Assembly (NCBI RefSeq): GCF_036370855.1
Contig: NW_026991398.1
Location: forward strand, 1,736,001 to 1,800,000
Direction of reading: 5' to 3'
Length of the DNA: 64,000 nucleotides
Source of the DNA: Dromaius novaehollandiae
Lineage: Eukaryota > Chordata > Aves > Casuariiformes > Dromaiidae
Numbering within the stretch: the first letter of the stretch is position 1; each line of letters starts with the position of its first letter. Below the pieces are notes generated by a model that saw nothing but the letters and a program-made list of their open reading frames with translations, was not told the DNA's origin and ran no database searches. This document shows positions 1 to 64,000 of this stretch, in pieces. The translations under genes and the position numbers were made by a program.

Positions 1-590
1 CTCCTAGCTGGGCTGCATGGCCCAGCTGTGTTTCTCTCTGGCTTTGGGGACTGCAGGTTTGCTCTCTTCATCAGCACCTTCTTTCAGCATCCCATTGCCA
101 TGTGCCACCCACTCCAGCATGTTTCTGCTATGGAGCAAAGCCTTTGTACATGTGACATCCTGGGCACTCAGTAACAGGTTTCCCTGTCATAAGGCTGCAC
201 TTGGGCCTGGTGCCACAGCTGAGGTGCTGCAGCTCCAATGTGTACAAATGCCCTCAGCCTGGGGCACAGGCAAGAGGAGCTGGAGCTGTGCATGCTGTCA
301 CGGCAGTGTGGCATTGGTGGAGTAGCTGCTGAGACATGGAGGGACAGCTTGTGTGATGACAGAGCTGCAACTGATGGCTACAAGTTCTTCAGGAGAGACC
401 AGGAGGGAAGGCGAGGAGGAAGGATGCCCTTTGTGTGAAGAGCTCAGCTGTATGGAAGTTCTTCCATGGCATGGGCAAAGGGAGGCGGCCCTGAAGGGCA
501 GAGGAGCTCAGGGGTTTGGACAATAGAGACCTGCTGAAGATGTGCAAGGAAAAGTGGCAAGGTGCGCACAGGGGGCAGAAAAAGCCCATG
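1..590 (-). repeat. Distal OR upstream-flank duplicate (partial)
   Basis: This stretch resembles about 14,870-15,440, which lies upstream of the minus-strand OR at 10,470. Shared landmarks are a stretch rich in 'cagctctgtttctccctggc'-like sequence and a later 'ccacagctgagg' segment. No gene is visible. It is cut by the window edge and runs into a second copy of the same flank family at about 591, so two flank pieces lie side by side. Confidence 0.55.
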
Positions 591-1862
591 CCAAATTATT
601 CACCTATGGTCCCTCTCTAAACAGAGGACAGAAACCCATTCCAGCATTGCAATTTGTCTCATCAGAGGATGGTTATCTGTGAGAGGTGGAAATGTCCCAC
701 TCTGGAAGGCCCTATTCCCATCTCTTAACTAGGCAGGACACCTAGATGGGGACAAGAAGGGAGCTCACTGACACGTGGTTCAGGTATTGATTCAGATGAG
801 TCAGTCCAGGCATCTTATGCTGGTTCAGAAGCCTCTGGGCTGGACTGGGATTCAGCTGCCTGCTGTGAACTCCACAAGCACATCAGAGGTGGGACTCCTC
901 TTGCCCAAGCTGCAATGAGCACAACATAGGTGTCTGCATGCGAGCTCCTTGTCTAAGCTCCCATTGTAATCCCTGGAGAGGGAGGGTGGGAGTCAGTTGC
1001 CCATAAACAAGCACCTGGTGACATTAGAAGAGACAGAGGTGGTGCAAGACATATGCCAGTGTCTGCTTGCTCTGATGGAGCAACTCTGAGCAAGATCCTC
1101 CTGGAGCACCAGGTGGGGATCAGGTGGGGAATTTCCTTGGCCATCTCAAATGAACCCAGATGCCTAATACTGCTAGAGCACCATTCACTCATCATCCATG
1201 GGGATCCTTGCAGTGCAAATCCTAATGTAATTCAATGCAGACCCTTGATTTAATGACATAGAAATAGGCTGGCAGGGCCATGTCGGATGCCTGTGGTGTC
1301 CAGCACAACCGCATTTTTCTAGCAGATACAGCATGGGACCCACAGGAAAGCCATGGCTTTTTGGAGTGGTGCTGGGCAAGTGCCCCAGGCCACCTCCGCT
1401 TTCCTACCTGTGCCCCGAAAATGAATCCTCCCCCTGCCTTTAGGCACAGTCTGTACTGTCCACATCCAAGTGTGCTGCATAAATGGGAGGCACAGCACAC
1501 CAAAGTCTCCACTCTAGTCTTTGCACACTTAAACCCTTCTTGCTCTCCTGCCCCTGAGCCTCTTCTCACCCCTGGACAATATGAACAGGGAATGGGCTAA
1601 TGATGACCTCAGGCTAGATCACAGGCTGCCCAGGCCCAGGGACTTCTTCAATGGCACCTTGTCCATCCTGGAGATCAGTTCACCTCTGCCACAAGCCCCA
1701 TGGTGCTGTGAATCAGTTCAGGCAGCAAAACCCTCTCCTGACATTCCTGCACAGCCCAGCTCTGTTTCTCCCTGGCCTTGGGCACTGCAGGGTTTGCTCT
1801 CTTAGTGGGAAGCTCCTTTCATACCTCAGCTCTTGGGCAATAAGGCAGCACACAGGAAGTGA
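591..1862 (-). repeat. Orphan copy of OR upstream flank
   Basis: It aligns by eye, in the same orientation, with 13,690-14,930, and in the opposite orientation with parts of 31,640-32,880 and 47,700-48,960. Those three stretches lie upstream of the three intact ORs. In the other copies this sequence lies 5' of an OR, so its orientation predicts an OR on the minus strand, left of the window. No coding frame is conserved between copies. Confidence 0.6.
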
Positions 1863-1865
1863 ATG

Positions 1866-2935
1866 GAGGTAGAGGCAGCAAAGCAGGAATTCAGAAATAT
1901 TGTCCAGCAAATCAGGGATGGTGTTAGGGAAGCCAAAGCTCCCCTAGGATTGACAATTGCAGGGAACATCAGGGGTATGAAGAAGAGCTGCTACTGCTTC
2001 AGCTGCAGTAAAAGAATAAAAAGGAAAATGTTGGCTCACTGCTGGATTGGGCAGGGAATCTAGTAACAGCAGCTGCAGGTAGGTCTGAGGAGTTCAGTGC
2101 CTTCTTGGCTTCAGTCTTCACCAACAAAGTCTCCCAGGCCGTTGTGCCTAGAGTCAGGACTCCAAAGAAAAAAAACACCAACAACAAGAAAAGGTGGAAG
2201 AGGGTTGAGTGAGGGATGACTTGCAAGAACTCAACCCATATGAACCTGTGGGACTGGACAGGCTGCATCCAAGGACCCTGAGAGGGCTGGCTGCTATCAC
2301 AACAAGGCCAGTCTCTACCATCTTTGAAAGGTTGTGGAGATCAGGGGAGGTCCCAGTGACCAGGAAAAAGGAATATGTTGTGTCCGTCTTCAAAAAAAGC
2401 CACAAGAACAACCTGGGAGCTGCAGGCCCTTCAGCCTCACTTTGGTGAGGAGTGTTTCATGGAGTCAATCCTCTCACATCACATTTCCGGGCGCACAAAG
2501 GAGAAGGAGGTGGCCCGGGAGCAGCCAGCATGGATCTACTGAAGACAAATCATCCCTGAGCAACCTGATTGCCTTCTCTGATAAAAGACCAGTACTTCCA
2601 GAGGAGAGGAGAGTAGTGGATGTTATTTACCATGATTTTAGCAAGGTGTTTGACACTGTCTCACATTGTTTTCTTGTATACAAGTAAGCATTACAATACA
2701 CTGGGTAGACAACTGGATGGGTAAAAAGCTGGTTGGATGATCACGCTCAGGGGGGTTTTGTGAATGGGTTGTGCTTTGCCAGGAAGCTGGTGACAAGTGG
2801 AGTACGCAGGGGTCTCTACTGGGATCTGTCCTGTTTAACATGTTCATCAGTGACCTGGAAGACACAACCCTCAACACTTTTTTTTCCACAAAAAAAAAAA
2901 AAACAAAAAATTGGTTGCATTATATTATTATAGAA
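1866..2935 (+). mobile_element. CR1 LINE fragment (reverse transcriptase part)
   Basis: Conceptual translation, with frame changes, shows the linker before the reverse transcriptase, then RDDLQELNPYEP, a GLDRLHPRTLRGL segment, an IFERLWRSGEVP segment and a DFSKVFDTVSH segment (RT motif A type). It ends with VTSGV and a segment before the catalytic xADD box. The copy is 5'- and 3'-truncated and carries stops and frameshifts. An A/T-rich stretch at 2,880-2,935 follows. The closest relative in the window is the minus-strand CR1 at 45,235-47,075. Confidence 0.85.
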
Positions 2936-4859
2936 AAAGAAAGGAGGTGAGAAGAAGGGCACAACCTGCAGTCAGCTGATGCAGAGCCAGCTTCTGGGAG
3001 CTACAGTGTCTTAGGAGGAGATGAAAATCACAGTCCGAATCCCACTGAGAGCAGCAGGAGCCCTTGCCATGGAGAGAGGTTTATGAGCAGCGTCTTCCAG
3101 CTCCCTGAGCTGCCAGCAACCTCCTGACTGTTTAATTTGGAATGGAAGCTATGGGCACACACAACGTCATCATTTGACATCACTGAATTTGAAACAAATG
3201 TGGATGTTCAGAGAGAACAGGAAGCATATCAAAACTAGGCCACCTCCTTGCCATGAGTTCCACCTACCCCTCTGACTTGAGTCAATGAATCCCATGAGAT
3301 TAAAGAAGTGAAAAGGTCCCTGTGTGCATCTTTCTTCAGAGGATGTGGTGCGAACAAACAGAGCTGACAGGCCCAGGGTTGCCAGAGCTGCCAGCTTCTC
3401 CAGAGCACGTATTCCTGCAGACTCCAGGGGAGTCCTTTGCCTGTATCCTGGCTCTCCAGCCATTTAGAGCCCTGGCCTGTACCATGCTGGGTGGCAATCA
3501 CAATTTCTAGAATGATAATCATAAAACAAGAAGTTTGAAAATGAAGTTACCAAGGAAGACAGAGGTGTTCATGGTTTTGTTCTTTCTTTCACCCTTCCCC
3601 TCACTTTTATTTTTGTTGTTGTTAATGCTCTCCATGCTCCAGCAAATAGTAAGCTGTTCTGTGATCAGGATGACTACCAAAGCCCATTTTCTTGCTGACT
3701 CGTACCACACCTCCCCTAAGCAATCTTGCCCATCCCCACCATGTCTGCTGTTCCCCACCATGCTGGCTGGGCAGGTGATGGTTCTCACATCACACCTGGG
3801 CATTTGTCAGTCAAATGCGCCCAGGGCAAGGGGTCAGTTAGGCGATATGGGGGAGAATTACAACCTTCTCCCTCATCACACACCTGTCGGTATCTCTTCC
3901 TCACCCCGACATTCATTTTCCTGATACCTAGAGTTCAAAAACATCGAGGTATCCAAATTTGGCATGCTCAGCTGAGACGGGTCAACAGTTGGAAAAGAAG
4001 GCGAGAAGGGAGGAAGAAGCAGAACAGCATTTTTAGAAAAAAATCAATATGGGCATTGAAACCCAGGAGCTGTGTTGGATAGGTAAAGTTACAGCATTAT
4101 CATCGATACATATATGATATTTATTTTTGTTATTTCAGCCATTCCAATGGTTTCATCTTTCCCTGTGTGCTGTCTTCTAATCCAGATCACAAATAAACTT
4201 TCTAGTGATCTCGCTGTAGTGTTATGAAATACATCTGTGGACAGCATTTCTTTTTGCCAGCACAGCACTGCGGGACCTTTGCTGGCTCAAGGAACCAAAG
4301 ATCCTAGAGACATAACTGAGATCAGTAGGTCAGCGGATTTCCTGACCAGCACAGTAAGAGAAATTGAGAAAAACAAGTGGGACAACTGGGACAGCCTAAC
4401 CTCACTTTTCAGCTGTGGGTTTTGATGACTTCCACATTGAACTATTAAAAGATGAACATAAGCTTAGGGCCTTAAAGGTGACAAACATAGGCATTGTTTC
4501 AAGCTTTTTCCTATGCTGTTTTAACAAAACCTTTCTCAGTTTTATTCCCACTACACAATTCACTGCTGTTTTAACAATCCTGGAAGCTGGAAGGGCAAAG
4601 ATGGCTGCACAAACCCTTATAGCTTTTTCTTTTTCTTTTTTCTTTCTTTCTTTTTTTTTTTTTTTTTTTTTTACCTAAAAGGATAGACAACACATTTCTT
4701 TGGTTTTGAGTCATTTAAGGAGTACTGTGTTTTAAATCAACATGACCTAAGAGTCTGTGGATCTTTCTAGTGGAGGGTCGGTCCTTCCATGTGATCAGTA
4801 AAAACAATGTACTTCATTGGAACTCTAGGACCGAGTTTCATCTTCATGCTTACTTCTCC
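2936..4859. other. Intergenic DNA, nothing recognised
   Basis: No conserved protein motif, RNA gene or known repeat could be identified. Open frames are short and have no counterpart elsewhere in the window. The part from about 4,080 to 4,840 is AT-rich. Confidence 0.5.
4624..4672. repeat. T-rich low-complexity tract
   Basis: A pyrimidine tract ending in 22 consecutive T (4,651-4,672). It could be a retroposon A-tail in minus orientation, but no body of an element is recognised beside it. Confidence 0.9.
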
Positions 4860-5525
4860 CATGTAGAGAGAAGGAAGTGACCTCACAGTCAGCATCAGAG
4901 CTGTATCCCCCTTTTTGGCCTATCGGGTACTCAGGCAGCAGTGACCTCACAATCAAGGGCCATGCCATGTGCCTGCTGCTGGCCTTTTGGGTACTGAGGC
5001 AGAAGTGGCATCACAATCAACATCCAAGCCATAAGCCTATTTCTGGCCTATCACCACCAGAGACTGAGGTGACATCACAGCTACCTACATGAGCCAAGAG
5101 CCTCCAGTTGGCCTAACAGCTCCAGAGAAATAAGTGACCTCTCAGTCAGAATCGAAGCCGTGCCCACTGCTGGCCTATCAGGTACTCAGGCAGAAGGGAC
5201 CTCACAAGCACAAACTTCTGTCTGCTTCTGGCATAGCAGGTGCTGTTGCAAAGACAATCGCACAATTAGCATCAACGCCATAAGCCTGTTCCTGGCCTCT
5301 GAGCAGCAGACACAGAGGAGACCTACAAATAATCTACATGAACCATAAGCCTGCCGTAGGCCAATCAGCTTCAGAGAGAGAAGTGACCTCACAATATGTA
5401 TCTAAGCCATGTCCCTGCTGCTGGCCTATCAGGTACTCATGCAGAAATGACCTCAGAAGTACAAACGCCAGCCATATCCCTGCTGCCACATGTCATGCGC
5501 TCACACAGAAGTGACCCTGTCATTG
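4860..5525 (+). repeat. 64-bp tandem array, copy A
   Basis: About eleven diverged units with a period near 64 bp. The recurring TGACCTCAC-type core, or a variant of it, starts at 4,878, 4,942, 5,006, 5,070, 5,135, 5,197, about 5,253, 5,319, 5,384, 5,448 and 5,512. Each unit also carries a GGCCTATCAG or CCAATCAG-like box and a GGTACTCAGGCAGAAG-like segment. The same unit forms a second array at 23,946-24,560 and occurs as isolated units near 21,165 and 57,800. Confidence 0.8.
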
Positions 5526-7295
5526 GTCCCCAAAATGTGGGGAAGGTTGTTCTTCAGGATTTGCTTGCTTCTGCAGTGGCTTCCCAGGGGCTGGGAGAGG
5601 GCCTAGGAGGTAGCAGTGCCCTGGCCCCAGGTACACGTCAGCACCTTCACCTCATGAGCGATGGGACCTGCCCCTGCTCCCCTCAGTCCTCTGAGTGGCC
5701 AGTCCTCTCCAACAGGGTGACAGGAGCCTGAGGTCTTCTTGCCCATCTGGAGGACATGCTCCTGGTGGACTCTCATAAGCACTGCCGGCTGCTTGTCCCC
5801 AGGCACCTGGCCCAGGAACCGTCTGCAGGAGGGAGATGATCAGTTATCACAGCCCCAGGCAGTGCAGTGCTGTGAAGATCCCTCCAGGCCTGTTCTTCCA
5901 GCACTTCCTCAAGCAACATGCTTGAGAGGAACAGGAAGGGACAGGTCCCACCTGCGCCCATCCAGCCTGCTGCAGGGAGCACCTGAGGGACTGGGTTTAG
6001 TTCAACACAATGAAATTCTGGGTGTAGCAGCAGGGCTGGCAGTCACTGGTGCCTCCCCCACCACTCCAGGAGCTAAGACTGCTCCCCAGTGCTGGGGAGC
6101 TAAAAAGAAAGCTTTAGGTGCACAGAGAAACATAGGGAAATACTACAGGTCTTGTTCAGGCCACATGTTATGGGATCTGCTTCTCAGGGTGTTTCAGTGG
6201 TGGCTGCGATGTGACTCAGGTCCCTTGTGAGCCACACACTGCAGGCATCTCGTAGTCTTCAGCCACCCTGCACTTTAAGGTCCCAGGCTGAAATCTTTGC
6301 CCGAGTGCCCAGCAACTCCCCCTTGCCTGGAAGGGGTCTCTCAAATCCTGCTGCCCTCCATCCCATGAGGGGAGTAAGGAAAAAACCCTCCTTCCCCCAG
6401 GTGCTGCTGGTCATGGAAGAAACGGCCTTGCCAGAGAGGGGGTAAATCTACCCACATTGGAGATGTTTACTGGTGGGACTCCTGGCCTGCATTTCCCCTC
6501 TTTTGACTCATTTCTTCTTTCTTCCTCCACCTCTCCCACGGACATTTATCTGACTGTGAGGTGTGTGCTGAGCCCATGGCATGAGCAGAGGAAGCCATAT
6601 CCAGCCTCATGTCTCAGGGTTGGGATCCTTGGCACCTTGGGAGGGTCACTGCCACTTGCTTTTTCCAGGCCTGTGCTGTGAGGTCTTGTGCACACATTTG
6701 CTTTCTCAATGGGCTCCCCAGGCTGCCCAGATCATCGCTGTGGCAGTGCCCTGGACTCAGCTCTTTCTTCATAGTCCTGATCTATTAGGCAAGGGGAAAA
6801 ACAGAGTTCAGTGTAGACTGAGGTGGGACCAGAGGAAACATCACTGAAGAGCACAAAAGGCATCAGGTAGTTTATAGTCCCCCTCAGGACATTCAGTCCT
6901 AATGGTTTCTCTTTCAGACTAGAATCAGGCTCCATCTTGCAGCCACTGAAGGCAATGGAAAGGGGGGGGGTTGGTTTCTTTTCCCCCCATTGGTGTGCTT
7001 GAGCATGAATCCTAAAGCTTTAATCTTGGGTGAAGTTAGATGAGCAAAGGCATGTTCTATCACTACAAAATCATCATCCTGGCCATGCTGTTAGAGGTAG
7101 AGTAAACCAGAAGTCCCCCTAGAGCAAGTCTGGGACATCCAGCCACTTAGCCGTTGGCAGAAATGCCATTTTTTGGTTGTTTTAAAATGTTTGCAGTACC
7201 TGAGCACTTGCTGAGCATACCACTCTCTCCAACATGGGTAGTCTGTGAGTTCTGCCCTTCCTTTATTTTGCTCCTCTTTGGTTGAGGCTGCCAGG
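5526..7295. other. Intergenic DNA, nothing recognised
   Basis: Open frames here (the longest about 163 codons at 5,739-6,230) show no family motif and no paralog in the window. A G-run lies near 6,962-6,970. No RNA gene or mobile element is recognised. Confidence 0.45.
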
Positions 7296-7440
7296 CTATT
7301 TCGTGTGTCCCACTGCACTCGCCCTGCTGCCTGCGGCTGTCCTTGCTACAAGAGCACCCTGCTGACTTCTTGTCAACTTGATGTCCACCACAAGTCCCAG
7401 GTCCTTCCCCAGATCCTCCTTCTTGTCCTTCTTGGAGATG
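7296..7440 (-). mobile_element. CR1 LINE fragment
   Basis: The minus strand encodes a segment containing KEDLGKDLGLVVDIKLT and [11 protein letters not shown]. This is the stretch that follows the reverse transcriptase in CR1 ORF2; compare [13 protein letters not shown] and [13 protein letters not shown] at 27,494-28,138. It is short and degenerate. Confidence 0.65.
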
Positions 7441-7444
7441 GATG

Positions 7445-8797
7445 TCATGTTTGGTGGGGGAGGTGGGGGGAGGGCCAGGGCCGGGCAGTGGCTGTGGGGC
7501 TGTGCCAGCTCCTGCTGCACTGCTGGTCCCTGCAGTGTGGGGAGAGGAGATGGGAGATGGGGCAGCATGGGGGTGGCAGCAGGGCAGCAGGGCAGGGGCA
7601 GAGGGCAGTGGGGGCTGCAGTGAGGGATCATGGCCAGTGTTCTGCAGAAGCTGTTGCATTCATCTCACATGCAGAAGTCCTGCACCCACTCCAGGCAGAA
7701 TCAGGCCATTTCCCTGGTGCCTGTGCCATCCTCCCAGCAGGATGGGGACATACAAGGCAGGCGCTCTGCCATATCCCTGCTCTCCGGAGAGCCTTTCCCC
7801 AGGTGAACACATCAGTGCTGGCCTGCCCAGCCATTCCTGCACCCTCCCCTGTGCTCCCCATTGGGCCCGAGCAGGTGGTGCTGCTCTGCAGCGCAAGTGG
7901 CTGTGGGGCAACAGGGCCACGGGGTGACTCCAGACTGGCTGTGGTGGTCAGGGCGGGAAGCAGACCCAGCTGGATGGGCATCATTGCACCTGACAACCCC
8001 CCTACCAAGGGGTCTGTGGCCATGGAGGATGCTGTGCGCAATCACAGGGCATTTCAAATGCCTCAGGTTGTGTTCAGGCATGTCATTAAATATAGCCCAT
8101 GGTTTTGGATTCAAGGTGACATGAACCACTCTCCAGGCTCCCTCCTTGTGCCTGCAGGGTCCCTACTGCCTCTCATTGGATTGCAGAGCTCTCACTAGCC
8201 TGGGCATTCATTGGTTTATACCTTCACCTTTGGGTGACTGTGCCTGATTTTGAGAAGCTCCATTCACTGCCCACCCCAAAGCACATGGTGCTCTTGCAGA
8301 GGCCCTGGGGGATCCATACTCCCTTCGAGACAGACAGGCATCAGTCTCCAGTCCTGTCATATGGGAGATACCACACAACCACTCACCACCTCCAGGAGCA
8401 CTGAGTACTCACAAATGCGACATGAATCCAGCCTTTGTTCCCTAAGAAATCACCCCTTGAGCTCATTGCCTTGAGGCCAAGGAGTGCCCCGGAAAAGCAA
8501 CAGTGTTTTTCAGGGCGAAGATCCTTGAGCACATTTTTGACTCCAGCTTTGGAAGAATAGCCCAACCTTCAGGCACTGAACTGAAGAAATCCTCTTTTCT
8601 TAAAGAGACCACATCTGACACAGTGATAGACATATTCACAGAAGACCTCTGGGTCAGACAGACTGGGTATGAGCTCCTGGAGAAGTGGAAGGAATTCAGA
8701 CATTTGTGTACAAACACGGCTATCACAAGGAGAATGCCCAAAGCACAGGTGATGTCTAAGAGAAATTAGAAACCCCTTGTGAAGAAGGATGGGCAGG
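7445..8797 (-). repeat. OR 3'-flank duplicate (remnant OR)
   Basis: This matches the DNA downstream of the intact ORs (8,938-10,469 in the same orientation; 36,499-38,060 and 51,165-52,740 inverted). Shared landmarks include a segment near 7,975-8,050 (tgacaacccccctaccaagg) and the region just beyond the OR stop codon. The poly(A) signal position seen downstream of the other ORs has decayed here to a non-consensus sequence near 8,597-8,602. No gene is contained in it. Confidence 0.7.
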
Positions 8798-8869
8798 TTA
8801 TTTCTGCTGAACTAGTACCAGTTGAATCAGTTTCCTCAGTGCCTCCTTGAGCTCTTTGTTCCTCATGCT
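8798..8869 (-). pseudogene. Olfactory receptor remnant (last 23 codons)
   Basis: Only the cytoplasmic C-terminus of an OR remains: SMRNKELKEALRKLIQLVLV and three more residues, then a TAA stop at 8,798-8,800. It is nearly identical to residues 289-311 of the intact OR at 35,563-36,498. Upstream (higher coordinates) the coding sequence stops abruptly and continues into an LTR-derived fragment. Seven transmembrane segments and all ligand-binding regions are missing, so this is a non-functional relic. Its 3' flank is preserved, so the break removed the 5' part of a once complete gene. The junction lies within a 10-base stretch common to the OR and the LTR (8,860-8,869). Confidence 0.85.
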
Positions 8870-8937
8870 GAGCAAGTTTTGTATAAGTTGTGCTAAGCAG
8901 CTACCTCTAGACAGTTTCAGTTCGCTGTTCTTTAACA
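8870..8937 (-). mobile_element. LTR 5'-end fragment fused to OR remnant
   Basis: It matches 54,914-54,982, the 5' end of the LTR-like element on the minus strand, including the terminal TGTTAAAG (minus strand, at 8,930-8,937) and an AAGTTGTGCTAAGCAGCTA stretch on the plus strand. Only about 70-78 bp of the LTR is present. One edge is the exact LTR terminus; the other is the junction with the OR remnant. Confidence 0.65.
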
Positions 8938-10469
8938 CTCCCCTCCCTGGCCTTTCCAGCCCAGCCCCTTCCCAGCTCTCCCCACCTCCCCTGCCCTCTC
9001 CCCAGCCCACCCAGCACAGCAGCCCAGGCTGGGGTGGCCCCGCAGCAGTGCCTGTGGCAGGGGGCTGCAGAGCTCTGGGCACTCACCCCACAGCCCCAGC
9101 CCCTCTGCAGGGCACGGCAACTCCCAGGAGGTAGAGAGGGGTGTCAGTCTCCCCATCAGCTGCAGAGCTGGACACCAGCAAGAGCCCAAGGAAATGGAGG
9201 CCAGTCACTCCCTGTCGCCACTGCTCGCACGTTTGGGGGACTTTAACTCAGAGTGCCTGCAGCTATTCTGTGTCAGCCCCCTCCCCAGGACGACACAAGT
9301 CTCCTGGCCCTGGGGGCCCTGGAGCAACTCCAGCTGCTCCAGTGACAGAGCAGCCTGCCCTGAGTTGACACACACAGAAACAGGTTTGTATTTATTCCTC
9401 CCCACAAGCACACAGTTGCTCCTTTGCTCTTCTCCACAGAAGTCCCTGCTTCCCTGAGAACCTTTCCCCAGGTGAGCGTGTCTGTGCTGGCCTGGCCAGC
9501 CGGTCCTGCACATCTCCCCTGTGCTCCCCACAGGGCTCCAGGCTGGCGGTGCTGCTCTGCAGGGTGAGTGGGCTGTGGGCCCCGGGATGACTCTGCACTG
9601 GCTGTGCTGGTCAGGGCAGGAAGCAGACCCAGCTGGCCCAGCATCATTGCACCTGAGAACCCCCTCCCCAGGGTCTGTGGCTGTGGAGGATGCTCAGAGC
9701 AATCACAGGGCATTTCGAATGGCTCAGGATGGGTTCAGATGTGCCATTAGATCCAGGCCAGGGTTCTTCATGGCAGATGACATGAACTGCTCTTGAGGCT
9801 CCCTTCCCTTCCCACTCCTGAGACTGCTGAGCCCTGATGTGCTGCATTCTTCAGTTTAGCCCTTTATTTTGTGTGACTCCACTTGGTTTAGCGAGTCTCC
9901 ATTCACTGCCTATCCCAGCACACGCCGTCCCTGGAGGCGCCCTGTGCTCTCCGAGTGGCTCCGTATCGCCTTCCAGAAGGATGGACATCTGTCACCAGCC
10001 CTGTAATATCTGAGACAGTCCCCAGCAGATATGTCTTGACCACTCACCCTCCCCGGGGGCACTGGGCACCCACAAGTGACACCTGAATCCAGCCCTCATT
10101 CCCTAACAAATCACTCTCTGAGCTCATCCGCCTCAGCCCATGGAAAAACCCAACCATGGTGACAGGGCCTTTTTGAGTGAAACTCCCTGAGCGGATTCAT
10201 GGCTCCCACTTTGGAAGGAGAGCCCAGCCTTCAGGCACTGCATTGAGGAAATCCTCTTTTATTACAGAGATGCTACTTGAGAGGCCAGCTCTGCCACAGT
10301 GATAGACATATTCACAGAAGGCATCTGGGTCAGACAGATATGGTTCATGCCTCTGGAGAAGGGGGAGGAATTCAAACATTTGTATACAAACATGATTATT
10401 ACAGACAGAACAAAGCACAGCAGTTACCTGAGACAAATTAGAAATTGCCTGTGAAGAGAGATGGGCAGC
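8938..10469 (-). repeat. 3' flank of the minus-strand OR
   Basis: Duplicated sequence downstream of the OR at 10,470, homologous to the 3' flanks at 7,445-8,797, 36,499-38,060 and 51,165-52,740. It includes a poly(A) signal at 10,258-10,263. The far end (8,938-9,100) is pyrimidine-rich on the plus strand. No conserved frame is maintained between copies. Confidence 0.7.
10258..10263 (-). promoter_or_regulatory. Poly(A) signal of minus-strand OR
   Basis: AATAAA on the minus strand, about 207 nt beyond the stop of the OR at 10,470. The same position relative to the gene carries AATAAA after the ORs at 35,563 and 50,229, which supports a conserved 3' UTR end. Confidence 0.6.
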
Positions 10470-11405
10470 TCATTGCTGCTGAACTAGTATCAAGTGAATC
10501 AGTTTCTTCAGTGCCTGTTTGAGCTCCTTGTTCCTCATGCTGTAGATGAGCGGGTTCACTGCTGAAGGCACCACCGTGTACAGAACAGTCACCACCAGAT
10601 CCAGAGATGGGGAGGAGATGGAGGGGGGCTTCAGGTGGGCAAACGTGCCAGTGCTGACAAACAGGGAGACCACGGCCAGGTGCGGGAGGCACATGGAAAA
10701 GGCTTTGTGCCGGCCCTGCTCAGAGGGGATCCTCAGCACAGCAGTGAAGATCTGCACGTAGGACACCACAATGAAAACGAAACACCCCAAAGATAAACAG
10801 GCACCAACCACGAGAAGTCCCACTTCCCTGAGGTAGGCATCTGAGCAGGAGAGCTTGAGGATCTGGGGAATCTCACAGAAGAACTGGTCCACTGTGTTGC
10901 CTTGGCAGAGTGGTATTGAAAATGTGTTAGCAGTGTGCAGGAGAGCACAAAGAAAACCACTGCCCCAGGCAGCTGCTGCCATTTTGACACAAGCTCTGCT
11001 GCCCATGAGGGTCCCGTAGTGCAGGGGTCTGCAGATGGCCACAAAGCGGTCATAGGCCATGACTGTGAGGAGATAAAACTCTGCTAGAAATAAAAAAAAG
11101 AAGAAAAATATCTGGGCAGCACATCCTGAGTAGGAGATGGCCCTGGTGTCCCACAGGGAATTGGTTATGGATTTGGGGACAGTGGTGGAGATGGTGCCAA
11201 GGTCGAGGAGGGAGAGGTTGAGGAGGAAGAAGTACATGGGGGTGTGGAGGTGGTGGTCGCAGGCTACGGCTGTGATGATGAGGCCATTGCCCAGGAGGGC
11301 AGCCAGGTAGATGCCCAGGAAGAGCAGGAAGTGCAAGAGCTGCAGCTCCCGTGTGTCAGCGAATGCCAGGAGGAGGAACTCGTTGAGGGAGCTGCTGTTG
11401 GACAT
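10470..11405 (-). CDS. Olfactory receptor, OR14-like, 311 aa
   Basis: An intact single-exon class A GPCR of the olfactory receptor family, expected to bind odorants at the cilia of olfactory neurons and signal through G-olf. Visible hallmarks are an NSS glycosylation site at residues 3-5, LLGNGL in TM1 (residues 38-42), PMYFFLLNLS in TM2, MAYDRFVAIC at the end of TM3 (116-125), KAFSMCLPHLAVV in TM6 and NPLIYSMRN in TM7. Length equals that of the two plus-strand ORs. The start at 11,405 is chosen over an upstream in-frame ATG at 11,513 because it aligns with the start of the paralogs and a likely splice acceptor lies between the two. The DRY motif reads DRF, as in its paralogs. The FFFFFF run in TM3 is unusual but shared. 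The family assignment (bird-expanded OR14-like) is by recognition; the exact orthology is not determinable here. Confidence 0.93.
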   Translation of the reverse strand: MSNSSSLNEFLLLAFADTRELQLLHFLLFLGIYLAALLGNGLIITAVACDHHLHTPMYFFLLNLSLLDLGTISTTVPKSITNSLWDTRAISYSGCAAQIFFFFFLFLAEFYLLTVMAYDRFVAICRPLHYGTLMGSRACVKMAAAAWGSGFLCALLHTANTFSIPLCQGNTVDQFFCEIPQILKLSCSDAYLREVGLLVVGACLSLGCFVFIVVSYVQIFTAVLRIPSEQGRHKAFSMCLPHLAVVSLFVSTGTFAHLKPPSISSPSLDLVVTVLYTVVPSAVNPLIYSMRNKELKQALKKLIHLILVQQQ

Positions 11406-11428
11406 TTGCTTGCTCGAGGCTTTGTGGA

Positions 11429-11452
11429 CTATCCAAGGAGGAAAAGATAGTG
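11429..11452 (-). other. Probable 3' splice site before OR start
   Basis: On the minus strand a pyrimidine-rich stretch (CTATCTTTTCCTCCTTGGATAG) ends with AG at 11,430-11,429, 24 nt before the ATG. OR genes commonly have a 5' UTR intron ending just before the start codon. The other two intact ORs have acceptors at equivalent places. Confidence 0.5.
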
Positions 11453-12188
11453 TCGGGTTAGAACAGCCTTCTCTGAGCCAAACCCATTCTGTTTCCCATA
11501 GAAACCCCTGCATTTCCTCTGTCCTTTACCTTCATTCAGCTCCCTTTCTGGAGCTCTGTTTGCACTGGCTGACTGTGCTGTGCAGAGCAAGGGCCTCTGC
11601 CCGTGGGCTCCAGAGGAGTCAGCCCTGTTTTGCTGGGGGGTGTAAATAGAGTTGTCAAACTGACCTTGCTATGTGGTGGGATACCTGGGGATGGGTGCTG
11701 GGAGCAGGGGACTTGGTCCACGTACCAATATATTGGGGAATATTCTCTATTTACCACAATGAGAGCTGAACACAGCTCTCATGCCAGCTGTATCTGAAAG
11801 AGAAGATATACATCTCTGCCAGCCTTGTCCTCTTGAACAGAGGTGTCTGTGTCTGGATCAGTCACGCCAACTCCCACTCCAGGAAGGCAGAGAAACAGTC
11901 AAGTGAAGGCAGGGGGTGCCTGACCCTTTCTCAATGTCTCTGTTCCAATGAGATAGACCCTGTCCTCACACCAGTTTACCATCTGCGCCCTTCCTCCAGG
12001 CACTGAGGAGAGAATGGGAAGTGATTAGCTCTGATGCACACATCCTGCAGCAGAATATGTCCACCCCATGTGTGGAAGGGCTGGTCAACATTTGGAAACC
12101 CATTTTTCTCTGCAAAATGATCAGTGGAGGAGTCTGATGATATATTGATATGCATATATATATACAGAGATATATATATATAATGGTG

Positions 12189-12226
<38 letters not shown>

Positions 12227-13689
12227 TTTTACATGCCTCCTTCTCAGCGTGGGAGCATTCTTTGACAGGGTAGAAATCTTTGGCATTTCAGTTGCTCTCA
12301 GCATGAGCCCTTGTGCATCCCAAGAGGGAACTCTGTGGTGACTTCGTAGGTGGTCATGGGACCTGGTCTGTCAGTGAGTCTTGTCCTTCACTGTCCTGCA
12401 CTTGCACCTCACTCAGGTGAAGGACAACCACACTCACAAGTTCCTCTAAGAAAGACACTGGACTGAGCTGGGAGCGGAGGAGTTCAGTTTCACAGTGAAC
12501 ATTTCCAAATTCCTCTCTCTCAGCCCAGAGATGGAGAGGGTGATGAAGAGTGTGACAAGGTTTCTGACTCTCATGAGGAACAGCTCCAGGCAGCAGAGAT
12601 GGGCAGGCAACGAGAGGGAACTGCTAACAGAAACATTATGGGAGGATGGAGCTGAGCAGGTCATGGTCAGTTCCTGCAGTGCTGACACCTCCCTCAGTGA
12701 GCTCAGTTCTCCCCTCCAGAAACCTCCCAGCAGCAGGGCACTGTCCAGGGGCATCCTCATGTTTGCAGGTGCTAAGGAGCAGGTCAGATAAACCCTGATG
12801 AGGCCAGCAAAGGGGAAGCTGGTGCTGTCTATAGACTGAGGGATGGGTGAAGGGACTGTCAGAAGCTCCTAGCAGACACATTAGCTGCTCATTGAAACTG
12901 TTAATGAGTCTCAGTCTGTTGTCCAACAAGCCTGACAGCTCCGCTTTCATTTTCCCCTTGCCAGGTGGTAGAAAATCTAAAGCACCATCTCAGGAAATTG
13001 ACTTCTCTTTCAGGAAATCCCTGCCTTCGCTTTTCTTTTGAAAATTCCCCTCTGAAATGTCCCATGCATAAGCTAGAGCTATGAGCAGCCCTGACCCACA
13101 CAGCACCCTCTCAATGGAAGAATGAACCTGCCCTGCCGGGGGTTGCTCCTCCCACCCGGAGCTTCTCCCTGCAGAGCCGTGGGGAGCTCCCCAGGCAGGC
13201 TGAGTGCTGACCCTTGCAGGCAGCACAGTCACTGCCCTGGGCACACAGCACCCCTGGGTGCAGGGAGAGTGTTTTGAATTACAGCCCTGGGCAGACCTGG
13301 GTGTACATCCCGGCTTTGCCCCCCTGCAGGTTCCTTGGGAGGAGGTAAAAGGATGCCCTGGATGCTCAGCCAAAGACTTACCGTGTCAAGGGCTGTGAAG
13401 ATTCCTCCCACAAGGAGCTCTCCTCTGGCCTCCCACTCCACACTGCCTTGCACTTCTCTCTGCCTTCTCTCAGCTCATGTCAGCAGCAGCAGGCAGTGCC
13501 CGCAGCCCTGCTGCTCTTGGCAGAGGAGCTGCTCCTGCACACAGCTGTGTCTGGGCAGTGCTGCCAGGTTGCCATGAGCTCCCTCCATCCCAGGAGCCTG
13601 GCCCCACTCAGGAGCAGAGGCCCAGCTGAAGGCCTGAATTTCTCTGTCCCTTGTGCTCCCTCCTCCTGGGAAATGTTCACTGAGGTAAA
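11430..13689 (-). repeat. Proximal upstream region of minus-strand OR
   Basis: This would hold the 5' UTR intron, upstream exons and promoter of the OR, but no exon could be placed. Parts match the region upstream of the OR at 35,563. For example, 12,570-12,690 resembles 34,030-34,150, and 13,100-13,690 resembles 32,880-33,600 inverted. It contains a TA/CA microsatellite. Confidence 0.5.
12145..12223. repeat. TA-rich tract and (CA)16 microsatellite
   Basis: Alternating TA steps at about 12,150-12,182 are followed by an uninterrupted AC run at 12,192-12,223 (32 bp). The alternating purine-pyrimidine sequence is of the kind that can adopt Z-DNA and is usually length-polymorphic. Confidence 0.95.
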
Positions 13690-15540
13690 CTAAAATAATC
13701 ACCGATGGTCCCTCTCTAAGCACTGAAGGCAGACTGATTGCAGCATTGCACTTTGTCTCATCAGAGGATGGTTATCTGCAAGAGGTGGAAATGTCCCACT
13801 CTGGAAGCCCCTATTCCTATCCCTTCACTAGGCAGGAACCGAAGCTGAGACAAGAAGGGAGTTCATTTACCCATGGTTGGGGTGTTAATTCAGATGAGTC
13901 AGTCTGGGCTTCTCAGGGTGGTTTAGAAGGCCCTGGACGGGAGTGGGATTTAGAACCCTCCTGTCAGCTCTACAAAAAACACACAGGAGGTGGGATTCCC
14001 TTTGCCAAAACTGAAGTGAGCATCACAGAGGTGTCTGCATGGGAGCTCCTTGTCTAAGCTCACACTGTAATCACTGGAGATGGAGGGTGGGAGTCAGCTG
14101 GACACACACAAACACCTGGTGACAGCTGAAGAGACAGAGGTGGTCCCAGGCATGTGCCAGTGTCTGTTTGTTCTGACGGTGCAACTATGACACCCGCATC
14201 CTTCTAGAGCATCAGGTGGCGGTCAGGTGGGGAATTGCCTTGGCCATCTGAAATGACCCTAGATGCCTACTGCAACTAGAGCTCCACTCAGTAGGAAGCT
14301 GAGGCACAAGCAGATCTGTACAAGGCAAACAGCTAATGCAATTCAGTGCAGACAGTAGATTCAGTGACATAAAGATAGGCCATAGGCCATAGGCAGGGCC
14401 ATGTCGCATGCCTGGGGTGTCCAGCACAACCACGTCTCTAGCAAATTCAGCATGGGACCTACAGGAAAGCCATGTCCTTCTGGAGTGGTTGCTGGGAAAG
14501 CACCCCAGAGCCTCCCAGGTTTCCTACCAGTGCCCAAACAACTGAATCCTTTGCCTTTACGCAAAGTCCATCCCATCTACATCCAACAGTATTGCATAGA
14601 CGGAAGGCACATCACACCAAGGTCCCCACTGTAGTCCCTGCACTCTCAAACCCTTCTAGTTTTTCTCCATGAACAACTTCTCACACCCTCAGTTGATATG
14701 AACAGGGACTGGGCTAGTGATATCCACAGGTTGGCTGGATCACAGGACATCCAGGCCCAGGGAATGTTTCAGTGGCACTTGTCCTTCCTGGAGATTGGTT
14801 CACCTCTGTCACAGGCCCAATGGTGCTGCAGAGTCAGCTCAGGCAGCAATCCCCTCTCCTGCCATTTCAGCACAGCCCAGCTCTGTTTCTCCCTGGCCTT
14901 GGGCACTGCAGGGTTTGCTTTCTTAGCAACCTCCTTTCACTACTACATGGACGCCTGCTATCTATGCAAGCATGTCTCTGCTCCGAAGTGGGGATATAGC
15001 ACATGTGGTGTCCTTGGCCCTTGGCAACATGTTTCATCATGACCAGTCTGCACTCAGTGCCACAGCTGAGGCTCTGCAACCCAAATATACACAAATGCAT
15101 GCAACCTGGGCCACAGGCACAGGCAGATGGAGATGAACGAGCCAGAAAAGGATGATGTTTTCCTGGATATGGAAACTGCAAATAAGGAGGAACTGATCAG
15201 GGATGGGATAGTGTCAGGTTTTGCTATGGTGACCATGAAAATGTGGAGTCCCAAATCCTGGAGGGAGTGAGGAAGGACAGTAGCAGAGTACAGACCCTGT
15301 ACTTCAGAGGAGCAGACTTCCTGGCCTCTTCAGGGGATTTCTGGGGGATGCCATGGGAGGCAGCTCTGAAGGGCCCAGGAGCTCCAGAGAGTCAACAGGT
15401 CTTTAAGGACAGACCTGCCAAGCACAAGGATGGGCCATCCTGATAATCACTAAAGCTAGCCAACACCTTGGGGACCAACTTGACTAAACAGGGACCTCAC
15501 ACCTTAACTCCAGGGTACTAGGGCAGCATACAGCAGGGGG
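13690..15540 (-). repeat. Distal upstream flank of minus-strand OR
   Basis: Homologous to 1-1,862 in the same orientation, and to 31,640-32,880 and 47,480-48,960 inverted. A landmark is the segment around 14,401-14,475 (atgtcgcatgcctggggtgt), seen again near 1,280 and, inverted, near 32,190 and 48,250. No conserved coding frame; nothing recognised as an exon. Confidence 0.6.
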
Positions 15541-15545
15541 AAGAA

Positions 15546-17165
15546 GGGAGAGGCCAAGGAGGAATTTAGAAATATTGTCCAGCATCATAGGCTTGGTGTT
15601 AGAGAAGAAAAAGCTCCTCTACCATTGACACTTGCAGGGGGACGTCAAGACCATGAAGATGAGCTGCTACTGCTCCAGTCAGAATCAAAGAATAAAAAGG
15701 AAAATGTGGCCTCACTGCTAGATGGGACAGGGATTCTTGTAGCAGCAGATGCAGATAGGTCTGAGGAACTCAAGCCCTTGTTAGCTTCTGTTTCCACCAG
15801 CAAAGTCTCCCGGGATGTTGTGCCTTGAGTCAGGACTCCAGAGGAGAAAAACAGCCAGTGGTGGGTGAGGTTAGTGAGGCATTCCTCGTGAGAACTCAAA
15901 CTACACAGGTCAGTGGGGTTGGATGGGCTGCATGTGAGGATGCTGTGAGAGCTGGCTGCTGTCACTGCAAGGCCACTCGCTACCATCTTTGCAAGGTTGT
16001 GGAGATGGGGCAAAGTCCCAATGACTGCAGAAATCCATCTTCAAAAAAGGCCCCAAGGGCAACCTGGGGAGCTGCAGGCAATTCAGCCTCACTTTGGTGA
16101 GGAGTGAGCCATGGAATGAATCCTCCTAGGTCACATTTCTGGGCACATGAGGGAGACTCTGCTTGGATGGTCAGAGGGCAGTGATGAATGGGTAGCACTC
16201 TTCTTGGAGGACAGAGAGAACTGCAGCACCATTGATGTCTCCAGGAACTTGTCTCATTTAGCATCTGCACTAGTTACATGCAGGAGGTAACACTCATCAT
16301 ACTTGTGGATGACCCCAAACTGGAGGTGGGGGGGGGGGGCAGCCATATGCTTGAGAGCTGCCATTCAGAGGGACCTGGACAGGCAGGAGGAATGGGCTGT
16401 CAGGAAGCTCAGGAAATTCAACAAGGACAAATGCTAGGTCTTGCACCTGGGATTAACCAACACCCCACAGTGTTACAGGCTGGAGCCTGAGTACCTGGGG
16501 AGCAGCTCTGTGGAAAAGGACCTGAAGGTGCTGGGGGACAGAGGCAAAACATGAGCCAGCAGCTTTCCCTGGCAGCAAAGAAGGCCAGAAGCATCGTGGT
16601 CTGTCTGACCAGGAGCACAGCCAGGAGGTCAAGAGAAATGATGATCGCCTTCCAGTCAGTATTCATTAGACCACCTAGAGAATATTGCATCCAGTTTCGG
16701 GTTCCCAGAACAAGAGAGAGGCTGATAATTGGGAGCAAATTCGGCTGAGGGTCCTCGCAGTAGTTGGGGAGCTGGAGCACCTGCTCTGTGAGGAAATGGG
16801 GCTTGTTCAGCTTGCAGAAGAGATGGCTTTGCAGGGATCTCATAGCAGCCTTCCAATGGCTACGAGGAGGTCACCTAGAAGATGGAGCCAGGCTCTTCAC
16901 CAGAGTGCAGTGGGAGGACAAGAGACAATGGGCATAAGTTGAAAGAAGAGACGTTCATGCAGGACATAAGGAAAAGCTTTTCCACTATGAGGATGGTCAA
17001 GATTTGGAAGTGGTTGCCCAGAGAGGCTGTGCAGTCTCCTGCCTTGGAGGTTTCCAAGACCAGACTGGCTGAAGGCCAGAGCCACCTGGTCTGACCCCAG
17101 AGCTGACCCTGCTGTGAGCAAGGAGATTGGGCTACAGACCTCCTGAGGTCCTCTCCACCTCAATC
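15546..17165 (+). mobile_element. CR1 LINE copy, about 1.6 kb, degenerate
   Basis: Fragments in order resemble CR1 ORF2: a pre-RT linker, an abbreviated RT region with a DDPKLE-like piece, then SQQLSLAAKKARSI, an RTRERLIIGSKFG segment, a GELEHLLCEEMGL segment and FSTMRMVKIWKWLPREAVQSP near the C-terminus. Several frameshifts and stops are present, and much of the RT core is missing. The 3' half is shared, inverted, with 31,050-31,640. The element separates the OR upstream flank from segment S. Confidence 0.85.
16328..16339. repeat. G homopolymer
   Basis: Twelve consecutive G inside the CR1 copy. Confidence 0.9.
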
Positions 17166-17374
17166 CCCAAGACAGCCCGGATCAATCCTTTACCTCACTT
17201 TTAGTTTCCTGGAGTTTTTTTCTTCCCCCCTTCTCAGTTTGTCTCCTTTACCATCCTGATCCCTTCCCCTACAATCAGCCCACTCCTGCTTACTCCTAAC
17301 TCATTGGTGCTGTATTGGTTTCTTTTTTGTTTGTTTCTTTGTCTTTTATTTTTGTTTTGACACAGGAGGAGCTA
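17166..17374. other. T-rich spacer between CR1 pieces
   Basis: It includes a (T)n/(G)n-rich stretch at 17,310-17,365, whose inverted counterpart is the CAAAACCAAAC-rich stretch near 30,748-30,780. No gene. Confidence 0.5.
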
Positions 17375-17640
17375 AAGTTCAGAAGGATCTTGAGGAACTC
17401 GGGTGATTTGGACAACAGGTACCTCATGAAGATTTACAAGAGAAGTGTCAAGTCCCGTGCATAGGCAGGAACAAACCTGTCCATGAGGAGAGGTTGAGGG
17501 ACCTGGGCTTCTTTAGCCCGCTGAAGTGCAGGCAAAGGGCAGTAGAATAGGAGCCTGTGACTGCTTGAAGGGTGGTTTCAGGCATGATGGAGCTTTTCTT
17601 GGTAGTGGGAAACAGCATGAGAAGGGGAAAGAGCCACAAA
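17375..17640 (+). mobile_element. CR1 LINE 3' fragment within segment S
   Basis: The translated pieces (EERLRDLGFFSP-like, then a stretch around the 'ggtggtttcaggcatgatgg' region) are the C-terminal CR1 ORF2 pattern. The equivalent DNA is at 53,500-53,690 in the same orientation and, inverted, at 30,490-30,750. The right-hand retrovirus is inserted in the homologous stretch (target equivalent at 17,614-17,619). Confidence 0.6.
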
Positions 17641-20600
17641 CAGTAGCTTGAGAGATTCTGACTGGACTTCAGGTAAAAAGAATGTGACTCCTAGGGTAGT
17701 GCTGTGGTGCAACAGGTCACCCAGAGGGAGTCTGTGATCAGCCCTTGGCTTTGTGTTTCAAGGGAAAGCAAGTGAGGACAGGGAGACATCAGGAGAGGTC
17801 GGGAGATCCCGGGGTGAGAGCAAGGTGGGGAAGCAGGCCGGGTATCTACAGTCTGCAAGGAAACAGGCACAGGCGTGGGAAAGCATAGGATGGCCCGAGG
17901 TGGAGATGGCTGAGTGCCAGCAGAGCCAGGTCTTTGTCCTCTTGGCTATGGCTGGTGTCTCTGACACCGAGGCCCATGAGAAGGCACCATTCCTTAAAGC
18001 ACTGTGGCCTTGCTGCCTCCTTGTTCCTTGGGAGCCCAGGAGGTGCCGTATCATGGTCCTGCACTCGGCATTGCACACCCCCACCCGCACACTGTCCCCA
18101 GGAAGAGCCCTGAGCAATGCATGATGGAAAGGATCACCTTGCCCAGGGGCTGGCTGTCAGTGCCTGGCTGCTCTGCTTGACAACACACATCCAGGTTGAC
18201 TTGGCATCACAGCCACCTGCACATTGCCTTTGCCTACCTGCAATCAGGGCCTCCAGCTTTCTGCTCTAATCAGCCCCTGGGGAGACTTTGTTGGTAATTG
18301 TCCTCAGTGGGACCTGTTAACACTCCAAGAAACTTGGGATTTGCTTCTGACTTCAACTTCTTGAGAGGTTTCTTCAGTCTCTTCTCAGCATCTGTGGTTC
18401 ATGGGCTCAGCACCAAATACACCCGAGGGGTCATTAAAATGCAAAAAACCCTAAGGGGCCATGACTCTCTGCATAATTTTCTTCAGTTCTTGAAGTCTCA
18501 TGTGGCTAATTGGGAAGCTTTCAGGAGAGTATTGAAATTAGGCAGATTTCAAAGAGCACCTGAAAACAAACGATGTCTGCTTCTTAAGCTTTCTTTATTC
18601 TTCAGTTCTCAGAATAAGCGATACCTACATTCTCCAATTCATACTGACCCACTGGGTCTCCTAATGAAGCCTGGACATACAGGAAAAGCAGTATTTTTGA
18701 TAAGAGAAATGTACGGACAACCTTCCTCCCCACCTCCCCAGCCCTTACAGTTCCCTCATCAGCCACTGGGGACTTAGAGCACTCTGGTTAAAATCTAAGC
18801 TTTTTCCTCTCAGGTCTGTAGCTCAAGGTTACAGCTCATGTGCACCAATTCCCACCTGCCTTCCTTAGCGTCTCAGCTGCAAACAGGCACAGAAGGATTT
18901 GTCTTAACTGCAAACAAACAAAATAAAATTTGAAAGTGTCATAAGAAGTAAAAGACACTCCTCAACTGTATGTCAAGTCCAAGCTGCCTCCAGTGAGCTC
19001 CACTTCCCACAAGACATAACCTTCCTTGAAATGTTTTCAACAGATATATAGGAAAGGATAGACAAGAAGCAGAACAAAGGAGCTGGCTAAAGAGATGCTG
19101 AGACTGCTGAAAGACGAGGCAAGCTTCAGGCTCCCAGAAGCTCAGAGCAGCAACTGGAAAGTTGAGAGGTATCTGAATGATAAAGAGCAAGGGGAGGAGG
19201 AATACTGTGAAACTATGGAAAGTGCATATGTCCAGAGAGTCTGATGCAAAGATGATTTTAGAAATGACCAGTTTAATCAGATCATGTGGAAATATGTGAG
19301 AGATCACTGAGATTACGTCCACAGCCTAATAGACAGAGCAGTGGAAACACAAGGTCAAGGGCTGATCAATATTTCTTCTCCCAAGTTCATCACCTTTCCT
19401 GAAGATTTCCACTCTTTCATCAAAGCAAAACATTGACATTAAAATTAGTCAATCATTTGAGCTGATGAAAATGGGCTCATATTTTTGAAATGTTGAAAAC
19501 AATTCTTCACCTTTCCAGGTCAAGCTCAGGTGTCCAGTCACAAGCACCCAGTGGCACTTGGAGAGGCCCTGGTGTCTCTGAGGGACCTGGCTGGGCCTGG
19601 CAGCTCTTGCAGGGGACCTGCAGGAGACTGGAGCCCCTCGGATCTGCAGATGGAGGCTGGGCATAGAGGGCCAGGGCACCTGCAACGGCACCATCTGTCC
19701 ATGACCCTGTGACTGCATCCCACCCCAGCTCTGAAAATCACTTTCCCAGTTCAATAAGAACACAAAGATGTTTCAAAAGCTGAAAGATGTAAGAAAATTT
19801 TTTTTTTTGCTTTAGATAATTTATTTAATTCCTTTCTTCTTTCATTTCTATTGACAGTTCCTGAAGATACCTTTTATAATAACGCCTACACTATTAAAAA
19901 TACTATTTTTGTGTCTTGCACAAGTCCAGCATCCCTCAAACCACTCCCTGCCCAGAATCTTCCTTGCCATATCTCGCTCTTTGCACACAGTGAGTTGTAG
20001 CGTGAGGTGTCACCTGCTCACAGCTGATAGAGGAAAGCAGGCTGACCAGCTTCAATAAAATGCTTTTGTTATCGATGGCCTAATTTGCACAAATCTCAAT
20101 GTACCTGTGTTACAGTAACATCTTAAAGGAGTCCCTACACATCTAGCCACTCTCCCTTTTCATTCTCTGTATGGTCATGAAGTGTGACTCCATTTCAGGT
20201 GACAACAGGGATGGGAATTATCTGATCTGATGTTGGACGCCTGCAGTGCAGATGTCTCTGGGTAATCCAGTTGTCTGGACTTCCCTTTCTAGTCAGTGGA
20301 AAGAAAAAAGTTGTCCCACTGAGAGGTCTGGAGATGCTTCTCCTGGTGACCAGCTAATGCTCCAGAAAGGTTCTCATGGTTCCTGGGTCACATTTCCTAG
20401 CACCACATGGGAACACAGCTACACAGGGCATCTCAGGCAGCAGTGGCCTCTGTATGTATCTCTAAAGGCCTGAATGTAAAGTTCCCGTCATTGGGTGAAA
20501 TCTGTGTCATGAATAGCTCTGTGCAAGAACTGAAACAAATCTTTGTCTTCAGAACTTCAGACATATCAATTCTAATGCATAATTTCTTTCCTTCTGATTG

Positions 20601-23600
20601 GCAGCACCATATGTATACACTACAGTAATTACTCTGCATGAATGTAAATATTTATATAAATGTACAGTTATTCAATGTGATCAATTTCCTACCAACACTC
20701 TGAATGGAAAAACCTTGTTCTGAGAAACTACTGTATTCAAATTGACATGTCTCCTCTCCCTTCTTCTGCCTCTCTGTCCTCTCTTCCTCTGCCTAGTCTC
20801 TCTTTACAGAGGCCTCATGGCCCCTCTGTCCTCCAGGGAAGTCTCCTGTCGGATCCTGCCAAGCAGATCCTGAATGTGCTGAATCACTCCCAGAATGTCA
20901 CCCAGACTGCTGTGTCCTCTTATCCTTACTACAAGGTTTCCACTGGCTCATCACCTGCTCCAAGGCAAAGCCCTGTGCACTCCAGCCACCCCTTTGCACA
21001 GAGCACACCTGCACCTCCTCGCCACCCCAGCCTGCCTTCCCCAGGAGCCCAGTTTCATGAGGACAAGAAGAGAATCACACCACCTCTCATCCCACCAGAG
21101 ATGATATACGAGCAGGAGGATGGGGAGAGGCAGGCAAAGGGGACATGGCTGCAGTGCTGATTGTGAGGTCACTTCCACTGCAGCTGCCTGATTGGCCCTC
21201 AGCAGATGTGCTGGCCAGCAGGCTTTGTGATGTCACCCAGTGCCTCAGAGAGCCCACCCAGCAGAAGTGACTGCCCTGGGGAGGGGCGGGAGGAGGTGAT
21301 GCAGGTGACAGGGACCCATCTGGGTGCTGATTGTGAGGGTACCTCTGCTGCAGCCACCCCACCACCCTACAGCCGTCAGGCAGGCAGGCATGGCTCACGG
21401 CCACCCTGCTCAGGACTTGCCCTGTGGAGCAGATCTGCCACCAAGCAGTGCACAGCTCCTCGCCCAGATCTCCTCCAAGTCCAGTGTGCTGCCCCTGTGG
21501 ACCAGAGACACCATGGACATTATCTGGAGGCTTCCTTTGGCAGCTCAACCTTCCCAAAGTAGTGTGTGATGTATTAATACCAGTCAGAGGGGTATTTTAT
21601 AGTGTGCTACCAAGAAGGAACCATCTTGCAAGCTCCAATGTACAGTTTGATGATGGGTGGGTTAGATGAACTGTGCAAGGCCTGCTGCAAGACCTCTGGA
21701 CCACTCTAAAAGGAACTGACCCTCACTTGCTTTTATCCACACCTCACTGCCAAGAGGGCACCTTTGTCCAAATTAGCCTCAGATCCACACTTGGGATTTC
21801 ATCTCACAGGGGGTTCACTTGCAAAGAAGAGTCCACAAGTGAGCTAAGACCCAGGCTGTGCCCGAAGTGATTGGGCAGGAGGTTCGGAACCTGCAGGCCT
21901 CAATCAGCTCAGTGACACATTACAGAATGTGCTCAGCTGAGTTGGACACCTGATCTGTCAGGTCAGAAATGACTGCCTTAGAGCAGAGAGGAGCATGTGG
22001 AAAGGCGAGGAACATAATTCTGAGGGGGCTTGCAAGTTATCTGCACAAAACAACTTCAGCTTTACAAGCTGGTTCTCAGCTATGACCCCTGAAGTATTTC
22101 CTGCTGACTTGCAGGAAAGTGCTTGAGCATCACGACTCACTGTGGTCTCCATCTGGGAGAAGTGGTTTTAAAGACCAATTATCTTCTGAAGAAATACTTT
22201 GTCTTTGGAAGTTTCCCTTGTTTTTCCCATTTTAAAAGCTAATGACTGTGGCACTGCCACGTTAAGAGCGCCTCTGAGTGCTCCACTGTGGCAAGACATT
22301 TTCCATGTAACCGTGTGGGTGAAAAAAGTCCCACACGATCCAAACTGCTCTCTGCGGCCTCCTGCTAGATGTCAGCCCCTGGATGTCTGGTGTCAGAGCC
22401 CAGAGCAGTGCGCAGGGTGCAGGCAGCAGCAGAGAGACCTGAAGCAGCTTGGCCTTTGGCAGGAAGAGCTCAGGACCCTCTCTCCAGATATATTTCACTG
22501 GATTGGAGAGGGGGTTAATCAGAAGGTTAGATAAGGGCTAATTGGGGGATACTACTTCATTATAAGCAAAGAGTTTCTAGGGTCCTGGCGCATAAGAAAA
22601 GAGTGCCTGCACCAATTATGCATATGGGTCATATCCCCCCTTAGCCTTTGCTAATAGGAGAGGGAGGCAACTGCAGTGCCTCTAGCCTAAAAAAAACACC
22701 TGTGGTTAGACAGATCCCAGAGGTGATAACTTCAAAAATCTCCAACAAGGAACCCTTTCTGAAACACGACCTCTTGTACTCCAAACACTCTGAACTCCAT
22801 ATTTCTATGTATTTCAAAGTCTGTGTGGGATGTCTGGCTGCAGATCCTGGCAAGAGCTGAGGAAACTCAAGGCCTGAACCTCAGCGCACAGAAGGCAGCA
22901 GGCTGCCAGCATCCCTGGCTTTCGCCACCAGGGCAGCCTGGGCCTTGCGAGCCAAGTCACCTCCTCCCCTCCAAGGGCTCCCCCAGCTCCCCAGCCTGGC
23001 AGCACTCCCCACGCACAGCATTGCTCTCTCCAGACACCTCCTCCCACGCAGAGCAGCACCAAGACACTGGGGCCACCACTCGTTCCCACCACAGGGCACC
23101 CCACCACTGTGACACACCACACCACCTGCCCCTCGCCTCATAGACGGTTGCCAGCCAACATGTGCCTCTGCATCAGAGACACACAGGGGACAGGACTAGA
23201 CGTGGCAGCAGCCAGGGGACACACAAGGGCCCCAAAACACACAAAGGCCACCTCTCCAGCCCTTCCATTTGCTTCTAGTCCTCCAAGGCCTTGCAGCAGG
23301 GAATTCCTCTGCACATCCACAGCCCTGGTCCTCTTCACTTCCCACCTCCAGCAAGCAGAGTGGAAGTGCTCTCACAGGGGCTCAGCAGGACAGCTCTTGC
23401 CTCTCTTTTTGCCTCAACTTCTCTGGACAGAAGGCCTCTGTACGCATGTGGCCCAGGCCTTTTGGGTGGGGGGGACATTCTGTCTGTCTCCTGCTAGAGC
23501 CTTTGCAGCCATCTGATAGGTGCCACACAGGCAAGCGTGGCACTCAGGATGGTGCAGCCCACAGAAGAGGGGTTTGCTCTGGGGTGCTCCCCAAGAGTTC

Positions 23601-23945
23601 AGGAACCCTGGTGGCACCATGGCTGGAGTCACCACACTGTGCAGTTGCTGTAGCCTAGTGGCACACCCTCCAACGACCCCATGATCACTGAACAAACCTA
23701 GTCAGCAGAGGGGAAGTGACACCACAGACTCACACCACAGACATCGAGGTACTGTGGAATTCTCCACTGAAGGACTTGTTGATGTGCGTACTGTTATCGA
23801 CTGAGTATGGTTGTCTGTTGAGTATACATACTGTTGTCAACTGAGCACTGGGTTGTCTCTTGGTATGCCTGTTGGTATTGACTGGGGCCATACAGCTGTT
23901 GTGTAACCGTGGTCTGGCATTGTTTTACTGGATGATGAACTAAGC
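17612..23945 (+). repeat. Left arm of a 6.3-kb inverted repeat
   Basis: Collinear landmarks in inverted order link this arm with 55,228-61,457: 17,753/61,300; 18,298/60,743; 19,530/59,532; 20,747/58,239; 21,557/57,435; 22,152/56,843; 22,860/56,136; 23,695/55,474; 23,918/55,260. Similarity is high in every stretch inspected. The arm holds no recognised gene, but contains segment S (about 17,400-19,800), which recurs elsewhere, a Pro/Ser-rich open frame at 20,747 and isolated 64-bp units near 21,165. Its right end meets the 64-bp array. Confidence 0.85.
20747..21160 (+). other. Unrecognised Pro/Ser-rich open frame
   Basis: A 137-codon frame with a low-complexity N-terminus. A more protein-like part then follows: DPAKQILNVLNHSQNVTQTA, a run rich in Ser/Pro/His, and EDKKRITPPLIPPEMIYEQE. 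A possible splice acceptor (ttacag) lies at 20,804-20,809, so the real unit could be an exon beginning there. The inverted copy at 57,822-58,239 keeps most of the C-terminal half, but a one-base insertion near residue 45 shifts its frame. The protein is not recognised. It may be an exon of an ancestral gene carried in the duplication, or chance. Low confidence. Confidence 0.2.
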
Positions 23946-24560
23946 CCGAGGCTCCTGCTGGCCTATCAGCTTCTCACCCAGAAGGCACCTCACAGGCACC
24001 TTTACAGCCAGGAGCCTGCTGCAGCCCTCGAGGCTGCTGGGACAGGAGGGACCTCCGAGTCAGTTCCCAGCCAGGTGCCAGCTGCTGGCCTGCCAGCTGC
24101 TCTGTCTGCAGTGACCTCACAAGGGACTTCCCAGGCAGGGGCCTGCTGCTGGCCTATCAGGGACTCAGAAGGAGATGACCTCACAGTCCCCTTCACAGCC
24201 ATGTGCCTGTCACTGCCCTACAAGTCTCTGAGACAGCAGTTACCGCACGATAACTTCCCCAGCCATGAGCCCAATCCTGGCTTATCAGCTGCTCAGGCAG
24301 AGTGATCTCCAAAGCACATGTCCCAGCCGAGGACCTGCTGCTGCCCCAACCACTGCTCAGCTGGAAGTGACCTCACAGTCACCTTTCCAGCCACAGCTCT
24401 GCTGCTGTCCAATCAGGTAATCGGTCACAAATGACCTCATCATCAACATCCAAGCCTTGCTCCTGCTGCTGGCCTATCAGCTACTCCACCACAAGTGACC
24501 TCACCATCAACAGCTGAGCCACAGGTCTCCTGCTGGCCTGGCAACTACTGACTAAGAGCT
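23946..24560 (+). repeat. 64-bp tandem array, copy B
   Basis: About nine to ten units with a 64-bp period. TGACCTCAC-type cores or variants start near 23,984, 24,048, 24,112, 24,176, 24,239, 24,302, 24,368, 24,432 and 24,496. Units contain CTGCTGCTGGCCTATCAG-like sequence, as in copy A at 4,860-5,525. The array starts where homology between the inverted arms ends and stops at the edge of a CpG island. Confidence 0.8.
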
Positions 24561-25840
24561 GATTTGACACTGGGGATCTCCTGGCCCAGCTCTCGCAGAC
24601 AGCCGTGACCTCCCTGCCCACAGCCCGGCCACATGGCTATTGCCGCCTGCAGCTGCCCCTGCCTCCCCCAAGGCTCAGCCAGCTCCTGAGCGGCCACCCG
24701 GACTCACCCCGGGGCCTCGCAATGCTCATTGGGCAGTGAAACACCCGCTACGGACCAGTTACTGCCCCCAAAGCAGCTGGTCCGGGAAAGGCTGGAGAAG
24801 GGGTCTGTGACCCAGTGGAGGGGCAAAGCTTCCTGCCCCCAACCCCCCCCAGCCACCCCGGCCCAGCTGCTCGGGGGCAGCCGGCACGTCTGGCTCGCAG
24901 GGCAGCTCCCCCGGGGCCAGGGCGCTTTGTCCCGTGCTCCCGGCCCCACCAGCCCCTGCTGCAGCTCCGGGAGGAAAGCAGCCCCGGGGCAGCACCACTG
25001 CCCCCACCCCGGCGGGAGGGCACCTGCCACCATCGGGACGCGCTCACAGCCCCGCCAGCCCCGCTTGCACCTGCTCTCACCCTGCCTCTCGCTCCCGCTT
25101 TGGTCTCACCCTGCTCCCAGGGCTGGGTTTTTCCACATGCTGCACTCCGATTGGCTGACAGAGCCACCAGTCAAACCCAGCCCAGCCCCCCTCCTCACAG
25201 CAGCCAATAGGAGGCAGCACTGGGGCGTTGCCGGGGAAACATTGCAGCCTTGCAGCCTCCTGCCCTGGTGGTCAGCTCTGCCCCTCCCCTCCCCCCCCCC
25301 CCCCCCCGCAGTTGGGCGCCATGTTGTGGGCGGCAGCGCGGGGTGCGGCAGGGCCTGGGGGCAGCCCGGTGCCATGTGCCCAGGCAGTGCGGGGCCCTGG
25401 GGCCCAGCCGCTGCCCTGCAGGGTCTGGGCTCTGCCGCAGGGGTCCCGCGGGGCTCCTGGCTGCCCTGCACCTGGGGGCCGTGCCGGGCGCAGGGGAGCA
25501 GCCCCGGAGCCGGTGCTGGTGCGGGCCCTGGTGCCGGTGCGGGGGCCCTGGGCATGGCTGGGGTGCCGGAGCCTGCGGGCAGGGTCCTGCTGCCCCAGGG
25601 CAGGGCCGGGTGGGGCAGGGCAGTGTCCTCTGTCCCCTGGGGCCCGGACACCCTGCCCTTGGCAGCCCCGGGGCTCGGCAGCCCTCGCACTGCGCCCGGC
25701 AGGGCTGGGCCACAGCCAGGCAGGGGCTGCTCTCTGCGGGGCCGGGCTGGGCCCTGGCGGATCACTCCATAGGGCTGAAGAGCCCATGGGGGCACAGGGC
25801 AGCAGTGGGGGATAGCGATGGGGTGACCAGCTGTGGGCCT
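24561..25840. promoter_or_regulatory. CpG island, promoter-like, copy 1
   Basis: Very GC-rich and CpG-rich relative to surroundings. It contains inverted CCAAT boxes (CCGATTGGCTGAC near 25,147 and GCCAATAGGAGG near 25,204), a C17 run (25,291-25,307) and a conserved GCGCCATGTTGTGGGCGGC segment at 25,316-25,334. All but the C-run recur in copy 2 at 40,590-41,430. The combination resembles a housekeeping-type pol II promoter with a first exon. No splice donor or recognisable protein follows. The transcription direction is unproven; the conserved ATG suggests plus. Confidence 0.5.
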
Positions 25841-27393
25841 GCCGGTGGTGTATGCAGGAAGGCTGGGGTAGATGGCCCTGTTGGACTCACCTCGGCACTG
25901 CCCAGTATGGCTCAAAGAAGAATGCTTGGGATCAGCCAGGACTTGCAGGGTGGCAATGGATTCTGGATTCCTGGCAATGGATTCCTGTTTCCAGGCTGCT
26001 CTCCCAAGCACGCTTTCTTCTGGCTGCAGGGGTTTGACACCAGTTTGTGGGAAGACGGAGGCTGTGGCCATCTGAAGATGGCATCTCCTTGCCCAAAACA
26101 TGCTCTGCCAAGCGCAGGCAGAAGAGGATCCATGGGGAAGTAACAGAGGTTCTCCCAAACAAGTAGACTACTAGGATTTCTTACAAGGTGAAGGATCCAT
26201 TTCCAGCAAGGGCATTTCCAGAAGGCTTTTGAGAGCCCCACGGAACTGCAGGACACCCCAGCCTCTGGGATGCAGCACCCCTTTCCTGCGAGAGCCAGAT
26301 CCCAACAGGGGACCCACTCCCAGGGAAACCTGGCCATGGATTGCCCCCACCCCCACAGGATCCTGGGGGCTTAGGGCCTAGCCCCAGCACCCAGGAGTCA
26401 CATTGCCTGCCACATTGTCCCCCCAGCCAGTCAGGACTCTACAACAAGGCTCTCTTGGCAGCCCCCACCCTGTGCAGCCACCCCCACAGCCCGGGATCCA
26501 CCTCTTTTTTTATAGTTAGCAGTCTTTCTGTGACTCTTCAGGAAGGAGCTCCCAAAGCCCTTACCCTCAGTGGAGAGCTGCAGGAGCACTGGGAACAAGG
26601 AACTGCAGTCTGGGCTGATGGTGGTGGTCCATCCATCCTCCGTCTTGCTTGTCGCCTTGCTCTTGGCTTGCCTCTAAGATGAGGAGGAAGGACGCTCTTC
26701 CTGTCTCGTTGCACAAAAAATCTCTGGTGGGTCTCTCTTTCTCTGCCTGTCTGTGAGGGGCCCCAGTGTGGCTCCCATCCCCTCTCCTTGCCCCAGAGTG
26801 GCTCCAAAGGGCAGTGGCAGGCAGCACATGAGCGGTGCCCAGCAGTGACCAGGCCTCACAGGGAAGTGAGGGTACCCCTGTGGCACCAGGGAGACCTCCC
26901 TGTGATGCAGCACATCCCACTGTGACCTCAGCTCGTGTCATCAGGGGCTCAGTAGGTCACTGCCATGGAGATGGCACAGCCAGGGAGACAGCAGGTAGTT
27001 TTCTCCTCATGTCCTGGAAAGCAGTCACCTTCCTTCACCCCAGTTATTTTCCAGAACTTGCTGATAAATCCTTCAGGAATGTCTCCAGATGGTGTCAAAG
27101 GCTGTGAAGTATCTCAAATGGGGCACTGGAGAAGTCACTTCTGCACCCCCGTACTTAACAGATCTCTGCACTGGGCAGAGCTGTGCAGGAAGCCAGAGCT
27201 TGGTGATGCTTCAAAACTGATTTTGGTGATGCTTTGGTGAGCTTCAAAACTGATTTCTGCTGTGGGTCACTCTTTTTGGAGAGGTAGGATTCAGGACAGT
27301 ATGGGACAGGACTCAGCCTTCCTCCTTTAGGCACCAAAGCAGGCTCCTTGTTTTTAAGAGGCCTCAGGAAGGTTTCTCCATGTGTGGTGCTTA
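24989..27393 (+). repeat. CpG-island unit, tandem copy 1
   Basis: Homologous, in direct orientation, to 40,612-42,612. Shared pieces include the CpG island, the region around 26,341-26,690 (atcctgggggcttagggc) and 26,820-27,390, ending at 'gtgcttaagat'. Relative to copy 2 this copy carries about 0.4-0.5 kb extra between about 25,850 and 26,310. It ends exactly where the CR1 3' tail begins. No gene is recognised. Confidence 0.75.
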
Positions 27394-28590
27394 AGATCAC
27401 AGAATCACAGAATCACAGAATCACAGAATGGTTGAGGTTGGAAGGGACCTCTGGAGATCATCTAGACCAACCCCCCTGCTCAAGCAGGGTCACCTAGAGC
27501 ACATTGAACAGGATCGTGTCCAGGTGGCTTTTGAATAGCTGCAGAGAAGGCGACTCCACAACCTCTCTGGGCAGACTGTTCCGGTGCTCTGTCACCCTCA
27601 CAGCAAAGAAGTTTTTCCTGATATTCAGATGGAACTTCCTGTGTTTTGGTTTGTGCCTGTTGCCTCTCGTCCTGTCGCTGGGCACCACTGAAAAGAGTCT
27701 GGCCCCATCCTCTTGCCACCCTCCCTTCATATATTTGTAGACACTGAGAAGATCCCCTCTCAGTCTTCTCTTCTCCAGGCTAAACAGGCCCAGCTCTCTC
27801 AGCTTTTCCTCATAGGAGAGATGCTCCAGTCCCCTCATCATCTTTGTAGCCCTACGCTGGACTCTCTCCAGTAGTGCCATGTCTCTCTTGTACTGGGGAG
27901 CCCAGAACTGGGCACAGTACTTCCAGTGTGGCCTCACCAGGGTAGAGGAGAGGGGGAGGATCACCTCCCTTGAGCTGCTGGCAACACTCTGCCTAATGCA
28001 GCCCAGGATACCATTGGCCTTCTTGGCCACAAGGGCACCTTGCTGGCTCGGGGTTAACTTGGTGTCCACCAGGACTCCCAGGTCCTTCTCCACAGAGCTG
28101 CTTCCCAGCAGGTCAGCCCCCAGCCTCTCCTGGTGCATGGGGTTATTCCTCCCTCAGTGCAGGACCCTGCACTTCTCTTTGTTGAACTTAATGAGGTTCC
28201 TCTCTGCCCATCTCTCCCACCTGTCAAGGACCCTCTGAATTGCAGCACAGCCTTCTGGTGTATCAGCCATTCCCCCCAGGTTTGTCTCATCAGCAAACAT
28301 GCTGAGAATGCACTATGTGCCTTCATCCAGCTCACCAATGAAGAAGTTGAACAAGACTGGACCGAGTTCTCTGTATCCTGCGTCACCAGGGCACCCACCC
28401 CATTCAGCAGCGGGCCCACATTTTCCCTAGTCTTCCTTTTGCTACTGATGTATTTGAAGAAGCCCTTCTTGTTGTCCTTGACATCCCTTGCCAGATTTAA
28501 TTCCAAATGGGCCTTGGCCTTCCTCTGTTCACTGCCTCTGTTAGCTGCACTCTCAGCTGTTAGCTGTGCTCTTAAAAAACTTTGAAGTTC
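27394..28590 (-). mobile_element. CR1 LINE with intact 3' tail, internal deletion
   Basis: The minus strand reads 5' to 3' from about 28,590: a pre-RT linker ([20 protein letters not shown]), then directly the late RT region with a FADETNLGG segment, then the ORF2 C-terminus, 3' UTR and the short 3' tail repeats (tcacagaa units, 27,396-27,428). About 200 codons of the RT between linker and late RT are absent. The catalytic xADD box reads FADE. This is the best-preserved CR1 3' end in the window. Confidence 0.9.
27494..28138 (-). pseudogene. CR1 ORF2 C-terminal open frame (214 codons)
   Basis: The longest open CR1 frame here: [34 protein letters not shown], then [33 protein letters not shown] and [20 protein letters not shown] toward the C-terminus. 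This region follows the reverse transcriptase in CR1 elements. It is a remnant of a transposon protein with no upstream catalytic domain in frame, so it is not expected to be functional. Confidence 0.85.
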
Positions 28591-30489
28591 CTTGTGTTCT
28601 TATCTTTCTTTGCTTTATTGTCTTATTTTTTTAATATACTGGTCTTTTGGGGGAATTTTTTTTTTCCTTTGGAAAGGAAAGGGGTTTTCAGAACTGGGGT
28701 GGGAATGCAGTGACAGTGTCATGGACATCTGGTGCCATTGCAGGTGCCCTGGTACCCTCTGCAGTTTTGAGGGGCTACGGTCTTCTGCAGGTGAGAGCTG
28801 TGAGAGCTGCCAGGCCCTGGCCAGTACCTGACATGCCCCAAGGCCTCTCCAAGTGCCACTGGGTGCTGGTGGTTGGACACCTGAGTTCTGCCTGGAAAGC
28901 TGAAGAAAGAACTGTTTTCAACATTTAGAAAGTATGAACACACTTCCATCAGCTAAAATGACTGACTAACTTTAATACAAATGTCAATGTTTCCTGAGAT
29001 GAAATAATGGAAATTTTCAGGAAGGATATGAAGGAAGGGTATTTCAGGAAGGGTGTGAGTAGCAGCAGAAGAAATACTGATAGGCCCCTCAACTTGCGTT
29101 ACCACTGCTCTGTCTAATTATGCTGTGGATGTAATCTCAGGAATCTCCCACGTGTTTTCACATGCCCTGATTAAAAGAATCATTTCTAAAGTTCCCTTTG
29201 CATCAGACTATCTGGACATATGCACTTTCCACAGTTTTCCACTTTTCCTCCTCCGCTTGCTTTGTATCCATTCAGATACCTCTCAGCTCTCCAGTTGCTG
29301 CTCTGAGCTTCAGGGAGTCTGAAGCTTGCCTCATCCTTCAGGAGTCTAGTTGTCTCTTTACTAGCTCCATAGTTATGTTTCTGTCTATCTTTTCCTATCT
29401 ATCTGTCTAAAACATTTCTAGGAAGGTTATTCCTTGTGGAAAGTGGACAGCAGTGGAGGCATCTTGGGCTTAATGAGCATACAGTTCAGGAGTATTTCTG
29501 GTGTTTAATTAAACTGTTTCATTTTTTATTTTTGTTTGTAATGAAGAGAAATCCTGCTGTGTCCACAGCTAGTTCTCTAAGGAAAGCAGCTGGGAATTGG
29601 TGCATAGGAGCTGTAACATTCAGCTACAGACTCAAATGAGAAAAGGTTAGATTTTTAACAAGAGTAATGTAAGTCCCCAGTGGCTGGTGAGAGAAAGGGC
29701 AGGGTTGGGGCGGGGTGAGGAGGAAGGTGGTCCATACAGGTTTCCTGTCAAATGTGTTGCTTTTCCTAGTCATCCAGACTTCATTAGGAGACCCAGTGGG
29801 TCAGTATGAATTGGAGAGTGTGGATATCACTTATTTTGAAAGCTGAAAAATAAGTAAAACTTCAAAAGTAGAAATTCCTTTTTTTTTTCTTTTTCTTTTT
29901 TTCTTTTTTTTTTTTTTAGGTGCTCATTGAAATCTTCCTCTTGTAAATACACTCCCGCAACCTCTACAATTAACCACACAGGATTTGAAGAACTGAAAGA
30001 AATTATGGTCAGTGACATGGAATGTTAGGGCTTTTTGCGTTTTAAGGACCTCTCTGGTGTATTTGGTGCTGAGTCCATGAACCTCAGATACTGAGAGGAG
30101 ACTGAACAAACCCCTCAAGAAGTTAAAGTCAGAAGAAAACGTCCAAGTTTCTTGGAGGACAAAGACCTCGGCTCTATTGGAGGCTTTCAGCCTTGGCAGT
30201 CCCCTAGGCTGTCTTCACCACTGTCCTGTGCTGTGCTGCACCTGTGCCTCTTTCCCTACAGTCTCTAGACACCCAGCCTGCTTCCTCACCTTGCTCTCAC
30301 CTTGCGATCTCCCCACCTTTACTGATGTCTCTCTGCTCTCTCTTGCTTTTTCGTGAAACACAAAGCCAGGGGTTGATCACAGACTCTCTCTGGGTCACCT
30401 GTAGCACTACAACACTACTCTTCAAGTGACATTTCCTTTTCCTGTTACATTTGAACCCACAAGCTACAGTTTGTGGCTGCTTGGCCTTC
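28591..30489 (-). repeat. Segment S, copy 2 (inverted relative to 17.6-19.8 kb)
   Basis: Matches 17,700-19,800 in inverted orientation and 59,220-61,440 in direct orientation. Landmarks are the TG-rich block near 28,719-28,949, the AT-rich block at 29,100-29,640, a T-rich run at 29,880-29,920 and the region near 30,000-30,120. Open frames are short and differ between copies; no gene recognised. Confidence 0.7.
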
Positions 30490-31640
30490 TCATGCTGTTT
30501 CCCACTACCAAGAAAAGCTCATCCCTGAAACCACCCTTTAAGCAGTCATAGGCTTCTAATCTACTGCCCTTCACCTCAGCTTCAGCAGGATGAAGGAGCC
30601 CAAGGCCCTGAACCTCTCCTCACGGATGCGGTTATTCCCCTCTAGGTACAGGACTCGACACCTCTGTGCAAACCTCCCTGAGGTGTCTGTTGTCTGAATC
30701 CCCCAAGTTTCTCAAGGTCCTTCTGGACTGAAGCTCCTCTCTGTCAAAACCAAAACCAAACAAAATGAAACCAAACAAAGCAGTGCCACTGGGGAAAGGG
30801 TAAGCAGGGGTGGGCTGGTTGTATAGGAGGGGATCAGGATGGTAAGGGACACAAACTTGGAGGGGGCAGGAAGGAAATTAAAAGTGAAGCAAAGGATTGA
30901 TCACAGCTATTTGGGGATTCCTGCCAAGAAGCCCTGTATGGGAACACATCTGACTGGAGGAGGACAATAGAGCTGATCTACTTCCACTGTCACAGGAAAC
31001 CTTTGTGTTTTCCCCGACATCAAAGAACGAAGACCCAGAGGGGGAAGAATCATGGAACTCCTTCAGGGTGGAAGGAACCTCAGGAGGTCTCCAGCCCAAT
31101 CTCCTTGCTCACAGCAGGGTCAGCTCTGTGGTCAGATGAGGTTGCTGTGGCTTGATTCAGCCTGGCCTTGGAAACCTCCAAGGCAGGAGACTGCACAGCC
31201 TCTCTGAGCAGTGCACTCCAGTGCTTGACCATCCTCTTAGTGGAGAAGCTTTTCCTTGTCCCCTGCATGAACATCTTTTCTTTCAACTTATGCCCATTGC
31301 CTCTTGTCCTCCTGCCATGCACCCTGGTGAAGACCCTGGCTGCATCTCCTTGATGACCTCCTTGTAGCCACTGGAAGGCTGTTATGAGATCCCTCCAAAG
31401 CCATCTCTTCTCCAGGTTGAACAAGCCCCATTTCGTCACAGAGCAAGTGCTCCAGCTCCCTGATTATCTGGAGGACCCACCACCAAACTCGTTCCCAGTT
31501 ATCAACCCCTTTCTTTTTCTGGGGACCCAAAGATAGATGCAGTATACATGGTCTAATGAATACTGACTTGAGGGGGGATCATCATGCCCCTCGACCTCCT
31601 GGCTGTGCTCCTGGTCATACAGACCCCATAGCAGGTAGCA
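30490..31640 (-). mobile_element. CR1 LINE 3' fragments
   Basis: Inverted counterpart of 16,580-17,640. The minus strand has a GELEHLLCDEMGLVQPGEEMA segment and a GTRKSFSTKRMVKHWSALL segment of the CR1 C-terminus (31,080-31,530). A second CR1 piece lies at 30,490-30,750, joined by an A/C-rich spacer. The uninterrupted sequence cttctcatgctgtttcccac at about 30,487-30,506 is the unoccupied equivalent of the retroviral insertion site at 61,457. Confidence 0.75.
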
Positions 31641-33830
31641 ATGTAATGGTGAAACGAGGTTCCCACTAAGACAGCAAACCCTGCAGTGCCCAAGGCCAGG
31701 GAGAAACAGAGCTGGGCCATGCAGAAATGTCAGGAGAGGGGTTTGCTGCCTGAGCTGACTTTGTAGCACCCTGGGACCTGTGACGGGGGTCCACCAATCT
31801 CCAGGAAGGACAAGGTGCCAGTGAAGAAGTTCCTGGGTCTGGACAGCCTGTGAGCCAGCTGGCCTGGATCCAGCCACATCATTAGCACAGTCCCTGTTCA
31901 TATCATCTGGGGGTGAGAAAAAGTTCAGGAGGAGGAGAGCAAGAAATGTTTGAGAGTGCAGAGACCTTGGTGTGATGTGCCTGTCATTTATGCAGCATGC
32001 TTGGATGTAGATGGGATAGACTTTGCCCAAAGGCAGCTGTGGGATTCATGATGTTTGAGCACAGGTAGGGAATCCAAGGTGCCCTGGGGCCCTTGCCCAG
32101 GAACCACTCCAAAAGAGCATGCTTTTCCTGTAGGTCCCATGCTGTATCTGCTAGAGACATGTGGTTGTGCTGGACACCCCAGGCATTGGACATGGCCCTG
32201 CCTATGGCTTATCTTTATGTCACTGAATCTAGTGTCTGTCCTGAATTACATTAGCTGTTTGCATTGCATGGATCCACTTGTGTCTCAGCATCATAGTGAG
32301 TGGCGCTTTAGTTGTAGTAGTAGGCATCTAGTGTCATTGGAGATGGCCAAGGAAATTCCTCACCTAGCCCCCACCTAGTGCTCTAGAAGGAAGCAGGTTC
32401 CTCCTTCAGAGCAAGCAGAAACTGGCACATGCCCTGGACCACCTCTGTCTCTCCAAATGTCACCAAGGGTTCGCGTGTGAGCAACTGCCTGCCACCCTCC
32501 ATCTCCAGTGATTAGAATGGTAGGATCTTGTGTGCAGACATCTGTGTTGTGCACACTTCAGCTTGGGCAAGGGGAATTCCACCTCGTGTGTGTTTGTGGA
32601 GTTCATGGGAGTTTGCTGAATCCCACTGCAGACCAGGGGTTTTTCACCTGGCATGAAATGCCCAGATAGACTCATTGGAATCAATACCTGAACCTTGGGT
32701 AAATGACCTCCCTTCTTGTCCCTGTCTACGTGTCCTACCTAGTTAAGAGATGGGAATAGGGGCTTCCAGAGGGGGACATTTCCACCTCTTGTAGATAACC
32801 CTCCTCTGATGAGACAAATTACAGTCCTGGAATCAGTGTCTCTTCAGTGTTTAGAGAGGGACCATCAGTGATTATTTTAGTCTCCCTCAGTAAACATTTC
32901 CCAGGAGGAGGAGTACAAAGGACAAACAAAATCACACCTTCAGCTGGGCTACTGTTCCCAAGTGGGGCCAGGCTAATGAAACAGGAGGAGTTCATGGCAA
33001 CCTGGCAGCACTGCCCAGACACAGCTGTGTGCAGGAGCAGCTCCTCTGCGCAGAGCAGCAGGGCTGCGGGCACTGCCTGCTGCTGCTGACATGAGCTGAG
33101 AGTAGGCAGCGAGAAGTGGAAGGCAGTGTGGAGTGGGAGGACAGCAGAGAGCTCACTGTGGAAGAAACCTTCACAGCCCTTGACACAGTAAGTCTCTGGC
33201 TGCAGGGCAATGCTACTGAGGTTCCTGGAGGGGTCTTCTAAACCCATCCCATCCCATGACTGTCTTTTTAAGGATCCCACTCAGAGTAGGATGAGATGCT
33301 TCAGAGCAGAGATTCTCAGCCACACCATCAGATTGAGAGGGCAGCCTGTTACCTTTCTCAGGAATGGCCGCAGGCTGTGAAGCTGGGCTGTGCACTCAGT
33401 CTGCCCAGGGCTGTAATTCAGAGCAGTGTCCCTGTGCTCCCGGGTGCTGTGTGCCTGGGGCAGTGACTCTGCTGCCTGCGAGGGTCAGCACTCAGCCTGC
33501 CCAGGAAACTCCCCACTGCACTGTGGGGAGAAGCTCTGGATGGGAGGAGTGCCCCTCATCAGGGCAGGTTTATTCTCCTGTTGAGAGGGTGCTGCCCAGT
33601 TCAGGGCTGCTCACAGCTCCAGCTTATGCAGAGGACATTTCTGAGGCGTGTTTTTAGAGGAAAGTGAAGAAAAGGCTACTTGAAAGGGAAGGAGCTTTCC
33701 TCTCGATGTCTGCACTTTCAGTTTCCAGATTTTGGCAGGGAGAAAAAAGGAGAGTTTTCTGCTTTGGCAAGGAACTGGGACTCCCAAACCTTCACTCTCA
33801 GGATCAGTAGGTCTGAGAAACCTCAATAAG
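31641..33830 (+). repeat. Distal upstream flank of OR at 35,563
   Basis: Homologous in inverted orientation to 13,100-15,500 and 591-1,862, and in direct orientation to 47,480-49,800. It contains no recognised exon. The block 32,870-33,100 shows the most even conservation among copies. Confidence 0.6.
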
Positions 33831-35497
33831 CTGCTTCACTCCCACCTCTGCCTACAGACAGCACCAGCATCACCTTCTCTGTGCTAGTCAAGGTTTGTGT
33901 CACCTGCTTCTTAGGACCTGCAAACACAGAGGTGCCCCTGGCCTGTGCCCTGTCCCGGGAGGTTTCAGTAGGGCAGAACTGAGCACACAGAGGATGACCG
34001 GGAAAAGATGTTGGGACAGAGAAAGAGCTTCCAGCAGGGACTGCTCCAGGCAGCAGAGATGTGCAGGGAATGAGAGGGAACTGCTAACAGAATCACAAGG
34101 AGAGGATGGATTTGGGCAAGTCATGGTCAGTCCCTCTGATGCAGACTCTTCCTCTGAGCAAGCCCCTCATGTGTCTTCTCCCACCCAGCAGAGCCTCTGC
34201 CCTGGCAGCCATGGAGTCCAGGGCATGAGCTGCCTCCTCTGCAGCCAGACCTCTGGCAGAGGAGAGGGGCATCTCTCCTGCCACAAAGGGAGCGATTGCC
34301 CTGCAATGTCACCATCTGCAAGGTGGCATGCCCAGCTGAGTAAGGTAAAGGCTTTTCTGAGCGCCCGTCTGTCTCTCTCTCCTTGCCTGCCTTGGCAGTA
34401 GGATCTTGGTGTTGCTCCTTGTTTCTCCTCCTGTCCATGCTGCTCCTGTTTATCTCTCGGGCTCCCTGGGGTCGGGGTTTTCAGCTGCAGTTCTGACACC
34501 AATGCTGCATGTTGTGCAGGAGAGGGGCCTGCATGGAAGTGCTGTTGCCCCAGCCCACTTTTGACCAGTGTGGCTCCCAGAAATGCAGCCTATGGGGTTG
34601 GGAATTGAGCTGACTCTCCCTTAAGGAGAACCCGTCTTCAGTCCTAACAGGCCTTTGACCGTTTCTCTGTGGTGTCCAGCCAGGCTGCGAGCTGCCCTCC
34701 AGCAAGGCACAGATGTCTCACAGCATCTCTGTGATATCTGAGAGACCCGTGAAGAAATTGCAGAGATGTGAAGAGCATGGAGATGGTGTTGGGAGGCTGT
34801 AAATGGGCAGCTGAAAAGAGCCCTGTGTGTCCTTGGCTAGAAGGGGAGTGTGGAGAGCTCCCTCTGGCACCCTGAGAATGAGAGAAATTTGGAGATCTGC
34901 ACTTTGAAAGTGGACTCCTCTGCTCTCAGCAGGGGCTGGTTTCTTTTCAGGGCAACATATGAGTGTTCATCCTCCAGCTCAAAGCGGTGTGAGTACAGGA
35001 CAGCTGGGAACAAGACTAATAGAGAAACAAGCTGTCCTCACTCTGTACCAAGTGGCAGTGAATCTTTTTTTTTTTTTTTCCAAGCTCACAGTAGAAATGC
35101 TGAGAATTTTTGCCTTTGAGCAACACTCCCCAGGGGTGACAAGGACATCTAAAGGAAAAAAATATATATATTAAAAATTCCCTAAAACTCTGTTCCTCAA
35201 CTCTCATTCTTTAGAGCAGATAGTGAAAACACTGAAAAGACCTTCCAGGTGAGGAATAGATTTTACCTGACAGAAATTATGAGTGCCAGAGCTGTTTACC
35301 TCTGTTCCCATGTTCCCACTACTGTCCAGAAGGACTGATTCCTGTGCAGCCCCCAGGCAGAGGCTTCTGCTTCCCACAGCACACTACAGGTACCTGCCGA
35401 ATGATCCTCCCCAAAAAAGAGAGAGACAACCTAGTGTTTTCAAAGAGAAATGTTCCTTTTTTTCCCTTGGAAGGTGTCTCCTGCCTTGTCAATGTCT
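33831..35497 (+). repeat. Proximal upstream region of OR at 35,563
   Basis: Partly shared with 12,570-12,690 (inverted) and 49,800-49,960. About 1 kb (33,840-34,900) has no counterpart upstream of the OR at 50,229. The 5' UTR exon and promoter should lie here or further upstream, but cannot be placed. A T15 run lies near 35,065-35,079. Confidence 0.45.
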
Positions 35498-35535
35498 TTT
35501 CACTTTTTCTTTTTCAACTGTTTCTTCTTCCTTAG
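35498..35535 (+). other. Probable 3' splice site before OR start
   Basis: A long pyrimidine tract (cttttcactttttctttttc and following) ends in TTCCTTAG at 35,535, 27 nt before the ATG. It matches the expected 5' UTR intron acceptor of OR genes. Confidence 0.6.
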
Positions 35536-35562
35536 ACAATCCCCAAAGCCCAGTGGGACCAA

Positions 35563-36498
35563 ATGGCCAACAGCAGCTCCTTCAATGAGTTCCTCCTCCT
35601 GGCATTTGCAGACACACGGGAGCTGCAGCTCTTGCACTTCTCCCTCTTCCTGGGCATCTACCTGGCTGCCCTCCTGGGCAACGGCCTCATCATCACAGCC
35701 GTAGCCTGCAACCACCACCTCCACACCCCCATGTACTTCTTCCTCCTCAACCTCTCCCTCCTCGACCTTGGCTCCATCTCCACCACTGTCCCCAGATCCA
35801 TGGCCAATTCCCTGTGGGACACCAGGACCATTTCCTACTTGGGATGTGCTGCCCAGGTCTTCTTCTTCTTTTTCTTATTATCAGCAGAGTATTCTCTCCT
35901 CACTGTCATGGCCTATGACCGCTTTGTTGCCATCTGCAGACCCCTGCACTACAGGACCCTCATGGGCAGCAGAGCTTGTGTCCAAATGGCAGCAGCTGCC
36001 TGGGCCAGTGGTTTTCTCTATGCTCTCCTGCACACTGGGAACACATTTTCAATACCACTCTGCCAAGGCAACACAGTGGACCAGTTCTTCTGTGAAGTTC
36101 CCCAGATCCTCAAGCTCTCCTGCGCAGACTCCTACCTCAGGGAACTGGGGCTTCTTGTGGTTAGTCTTTGTTTAGTCTTCGGGTGTTTCATTTGCATTGT
36201 GCTGTCCTATGTGCAGATCTTGACTGCTGTGCTGAGGATCCCCTCTGAGCAGGGCCGGCACAAAGCCTTTTCCATGTGCCTCCCGCACCTGGCCGTGGTC
36301 TCCCTGTTTCTCAGCACTGGCACGTTTGCCTATGTGAAGCCCCCCTCCCTCTCCTCCCCATCTCTGGATCTGGTGGTGGCTGTTCTGTACTCGGTGGTGC
36401 CTCCAGCAGTGAACCCCCTCATCTACAGCATGAGGAACAAGGAGCTCAAGGAGGCACTGAGGAAACTGATTCAGCTGGTACTAGTTCAGCAGGAATAA
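35563..36498 (+). CDS. Olfactory receptor, OR14-like, 311 aa
   Basis: An intact single-exon seven-transmembrane odorant receptor. NSS glycosylation site at residues 3-5; LLGNGL in TM1 (38-42); PMYFFLLNLSLLDLG in TM2 (56-70); Cys95 before TM3; MAYDRFVAIC at 116-125; extracellular loop 2 cysteines around 167-187; SYVQIL in TM5; KAFSMCLPHLAVV in TM6 (234-246); NPLIYSMRN in TM7 (284-292). The 311-residue length is normal for the family. The start is supported by the upstream splice acceptor and by alignment with the other copies. It lies in a tandem unit about 14.7 kb from the next OR on the same strand and divergent from the OR at 10,470. DRF replaces DRY at the TM3 end, as in the neighbours. 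No disabling change seen. Confidence 0.95.
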   Translation: MANSSSFNEFLLLAFADTRELQLLHFSLFLGIYLAALLGNGLIITAVACNHHLHTPMYFFLLNLSLLDLGSISTTVPRSMANSLWDTRTISYLGCAAQVFFFFFLLSAEYSLLTVMAYDRFVAICRPLHYRTLMGSRACVQMAAAAWASGFLYALLHTGNTFSIPLCQGNTVDQFFCEVPQILKLSCADSYLRELGLLVVSLCLVFGCFICIVLSYVQILTAVLRIPSEQGRHKAFSMCLPHLAVVSLFLSTGTFAYVKPPSLSSPSLDLVVAVLYSVVPPAVNPLIYSMRNKELKEALRKLIQLVLVQQE

Positions 36499-38060
36499 GC
36501 TGCCCATACCTCTTCACAGCTGATTTCTAATTTTCTCAGACAACTCTTGTGCTTTGGGCACCTATGTTTGTTCAGAGGTATTTAAATTCATCCCACTTCT
36601 CCAGAGGCACAAACCCAGCCTGTCTGCCTGAGAGGCCTTCTATAAATGTGTCTATCACTGTGTCAGAGCTGTCCTGTCTCTAATAAACGGGGATTTCCTC
36701 AGTGCTGTGCTTGAAGGTTGGGCTCTTCTTCCAAAGCTGGAGCCAAGAATTCTCTTAAGGACTTCCCCCCTGGAAGGGCCTGTTACTTTTCCAGGGCTCT
36801 CCATGGACTCGAGGCAATGAGCTCATGGGGTGCTGTGTTAGGGAAGGAGGGCTGCATTCAGCTCTCACTTGTGGGTGTCCAGTGCTCCTGGAGGTGCTGA
36901 ATCGTCAAGCGGTATCTGTTTGGGACTGTCTGCCCTATGACAGGGCTGGTGACAGATGCCCACAGTGGGGACCCTGCAGGCAGAGGGAAGAGAGCCTGGA
37001 GAGTGCTTCATGTCACCTTTAATGGGCTGGATCTCGGGACACACCTGAACACAGGTTCTGAGCCATTTGAAATGTCCTGTGATTGCTCAGAGCATCATCT
37101 GCAGCCACAGACCCCCTTGGTAGGGGGTTGTCAGGTGCAATGATGCCCGTCCAGCTGGGTCTGCTTCCCACCCCAACCACCACGGCCAGTGCAGAGTCAC
37201 CCCATGGCCCTGGGTCACCACAACCCGCTCGCTCTGCAGAGCAGCACCGCCAGCTCGGGGCCCTCAGGGAGCATAGGGGAAGGTCGAGGAATGGCCAGGC
37301 AGGCCAGCACTGATGCACTCCCTGGGGAAAGGCTCTCTCTGGAGTAGGGACATCCCTAGAGAAGGGGAAAGGAGCAATTGTGTGCTTGCAAGGAGGAATA
37401 AGCAAGAAAGAGAAATCTGTTTCTGTGTATGTTGGGGCAGCAGGAGCTGCCTGAGGAGCCCCAGGACAGGGACTCCCATGCTGTCCTGGAGAGAGGGACT
37501 GGCATGGGGGGGCTGCAGGCAGCCTGGGGGTAGGGAATCTGCTGGACACAGGAAGAAGGGACACAGATGTCACTGTCCTGTCTGCCTGGGCCACTGGGGC
37601 CAGTCCCAGCTGGGAGGCTGATGGGGTGGCTGACACACACCCCTGCCCCCAGGAGAGGGCTGTACCCACAGTGGGGCTCGGGCAGTGGTGTGAGTGCCAC
37701 TGCGCTGCACAAGCGCCATCCACGACCGCTGCTGCAGCCCCCACTGCACCCCACCCCTGCTGATCTGCTGCCACCTCATGCTGCCTCATCTGCTGTCCCC
37801 TCTCCCCACACCGCAGGGACCAGCAGTGCAGCAGGAGTGGGAACAGCCCCTCAGCCACTGCCTGGCCTCCGGCCCTCCTGCCTCTCCCCATGCCGGGGCT
37901 CCAGCCCCATCCAGGCAGCGGGACCAGCCGCACCCCCCAGCTCCCAGCCTGGCAGGGCCATCACTGCCTGCAGCCCAGCCCCCCAGCCTGCTGCTTCTGC
38001 ACCCCCACTCCCTCTCAGGGAGCTGGAACTGCCCCAGGTCAGGACACCAGGGCTGGGACG
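36499..38060 (+). repeat. 3' flank of OR at 35,563
   Basis: Duplicated downstream sequence, direct with 51,165-52,740 and inverted with 7,445-8,797 and 8,938-10,469. It carries the poly(A) signal at 36,682-36,687. The long open frames here are GC-rich shadows not conserved between copies. Confidence 0.7.
36682..36687 (+). promoter_or_regulatory. Poly(A) signal of OR at 35,563
   Basis: AATAAA about 184 nt after the stop codon, in the same place as in the other intact ORs. Confidence 0.6.
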
Positions 38061-38414
38061 GGGTTTGGGGTGATGGGGAGTGGGGGGGGGGGGAAATGGG
38101 GCAGGGTAAGCAGCCCCACTTGGGGCCCTGTGGCTGTGCTGGGAGGGACGAGGCCATCAGAGCAGTCAGGCTCCAGGTGCTGCTTTGACATCAGCTCCAT
38201 GCCGGGAATGTCGGGGTTTCCTCCCTCTGCAGGGGAAGGGTCGGCAGTGGAGACGTCGTGTGGGCCCGGTCCAGACCCAGGCTGTGTCCCACATCACAAG
38301 TGGAGGGGGACAAGGGAGTGTGGGGCTGGCAAAGGCCTCACCCCATCGTCTGCTGGTGAACAGCCTGCGAGAGAAGCACAGCCTGTCTCTGTGGCTGGGG
38401 TCTTTCCATGCATG
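38061..38414. other. No gene recognised
   Basis: Contains a G10 run near 38,085-38,094. No repeat or coding pattern recognised. Confidence 0.4.
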
Positions 38415-38560
38415 AAATCACAGAGCAATTCAGGTGGGAAGGGACCTCCAGAGGTCTCTAGTCCAACCTCCCATACAAAGCAGGCCAGGTTAGAGCAGGT
38501 CGCTCAGGGCTGTGTCCCAGTGAGCTCTGAACATCGGCACAAGTTGAGATCCACAGCTGG
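38415..38560 (-). mobile_element. CR1 LINE 3'-end fragment
   Basis: The plus strand reads aatcacagagcaattcaggt, then gggacctccagaggtctcta and a GTCCAACC segment. This is the standard CR1 3' terminus in minus orientation, as at 27,410-27,475. It is only about 145 bp long. Confidence 0.75.
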
Positions 38561-39149
38561 CTTCACAGAGCACTGAGGGCTGGGTGCCACAGGCAACCTG
38601 GCCCTGGGCACATCTTCACCCCTCGCAGAGCCAGGAGCCCAAGAGCTGTGGGGCTTCCTCACTTCAAGCTAAGCAGGCTTTGGGGCACTCAAAGGCACTC
38701 AAGAGATGCTGGCATTTAATTATAAGGGTCTTGGACTCATCCTGTATGGCTTCACAACCTTCTAGGAAAAGGAGGGGGCACAACAGCATTTGCTGAGCAG
38801 GCTGGCAGTAACAGCATTTGTGGGATGTGGAATTAGCAGCACAGCAGAGGTGCCAGGAGGTGAATCCACACCCCAAGTCACCCATGGAAGCCAGGCACAT
38901 TTATGGAAGCCTTCACATCCATACGTAGCCTCATCTCGTTCACTTGCAGCTGCTTTCACAGAGGGCTCACGACATTGGCAGAGATGTTGACAGCTACAGG
39001 GACACACCCTGGCATCCCGCCTCCATCCTCAGGGGCTCTAGCACTGCACCGGGAACCTACATGAGTGGAGCAACCTAGAAAGAAAGAAAGAATCAGAGTG
39101 TTACTGTCAGTTCTGCTGGCCTTGCGGAGTCACAACAGTCAGGGGCAAA
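38561..39149. other. No gene recognised
   Basis: No motif, RNA gene or paralog seen. Confidence 0.4.
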
Positions 39150-39620
39150 TGTCTCCCCTCTATGCTGGGCTGTATTTGTGAGAGCACAGCCAGCAGGGCC
39201 ACCGAGACGTTCTACCCCTCTTTTTGGCACAGGGGAGGCCACGTCTGCATACCAGCTCCTGTTTGGGCTCTCCCATTCTGCAAAGGCACTAACACATGGG
39301 AGGCAGCCCAGCACAGGGACACCAAGATGGTGCAGCCTGCAGCGTGGGGCATATAAGGAGAAGCTGTGAGAGCTGGGTTTGTTCAGCCTAGACAAGAGAA
39401 GGCCAAGGGGCATCTTCATGCTGTGCACAGCTACCTTATGGAGGGCACAGAGAAGACAGAGCTGGATTTTCTTGGAGGTGCACACTAATAGCAAGAGAGG
39501 CAACAGGGACAAATTGGACAAGGGGAAATTCTTGGATGTCAAGAATAAACCTTTTTCTCCATGACAGTGGCCAAACTGTGGCATAGGGATCCAGAGAGGT
39601 TCTCAGCTCTCCATCCTTGG
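39150..39620 (+). mobile_element. CR1 LINE 3'-part fragment
   Basis: The pattern 'caccaagatggtgcagcctg', then a stretch equivalent to ESWVCSA and TREGQGAS-like residues, followed by RGNRDKLDKGKFLDVKNKPF, matches the CR1 ORF2 C-terminus in plus orientation. Frameshifts are present. Confidence 0.6.
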
Positions 39621-40084
39621 AGATAATCAAACCTTCAATGGAAAAGGCCCCAAGATACCTCCTCTGTCTTAGGACAGGGCTTTGGATCCCTACCTCCAGA
39701 TGTCTCCCCCATTGCAGGCTCAAGGACTCTGCTCTTCTGAGACTCTTGCCAAAGGGACTTTCCAGTGGCTTTGGAGATGCTGCCTTCTCCGCTGACCAAG
39801 GACAGGTGTCTCAAAGCCACGCATTACCCTGAGAGGCCTGACTTCTGGTGAGGTGGCATCTGCCCTCTCTGCAAGGGGAGGCACAAAGTGGAGAAATGGC
39901 TCTGACTGCTTTGATTACCTACCATCTCTCAGATGGATCGGAATGGATTAGGGTCTGAGATGGGAAGATGAAATGAGGGTCCAGATTCAACAGAAAGCCT
40001 TCAAGGAGTGAGAAGAGAACTTTCTCCAGCAGAGTCAGTGAAATCCCAAAGACTCACGGAAGCATCAAGACCTTCAGAAACTGC
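39621..40084. other. No gene recognised
   Basis: No motif or paralogous stretch identified. Confidence 0.4.
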
Positions 40085-42612
40085 AAGCCTGAACCTCAGC
40101 TGACAGAAACCACCAAACCGCGAGCATCCCTGGCTGGCACCAGGATGCTCCAAAGAGGGAACACGGTCACCAACAGTCCTCACCCAGGTCTCCCAGAAGG
40201 ACTCCGTGATGGCAGGCTGGGCCCTGGGAGCAGAGCACTGCTCTCTCCAGCCACCTCCTCCCATGCTCAGCAGCACAACACTGGGGCCAACACCCAGCTC
40301 CACCACAGGGCACCCCACAACTGTAACACCCTGCTACGGCTGCATCTCACAAAGGGTTGGCAGCCAACATGCGCTTGTGCGTCAGTGATGCACAGGGCAC
40401 AGCACCACACAGGGCAGCAGACAGGGCACCCCCAAGTGCCCCAAAACATAGAAAGCTCAACTCTCCATCCCCTCAACAGGCACTGCCTCTGAACAGCCAC
40501 TCACAGCCCGGGGCCTGCTCACTTCCCACCTCCAGGAAGCAGAGGAGAAGGGCTCTCACAGGGCTGATCAGGCAGCTCTTGCCTCTCGCTTGTGCCTCAG
40601 CTTCCCTGAAAGCACCGCTGCCCCCGCCCCGGCGGGAGGGCACCCGCCGCCATCGGGACGCACCCGCAGCCCCGCCACCCCCACTTGCACCTGCTCTCAC
40701 CCGGCCCCTCTCTCCCACTTTGCTCCTACCCTGCTTCCAGGGCTGGGTTTTTCTGCATGCCGCACTCCGATTGGTTGACAGAGACACCAGTCAAGCACAT
40801 CCCCGCCCTCCTCCTCACACCAGCCAATAGAAGGCAGCCCTGGGGCATTGCCGAGAGAACATTCTAGCCTCCTGCCCTGGCAGCCAGCTCTGCCCCTTCC
40901 CCTCCCCCCCGTCCCCCGCCCCGCGGTGGGGCGCCATGTTGTGGGCGGCAGCGCGGGGTGCAGAGGGGCCTGGGGGCAGCCCGGTGCCGTGTGCCCAGGC
41001 AGCGCAGGGCCCTGGGGCCTGGCTGCTGCCCCGCAGGGTCTGGGCTCTGCTGCAGGGGCCCCACGGGGCTCCTGGCTGCCCTGAGCCCAGGGGCTGTGCC
41101 GGGCGCGGCAGAGCAGTCCCGGGGCCGGGGCCAGTGCTGGTGCTGGCCCTGGCGCCGTCGTGGGGATCCTGGGCATGGCCGGGGCGCTGGAGCCCATGGG
41201 CAGCATCCTGCTGCCCTCCGGGCAGGGCAGGGCCCTCTGGCCCCTGGGGCCCCAGCTCCCTGTCCGTGGCAGCCCCGCGGCTCGGCAGCCCTTGCGCTGC
41301 GCCCGGCAGGGCTGGGCCGTGGCCAGGCAGGGGCTGCTCTCTGCAGGACTGGGCTGGGCCCTGGGAGTTCACGCCTGAGAGCTGAGGAGGCTGTGGGAGC
41401 ATGGGGCAGAGATGGGGGGCAGCTATAGGGAGAGCAGCTCTGGGCCTGCTGGTGGTGTAGGGCCCAGAGGAGAGATCAAAGGGGGACCGACTTCCAGGGA
41501 AACCTGGCCCTGGGTTGCCCCCACCCCCACAGGATCCTGGGGGCTTAGGGCCAAGCCCCAGCACCCAGGAGTCCTGGCTGTCACTGTCCCCCCCAGCCAG
41601 TCAGGACTCTACAACAAGACTCTCTTGGCAGCCCCCACCCTGTGCAGCCACCCCCACAGCCCAGGATCCACAGCCCTTTTTGCAGTTAGCAGTCTCTGTG
41701 CAACCCCTCAGGAAGGAGCTCCCAAAGCCCTTACCCTCAGTGGAGAGCTGCAGGAGCGCTGGGAACAAGGAACTGCAGTCTGGGCTGATGGTGGTGGTCC
41801 ATCAGTCCTCCATCTCACTTGTCCTCTTGCCCTTGGCTCACCTCTCTGGATGAGGAGGAAGGAGGCCCTTCCTGTCTCGTTACACAGCACTCTGATGTGC
41901 CCTTGCTCCTCTGCCTGTCAGTGAGGGGCCCCAGCATGGATCCCATCCCCTCTCCTTGCCACGGAGTGGCTCCAGAGGGCAGTGGCAGGCAGCACATGAG
42001 CGGTGCCCAGCAGTGACCAGGCCTTGCAGGGAAGTGAGGGTACCCCTGTGGCACCAGGGAGACCTCTGTGTGAGGTGGCACATCCCACTGTGACCTCTGC
42101 TCGGGTCATCAGGGGGCTCAGTAGGTCACTGCCATGGAGATGGCACAGCCAGGGAGAGAGCAGAGAGGTTTCCCCTCATGTCCTGGAAAGCAGTGACCTC
42201 CCTTCACCCCAGTTATTTTCCAGAACTTGCTGATAAATCCTTCAGGAATGTCTCCAGATGGTGTCAAAGGCTGTGAAATATCTAAAATGGGGCATTGGAG
42301 AAGTCACTTCTGCACCCCTGCACTGACAGGTCCCTGCACTGGGCAGACCTGTGCAGGAAGCCGGGCCATCAGGGCTGTTTTAAAGTTTGTCATTTTTTAA
42401 AGCCAGGATCAAAGTCATGTGGGATGAAACAGCACAAAGTGTGGCCACAGGCTGAGATGCTTTGGTGAGCATCAAATCTGGTTTCTGCTGTGGTTTGCTC
42501 TTTTTGTCAAAGTAGGATGTAGGACAATATGGGACAGGACAGAACCTTCCTCTTCTAGGCACCAATGTTTTTAAAAGTCCTCAGCAAGGTTTCTCCATCT
42601 GCAGTGCTTAAG
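40085..42612 (+). repeat. CpG-island unit, tandem copy 2
   Basis: 40,085-40,610 matches 22,870-23,425 (and, inverted, 55,700-56,130). 40,612-42,612 matches 24,989-27,393. In this copy the two parts are joined directly. The DNA between them in copy 1, including the 64-bp array, is missing. It ends at 'gtgcttaagat' near 42,613 without the CR1 that follows copy 1. Confidence 0.75.
40590..41430. promoter_or_regulatory. CpG island, promoter-like, copy 2
   Basis: GC- and CpG-rich, with conserved inverted CCAAT boxes (CCGATTGGTTGAC near 40,767 and GCCAATAGAAGG near 40,822) and the GCGCCATGTTGTGGGCGGC segment at 40,931-40,949. The reading frame after the ATG stays in step with copy 1 for roughly 45 codons, then indels shift it, so coding is not preserved. 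It lies about 9 kb upstream of the OR at 50,229; copy 1 lies about 10 kb upstream of the OR at 35,563. Confidence 0.5.
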
Positions 42613-43650
42613 ATAGAATATGCCAGAGAAGAGCAAACATGCCCTTAATGTACATCATCCAGGGGGCTTTCTCCAGGACCCTGGTCCCTGCCAGGCTCCA
42701 AAGCCATGGGCCAGCACAGGTAGCAAATTTGGAGGTTTTCCCATTTCCCATGACTTTTGCCCTGCTTTCCTTTTGGCTGAGCCTGGGGAAAGCTGTTTCT
42801 CATCTTTGACGTGAGTTGGTCCATGGGCTTTTCTGTGTCACCTCAAGGTAGTGCTTCTCCCTTGGGTACATTCCCTTGCACCCTGGATCCGCTCCAGGAC
42901 ATTGTCTCTCTTGGGGGGTGTGCAGCCATGGCACCCTGGATCTCCCACAGTTTTGACCCTGGGCATCTCAGGACATGCCCACACACAGCAGTGCTGCTGT
43001 CCAGGCTTCAGTGCAGAGCCCAGAAGGTGGTGCAATGCCTCAGGACCTGCATTTGGGCTCATTCAGAAGTTTATGAGGTGACCAGCTCCCACCTCTGCAA
43101 ATCTTGCAGAAGGGGGACTCCATCCCCCTTGAATACTGTCAGAGATGGGGCTTTCCAAGTCCCTGCAAAAGGAAGGACTTGTTTGCTTCTTTGGGTTGCT
43201 TATTCAGCCTGTGGCACCCCCTCTGTGACGCTGTGAGCCCAACTGTTGAGCCCAAGGTCTCTGCCCTTTCTCTGCCCTGTCTCCTGGGTGTCTTCTCTGC
43301 GCACCAGGGGCATGGGAAGTGTTGCTTTAGACAGCTCGCTTGAAGCTGTGACATGTTGTAGAGCTGAAGGCCTGATGGAGACTAGTCTGGGATGTGGCCG
43401 TGTCCCCACATCCCCTCCTGCTCCTGGCCCCAGGGTCCAAGAAGGTGTCTGGGGAGAGCAGGGGGTTTGGTGTAGGTGGGATGGGTTTCCCTTGACATGT
43501 CTGAGTCCTGCCTGGGTTGCTTTTCACACTCAGGAAAATCTTTGTTCTCTAGGGGCTTGCATAGGGTGTTTTCCAGACTTTTGTACAGAAACACAGCCTG
43601 GTCTGGGATCCCCAAGAGCAGCACAGCCCCCGGCATGGTCCAGGACCCCC
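42613..43650. other. No gene recognised
   Basis: It has no counterpart after CpG unit copy 1, where a CR1 and segment S follow directly. No motif recognised in the open frames. Confidence 0.4.
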
Positions 43651-44740
43651 CAGAGCCATGTGGCTCTCTCTTGTATGTCCACACGTCCTGATTAAATTGA
43701 CAATTTCCAACTTCCCCTTTACAGCACACTATCCGGGCACGTTAACATTGCAACTCCTTCCATCACTCTGTTCATTCCCATACCCAGCTGCTGATTTCCA
43801 TTTCCGTGAGTTTGAAGCTTGCTCTGTCAGTAGTTTGTTCCTCTGGGCAAGTCCTAAATTCTGTTTCTATCTACCGTTTTCTATCTATGCAAAAGATTCC
43901 CAGTCAGGCTATCCCTTGTGGAAAGTGAACCTCATTGGAGGCAGCTTGGACTTAGCATACAGTTGAGGAGTGTAATTATCTTTAAGGAACTATATCAAGC
44001 TTTACTTTTTCTCTTGCAAATAATAAAAAAATCCTTGTGTGCCTATTTGCAGCTAGTTTTCTAAGTAAAGCAGGTGGGAATTGGGACATATGAGCTGCAA
44101 CATTCAGCTACAGGCTTCCCTGGAATAAGGTTAGCTTTTAACCAGAGTGGTACAACTCCCAGGTGACTGATGAGAGAAATGGCAGGGCTGGGGAGATGGG
44201 GAGGAAGCTTGTCCATGCAGTGTCTGACGTCTGGGACACTGCTTTTCCTACATGTCCAGGCTTCATTAAGAGACACTCTTTGATAGCAATTGGAGAATGT
44301 TGCTGTCACTTATTCTGAAAGGATAATAATAGTAATTGTAATAATAATAATACCTTTAAAAGCAGAAATACTTATATATTTTGAAGTCCCCATCTTTCAG
44401 CTACACTCCTGAAAGCTCTCCAATTAGCCATGCAAGACTTGAAGAAAATTATAGGGAGAGACGTGGTTCATCCTGGCTTTTTGCATTTTAATGAGCCCCA
44501 TGGTGTATTTGGTGCTGACTCCATGAACCTCAGCTATTGCGAGGAGATGGAGCAAAATGTTCAAGTCAAAGTCAGAAGAAAATCCCAAACTGCTGTAGAG
44601 TATTAATAGATCCCACTGAGGGCCATTACCAGCAAAGACTCACTGGGGGCTGATTAGAGCAGAAAATTGTAATCACCGATTACAGGTAGGCAAAGGAAAT
44701 GTGCAGGTGGCTCTGATACCATGTTAACCCTTGGTGTGTT
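43651..44740 (-). repeat. Segment S, partial copy 3
   Basis: Matches 59,740-60,850 in direct orientation and 18,240-19,320 inverted. Landmarks are 'cctgattaaattgacaattt' near 43,688 and the block 44,450-44,690 (including tgtatttggtgctgactcca). A simple ATA-rich stretch lies at 44,322-44,352. No gene. Confidence 0.65.
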
Positions 44741-45234
44741 TTTCAAGCAAAACGGCCAAGCATGGACACTGAGACCCTGGGAAGGGAGATCCTTTCCCCT
44801 ACGTGTTTTGCATGGCTATTCCTGGGGGCAGCGTGCAGGTTGGGGTGTGCAATATTCATGCAAGACAATGACATGAGACCTCCTGGGCTCCCCATGGGAC
44901 AAGGGGACAGTGAGGCCCTGGTGTCTACTCATAGGCCTCAGTGGCAGAGACAACAACCATAGGGGACAAAGACATCAGGTCTGTCAGAGGCTTTCAGCCT
45001 GTTTCAGGCAGTTGGCCTTCCTTGCTGCCTGGGCACACTGCTGTCTGACTAACTTGCCTACTAACTTGTATGCAAGTATACTGTGGGAGAAAGTGTCAAA
45101 AGCCTTCCTAAAGTCAAGGTATACAGTGCTTTTAACACAGAAGACCATCAGGTTGGTGAGGCATCATTTCCCCTCAGTAAATCTATGCTGACTGTTCTCT
45201 GTCACCTTCTTCTCCTTTGTTTACCTAGAAATGG
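44741..45234 (-). mobile_element. CR1 LINE RT fragment at its right part
   Basis: From about 45,000 to 45,225 the sequence resembles the RT region of the adjacent CR1. It shares 'aaatctatgctgactgttc' and 'accttcttctcc' with 46,437-46,475. The left part (44,741-45,000) is not recognised. It looks like a second, nested or duplicated CR1 piece. Confidence 0.45.
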
Positions 45235-47075
45235 GATCAGAGAAGACTTGGTCCATGACACAGGGACCTTGGGAGGTTTCTTGTCCAACCTCCTGCTCAC
45301 ATGGTGATCAACACTGAATTCAAAACAAGCTTCTTGGGACTTAGTTCAACAGAGTCCTGAAAGCCTGCGAAAACAGAGAGTCCATAACCTCTCTGGAGCC
45401 TTCTTCAAATGCTTCGTTATGCTCGGTGAATTATCTTCCTTATATCCATTTTTGACTGCACTTGTGTCAGCTTATACTTGTTGCCTCTCATTGTGCTGCC
45501 AACTCAGCAAAAGCCTGGTTCTTTATTGATGATAACTTTGAATTGGAAAGCTACTATGAGTTCACTCTAAAGCCTCTCCCTCTCCAGGCTGAACAAGGCC
45601 TGTTCCCTCAGCGTCTCCTCGCAGGGCAAGTGCTCCAATGCCAACCACCTTGGAGGCCTGCCACTGAGCTCATGCCAAGTGATCAACAGTGTTCTTCTAC
45701 AGAGGGCCCCCAATGGATGCAGTATCTGGAAGTGCTCTAGCGAGTGTTGAGTAGAGGGCAATAATCACTTCGTTTGATCTCCTGGCTGTGCTCTCGTTCA
45801 GGCAGCCCAGGATGCTGTGGCCTCCATTGCTGCCAGGGCATGCTGCTGGCTCATGCTTAGTTTGCTACCCACAAAGACTCCCACGTCCTTTTCTGCACAG
45901 CTGCTGCCCAGCTGGGCACTGCCCAGCCCATATCACTGCAGGGTGTTGGTGTGTCCCAGGTGCAGGGCCTGGCATTGGTTTTGCTTTTGAATTTCACAAA
46001 GTTCTTGACAGCGCATTCCTCCTGCCTGCTGCGGTCCCTCTGAATGGCAGCCCTTGGGCTTACGACTGTTTTCCTGATGAGGTGCCACCTGCAAATGTGA
46101 TGAGAGCTGTGTCCTCCAGGTCACTGATGAACCTGTTAGACAGGACAGGTCCCAGTATAGAGCCCTCCATCCTCCACTTGTCACTGGCTTCCCGATAAAG
46201 CCTGACCCATTCATAAAAACCCTCTGAGCTCAATCATCCAACCAGCTTTTCACTCATCTGCTTGTCTACCCAGCCTATCATAATGCCTTATTTGTATCCA
46301 AGAATATAGTGTGAGACAGTGTCAAACACCTTGCTAAAGTCATGGCAAATGACAGCCACTACTCTCCTCTCCTCCACAAGTGCAGGTCTTCTATCACAGC
46401 AGGCAATCAGGTTGCTGAGGAATGATTTGTCTTCAGCAAATCCATGCTGACTGTTCCCAGGCACCTTCTTCTCCCTCCTGTGCCCAGAAATGTGATGCGG
46501 GAAGATTCACTCCATGAAACACTCCTCATTCAAGTGAGGCTGAATGACCTGCAGCTTCTTGGAGTGTCCTTGTGGCCTTTCTGAAGATAGGCAAAAATAT
46601 TCCATTTTCTGCTCGTTGGGACCTCCCTTGATCTCCACAACCTTTCAAAGATGATAGAGACTGGCCTTGTGGCAATAGCAGCCAGCCCTCTCAAAGTCCT
46701 CAGATGCAGCCCATCCGGTCCCATAGACTTGTGTGGGTTGAGTTCTTGCAAGTCATCTCTCACTGAACCCTCATCCACCTTTGGTTGATTTTTTTTTTCC
46801 TCTGGAGTCCTGACCGCGGGCACAACAGCCTAGGAGACCTTGTTGGTGAAGCCTGAAGCCAAGAAAGGCACTGAGCTCCTCAGGCCTACCTGCGTCTTCT
46901 GTTACTAGATTCCCTGCCCAGTCCAGCGGTGAGCCAACATTTTCCTTTATATTCTTCTACTGTAACTGAACCCGTAGCAGCTCTTCATGCTTTGATGTTT
47001 CCTGCAATTGTCAATCCTAGGGGAGCTTTGGCTTCCCTAACACTATCCCTGCTTTGCTGGACAGGATTTCTGAGT
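45235..47075 (-). mobile_element. CR1 LINE, about 1.8 kb, degenerate
   Basis: The minus strand reads the pre-RT linker (47,075-46,830), VRDDLQELNPHKSMGPDGLH and IFERLWRSREVP segments, a motif-A region near 46,310-46,350, a VTSGGWRALYWDL segment, and the ORF2 C-terminus with 3' UTR down to 45,235. Stops and frameshifts are frequent. It is the inverted relative of the plus-strand CR1 at 1,866-2,935 and, like that copy, adjoins OR upstream-flank DNA. Confidence 0.85.
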
Positions 47076-47480
47076 TGCTTCATTGCAGCCTTTCCCTCCT
47101 GCTTCCTGCATGCTGCCTTATTTCCAGATACAAGAAAGTATCATGAGTATCATCCCATCATACACATGTGCTAAGAAGTTGTCCCCGATGCCCTCCAGAA
47201 ACCTCCTGACCTGCTTGCACTCTGCTGCTTGCCCTTCCAGTTAACATCTGGGACATGAAAATCACCACCACCACCACCACAAGAACCAGGGCCTGTGATC
47301 CACAGATTTGTTCACATTGCTTAGACTGCATCCAAGCATTCACCGAGACCCTTGCTTCTTCCATGGAAGAGCTCCACACATCTGAGCTGCCCCTTCACAC
47401 AAAGGGCACCCCCCTCCTCATTGTCCCCAACAGTCTCTCCTGAAAAGCTCCTACTCTACAAGGAGAGCCCTCCAGTCATG
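47076..47480. other. No gene recognised; short CAC microsatellite
   Basis: Contains a (CAC)-rich run at 47,262-47,281. Otherwise nothing recognised. Confidence 0.45.
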
Positions 47481-50180
47481 TGGGTGATCCCACCACATCT
47501 CAGTTCTTCCAATGATGTTGCAGTCCTGTGACAGCTTGTGCTCTTGGCTGTGCTCCAGGCTGCAGGCATTTGCATGTATTTGGGCTACAGAGCCTCAGCT
47601 GTGGCACAGAGAACAGATTGGTCATGGTGAGACATATTAGCAAGAGCCAAGGACACTGTGTGTACAATGGCCCCACTTCAGAGCAGAGATATGCTGGCAC
47701 AGATAGCAGATGGTAATGTAATGGTGAAAGGAGGTTCCCACTAAGAGAGCAAACCCTGCAGTGCCCAAGGCCAGGCAGAAACAGAGCTGGGCTGTGCGAG
47801 AGGGGTTTGCTGCCTGAGCCGACTCTGCAGCAGTTTGGGGCCTGTGGCAAAGGTCAACTGATCTCCAGGCAGGAGAAGGTGCCACTGAAGAAAGTCCCTG
47901 GGCCTGAACAGCTTGTGATCCAGCCACCCTGAGGTCATCATTAGCCCATTCCCTGTTCACAACATCCAGGGGTGAGAAGAGGTTCAGGGAGAGGAGAGCA
48001 AGAGGGTTTGAGAGTGCAGAGACTACAGCGAAACCTTGGTATGATGGGCCTCCTGTTTATGCAGCACACTTGAATGTAGCTGGGATGGACTTGGCCTAAA
48101 GGCAGTGGTGGGATCCAGTTGTTTGGGCACAGGTAGGAAACCTGAGGGGCCCTGGGGCACTTGCCCAGCACCACTCCAAAGGGGCGAAGTTTTCCTGTAG
48201 GTGCCATGCTGTATGTGCTAGAGACATGTGGTTGTGCTGGACACCCCAGGCATCAGATATGATCCCTACCTATGGCCTATCTTATGTCATTAAATCACAT
48301 GTCTGCACTGAATTCTGTTAGCTTTTGGGACTGCAGAGGTCTGCCTGTGTCTCTGCTTCACAGTGAGTGGAGCTCTAGTAGTAGCAGTAGGCATCCAGTG
48401 TCATTCCAGAAGGCCAAGGAAACTCCCCACCTGCCCCCCACCTGATGTTCTGGAAGGATGGGGGTCTCCTAGTCACTCAGACAGAGCAAGCAGACACTGG
48501 CACATGCCTTTAACCACGTCTGTCTCGTCAACTGTTACCAGGTGTTTGTGTGTGGGCAACTGACTCATTCTCCCTCTCCAGTGATTATAACGGGAGCTTA
48601 GACAAGGAGCTCCCATGCAGACCTCTGTGTTGTGCTCACTTCAGTTTTGGCAAGGGCAATCCCACCTCCTCTGTGTCTGTGGAGTTCACAGGAGAGATCT
48701 GAATCCCACTCTAGCCCAGCGGCTTCTAAACCAGCGTGTGATGTCCAGATTGACTCATCTGAATCAACACGCGAACAATGTGTCAATGACCTCCCTTCTT
48801 GTCCCCATCGAGGTGTCCTGCCTAGTTAAGAGATAGGAATAGGGGCTTCCAGAGTGGGACATTTCCACCTATCATAGATAGTCACCCTCTGATGAAACAA
48901 GTTGCAATGCTGGAATAAGTTTCTCTGCACTCTTTAGCAAAGGACAAGAGGTGATTATTTTAGTTTACTTCAGGGAACATTTCCCAGGAGGAGGGAGCAC
49001 AAGGGACAGAGAAATTCAGGCCTTCAGCTGGGCCCCTGCTCCTGAGCAGGGCCAGGCTCCTGGGATGGAGGGAGCTCACTGCAACCTGGCAGCACTGCCC
49101 AGAGACAGCTGTGTGCAGGAGCAGCTCCTCTGCAAAGAGCATCAGGGCTGCGGGCACTGCCTGCTGCTGCTGACAGGAGATGAGAGAAGGCAGGGAGAAG
49201 TGGAAGGCAGTGTGGAGTGGGAGGACAGAGGAGAGCTCCTTGTGGGGGAAATCTTCACAGCCCTTGGCATGGTAAGTCTCTGGCTGTACAGCAATATTAT
49301 TGAGGTTCCTGGAGGGGTCTTCTGAACCCAGCCCATCCCATGACTGATAGGCTTTTTAAGAATTGCTCTCCCTGTTCTTCTGGTGCATAAGAGGAGGAGA
49401 TCCTTTAGAGCAGGGATTCCCTGCCTCAGCATCACAGGGACAGGGCACGCTGCTCCCTTCTGCCTGTGAGGGTCAGCACTCAGCCTGCCCAGGGAGCTCC
49501 CCACGGTGCTGCAGGACAAAGCTCTGGGTGAGAGGAACAACCACCAGCAGGCAGGTTCGTTCTCCCACCAAGAGGGTGCTGCATGGGTCAGGGCTGCTCA
49601 CAGCTCTAGCTCATGCACAGGAGATATCCGAGAAGCCTTTTCAAGAGGCAGATCAAGAGGAGGGCTACTTGAAAGAGAAGGAGCTTTCCTTCAGGTGTCT
49701 GTGCTTTCAGTTTTCTCCCTAATTTTGGCAGAGACAAAAAGAGAAAGAGTTTCCTGGTTTGGGGAGGAACTGGGACTCCTAAACCTTCACTCTGCAAGAT
49801 TAATAGGGACAGCGAATCTGTTTTTCTCGAGACTCACAGTAGAAATGCCAAGGATTTCTTCTTCGAGGAACAATCCCCAGGGATGACAAGGACATCTAGT
49901 AGAAAATAAACACCATTTAAAAATCCCTAAAACTCTGTTTCTCAACGCTCATTCTCTATAATACAGAGTGAAAGTGCTGAAAAGCTCTTCCACATGTTGG
50001 GTGGAATTCACCTGACAATAATTGTGAACGTCAGAGCAGCACACTCAGCCAGTGCAAAGTGGAGCTGAAGCAAGGCAGCTGCACAAAGATCGTCTCGGTA
50101 AAGAGGGGCAATGTGGGGGGTTGTATGAGAATGGCAACATTTGGGGGAGGGGGTTGCCTGAAGATTCTCCCCTAACTTGT
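47481..50180 (+). repeat. Upstream flank of OR at 50,229
   Basis: Direct relative of 31,641-35,497, shorter by about 1 kb, and inverted relative of 11,430-15,500. The block 48,950-49,260 corresponds to 32,870-33,180 and 13,475-13,700. No exon can be placed. The OR promoter should lie in it or beyond. Confidence 0.6.
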
Positions 50181-50204
50181 CAATGTCTTTTCTTCTTTGG
50201 ACAG
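50181..50204 (+). other. Probable 3' splice site before OR start
   Basis: The tract caatgtcttttcttctttgg followed by ACAG ends at 50,204, 24 nt before the chosen ATG. The spacing agrees with the other two intact ORs. Confidence 0.6.
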
Positions 50205-50228
50205 TCCCCCATGCCTGGAGAGAGCAAA

Positions 50229-51164
50229 ATGTCCAACAGCAGCTCCCTCCACGAGTTCTTCCTCCTGGCGTTTGCAGACACACGAGAGCTGCAGCTCTTG
50301 CACTTCTCGCTCTTCCTGGGCATCTACCTGGCTGCCCTCCTGGGCAACGGCCTCATCATCACAGCCATAGCCTGCGACCACCGCCTCCACACCCCCATGT
50401 ACTTCTTCCTCCTCAACCTCTCTGTCCTGGACCTTGGCTCCCTCTCCACCACTGTCCCCAAATCCATGGCCAATTCCCTGTGGGACACCAGGGCCATTTC
50501 CTACTCGGGATGTGCTGCCCAGGTCTTTTTCTACCTCTTTTTACTTGCAGCAGAGTTTTATCTCCTCACAGCCATGGCCTATGACCGCTTCATTGCCATC
50601 TGCAGACCCCTGCACTATGGGACCCTCATGGACAGCAGAGCCTGTGTCCAAATGGCAGCAGCTGCCTGGGGCAGTGGTTTTCTCCATGCTGTGCTGCACA
50701 CTGCTAACACATTTTCAATACCACTCTGCCAAGGCAATGCCCTGGACCAGTTCTTCTGTGAGAATCCCCAGATCCTCAAGCTCTCCTGCTCAGACTCCTA
50801 CCTCAGGGAACTTGGGTTTCTTGTGGTTGGTGCCTGTTTAGTCTTTGGATGTTTCATTTTCATTGTGGTGTCCTACGTGCAGATCTTCACTGCTGTGCTG
50901 AGGATCCCCTCTGAGCAGGGCCAGCACAAAGCCTTTTCCATGTGCCTCCCGCACCTGGCCGTGGTCTCCCTGTTTCTCAGCACTGTCATGTTTGCCTACC
51001 TGAAGCCCCCCTCCCTCTCCTCCCCATCTCTGGATCTGGTGGTGGCTGTTCTGTACTCAGTGGTGCCTCCAGCAGTGAACCCCCTCATCTGCAGCATGAG
51101 GAACAAGGAGCTCAAGGATGCCCTGAGGAAACTGGTTCAGCTGGTACCAGTTCAGCAGCTATAA
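50229..51164 (+). CDS. Olfactory receptor, OR14-like, 311 aa
   Basis: An intact single-exon odorant receptor, closely similar to the OR at 35,563. NSS glycosylation site at residues 3-5; LLGNGL in TM1; PMYFFLLNLSVLDLG in TM2; MAYDRFIAIC at the TM3 end; KAFSMCLPHLAVV in TM6. TM7 reads NPLICSMRN, so the Tyr of the NPxxY switch motif is Cys at residue 288, unlike both other intact ORs; this may weaken activation. In-frame ATGs upstream at 50,211 (6 residues more, downstream of the splice acceptor) and 50,052 exist. 50,229 is preferred because it aligns with the paralogs, though 50,211 remains possible. It is the second gene of a tandem pair with period about 14.7 kb. Confidence 0.92.
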   Translation: MSNSSSLHEFFLLAFADTRELQLLHFSLFLGIYLAALLGNGLIITAIACDHRLHTPMYFFLLNLSVLDLGSLSTTVPKSMANSLWDTRAISYSGCAAQVFFYLFLLAAEFYLLTAMAYDRFIAICRPLHYGTLMDSRACVQMAAAAWGSGFLHAVLHTANTFSIPLCQGNALDQFFCENPQILKLSCSDSYLRELGFLVVGACLVFGCFIFIVVSYVQIFTAVLRIPSEQGQHKAFSMCLPHLAVVSLFLSTVMFAYLKPPSLSSPSLDLVVAVLYSVVPPAVNPLICSMRNKELKDALRKLVQLVPVQQL

Positions 51165-52740
51165 GTTGCCCATCTCTCTTTGTAAGTGATTTATCTCAGA
51201 CAACTCTTGTGCTTTGAGCATTGTATCTGTGATAATCAGGCTTGTACAGAAGTATTTAAATTCCTCACAATTCTCCAGAGGCACAAACCCAGCCTTTCTG
51301 ACCCAGAGGCCTTCTGTGAATGTGTCCGTCACTGTGTCAGAGCTGGCCTGTCTCTAATAAAAGTGTATTTCTAATAAAAGGGGATTTCCTCAGTGCTGTG
51401 CTTGAAAGTTGCTTTCTTCTTCCACAACTGGAGCCAAGAATTCACTCAAGGGCTTTCACCCTGAAAAGGACTGTTGCTTTCTGGGAGGTCTCCATTGTCT
51501 CAAGGCAATGAGCTCATGGGGTGCTGTGTTAGGGAATGAGGGCTGCATTCAGCTCTCACTTGTGGGTGCCCAGTGCTCCTGGAGGTGCTGAATGGTCAAG
51601 CGGTGTCTGCCTGGGACTGTCTGCCCTATGACAGGGCTGGTGACAGATGCCCACAGTGGGGACCCTGCAGGCAGAGGGAAGGGAGCCTGGAGAGGGGTTC
51701 ATGTCACCTTCAATGGAAAACCCTGGGCGGGATCTCGGCACACACCTGAACACAGCCTGAGCCATTTGAAATGCCCTGTGATTTCCCAGAGCATCATCCA
51801 TGGCCACAGACCCCTTGGTAGGGGGTTGTCAGGTGCAATGATGCCCGTCCAGCTGGGTCTGCTTCTCACCCCAACCACCATGGCCAGTGCAGAGTCACCC
51901 CGTGGCCCTGGGGCACCACAACCCGCTCGCTCTGCAGAGCAGCACCGCCAGCTCGGGGCCCTGCGGGGAGCACAGGGGAGGCTCCAGGAATGGCCCGGCA
52001 GGCCAGCACTGATGCACTCCCTGGGTGAGGACACACACCAGTGGGTTTGTGGGGCAGAGCCAGGTCTCGTGGAGGGGAAGCAAGACATGCCGGGCGCAGG
52101 AGAGTGGAGGCCATTTGCAGCCCTGGCTGCACAGCTCAGGTTTATGGGTGAGTCTTGCTGTGCGGCCAGTTCATTCCTGCTGGGCTCAGTGCCGGTATCG
52201 AGGGGAAGAGCCAGGCCTAGGCAGCCTCTCTGCTGGCCCAGACCCCAGCAGGCCCTGGGGACGGCTGTGTGCTGACCCCTGCGTGGGACATGGCCAGGGC
52301 TGGGCAAGGTGCAGAAACTGTGGGGGCTGCCAAAGCAGGAGGGCTGTGGGGGGACGGGACACTGAAGGCTGTCGCAGGGACTGTGCCAGGGGGACGCTGG
52401 CCTGGCCCACGAGCTCTTGTTCTTGCTCCAGCTGTGCTGGAGGACCATGACGTCCCTCAGGCAAAGCTGTGCTGCTTGGGGAGCTGCCCTGAGCACCACA
52501 ACAGGCAGAGCATGCTCCTTGTATGTCCCCGTCCTGCTGGGAGGGTGGCACGGGCACCATCCCTCGCTGCAGCCCCCACTGGCCCCTGCCAACCTGCCCC
52601 TGCCAACCTGCCACCACCCCCGTGCTGCCTCGTCCTCTGTCCCTCTTCTCCACGCTGCAGGCACCAGTCATGCAGCAGGAGCTGGCACAGCCCCACAGCC
52701 GCTGCCGGCCCCGGCCCTCCCCTCCTGCCTGCCAAACATT
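51165..52740 (+). repeat. 3' flank of OR at 50,229
   Basis: Direct relative of 36,499-38,060. Poly(A) signals lie at 51,357-51,362 and 51,374-51,379. From about 52,030 it diverges from the other copies. No gene. Confidence 0.65.
51357..51379 (+). promoter_or_regulatory. Doubled poly(A) signal of OR at 50,229
   Basis: Two AATAAA hexamers 17 nt apart, inside a small tandem duplication of a tctaataaaa-like stretch. The first occupies the position of the single signal in the paralog. Confidence 0.6.
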
Positions 52741-53690
52741 ACAGCCATCTTCAAGAAGGACAGGAAAGAGGATCTGGGGAGTGATGGGCTGGTCAGTGTC
52801 ACCTCAGTCCCTGGGAAGCAAATCTTCCTGCAGCTGGTTCCAGCCACATGAAGGGGTCGGGAACAGCCAGCTTGAAGTCATTGAGGGCAAATTGTGCCTG
52901 GCTAAGCTGACTGCCTTCTGTGATGGGATGACTGGCAGTGTGGACAAGGGAGTGCAGTGCATGCACTCCTCAAATGTAGGGAGGCCTTTGACAAGATCTT
53001 CCATAACGTCTTTGTAGCCAAACTGGGAAGAGGTGGGATGGAGGAGTAAGCAATGGAGGGTGTGGGAAATGAGCTGGAGGCTGCCTGGCTCAAAGGGTGG
53101 AGAACAGTGGTACAAAGCCGAGGGGCCTTGAAAGACTTGGGGATTTGGCTGACAGAAACTTCATGGCGTTGTACAAGGAGAAATGGCAGGTGCTGTTTAA
53201 GAGGGGGCAGAACAGCCTGTGCATGAGGACAGGCTGGGACTTGACGGGTAGAGGAGTGACCCTGAGGAGAAGGACCTGGATGTTGCAAGAGATGCCACAT
53301 GAGCCAGTGCTGCATGCTCACCATAAACGAGGCCAGTTGCATACGGGGTGGCATTGGGAAGTGAGCGGCCACCCAGACAAGGTGAACTATTATCCCCCTC
53401 GTCTCAGCACTGGTGTGGCCACATCTAGAATAGGGTGTCCCAGTGTGGGATGCCCTGTGCTGGAGGAATGGGGAGAAACTGGAGAGGGTCCAGAGGAGGT
53501 CAGCAAAGGTGAGGTTAGAGGTCTAAAGGACAAGGCCTTTATGGAGAGGCTGAAGGACCTGGGTTGCTTTAGCCTGGGGAAGGGGAGGCTGAGGGCAGTC
53601 GAGTAGGAACCTGTGACTGTTTGAAGGGTGGCTTCAGAGATGATGGAGCTTTTCTTGGTAGTGGGAAACAGCAAGAGAAGGGGAAAGCCA
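52741..53690 (+). mobile_element. CR1 LINE fragment
   Basis: Plus-strand pieces resemble CR1 RT (a LTAFCDGMTGSVD-like stretch followed by an RPLTRSS region) and, from about 53,250, the ORF2 C-terminus (RTWMLQEMPHEP and EEWGETGEGPEEVSKG-like residues, then LKDLGCFSLGKGRLRA). Broken by several frameshifts. Its 3' portion (53,500-53,690) is shared with segment S copies. Confidence 0.65.
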
Positions 53691-54348
53691 CAAGCTGCAG
53701 CTTGTAGGGCTCAGCTGTGACATTAGGAAAAGGAAATGTCACTTGAAGGGTAGTGCTGTGGTGCCAGAGGTCACCCAGAGGGAGCCTGTGATCAGCCGCT
53801 GGCTTTGTGTTTCAAGGAGAAGCAAGTGAGGACAGGAAGACAGCAGTAGAGGTGGAGACATCCCGGGGTGAAAGCAAGGTGGGGAAGCAGGTTGGGTGTC
53901 TACAGTCTGCAGGGAAACAGGCACAGGTGTGGGACAGTGTAGGACAGGCTGTGGTGGAGGTGGCCAAGGACACTGCCAGGGGTAAAAGCTCCCAACAGAA
54001 CTGAGGTCTTTGTCCTCTTTGCGATGGCTGGTGTCTCTGCCACCAAGGCCTCTGAGAAGACACCATTTCCTGAAAGCACTGTGGCCTTGCTGCCTCCTCA
54101 TCCCCAGGGAGCCCAGGAGGTGCTTTATCATTGCCCTGCACTTGGCGTTGCACACCCCAACCCTCACACTGCCCCCAGGAAGAGCCCTGAGCAATGCATG
54201 ATGGAAAGGATCACCCTGCCCAGGGGCTGGCTGTCAGTGCCTGGCTGCTCTGCTTGATAACACACATCCAGGTTGATTTGGCATCACAACCACCTGCACA
54301 TTGCCTTTGCCTGCCTGCAATCAGGGCCTCCAACTTTCTGCTCTAATC
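53500..54348 (+). repeat. Segment S, truncated copy 4
   Basis: Direct match to 17,470-18,275, and inverted match to the end of the right arm (60,780-61,457). It is cut at 54,348 after 'tttctgctctaatc', exactly where the LTR-like element starts. In the left arm the equivalent sequence continues as 'agcccctggggag'. Confidence 0.75.
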
Positions 54349-54982
54349 TGTTATTGAAATTAGGCTTATCGGCCACCATAACAGGGCTCGACCCTAGGTT
54401 CCCACAAGTAAAGTTCAGAGGCAAATCCAAACAAATTACATTTTAATCACATGCGTGCAGTAATTACAGCTCGAGCTGGGTGCCTCCTAAGAGGGCCCCT
54501 GACGTAAACAAATCCTGGGCAATTATAGTTTTTTCAACTTACATTTCCCACCCCTCACGCGGTAGTTAGACCAATAGTAATTTTTTTGGTCTGGGGTCTC
54601 CTGCTCCTCATTGGGTCTCATCATCATTCTTAGGTAAGCTGTTTTTCTCCTTATTCTTGTTTTTTGCGGTCTCTGATGATGGTTGTACCTCTGTTTTTGT
54701 TGGGTCTGGTGGTTGTCTCCCAAGGTCTTATTTTTCAATTGTTTTGATGTCTTCCCTTTCGGAGTGGGTAACACAGGAGCACAGACTGTGTGTGGCTTCC
54801 TTATTTTCCCAGCCTGAACGAGCTCTGAGGCACTATTTTTTACTAAACTAGGTAAAGATTCATTACTTTTCCCACCTGCGGCCTAAGGCTTCAGCAAATT
54901 TAGCTCCTCATGCTAAGCAAGTTTTATATAAGTTGTGCTAAGCAGCTATCTCCAGACAATTTCAATTCACCGTTCTTTAACA
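54349..54982 (-). mobile_element. LTR-like element, 634 bp
   Basis: The minus strand begins TGTTAAAG (54,982) and ends CAATAACA (54,349), giving TGTTA/TAACA terminal inverted repeats as in retroviral LTRs. A TATATAA box lies about 50 nt inside the 5' end. The flanking bases (ctctaatc and gatgcatg) are not a target duplication, so this is not a simple solo insertion. Its 5' end recurs at 8,870-8,937. It is a different LTR family from the one at 61,458. An alternative is another repeat with coincidental TG-CA ends. Confidence 0.45.
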
Positions 54983-55227
54983 GATGCATGGTATAATGAC
55001 CATTCTCACTTTTTCCTTGTCCTTATGCGGCCACCTCTCCGGTAACAGTTTTCCCCAGAATGTTCTCACCACACTCCAGCTGTGCCAGGATGATTCATGT
55101 CCTCCCTGGCAGTTGGCCTCAGGGTCATCCCCACTGATGGGTGGGTGGTCGGGTCCGCAGGCCAGCTGACGGTGAGTCCGAGTCCCCACAGAGGCATGTG
55201 GCTTACTCTCTTATCCTTCCTGGGTTT
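54983..55227 (-). other. Unassigned DNA beside LTR
   Basis: It lies between the LTR-like element and the end of right-arm homology, with no counterpart in the left arm. It might be internal retroviral sequence, but no purine tract precedes the LTR and no retroviral motif is seen. Confidence 0.3.
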
Positions 55228-58200
55228 GGTTCGTTATCCAGTCAAACAATGCCAGACCACGGTTACACAACAGCTGTATGGCCCCAGTCAATACCAACAG
55301 GCATACCAAGAGACAACCCAGTGCTCAGTTGACAACAGTACGCGTATTCAACAGACAGCCGTACTCAGTCAATAGCAGTATGCAAATCAACAGGTCCTTC
55401 AGTGGAGAGTTCCACAGTACCTAGATGTCTTCGGTGTGAGTCTGTGGTGTCACTTCCTCTCTGCTGACTAGGTTTGTTCAGTGATCATGGGGTCGTTGGA
55501 GGGTGTGCCACTAGGCTACAGCAACCCCACAGTGTGGTGACTCTGGCCGTGGTGCCCCCAGGGTTCCTTAAGTCTTGGGGAGCACCCCAGAGCAAACCCC
55601 TCTTCTATGGGCTGCACCATCCTGAGTGCCGCACTTGCCTGTGTGGCACCTATCAAATGGCTGCAAAGGGTCTAGCAGGAGATGAATGTCCAGAGGAATT
55701 CCCTGTCCCAAGACCTTGGAGGAATGGAAGTGAAGGGATATAAACTTGGCCTTTGTGTGTTTTGGTGCCCTTGTGGGTCTCCTAGCTGCTGCCACGTCTA
55801 GTCCTGTCCCCTGTATGTCTCTGATGCAGAGGCGTGTGTTGGCTGGCAACCCTCTATGAGGCGAGGGGCAGGTGGTGCGGTGTGTCACAGTGGTGGGGTG
55901 TCCTGTGGTGGGAACGAGTGGTGGCCCCAGTGTCTTGGTGCTGCTCTGTGCGGGAGGAAGTGTCTGGAGAGAGCAGTGCTGTGCGTGGGGAGTGCCGCCA
56001 GGCTGGGGAGCTGGGGAGCCCTTGGAGGTGAGGAGGTGACTTGGCTCGCAGGGCCCAGGCTGCCCTGGTGGCGAGAGCCAGGGATGCTGGCAGCCTGCTG
56101 CCTTCTGTGCACTGAGGTTCAGGCCTTGAGTTTCCTCAGCTCTTGCCAGGATCTGCAGCCAGATATGCCACATAGACTGTGAAATACCTAGAAATATGGA
56201 GCTTAGAGTATTTGGAGTATAAGAGGTCATCTTTCAGAAAGGGTTCCTTGTTGGAGATTTTTAAAGTTAACACTTCTGGGATCTGTCCAACCACAAGGTT
56301 TTTTAGGCGAGAGGCATAGCAGTTGCCTCTCCCTCCTATTTGCAAAGGCTATGGGGAGATACTGCCCATATAGCTAATTGGTGCAGACACTCTTTTCTTC
56401 TCATGTGGCAGGACCCTAGAAACTCTTTGCTAATAATGCAGTATTATCTCCCAATTGGCCCTTACTTAACCATTTGAGTAACTCCCCTCCAATCCACTGA
56501 ACTATAGAGAGGATCTTGAGCTCTTCTTGCTGAAGGCCTCGCTGCTTTGGGGCTCTCTGCTGCACCTTGCACCCTGCGCACTGCCCTGGGCTCTGACATG
56601 GGACATCCAGGGGCTGACATCTAGCAGGAGGCCTCAGAGCAGTTTAGATCATGTGGGACTTTTTTCACCCACACAGTTCACAAGGAAATGATCTTGCCAC
56701 AGTGGAGCACTCAGAGGCACTCTTTCACGTGGCAGTGCCACAATTATTAGCTTTTTAAATAGCCAAAATAAGGAAGCTTCCAAAGACAAAGTATTTCTCC
56801 AGAAAATAATACGCCTTTAAAACCAGTTCTCCCAGATGCACAGTGACTGCAGTGAGTCGTGATGCTCAAGCACTTGCCTGCAAGTCTGCAGGAAATACTT
56901 CAGGGGTCATAGCTGAGAATCATGTTGCAAAGCTGAAGTTGTTTTGTGCAAATAACTTGCACATCCCCTCAGAATTATGTTCCTCACCCTTCCACATGCT
57001 CCTGTCTGCTCTAGGGGAGTCATTTCTGACCTGACAGATCAGGTGTCCAGCTCAGCTGAGCACATTTTGCAGCATGTCACTGAGCTGGTTGAGGCCTGCA
57101 GTTTCCGAACCTCCTGCCCAATCAGCTCGGGCACAGCCTGGGTCTTAGGTTATTCGTGGACTATTTTTTGCAAGTGATCTCCCTGTGAGATGAAATCCCA
57201 AATGTGGATCTGAGTCTAATTTGGACAAAGGTGCCTTCTTGGGGTTGAGGTGTGCATAAAAGCAAGTGAGGGTCAGATGCTTTTGGAGTGGTGCAGGGCT
57301 GTCCCAGCAGGCCTTGCACAGTTCAGCTTACCCACCCATTATCAAACTGCACATTGGAGCTTGCAAGATGGTTCCTTTTTGGTAGCACAGTATAAAATAC
57401 CCCTCTGGCTGGTAATAATACATCATGTGCTGCTTTGGGAAGGTTGAGGTGCCAAAGGAAGCCTTCAGATAATGTCAACAGTGTGTCTGGGCCACAGGGG
57501 CAGCACCCTGGGCTCGGAGGAGATCTAGGCGAGGAGCTGTGCACTGCTCAGTGGCAGGTCCGCTGCAGAGGGGCGAGTCCTGAGCAGGGTGGCCGTGAGC
57601 CCTGCCTGCCTGCCTGCGGCTGTGGGCTTGTGGGGTGGCCGCAACAGAAGTGCCCTCACAATCAGCACCCAGATGGGTCCCTGTCACCTGCATCACCCCC
57701 TCCCCTCCCCAGGGCTGTCATTGCTGCTGGGTGGGCTCTCTGAGGCACTGGGTGACATCCCCAAGCCTGCTGGCCAGCACATCTGCTGAGGGCCAATCAG
57801 GCAGCTGCAGTGGAAGTGACCTCACAAACAGCACTGCAGCCATGTCCCCTTTGCCTGCCTCTCCCCATCCTCCTGCCTGTATATCATCTCTGATGGGATG
57901 AGAGGTGGTGTGATTCTCTTCTTGTCCTCATGAAACTGGGCTCCTGGGGAAGGCAGGCTGGGACAGCGAGGAGGTGCAGATGTGCTCTGTGCAAAGGGGT
58001 GGCTGGAGTGCACAGGGCTTTGCCTTGGAGCAGGTGATGAGCCAGTGGAGACCTTGTAGGAAGGAGAAGAGGACACAGCAGTCTGGGTGACATTCTGGTA
58101 GGTGTTTCAGCTCATTCAGGATCTGCTTGGCAGGATCCCCCAGGAGACTTCCGTGGTGGGCAGAGGGGCCATGAGGCCTCTGTAAAGAGAGACTTGGCAG

Positions 58201-61200
58201 AGGAAGAGAGGCAAAGGAAGGGAGAGGACACATGTCCATTTGAATACAGTAGTTTCTCAGAACAAAGTTTCTCCATTGAGAGTGTTGCCAGGAAGTGTAT
58301 CAAGAACATATACATATATATAAACATGCGAACTCACATAGAATAATTTCTGTCGTGCATTCATATGGGGCTGCCAATCCAAAAAAAAAAAGAAAATAGT
58401 CATTAGAATTGCTAAAGAATATTTGAAGTTCTGAAAACAAAGATTTTTTTTCAGTTCTTGCATAGAGCTTTTTTTTGTATAGATTTCAGCAGTGACAAGA
58501 GCTTTACATAAAGGCTCTTATAGACACATACAGAGGCCACTGCTGCCTGAGATGCCCTGTGTAGCTGTGTTCCTGTGTGATGCTGGGAAATGTGACCCAG
58601 GAACCATGAGAACCTTCCTGGAGCATTGGCTGGTCACCAAGAGAAGCATCTCCAGACCTCTCAGTGGGAGGTCTATTTCCATCGACTAGAAAGGGCAGTC
58701 CAGACAACTGGATTAGCCAGAGACATGTGCTGAAGGTGTCTGGCATCGAGTGAGCTAATTCCCATCCCTGTTGTCGCCTAAAATGGAGTCGCACTTCATG
58801 ACCACGCAAGGAATGAGAAGGGAGAGTGGCTAGATGTGTAGGGACTTCTTTAAGATGTCACTGTAACACAGGTACGTTGAGATTGGTGCAAATTAGGCCA
58901 TCAATAAATAGAACATTTTATTGAAGCTGATCAGCCTGCTTTCCTCTATCAGTTGTGAGCTCACGACACCTCATGGTGCGACTCGCTGTGTGCAAAGAGC
59001 AAGGAGCAGCAAGAATGATCCTGGGCAGGAAGTGGTTTGTGGGGCACTGGACTCATGCAAGACACAACAATAGTATTTTTAGTAGTGTAGACCTTATTAT
59101 AAAAGAAATCTTTAGAAACTGTCAATAAAAATGAAACAAGAAAGAAAGTGGATAAATTATCTCAAGGAAAACATATGTTTTGATACACTTTTCAGCTTTT
59201 GAAACTTCTTTGCATTCTTATTTTTTTCTTTTTCTTATTATCTTGTTTTCTTTGGTTCTTTTTTGATACGCTGGTCTTTTGGGGAGAATCTTTTCTTTTT
59301 TTCTTTTTTTGAAAGGGAAAGTGATTTTCAGAGCTGGGGTGGGATGCAGTCACAGGGCCATGGACATGTGGTGCCATTGCAGCTGCCCTGGTCCCCTCTG
59401 CCCAGCCTCCATCTGTAACTCCCAGGGGCTCCGGTCTCCCGCAGGTCCCCTGTGAGAGCTGCCAGGCCCAGGCAGGTGCCTCAGAGACACCGGGGCCTCT
59501 CCAAGTGCCGCTGGGTGCTTGTGGTTGGACACCTGGGCTCGGCCTGAAAAGGTGAAGAACTGTTTTCACCATTAAAAAAATAGGAGTCCACTTTCATCAG
59601 CTCAAATGATTGGCTAATTTTAATGTCAGTGTTTTCATGTGATGAAATAATGGAAGAAGAGGGAAGAAGACGTGGGAGAAGAAATACTGATCTGCCCCTG
59701 ACCTTGTGTTTCCACTGCTCTGTCTCTTTGACTGTGGATGCAATCTCAGTGATCTCTCACATATTTCCACGTGGCCTGATTAACTTGATCATTTCTAAAG
59801 GCATCTTCACATCAGACTCTTTGGACATACACACTTTCCTTAGTTTCACAGTTTTCCTCCTCCCCTTGCTCTTTATCATTCAGATACCTCTCAACTCTCC
59901 AGTTGCTGCTTTGAGCTTCTGGGAGTCTGAAGCTTGCCTTGTCTTTCAGTAGTCTCACTGTCTCTTTAGCCAGCTCCTTTGTTCTGCTTCTCGTCTATCC
60001 TTTCCTATCTATCTGTCGAGAACATTTCAAGGAAGGTTATGTCTTGTGGGCAGTGGAACTCACTGGAGGCAGCTTGGACTTTACATAGAGTTGAGGAGTG
60101 TCTTTTATCTTTTATTAAACTGTTTCGAATTTTATTTTGGTTTGTTTGCTATTAAGAAAAACATCTCTATGTGTGCTTGCAGTTAGTTCTCTAAGGAAAG
60201 CAGGTGGGAATTGGCGCACATGAGCTGTAACCTTCAGCTACAGACTTGAGAGGAGAAGGGTTAGATTTTAACCAGAGTGATCTCAGTCCCCAGTGGCTGA
60301 TGAGGGAACTGACAGAACTGGGGAGCTGGGGAGGAAGGTTGTCCATACATGTCTCCTATCAAAAATACTGCTTGACCTACATGCCCAGACTCCATTAGGA
60401 GACACCGTGGGTCAGTGTGAATTGGAGAATTGCTTATTCTGAAAACCAAAGAATAAAGAAAGCTTCAGAAGCAGACATTTTTGTTTTCAGGTGCTCATTG
60501 AAATCTGCCTAATCTCAGTACACTCCTGAAAACTTTCTAATTGGCCACACAAGACTTGAAGAACTGAAGCAAATTATGCAAGGAGGCATGGTCCCTTAGG
60601 GCTTTGGGCATTTTAATGACCCCTTGAGTGTATTTGGTGCTGAGCCCGTGAACTGCAGATGCTGAGAAGAAACTGAAGAAACCTCTCAAGAAGTTAAAGT
60701 CAGAAGCAAATCCCAAGTTTCTTGGAGCGTTAACAGGTCCCACTGAGGGCCATTACCAACAAAGCCTCCCCAGGGGCTGATTAGAGCAGAAAGTTGGAGG
60801 CCCTGATTGCAGGTAGGCAAAGGCAATGTGCAGGTGGCTGTGATGCCAAGTCAACCTTGATGTGTGTTATCAGGCAGAGCAGCCAGGCACTGACAGCCAG
60901 CCCCTGCGTAGGGTCATGCTTTCCATCCTGCATTGCTCAGGGCTCTTCCTGGGGGCAGTGTGCGGGTGGGGGTGTGCAACGCCGAGTGCAGGACCATGAC
61001 ACAGCACCTGCTGGGCTCCCAGGGGACAAGGAGGCAGCAAGGCCACTGTGCTTTAAGGAATGTTGTCTTCTCGTGGGCCAGGATGGCAGAGACACCAGCC
61101 ATAGCCAAGAGGACAAAGACCTCGTTGTATTGAGAGCTTTCAGCCCTGGCAGTGCCTTTGGCCATCTCCACCTCAGGCTGTGCTATGCTTTCCCACACCT

Positions 61201-61457
61201 GTTCCTGTTTCCCTGTGTACTGTAGACACCCAACCTGCTTCCCCACCTTGCTCTCACCCTGGGATCTCCCGACCTCTCCTGATGTCTTCCTGTCCTCACT
61301 TGCTTCTCCTTGACACACAAGGCCAGGGGCTGAACACAGACTCCCTCTGTGTATCCTATAGCACCACAGCACTACCTTAGGAGTGACATTTTCTTTTCCT
61401 AATGTGACATCCAAACCCCATGAGCTGCTGTCTGTGGCTTTTTCTCCTTCTCATGCT
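55228..61457 (-). repeat. Right arm of the 6.3-kb inverted repeat
   Basis: The inverted counterpart of 17,612-23,945, with landmarks in reverse order throughout. It contains a segment S copy (59,220-61,457), the frameshifted version of the Pro/Ser-rich frame (57,822-58,239) and isolated 64-bp units near 57,640-57,850. Its left end lies near 55,228 and its visible right end is the retroviral insertion. Open frames are short and not consistently preserved between arms, so no gene is called. Confidence 0.85.
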
Positions 61458-61687
61458 TGTAGGGAACGGCGATCGGAAGATCTCGCGATGGCACGGAAAG
61501 AGGAAGGAAGAGGAAGGATATGACGTAGAGATAGCAGTATGCTTGTAGGTATATAAGCGAATGCATACGTACAATAAACGCCATTTGTAGCATCCTCATA
61601 TTGGTGTCAGTGCTCATTGGCCCGGAGGCAGGGGGAGCCTCCGTGCCGTCTCAGGCGGACGGGAGATTGTCGCATCAGAAGGCGACA
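61458..61687 (+). repeat. 5' LTR of endogenous retrovirus, 230 bp
   Basis: It begins TGTAGGGAACGG and ends GGCGACA, giving TGT/ACA inverted ends. U3 is GA-rich with a TGACGTAG CRE-like site (61,521-61,528) and a TATATAAG box (61,550-61,557). The poly(A) signal AATAAA (61,573-61,578) comes before the R region, which begins near GCCATTTG at about 61,580. AATAAA placed upstream of R followed by GCCATTT, and then an ATTGGTG element, is the arrangement of avian leukosis-type LTRs. Only the 5' copy is in the window. Confidence 0.85.
61521..61578 (+). promoter_or_regulatory. LTR promoter core and poly(A) signal
   Basis: A CRE-like TGACGTAG, TATATAAG about 25-30 nt before the expected RNA start, and AATAAA just before R. 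All three basic elements look intact, so transcription from this LTR is possible in principle. Confidence 0.65.
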
Positions 61688-61689
61688 AG

Positions 61690-61707
61690 TGGTGACCCCA
61701 ACGTGAT
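61690..61707 (+). other. Primer binding site, tRNA-Trp type
   Basis: TGGTGACCCCAACGTGAT begins two bases after the LTR. It differs at one position from the tRNA-Trp primer site used by avian leukosis/sarcoma viruses. The two-base gap between LTR and primer site also fits that genus. Confidence 0.9.
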
Positions 61708-61749
61708 AGCTGAGACGGCGGACCGCAGGCGGTCGAGAGGATCCGGATC

Positions 61750-63291
61750 ATGGACGCGGTACTTAAGGTTGTACGTGTGGGTGCCCGGGAATGGGTGCTC
61801 TCTATGAGAGTGGATGCAGTTGCGAACTGCGTCGGGCGGCTCCTGAAAGATGGAGCGATAGTTAGAACAGGGGACATTTTTTCCCCTTCTAACTGGGAGA
61901 AGTGCACTCGAGCGCTTGCTCAGAGAGCTACGGCCACTAAGAAGGCCGCAGGGCTTAAGACGTGGGGAGACATAACGATCATTTTACAAAGGACTAGGGA
62001 GGAGCTTGAGACCTGGCAGGCTGCCCACGCGGCGCTGCACATGTCCGCGGAAATGGCGACACAGACAGCAGCAAACGCAGAGGAGCGAACGGAGGTGATA
62101 GAGGGAGAGACGATAGTAGGGGATGAAGTGAGAACGGAGAATGTGGAAACAGACATAAAGGAGGAGGCGGTTTATCAAGAACCAGAGCGGGGAGAGGGGG
62201 AGGCAGAAACTCCAGAGGCTTACCCAATAATGCCCTCTTCTCCGCCACCGCCGCGGTATCCGTGGAAAGAGATGAGGGCGATGGAAGGGGGAGAACCAGG
62301 AGAACCAGGAGAACCAGGAGACCTTTGTGGAGACCGAGATATGAAAAAGCCAGAGGCGGGTAGAGGAGAAGAAAGCAAGGTGAAAGTGGAGGAGGCAGAA
62401 GAAAAGGAAAGACCGCTTATAGTGGATGATCCCCGAGACTGGCTGCCGGGGGCCATGATTCGGGTGCAGTGGGAGGACGAAAGAAGAGAAGAAGCAGGGG
62501 AAAGACCAGAAGCAGGGGAAAGACCGAGGGTGCCGCACCCGGGGAAAGATGGCGCTGGCCGAGAGAGGAGTGGGCGTCGACCAGCATTGCGGAAGGAGGG
62601 GACTGAAGACTCAGGCACAGACTCTGACTCTGACCCCTTAAAAGGAATAACGACGAAGATGCAGCAACTAGGGCGGAGTTCCCCGCTGCAGTCAGAGGCG
62701 GGAGGAAAAAAGGGGAGGAAAGTCACAAGTTTTGTGACAGGCTACAGGCAGCAGTAGAACTTGGTAGAACTTGCATCTTTACCAGACGCTGCAAAAGGAG
62801 CGGTGATGTTGGAATGTAGCAAACAACAGGGCAACGAGTTGACAAAAGAAATCCTAAGAACAGCGCCTAAGGGAGCAAGTCTAGGGCAGACGATCAAGTA
62901 CATATTAGAACACCGGGACAAGACCACAGCCCTACAGATTGCTGCAGCAGTTATGGCAATGCCGGAGGTTAGAGCTAGAGGAGGTCCAAAAGGAGGCCCA
63001 TGCTTTGGCTGCGGGCAAATGGGCCATTTGAGAGCACAGTGCACGAATAAGGGAAGTTACGCGCGCCCAACAGGGGGTATGGGGAGCCTTACATGCTGGG
63101 CCTGTGGAAAACCAGGACACAGAGCACGAGATTGTCGGCGGTCGGGAAACGAGAAGCGGGGAGGGCAACTAGGGGGCCACCCCTCCCCGGTGAGCCGGCC
63201 TCAAGTAGCCCCTGTCAACAACAACACACCGCTGATGGACAGCTCCAGCGACCAAACTCCGAAGGGAAACCCCGTGTGGCCCTGGTCTTAG
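61750..63291 (+). pseudogene. gag: Endogenous retroviral gag, defective
   Basis: The frame starts with a well-placed ATG (A at -3, G at +4), only 42 nt after the primer site. Residues 1 to about 150 resemble a matrix domain. Residues about 165-170 contain a PPPPRYPW proline cluster where a late-budding motif would sit. Residues 181-189 are three GEP triplets from a 9-bp tandem repeat, and EAGERP is duplicated later. A long, highly charged stretch follows, with no recognisable capsid N-terminal domain. Sequence resembling the capsid C-terminal part begins around residue 326, and a UAG stop interrupts it at 62,755-62,757. The same frame then continues (LVELASLPDAAKG and onward) into two CCHC zinc knuckles at 63,001-63,042 and 63,094-63,135 and stops at 63,289-63,291. 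With the stop and the capsid loss it should not form normal particles. Confidence 0.85.
63264..63270 (+). promoter_or_regulatory. Putative gag-pro minus-one frameshift site
   Basis: GGGAAAC lies in the X XXY YYZ register relative to the gag frame (G GGA AAC), 18 nt before the gag stop codon. A minus-one slip here enters exactly the frame that encodes the protease. Possible downstream stems are CCCTGG (63,280-63,285) with CCAGGG (63,336-63,341), and GGTCT (63,284-63,288) with AGACC (63,303-63,307). These two are mutually exclusive in part, and the structure is inferred only. Confidence 0.65.
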
Positions 63292-63638
63292 GGTGTGAGA
63301 AGAGACCCCGAGTGAAAGCGCATCTGATAGGCCCACCAGGGGCGGGTCCTCCTAGCATCCCCTTAATAATGATGCTAGATACCGGGGCAGATGTTACATG
63401 TGTGCCCTCGTGGTTGTGGCCATCGAGTTGGCCAGCAAAAGTGGCAAGCTCGTTAGATGGAGTGGGAGGCAGGGCGGAGGCTATGATTTCTGAAGCCGAT
63501 ATCACAATTGTATTGGAGGACCCGGATAGGCCTGCTCAGATCATCCGTGTGCGGCCGTACATAACTGCCATAGGGGAACCATTGTTAGGGCGAGATGCCT
63601 TATTGCAAAGCGGCTTCCACCTGACAAATTTAGGGTAA
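63264..63638 (+). CDS. pro: Endogenous retroviral protease region
   Basis: Aspartic protease read in the minus-one frame relative to gag. The frame is open from at least 63,093 and overlaps the end of gag; the listed start is the frameshift site. The active-site triad segment LDTGADVTCVP starts at 63,375 (Asp at 63,378-63,380), and the conserved flap-distal GRDAL segment lies near 63,589-63,603. About 116 codons from the slip site to the TAA at 63,636-63,638, a normal retroviral protease length, with no stop inside. No dUTPase domain is present, unlike betaretroviral pro. It would cleave the Gag and Gag-Pro-Pol precursors if made. Confidence 0.8.
   Translation, partial: GKPRVALVLGCEKRPRVKAHLIGPPGAGPPSIPLIMMLDTGADVTCVPSWLWPSSWPAKVASSLDGVGGRAEAMISEADITIVLEDPDRPAQIIRVRPYITAIGEPLLGRDALLQSGFHLTNLG
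63626..63632 (+). promoter_or_regulatory. Putative pro-pol minus-one frameshift site
   Basis: AAATTTA in the correct register for the pro frame (A AAT TTA), followed three bases later by the pro stop TAA. The heptamer and the following GGGCCACTG segment resemble the gag-pol frameshift signal of avian leukosis/sarcoma viruses. A minus-one slip enters the pol frame. Confidence 0.8.
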
Positions 63639-64000
63639 GGGCCACTGCCTACCTCCTCGGGGCTCATTTCGCTGTCCCGCTGACATGGTGCTCCAATGAG
63701 CCTGTGTGGGTAGAGCAGTGGCCATTGACAGGGGACAAATTGGCGGCTGCCTGACAAATAGTAAGTAGAGAACTAGAGCAGGGACACCTGGAGGAAAGCC
63801 ACAGTCCCTGGAACACTCCTATATTTGTGATACACAAAAAGGACAAGTCTGAATTTCGATTACTGCACGACCTACGAGCGGTAAATCAGCAGATGGAAGC
63901 GATGGGTGCCCTCCAGCCGGGGTTGCCACTACCATCAGCAATACCAAAGAATTGGCCAGTGGTGGTGATGGATATCCAAGATTGCTTTTTCTCTGTACCA
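63626..64000 (+). pseudogene. pol: Endogenous retroviral pol, 5' part, interrupted
   Basis: The minus-one frame after pro encodes the beginning of reverse transcriptase: LTWCSNEPVWVEQWPLTGDK, then [29 protein letters not shown], and [14 protein letters not shown] with the first catalytic Asp of motif A at 63,972-63,974. A UGA stop at 63,752-63,754 interrupts the N-terminus. The frame is open from there to the window end. The YxDD box, RNase H and integrase lie outside the window. The stop should abolish a full-length product from this copy. Confidence 0.88.

What the first reader, a model, noticed from the sequence alone, without database searches (positions are those of the whole stretch)
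63264..63638. Retrovirus with an alpharetroviral LTR and primer site but two successive minus-one frameshifts (gag-pro and pro-pol)
Seen: gag, pro and pol lie in three frames, each minus one from the last. A register-correct slippery heptamer is present at both borders (GGGAAAC at 63,264; AAATTTA at 63,626). Known: avian leukosis-type alpharetroviruses encode protease in the gag frame and shift once, before pol; betaretroviruses shift twice. The LTR core, tRNA-Trp-type primer site and AAATTTA signal are alpharetrovirus-like. Inference: this element belongs to an intermediate alpha/beta lineage, or gained a second shift.
Basis: partly seen in the sequence, partly recalled or inferred. Interest (0 to 1): 0.75.

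Follow-up and report, generated by a model that had tools for sequence, protein, structure and literature searches.

The report
Alpharetrovirus-like provirus with two frameshifts
This is the first part of a broken retrovirus fossil whose matrix and protease resemble those of chicken leukosis viruses but which, unlike them, seems to have used two ribosome slips instead of one to make its protease and polymerase, a layout that some distant relatives appear to share.

Summary
It lies 8 nt behind the second nucleocapsid zinc knuckle and 6 nt before a strong predicted pseudoknot (0 of 3000 shuffles; 6 of 7518 window positions). Three of ten informative relatives (36-40% protease identity) also read this knuckle in the -1 frame in their pro ORF, with a Gly-Lys pair (as GGG AAA encodes) soon after it; one has it in the other frame. 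So a private one-base deletion is very unlikely. Matrix, capsid end and protease match alpharetroviral proteins best; pol could not be assigned. This copy is defective. A 2005 survey already counted -1/-1 frames among chicken 'alpha' and 'alpha-beta' ERVs, so the layout is not new. Other copies in the same genome could not be searched (19 calls unanswered).

The parts
61458..61687 (+). 5' LTR, TG...CA, about 230 nt; TATATAA 61550-61556, AATAAA 61573-61578
   Evidence: Start: three paralogous host blocks in the window align up to 61457 exactly and then run on without the LTR; end read from the sequence
   Evidence: read from sequence
61750..62754 (+). gag, first piece: matrix and acidic/proline-rich region; TAG at 62755-62757
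   Evidence: Pfam Retro_M E 5.9e-9; the only 4 solved chains matched are retroviral matrix/Gag, best 5kz9 E 9.4e-10; that these are Rous sarcoma virus-type is recalled
62758..63288 (+). gag, second piece: end of capsid plus nucleocapsid with two zinc knuckles; TAG 63289-63291
   Evidence: zf-CCHC E 3.3e-11; best solved chain 5a9e E 2.6e-9, residues 332-485 of it; neither gag piece matches earlier capsid
63094..63135 (+). second zinc knuckle; read as MLGLWK... in the -1 (pro) frame
63144..63150 (+).
63157..63213 (+). predicted pseudoknot: stem 1 63157-63165/63181-63189 (9 bp), stem 2 63172-63177/63208-63213 (6 bp), 6-nt spacer
   Evidence: 0 of 3000 shuffles, 6 of 7518 window positions, only 1 of 195 + strand heptamers
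63264..63270 (+).
   Evidence: weak in the wide scan, 22 of 200 shuffles
63051..63635 (+). pro ORF in the -1 frame to gag; protease domain about 63297-63623
   Evidence: RVP E 1.2e-11; MAV/RSV protease best solved relatives
63626..63632 (+). AAATTTA, pro register: pro-pol slippery site
   Evidence: same heptamer as ALV and RSV in Table 1 of PMC3835772
63640..63723 (+). long bulged stem (63640-63654 with 63708-63723, 15 bp) enclosing two hairpins, downstream of AAATTTA
   Evidence: MFE z -2.7 for 63638-63737, but -0.7, -0.9 and -1.8 for 50, 70 and 130 nt; pairs listed
63632..63751 (+). pol, first piece (start of RT), -1 frame to pro; TGA 63752-63754
   Evidence: 39-residue piece 63635-63751 matches only 7sr6, residues 44-69, E 7.6e-5
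63755..64000 (+). pol, RT piece, cut by the window's end
   Evidence: RVT_1 3.2e-6, bits below Pfam's cut-off; 7sr6 E 2.6e-28

Best explanation
This is the 5' part of a defective endogenous retrovirus from an alpharetrovirus-like lineage that expressed Gag, Gag-Pro and Gag-Pro-Pol by two programmed -1 ribosomal frameshifts. The first shift most likely happened on GGGAAAC at 63144-63150, right behind the second nucleocapsid zinc knuckle, stimulated by a pseudoknot 6 nt downstream. The second happened on AAATTTA at 63626-63632, at the end of protease (...TNL) and on the same heptamer as in ALV/RSV, with a long stem downstream. Shown: frames, heptamers, predicted structures, and a -1 pro ORF over the knuckle in three relatives. 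Inferred: that ribosomes actually slip at these sites, at what rate, and which gag-pro site dominates. The 63264 heptamer is probably secondary or unused.
For: Frames and registers. Pseudoknot at 63144: 0 of 3000 shuffles, 6 of 7518 positions on both strands of the window, only 1 of 195 + strand heptamers. Relatives: of 32 proteins found, 10 have 20 or more residues before the protease-start motif. Three of these 10 (P0004, P0006, P0013) match the window's pro-frame overlap with shuffle p of 0.002 or less; for the window's gag and third frames the lowest of the 10 are p 0.124 and 0.214. In the same three the +1 frame can encode the zinc knuckle: the strict motif in P0006 and P0013 (1 and 0 of 2000 shuffled peptides), the part that the ORF covers in P0004 (1 of 2000). 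A Gly-Lys pair follows it in all three. None of the 32 has a C-x2-C-x4-H-x4-C knuckle in its own frame. Pro-pol stem: z -2.7 over 100 nt.
Against: P0018, one of the 10, has the knuckle in the other shifted frame (+2); a decayed copy would look so, but it does not support the reading. The other six of the 10 show no knuckle in either shifted frame, probably because they begin downstream of it. With a looser knuckle motif 11 and 5 of 2000 shuffled P0006 and P0013 peptides pass. Relatives are known only as proteins from nearly all unnamed sources, so GGG AAA is inferred from Gly-Lys and the heptamer's last base is unseen. The wide structure scan was set up after I had seen the stem by eye, though shuffles and background used the same settings; it counts stacking only, no loop cost. 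Plain MFE folding behind 63144 is not unusual (z 0.2 to 0.5), and the unknotted best fold is another one. The pro-pol stem is unusual at one of four lengths. No other copy of this element in its own genome was seen as DNA.
Confidence: 0.75

Rival explanations
1. The gag-pro shift happens where the reader put it, on GGGAAAC 63264-63270, 18 nt before the gag stop, with a compact betaretrovirus-like pseudoknot (63279-63307); the 63144 heptamer is chance.
For: In register and close to the gag stop, P 0.011 by shuffling. The pseudoknot (spacer 8, stems 5 and 6 bp, loop 7) resembles the GGGAAAC betaretroviral ones of Table 1 in PMC3835772 (spacer 7, stems 6 and 6-7). 10 of 1000 shuffles and 94 of 4916 + strand positions reach it in the narrow scan.
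Against: In the wide scan 22 of 200 shuffles and 8 of 238 provirus positions reach it. None of 10 relatives has a possible XXX-YYY codon pair within 50 residues of the protease-start motif.
Confidence: 0.15
2. Both GGGAAAC sites are used, 120 nt apart, both moving ribosomes into the same pro frame.
For: Both are in register and each precedes a possible pseudoknot. A ribosome that passes the first site unshifted meets the second.
Against: The second has no counterpart in the ten relatives and only modest structure.
Confidence: 0.2
3. A private indel in this copy created the frame change; the ancestor had gag and pro fused as in ALV.
For: The copy is decayed (two stops, capsid loss).
Against: Three distant relatives have the same -1 overlap. 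P0001, 98% identical, is predicted as a separate 108-residue ORF that begins 20 nt past the gag stop codon's last base.
Confidence: 0.04
4. Recombination: an alpharetrovirus acquired a betaretroviral gag-pro border and thereby gained the second shift.
For: GGGAAAC is the gag-pro heptamer of 6 of the 10 betaretroviral rows of Table 1 in PMC3835772, while AAATTTA is that of ALV/RSV.
Against: Matrix and capsid end on one side and protease on the other match alpharetroviral proteins best; no dUTPase was found. A protease group with MAV and without the five dUTPase-bearing rows or MPMV has support 92/77, not starred.
Confidence: 0.06

Closest known systems
Alpharetroviruses ALV, RSV and MAV (genus Alpharetrovirus)
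   Same: Matrix family Retro_M, capsid end, protease ending ...TNL, AAATTTA pro-pol signal with a long downstream stem
   Different: Protease is in a separate -1 frame with its own slippery site; ALV/RSV shift once (PMC3835772), with protease in the gag ORF (PMC10820513 passage)
Chicken 'alpha' and 'alpha-beta' ERVs tallied by Jern et al. 2005 (PMC1224870)
   Same: Gag-Pro -1 in 4 of 6 alpha and 5 of 7 alpha-beta elements; Pro-Pol -1 in 10 of 13 and 5 of 9 (Table 1); the authors remark that alpha ERVs give -1/-1 instead of the expected 0/-1
   Different: No signals or sequences in the passages and sections I saw; whether this element belongs to one of those groups was not testable. Their alpha-beta group often carries dUTPase (21 of 67; alpha 0 of 34); none was found here
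Betaretroviruses (MPMV, JSRV, SRV, HERV-K10 and others)
   Same: Two -1 shifts; GGGAAAC plus pseudoknot at gag-pro in 6 of 10 listed
   Different: dUTPase in pro (PMC1224870 passage); MPMV protease is a weaker match, E 0.007 against 1e-8 for MAV
Unnamed viral protein V9P8D4 (BFVD, 148 residues)
   Same: Best structural match of the protease model in BFVD, 42% identity, E 4.3e-11, ahead of an avian myeloblastosis associated virus protease at 7.3e-10; its length would suit a stand-alone pro ORF
   Different: No name or organism was given; my guess that it is the pro of a lymphoproliferative disease virus of turkeys record is from memory and unchecked

Membership tests
Genus Alpharetrovirus | Alpharetroviral matrix and capsid end | tested here: met
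   Retro_M E 5.9e-9; best solved chains 5kz9 and 5a9e; a chain named Rous Sarcoma Virus Capsid Protein p27 matches at E 0.0056. That Retro_M, 5kz9 and 5a9e are Rous sarcoma virus-type is recalled
Genus Alpharetrovirus | Nucleocapsid closest to alpharetroviral nucleocapsid | tested here: inconclusive
   Matched within 5a9e (E 2.6e-9, capsid end included), but among separate nucleocapsid chains HIV-1 ones (E 5.6e-5) rank above 2ihx (0.0057; RSV as I recall) and 1cl4 (0.41)
Genus Alpharetrovirus | Protease closest to RSV/MAV | tested here: met
   Sequence E 1.1e-8 MAV against 8.5e-7 HTLV and 0.007 MPMV; structure: RSV and MAV chains rank 1-5 in PDB
Genus Alpharetrovirus | Protease encoded in the gag frame, a single -1 shift before pol | tested here: not met
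   Pro is -1 to gag and also in three relatives; so it is called alpharetrovirus-like, not a member
Genus Alpharetrovirus | AAATTTA at the protease-pol border with a long downstream stem | tested here: met
   ALV/RSV values in Table 1 of PMC3835772
Genus Alpharetrovirus | RT closest to alpharetroviral RT | tested here: inconclusive
   Best chain 7sr6, a HERV-K RT as I recall; no chain that I could identify as an alpharetroviral RT was among the 60 shown of 203; the fold of the 82-residue piece failed (pLDDT 41)
Genus Alpharetrovirus | tRNA-Trp primer site and alpharetroviral LTR core | not tested
   Sequence at 61458-61707 noted; the likeness is recalled only
Genus Alpharetrovirus | Alpharetroviral env; 6-bp target duplication | not testable with these tools
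   Both lie beyond the window end
Betaretroviruses | Two -1 shifts, gag-pro and pro-pol | tested here: met
   Frames and signals only, no translation assay
Betaretroviruses | dUTPase domain in front of protease in pro | tested here: not met
   Only RVP found in 63264-63635; the 71 codons of the pro ORF before 63264 were not scanned for Pfam families but overlap nucleocapsid
Betaretroviruses | G-patch after protease | tested here: not met
   Pro ORF stops directly after ...LTNLG; no G-patch family

The most novel reading that the evidence does not exclude
Two -1 shifts are the ancestral way of expression in the alpharetrovirus-like lineage, with the gag-pro signal inside nucleocapsid right behind zinc knuckle 2. 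ALV/RSV are the derived case: they fused gag and pro and so lost the first shift.
Probability: 0.45. Interest if true: 0.6.

Novelty: new member of a known kind. Interest (0 to 1): 0.42.

Why it matters
Expression layout is used as a marker in retrovirus classification (PMC1224870 section 9). An alpha-type matrix and protease expressed by a double shift would show that 0/-1 is not a property of the whole alpha-like lineage. It also offers a concrete, reporter-testable signal for asking whether ALV lost a shift or others gained one. The ratio of protease to Gag would also differ: ALV makes protease with every Gag (recalled), whereas here only shifted ribosomes would.

Tried and rejected
Own-genome search for other copies: the genome search did not complete in 19 calls.

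Scans for DNA of relatives found none: viral contigs with protease, RT piece and alignment A2; genome contigs with A1 and A2. A protein search with the second gag piece found none at E 0.001 among 104 candidates.

A first pseudoknot scan favoured 63264 with 0 of 200 shuffles and found none at 63144. Its loop settings were chosen after I had seen the 63264 knot by eye, and its stem and loop limits shut out the one at 63144, so I discount it. Without the tuned terms 63264 is 10 of 1000 and in the wide scan 22 of 200. The wide scan in turn was made after I had seen the stem at 63157 by eye.

An RSV-like second stem behind the 63640 stem was sought; only short candidates of 6-7 bp appeared, so none is claimed. 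In the wide scan the 63626 site's own best knot is reached by 27 of 200 shuffles.

The fold of the RT piece failed (pLDDT 41) and was not searched. Tree: separate-pro rows as one clade not rejected, p-AU 0.307, so ancestral or gained stays open; its bootstrap had not settled and many branches are long. I left out P0015, P0024, P0030 and P0033 (4 of 32 relatives) and P0003 (the window's own ORF) before building it.

Relatives against PDB: P0019 is clearly MAV-like (E 2.6e-35). P0007 is not clearly alpha: linked HIV protease dimers and RSV/MAV are level (E 3e-13 to 1e-12), MPMV 3e-8.

Bolisetty et al. 2012 (PMC3482500) is not held; seen only as a reference. Passages on LPDV in PMC4405500, PMC3790719 and PMC10861079 do not say in which frame its pro lies.

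Full report
What is there. The last 2.5 kb of the window is the 5' part of a provirus, cut by the window end. Of 10 long ORFs that I chose from the 30 listed, 2 are olfactory receptors, and direct and inverted repeats recur through the window, so the host DNA looks like a duplicated receptor cluster. No call names the host. Three paralogous host blocks align with this one up to 61457 and run on where this copy has the LTR, which puts the LTR start at 61458. The LTR is about 230 nt. No second copy of the provirus piece lies in the window.

Genes. The first gag piece (61750-62754) has the matrix family Retro_M. The second (62758-63288) matches the capsid end and nucleocapsid of a Gag structure (5a9e; Rous sarcoma virus as I recall) and has two zinc knuckles. 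Among separate nucleocapsid chains, HIV-1 ones rank above 2ihx, so the knuckles alone do not tell genera apart. The first part of capsid finds no match and a TAG separates the pieces. The protease matches MAV/RSV protease best by sequence and by predicted structure in PDB (pLDDT 86). In BFVD an unnamed 148-residue protein ranks first and an avian myeloblastosis associated virus protease second. Pol follows in a third frame, with a TGA at 63752. Its best solved relative is 7sr6, which I recall as a HERV-K RT. No chain that I could identify as an alpharetroviral RT was among the 60 shown of 203, so pol is not assigned to alpha or beta.

Frames. But GGGAAAC occurs twice in gag register, at 63144 and 63264, and both would lead into the same pro ORF.

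Which site. Behind 63144, after 6 nt, a 9-bp stem and a 6-bp second stem can form a pseudoknot with -38.3 kcal/mol of stacking (loop costs not counted). In the same scan 0 of 3000 dinucleotide shuffles, 6 of 7518 positions of the window on both strands, and no other of 195 + strand heptamers reach it. The knot behind 63264 is weaker (-23.0) and is reached by 22 of 200 shuffles. Spacer and stem sizes of both lie in or near the range listed for viral signals in Table 1 of PMC3835772. Plain folding without knots shows nothing unusual behind either gag-pro site.

Relatives. The protein searches gave 32 relatives of the protease, nearly all from unnamed contigs. Ten have 20 or more residues before the protease-start motif. 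In three (P0004, P0006, P0013) the upstream stretch resembles the window's pro-frame reading of the knuckle, e.g. MLGLW in both the window and P0013 (BLASTP against the three frames only, E 9e-6 to 2.5e-4; shuffle p 0.002 or less), and not its gag frame. Back-translation shows that the +1 frame of P0006 and P0013 can carry the whole C-x2-C-G-x2-G-H-x4-C knuckle (1 and 0 of 2000 shuffled peptides), and that of P0004 the part it covers (1 of 2000). Each has Gly-Lys a few residues on. P0018 has the knuckle in the other shifted frame and is the exception. The other six show no knuckle in either shifted frame and probably start too late. None of the ten has a possible slippery codon pair within 50 residues of the protease-start motif. 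P0001, 98% identical to the window, is a separate short ORF, which agrees but proves little.

Mechanism. Most likely ribosomes translating gag slip back one base on GGGAAAC at 63144 into pro, and a fraction of these slip again on AAATTTA at 63626 into pol. Behind AAATTTA a 15-bp bulged stem encloses two hairpins, recalling the long ALV/RSV structure in PMC3835772. Its z-score is -2.7 over 100 nt but only -0.7 to -1.8 at three other lengths. Slipping itself is inferred.

What is known. PMC3835772 (passages, section 6 part 2 and the tables section seen) gives one shift for alpharetroviruses and two for beta- and deltaretroviruses. PMC1224870 (passages and sections 5 and 9 seen) already reports -1/-1 in chicken alpha and alpha-beta ERVs by counting frames. 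PMC10820513 (abstract and passages) describes galliform ALV-like ERVs with protease in gag. PMC4272516 (passages) finds alpharetrovirus-related ERVs widely in birds at low copy number. In the titles and abstract starts listed by paper searches I saw no paper on the gag-pro signal of such an element. That is a search of listings only; most subscription journals are not in the library, nor is Bolisetty et al. 2012.

Position. A 31-row protease tree puts the window, the separate-pro relatives, P0009, MAV and P0019 together (92/77, not starred), apart from the five dUTPase-bearing rows and MPMV. MAV falls inside this group, but with weak support (90/66, 91/71), and holding the 17 rows taken as separate-pro together is not rejected (p-AU 0.307). 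For most of those 17 the separate frame is itself inferred from similarity. Since beta- and deltaretroviruses also shift twice, ancestral double shifting with loss in ALV is the simplest story, not a shown one.

Verdict. A real double-frameshift layout, very probably lineage-wide, in a defective alpharetrovirus-like ERV; the likely first slip site is corrected to 63144; the layout itself was already counted in print.

Noticed in passing
10473-11525 (-), 50028-51161 (+): Olfactory-receptor ORFs (7tm_4, E about 1e-48) in a region of direct and inverted repeats, many spaced 14-16 kb apart, so the provirus lies in what looks like a duplicated receptor cluster.
   Followed up: partly
4845-5455 and 23952-24567: Repeat family with a period of about 64 nt in two clusters (11 overlapping 105-nt copies).
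   Followed up: no
17614-18250, 53670-54327, 30155-30496: Three paralogues of the host block without the LTR serve as empty sites, so the provirus inserted in this block alone after duplication, or was lost elsewhere.
   Followed up: partly
62290-62319: In-frame Gly-Glu-Pro triplet repeated three times in the gag region between matrix and the capsid remnant.
   Followed up: no
P0022 and P0031: Retroviral protease ORFs named as Klebsiella pneumoniae proteins in public records, probably host DNA contamination of a bacterial assembly.
   Followed up: no
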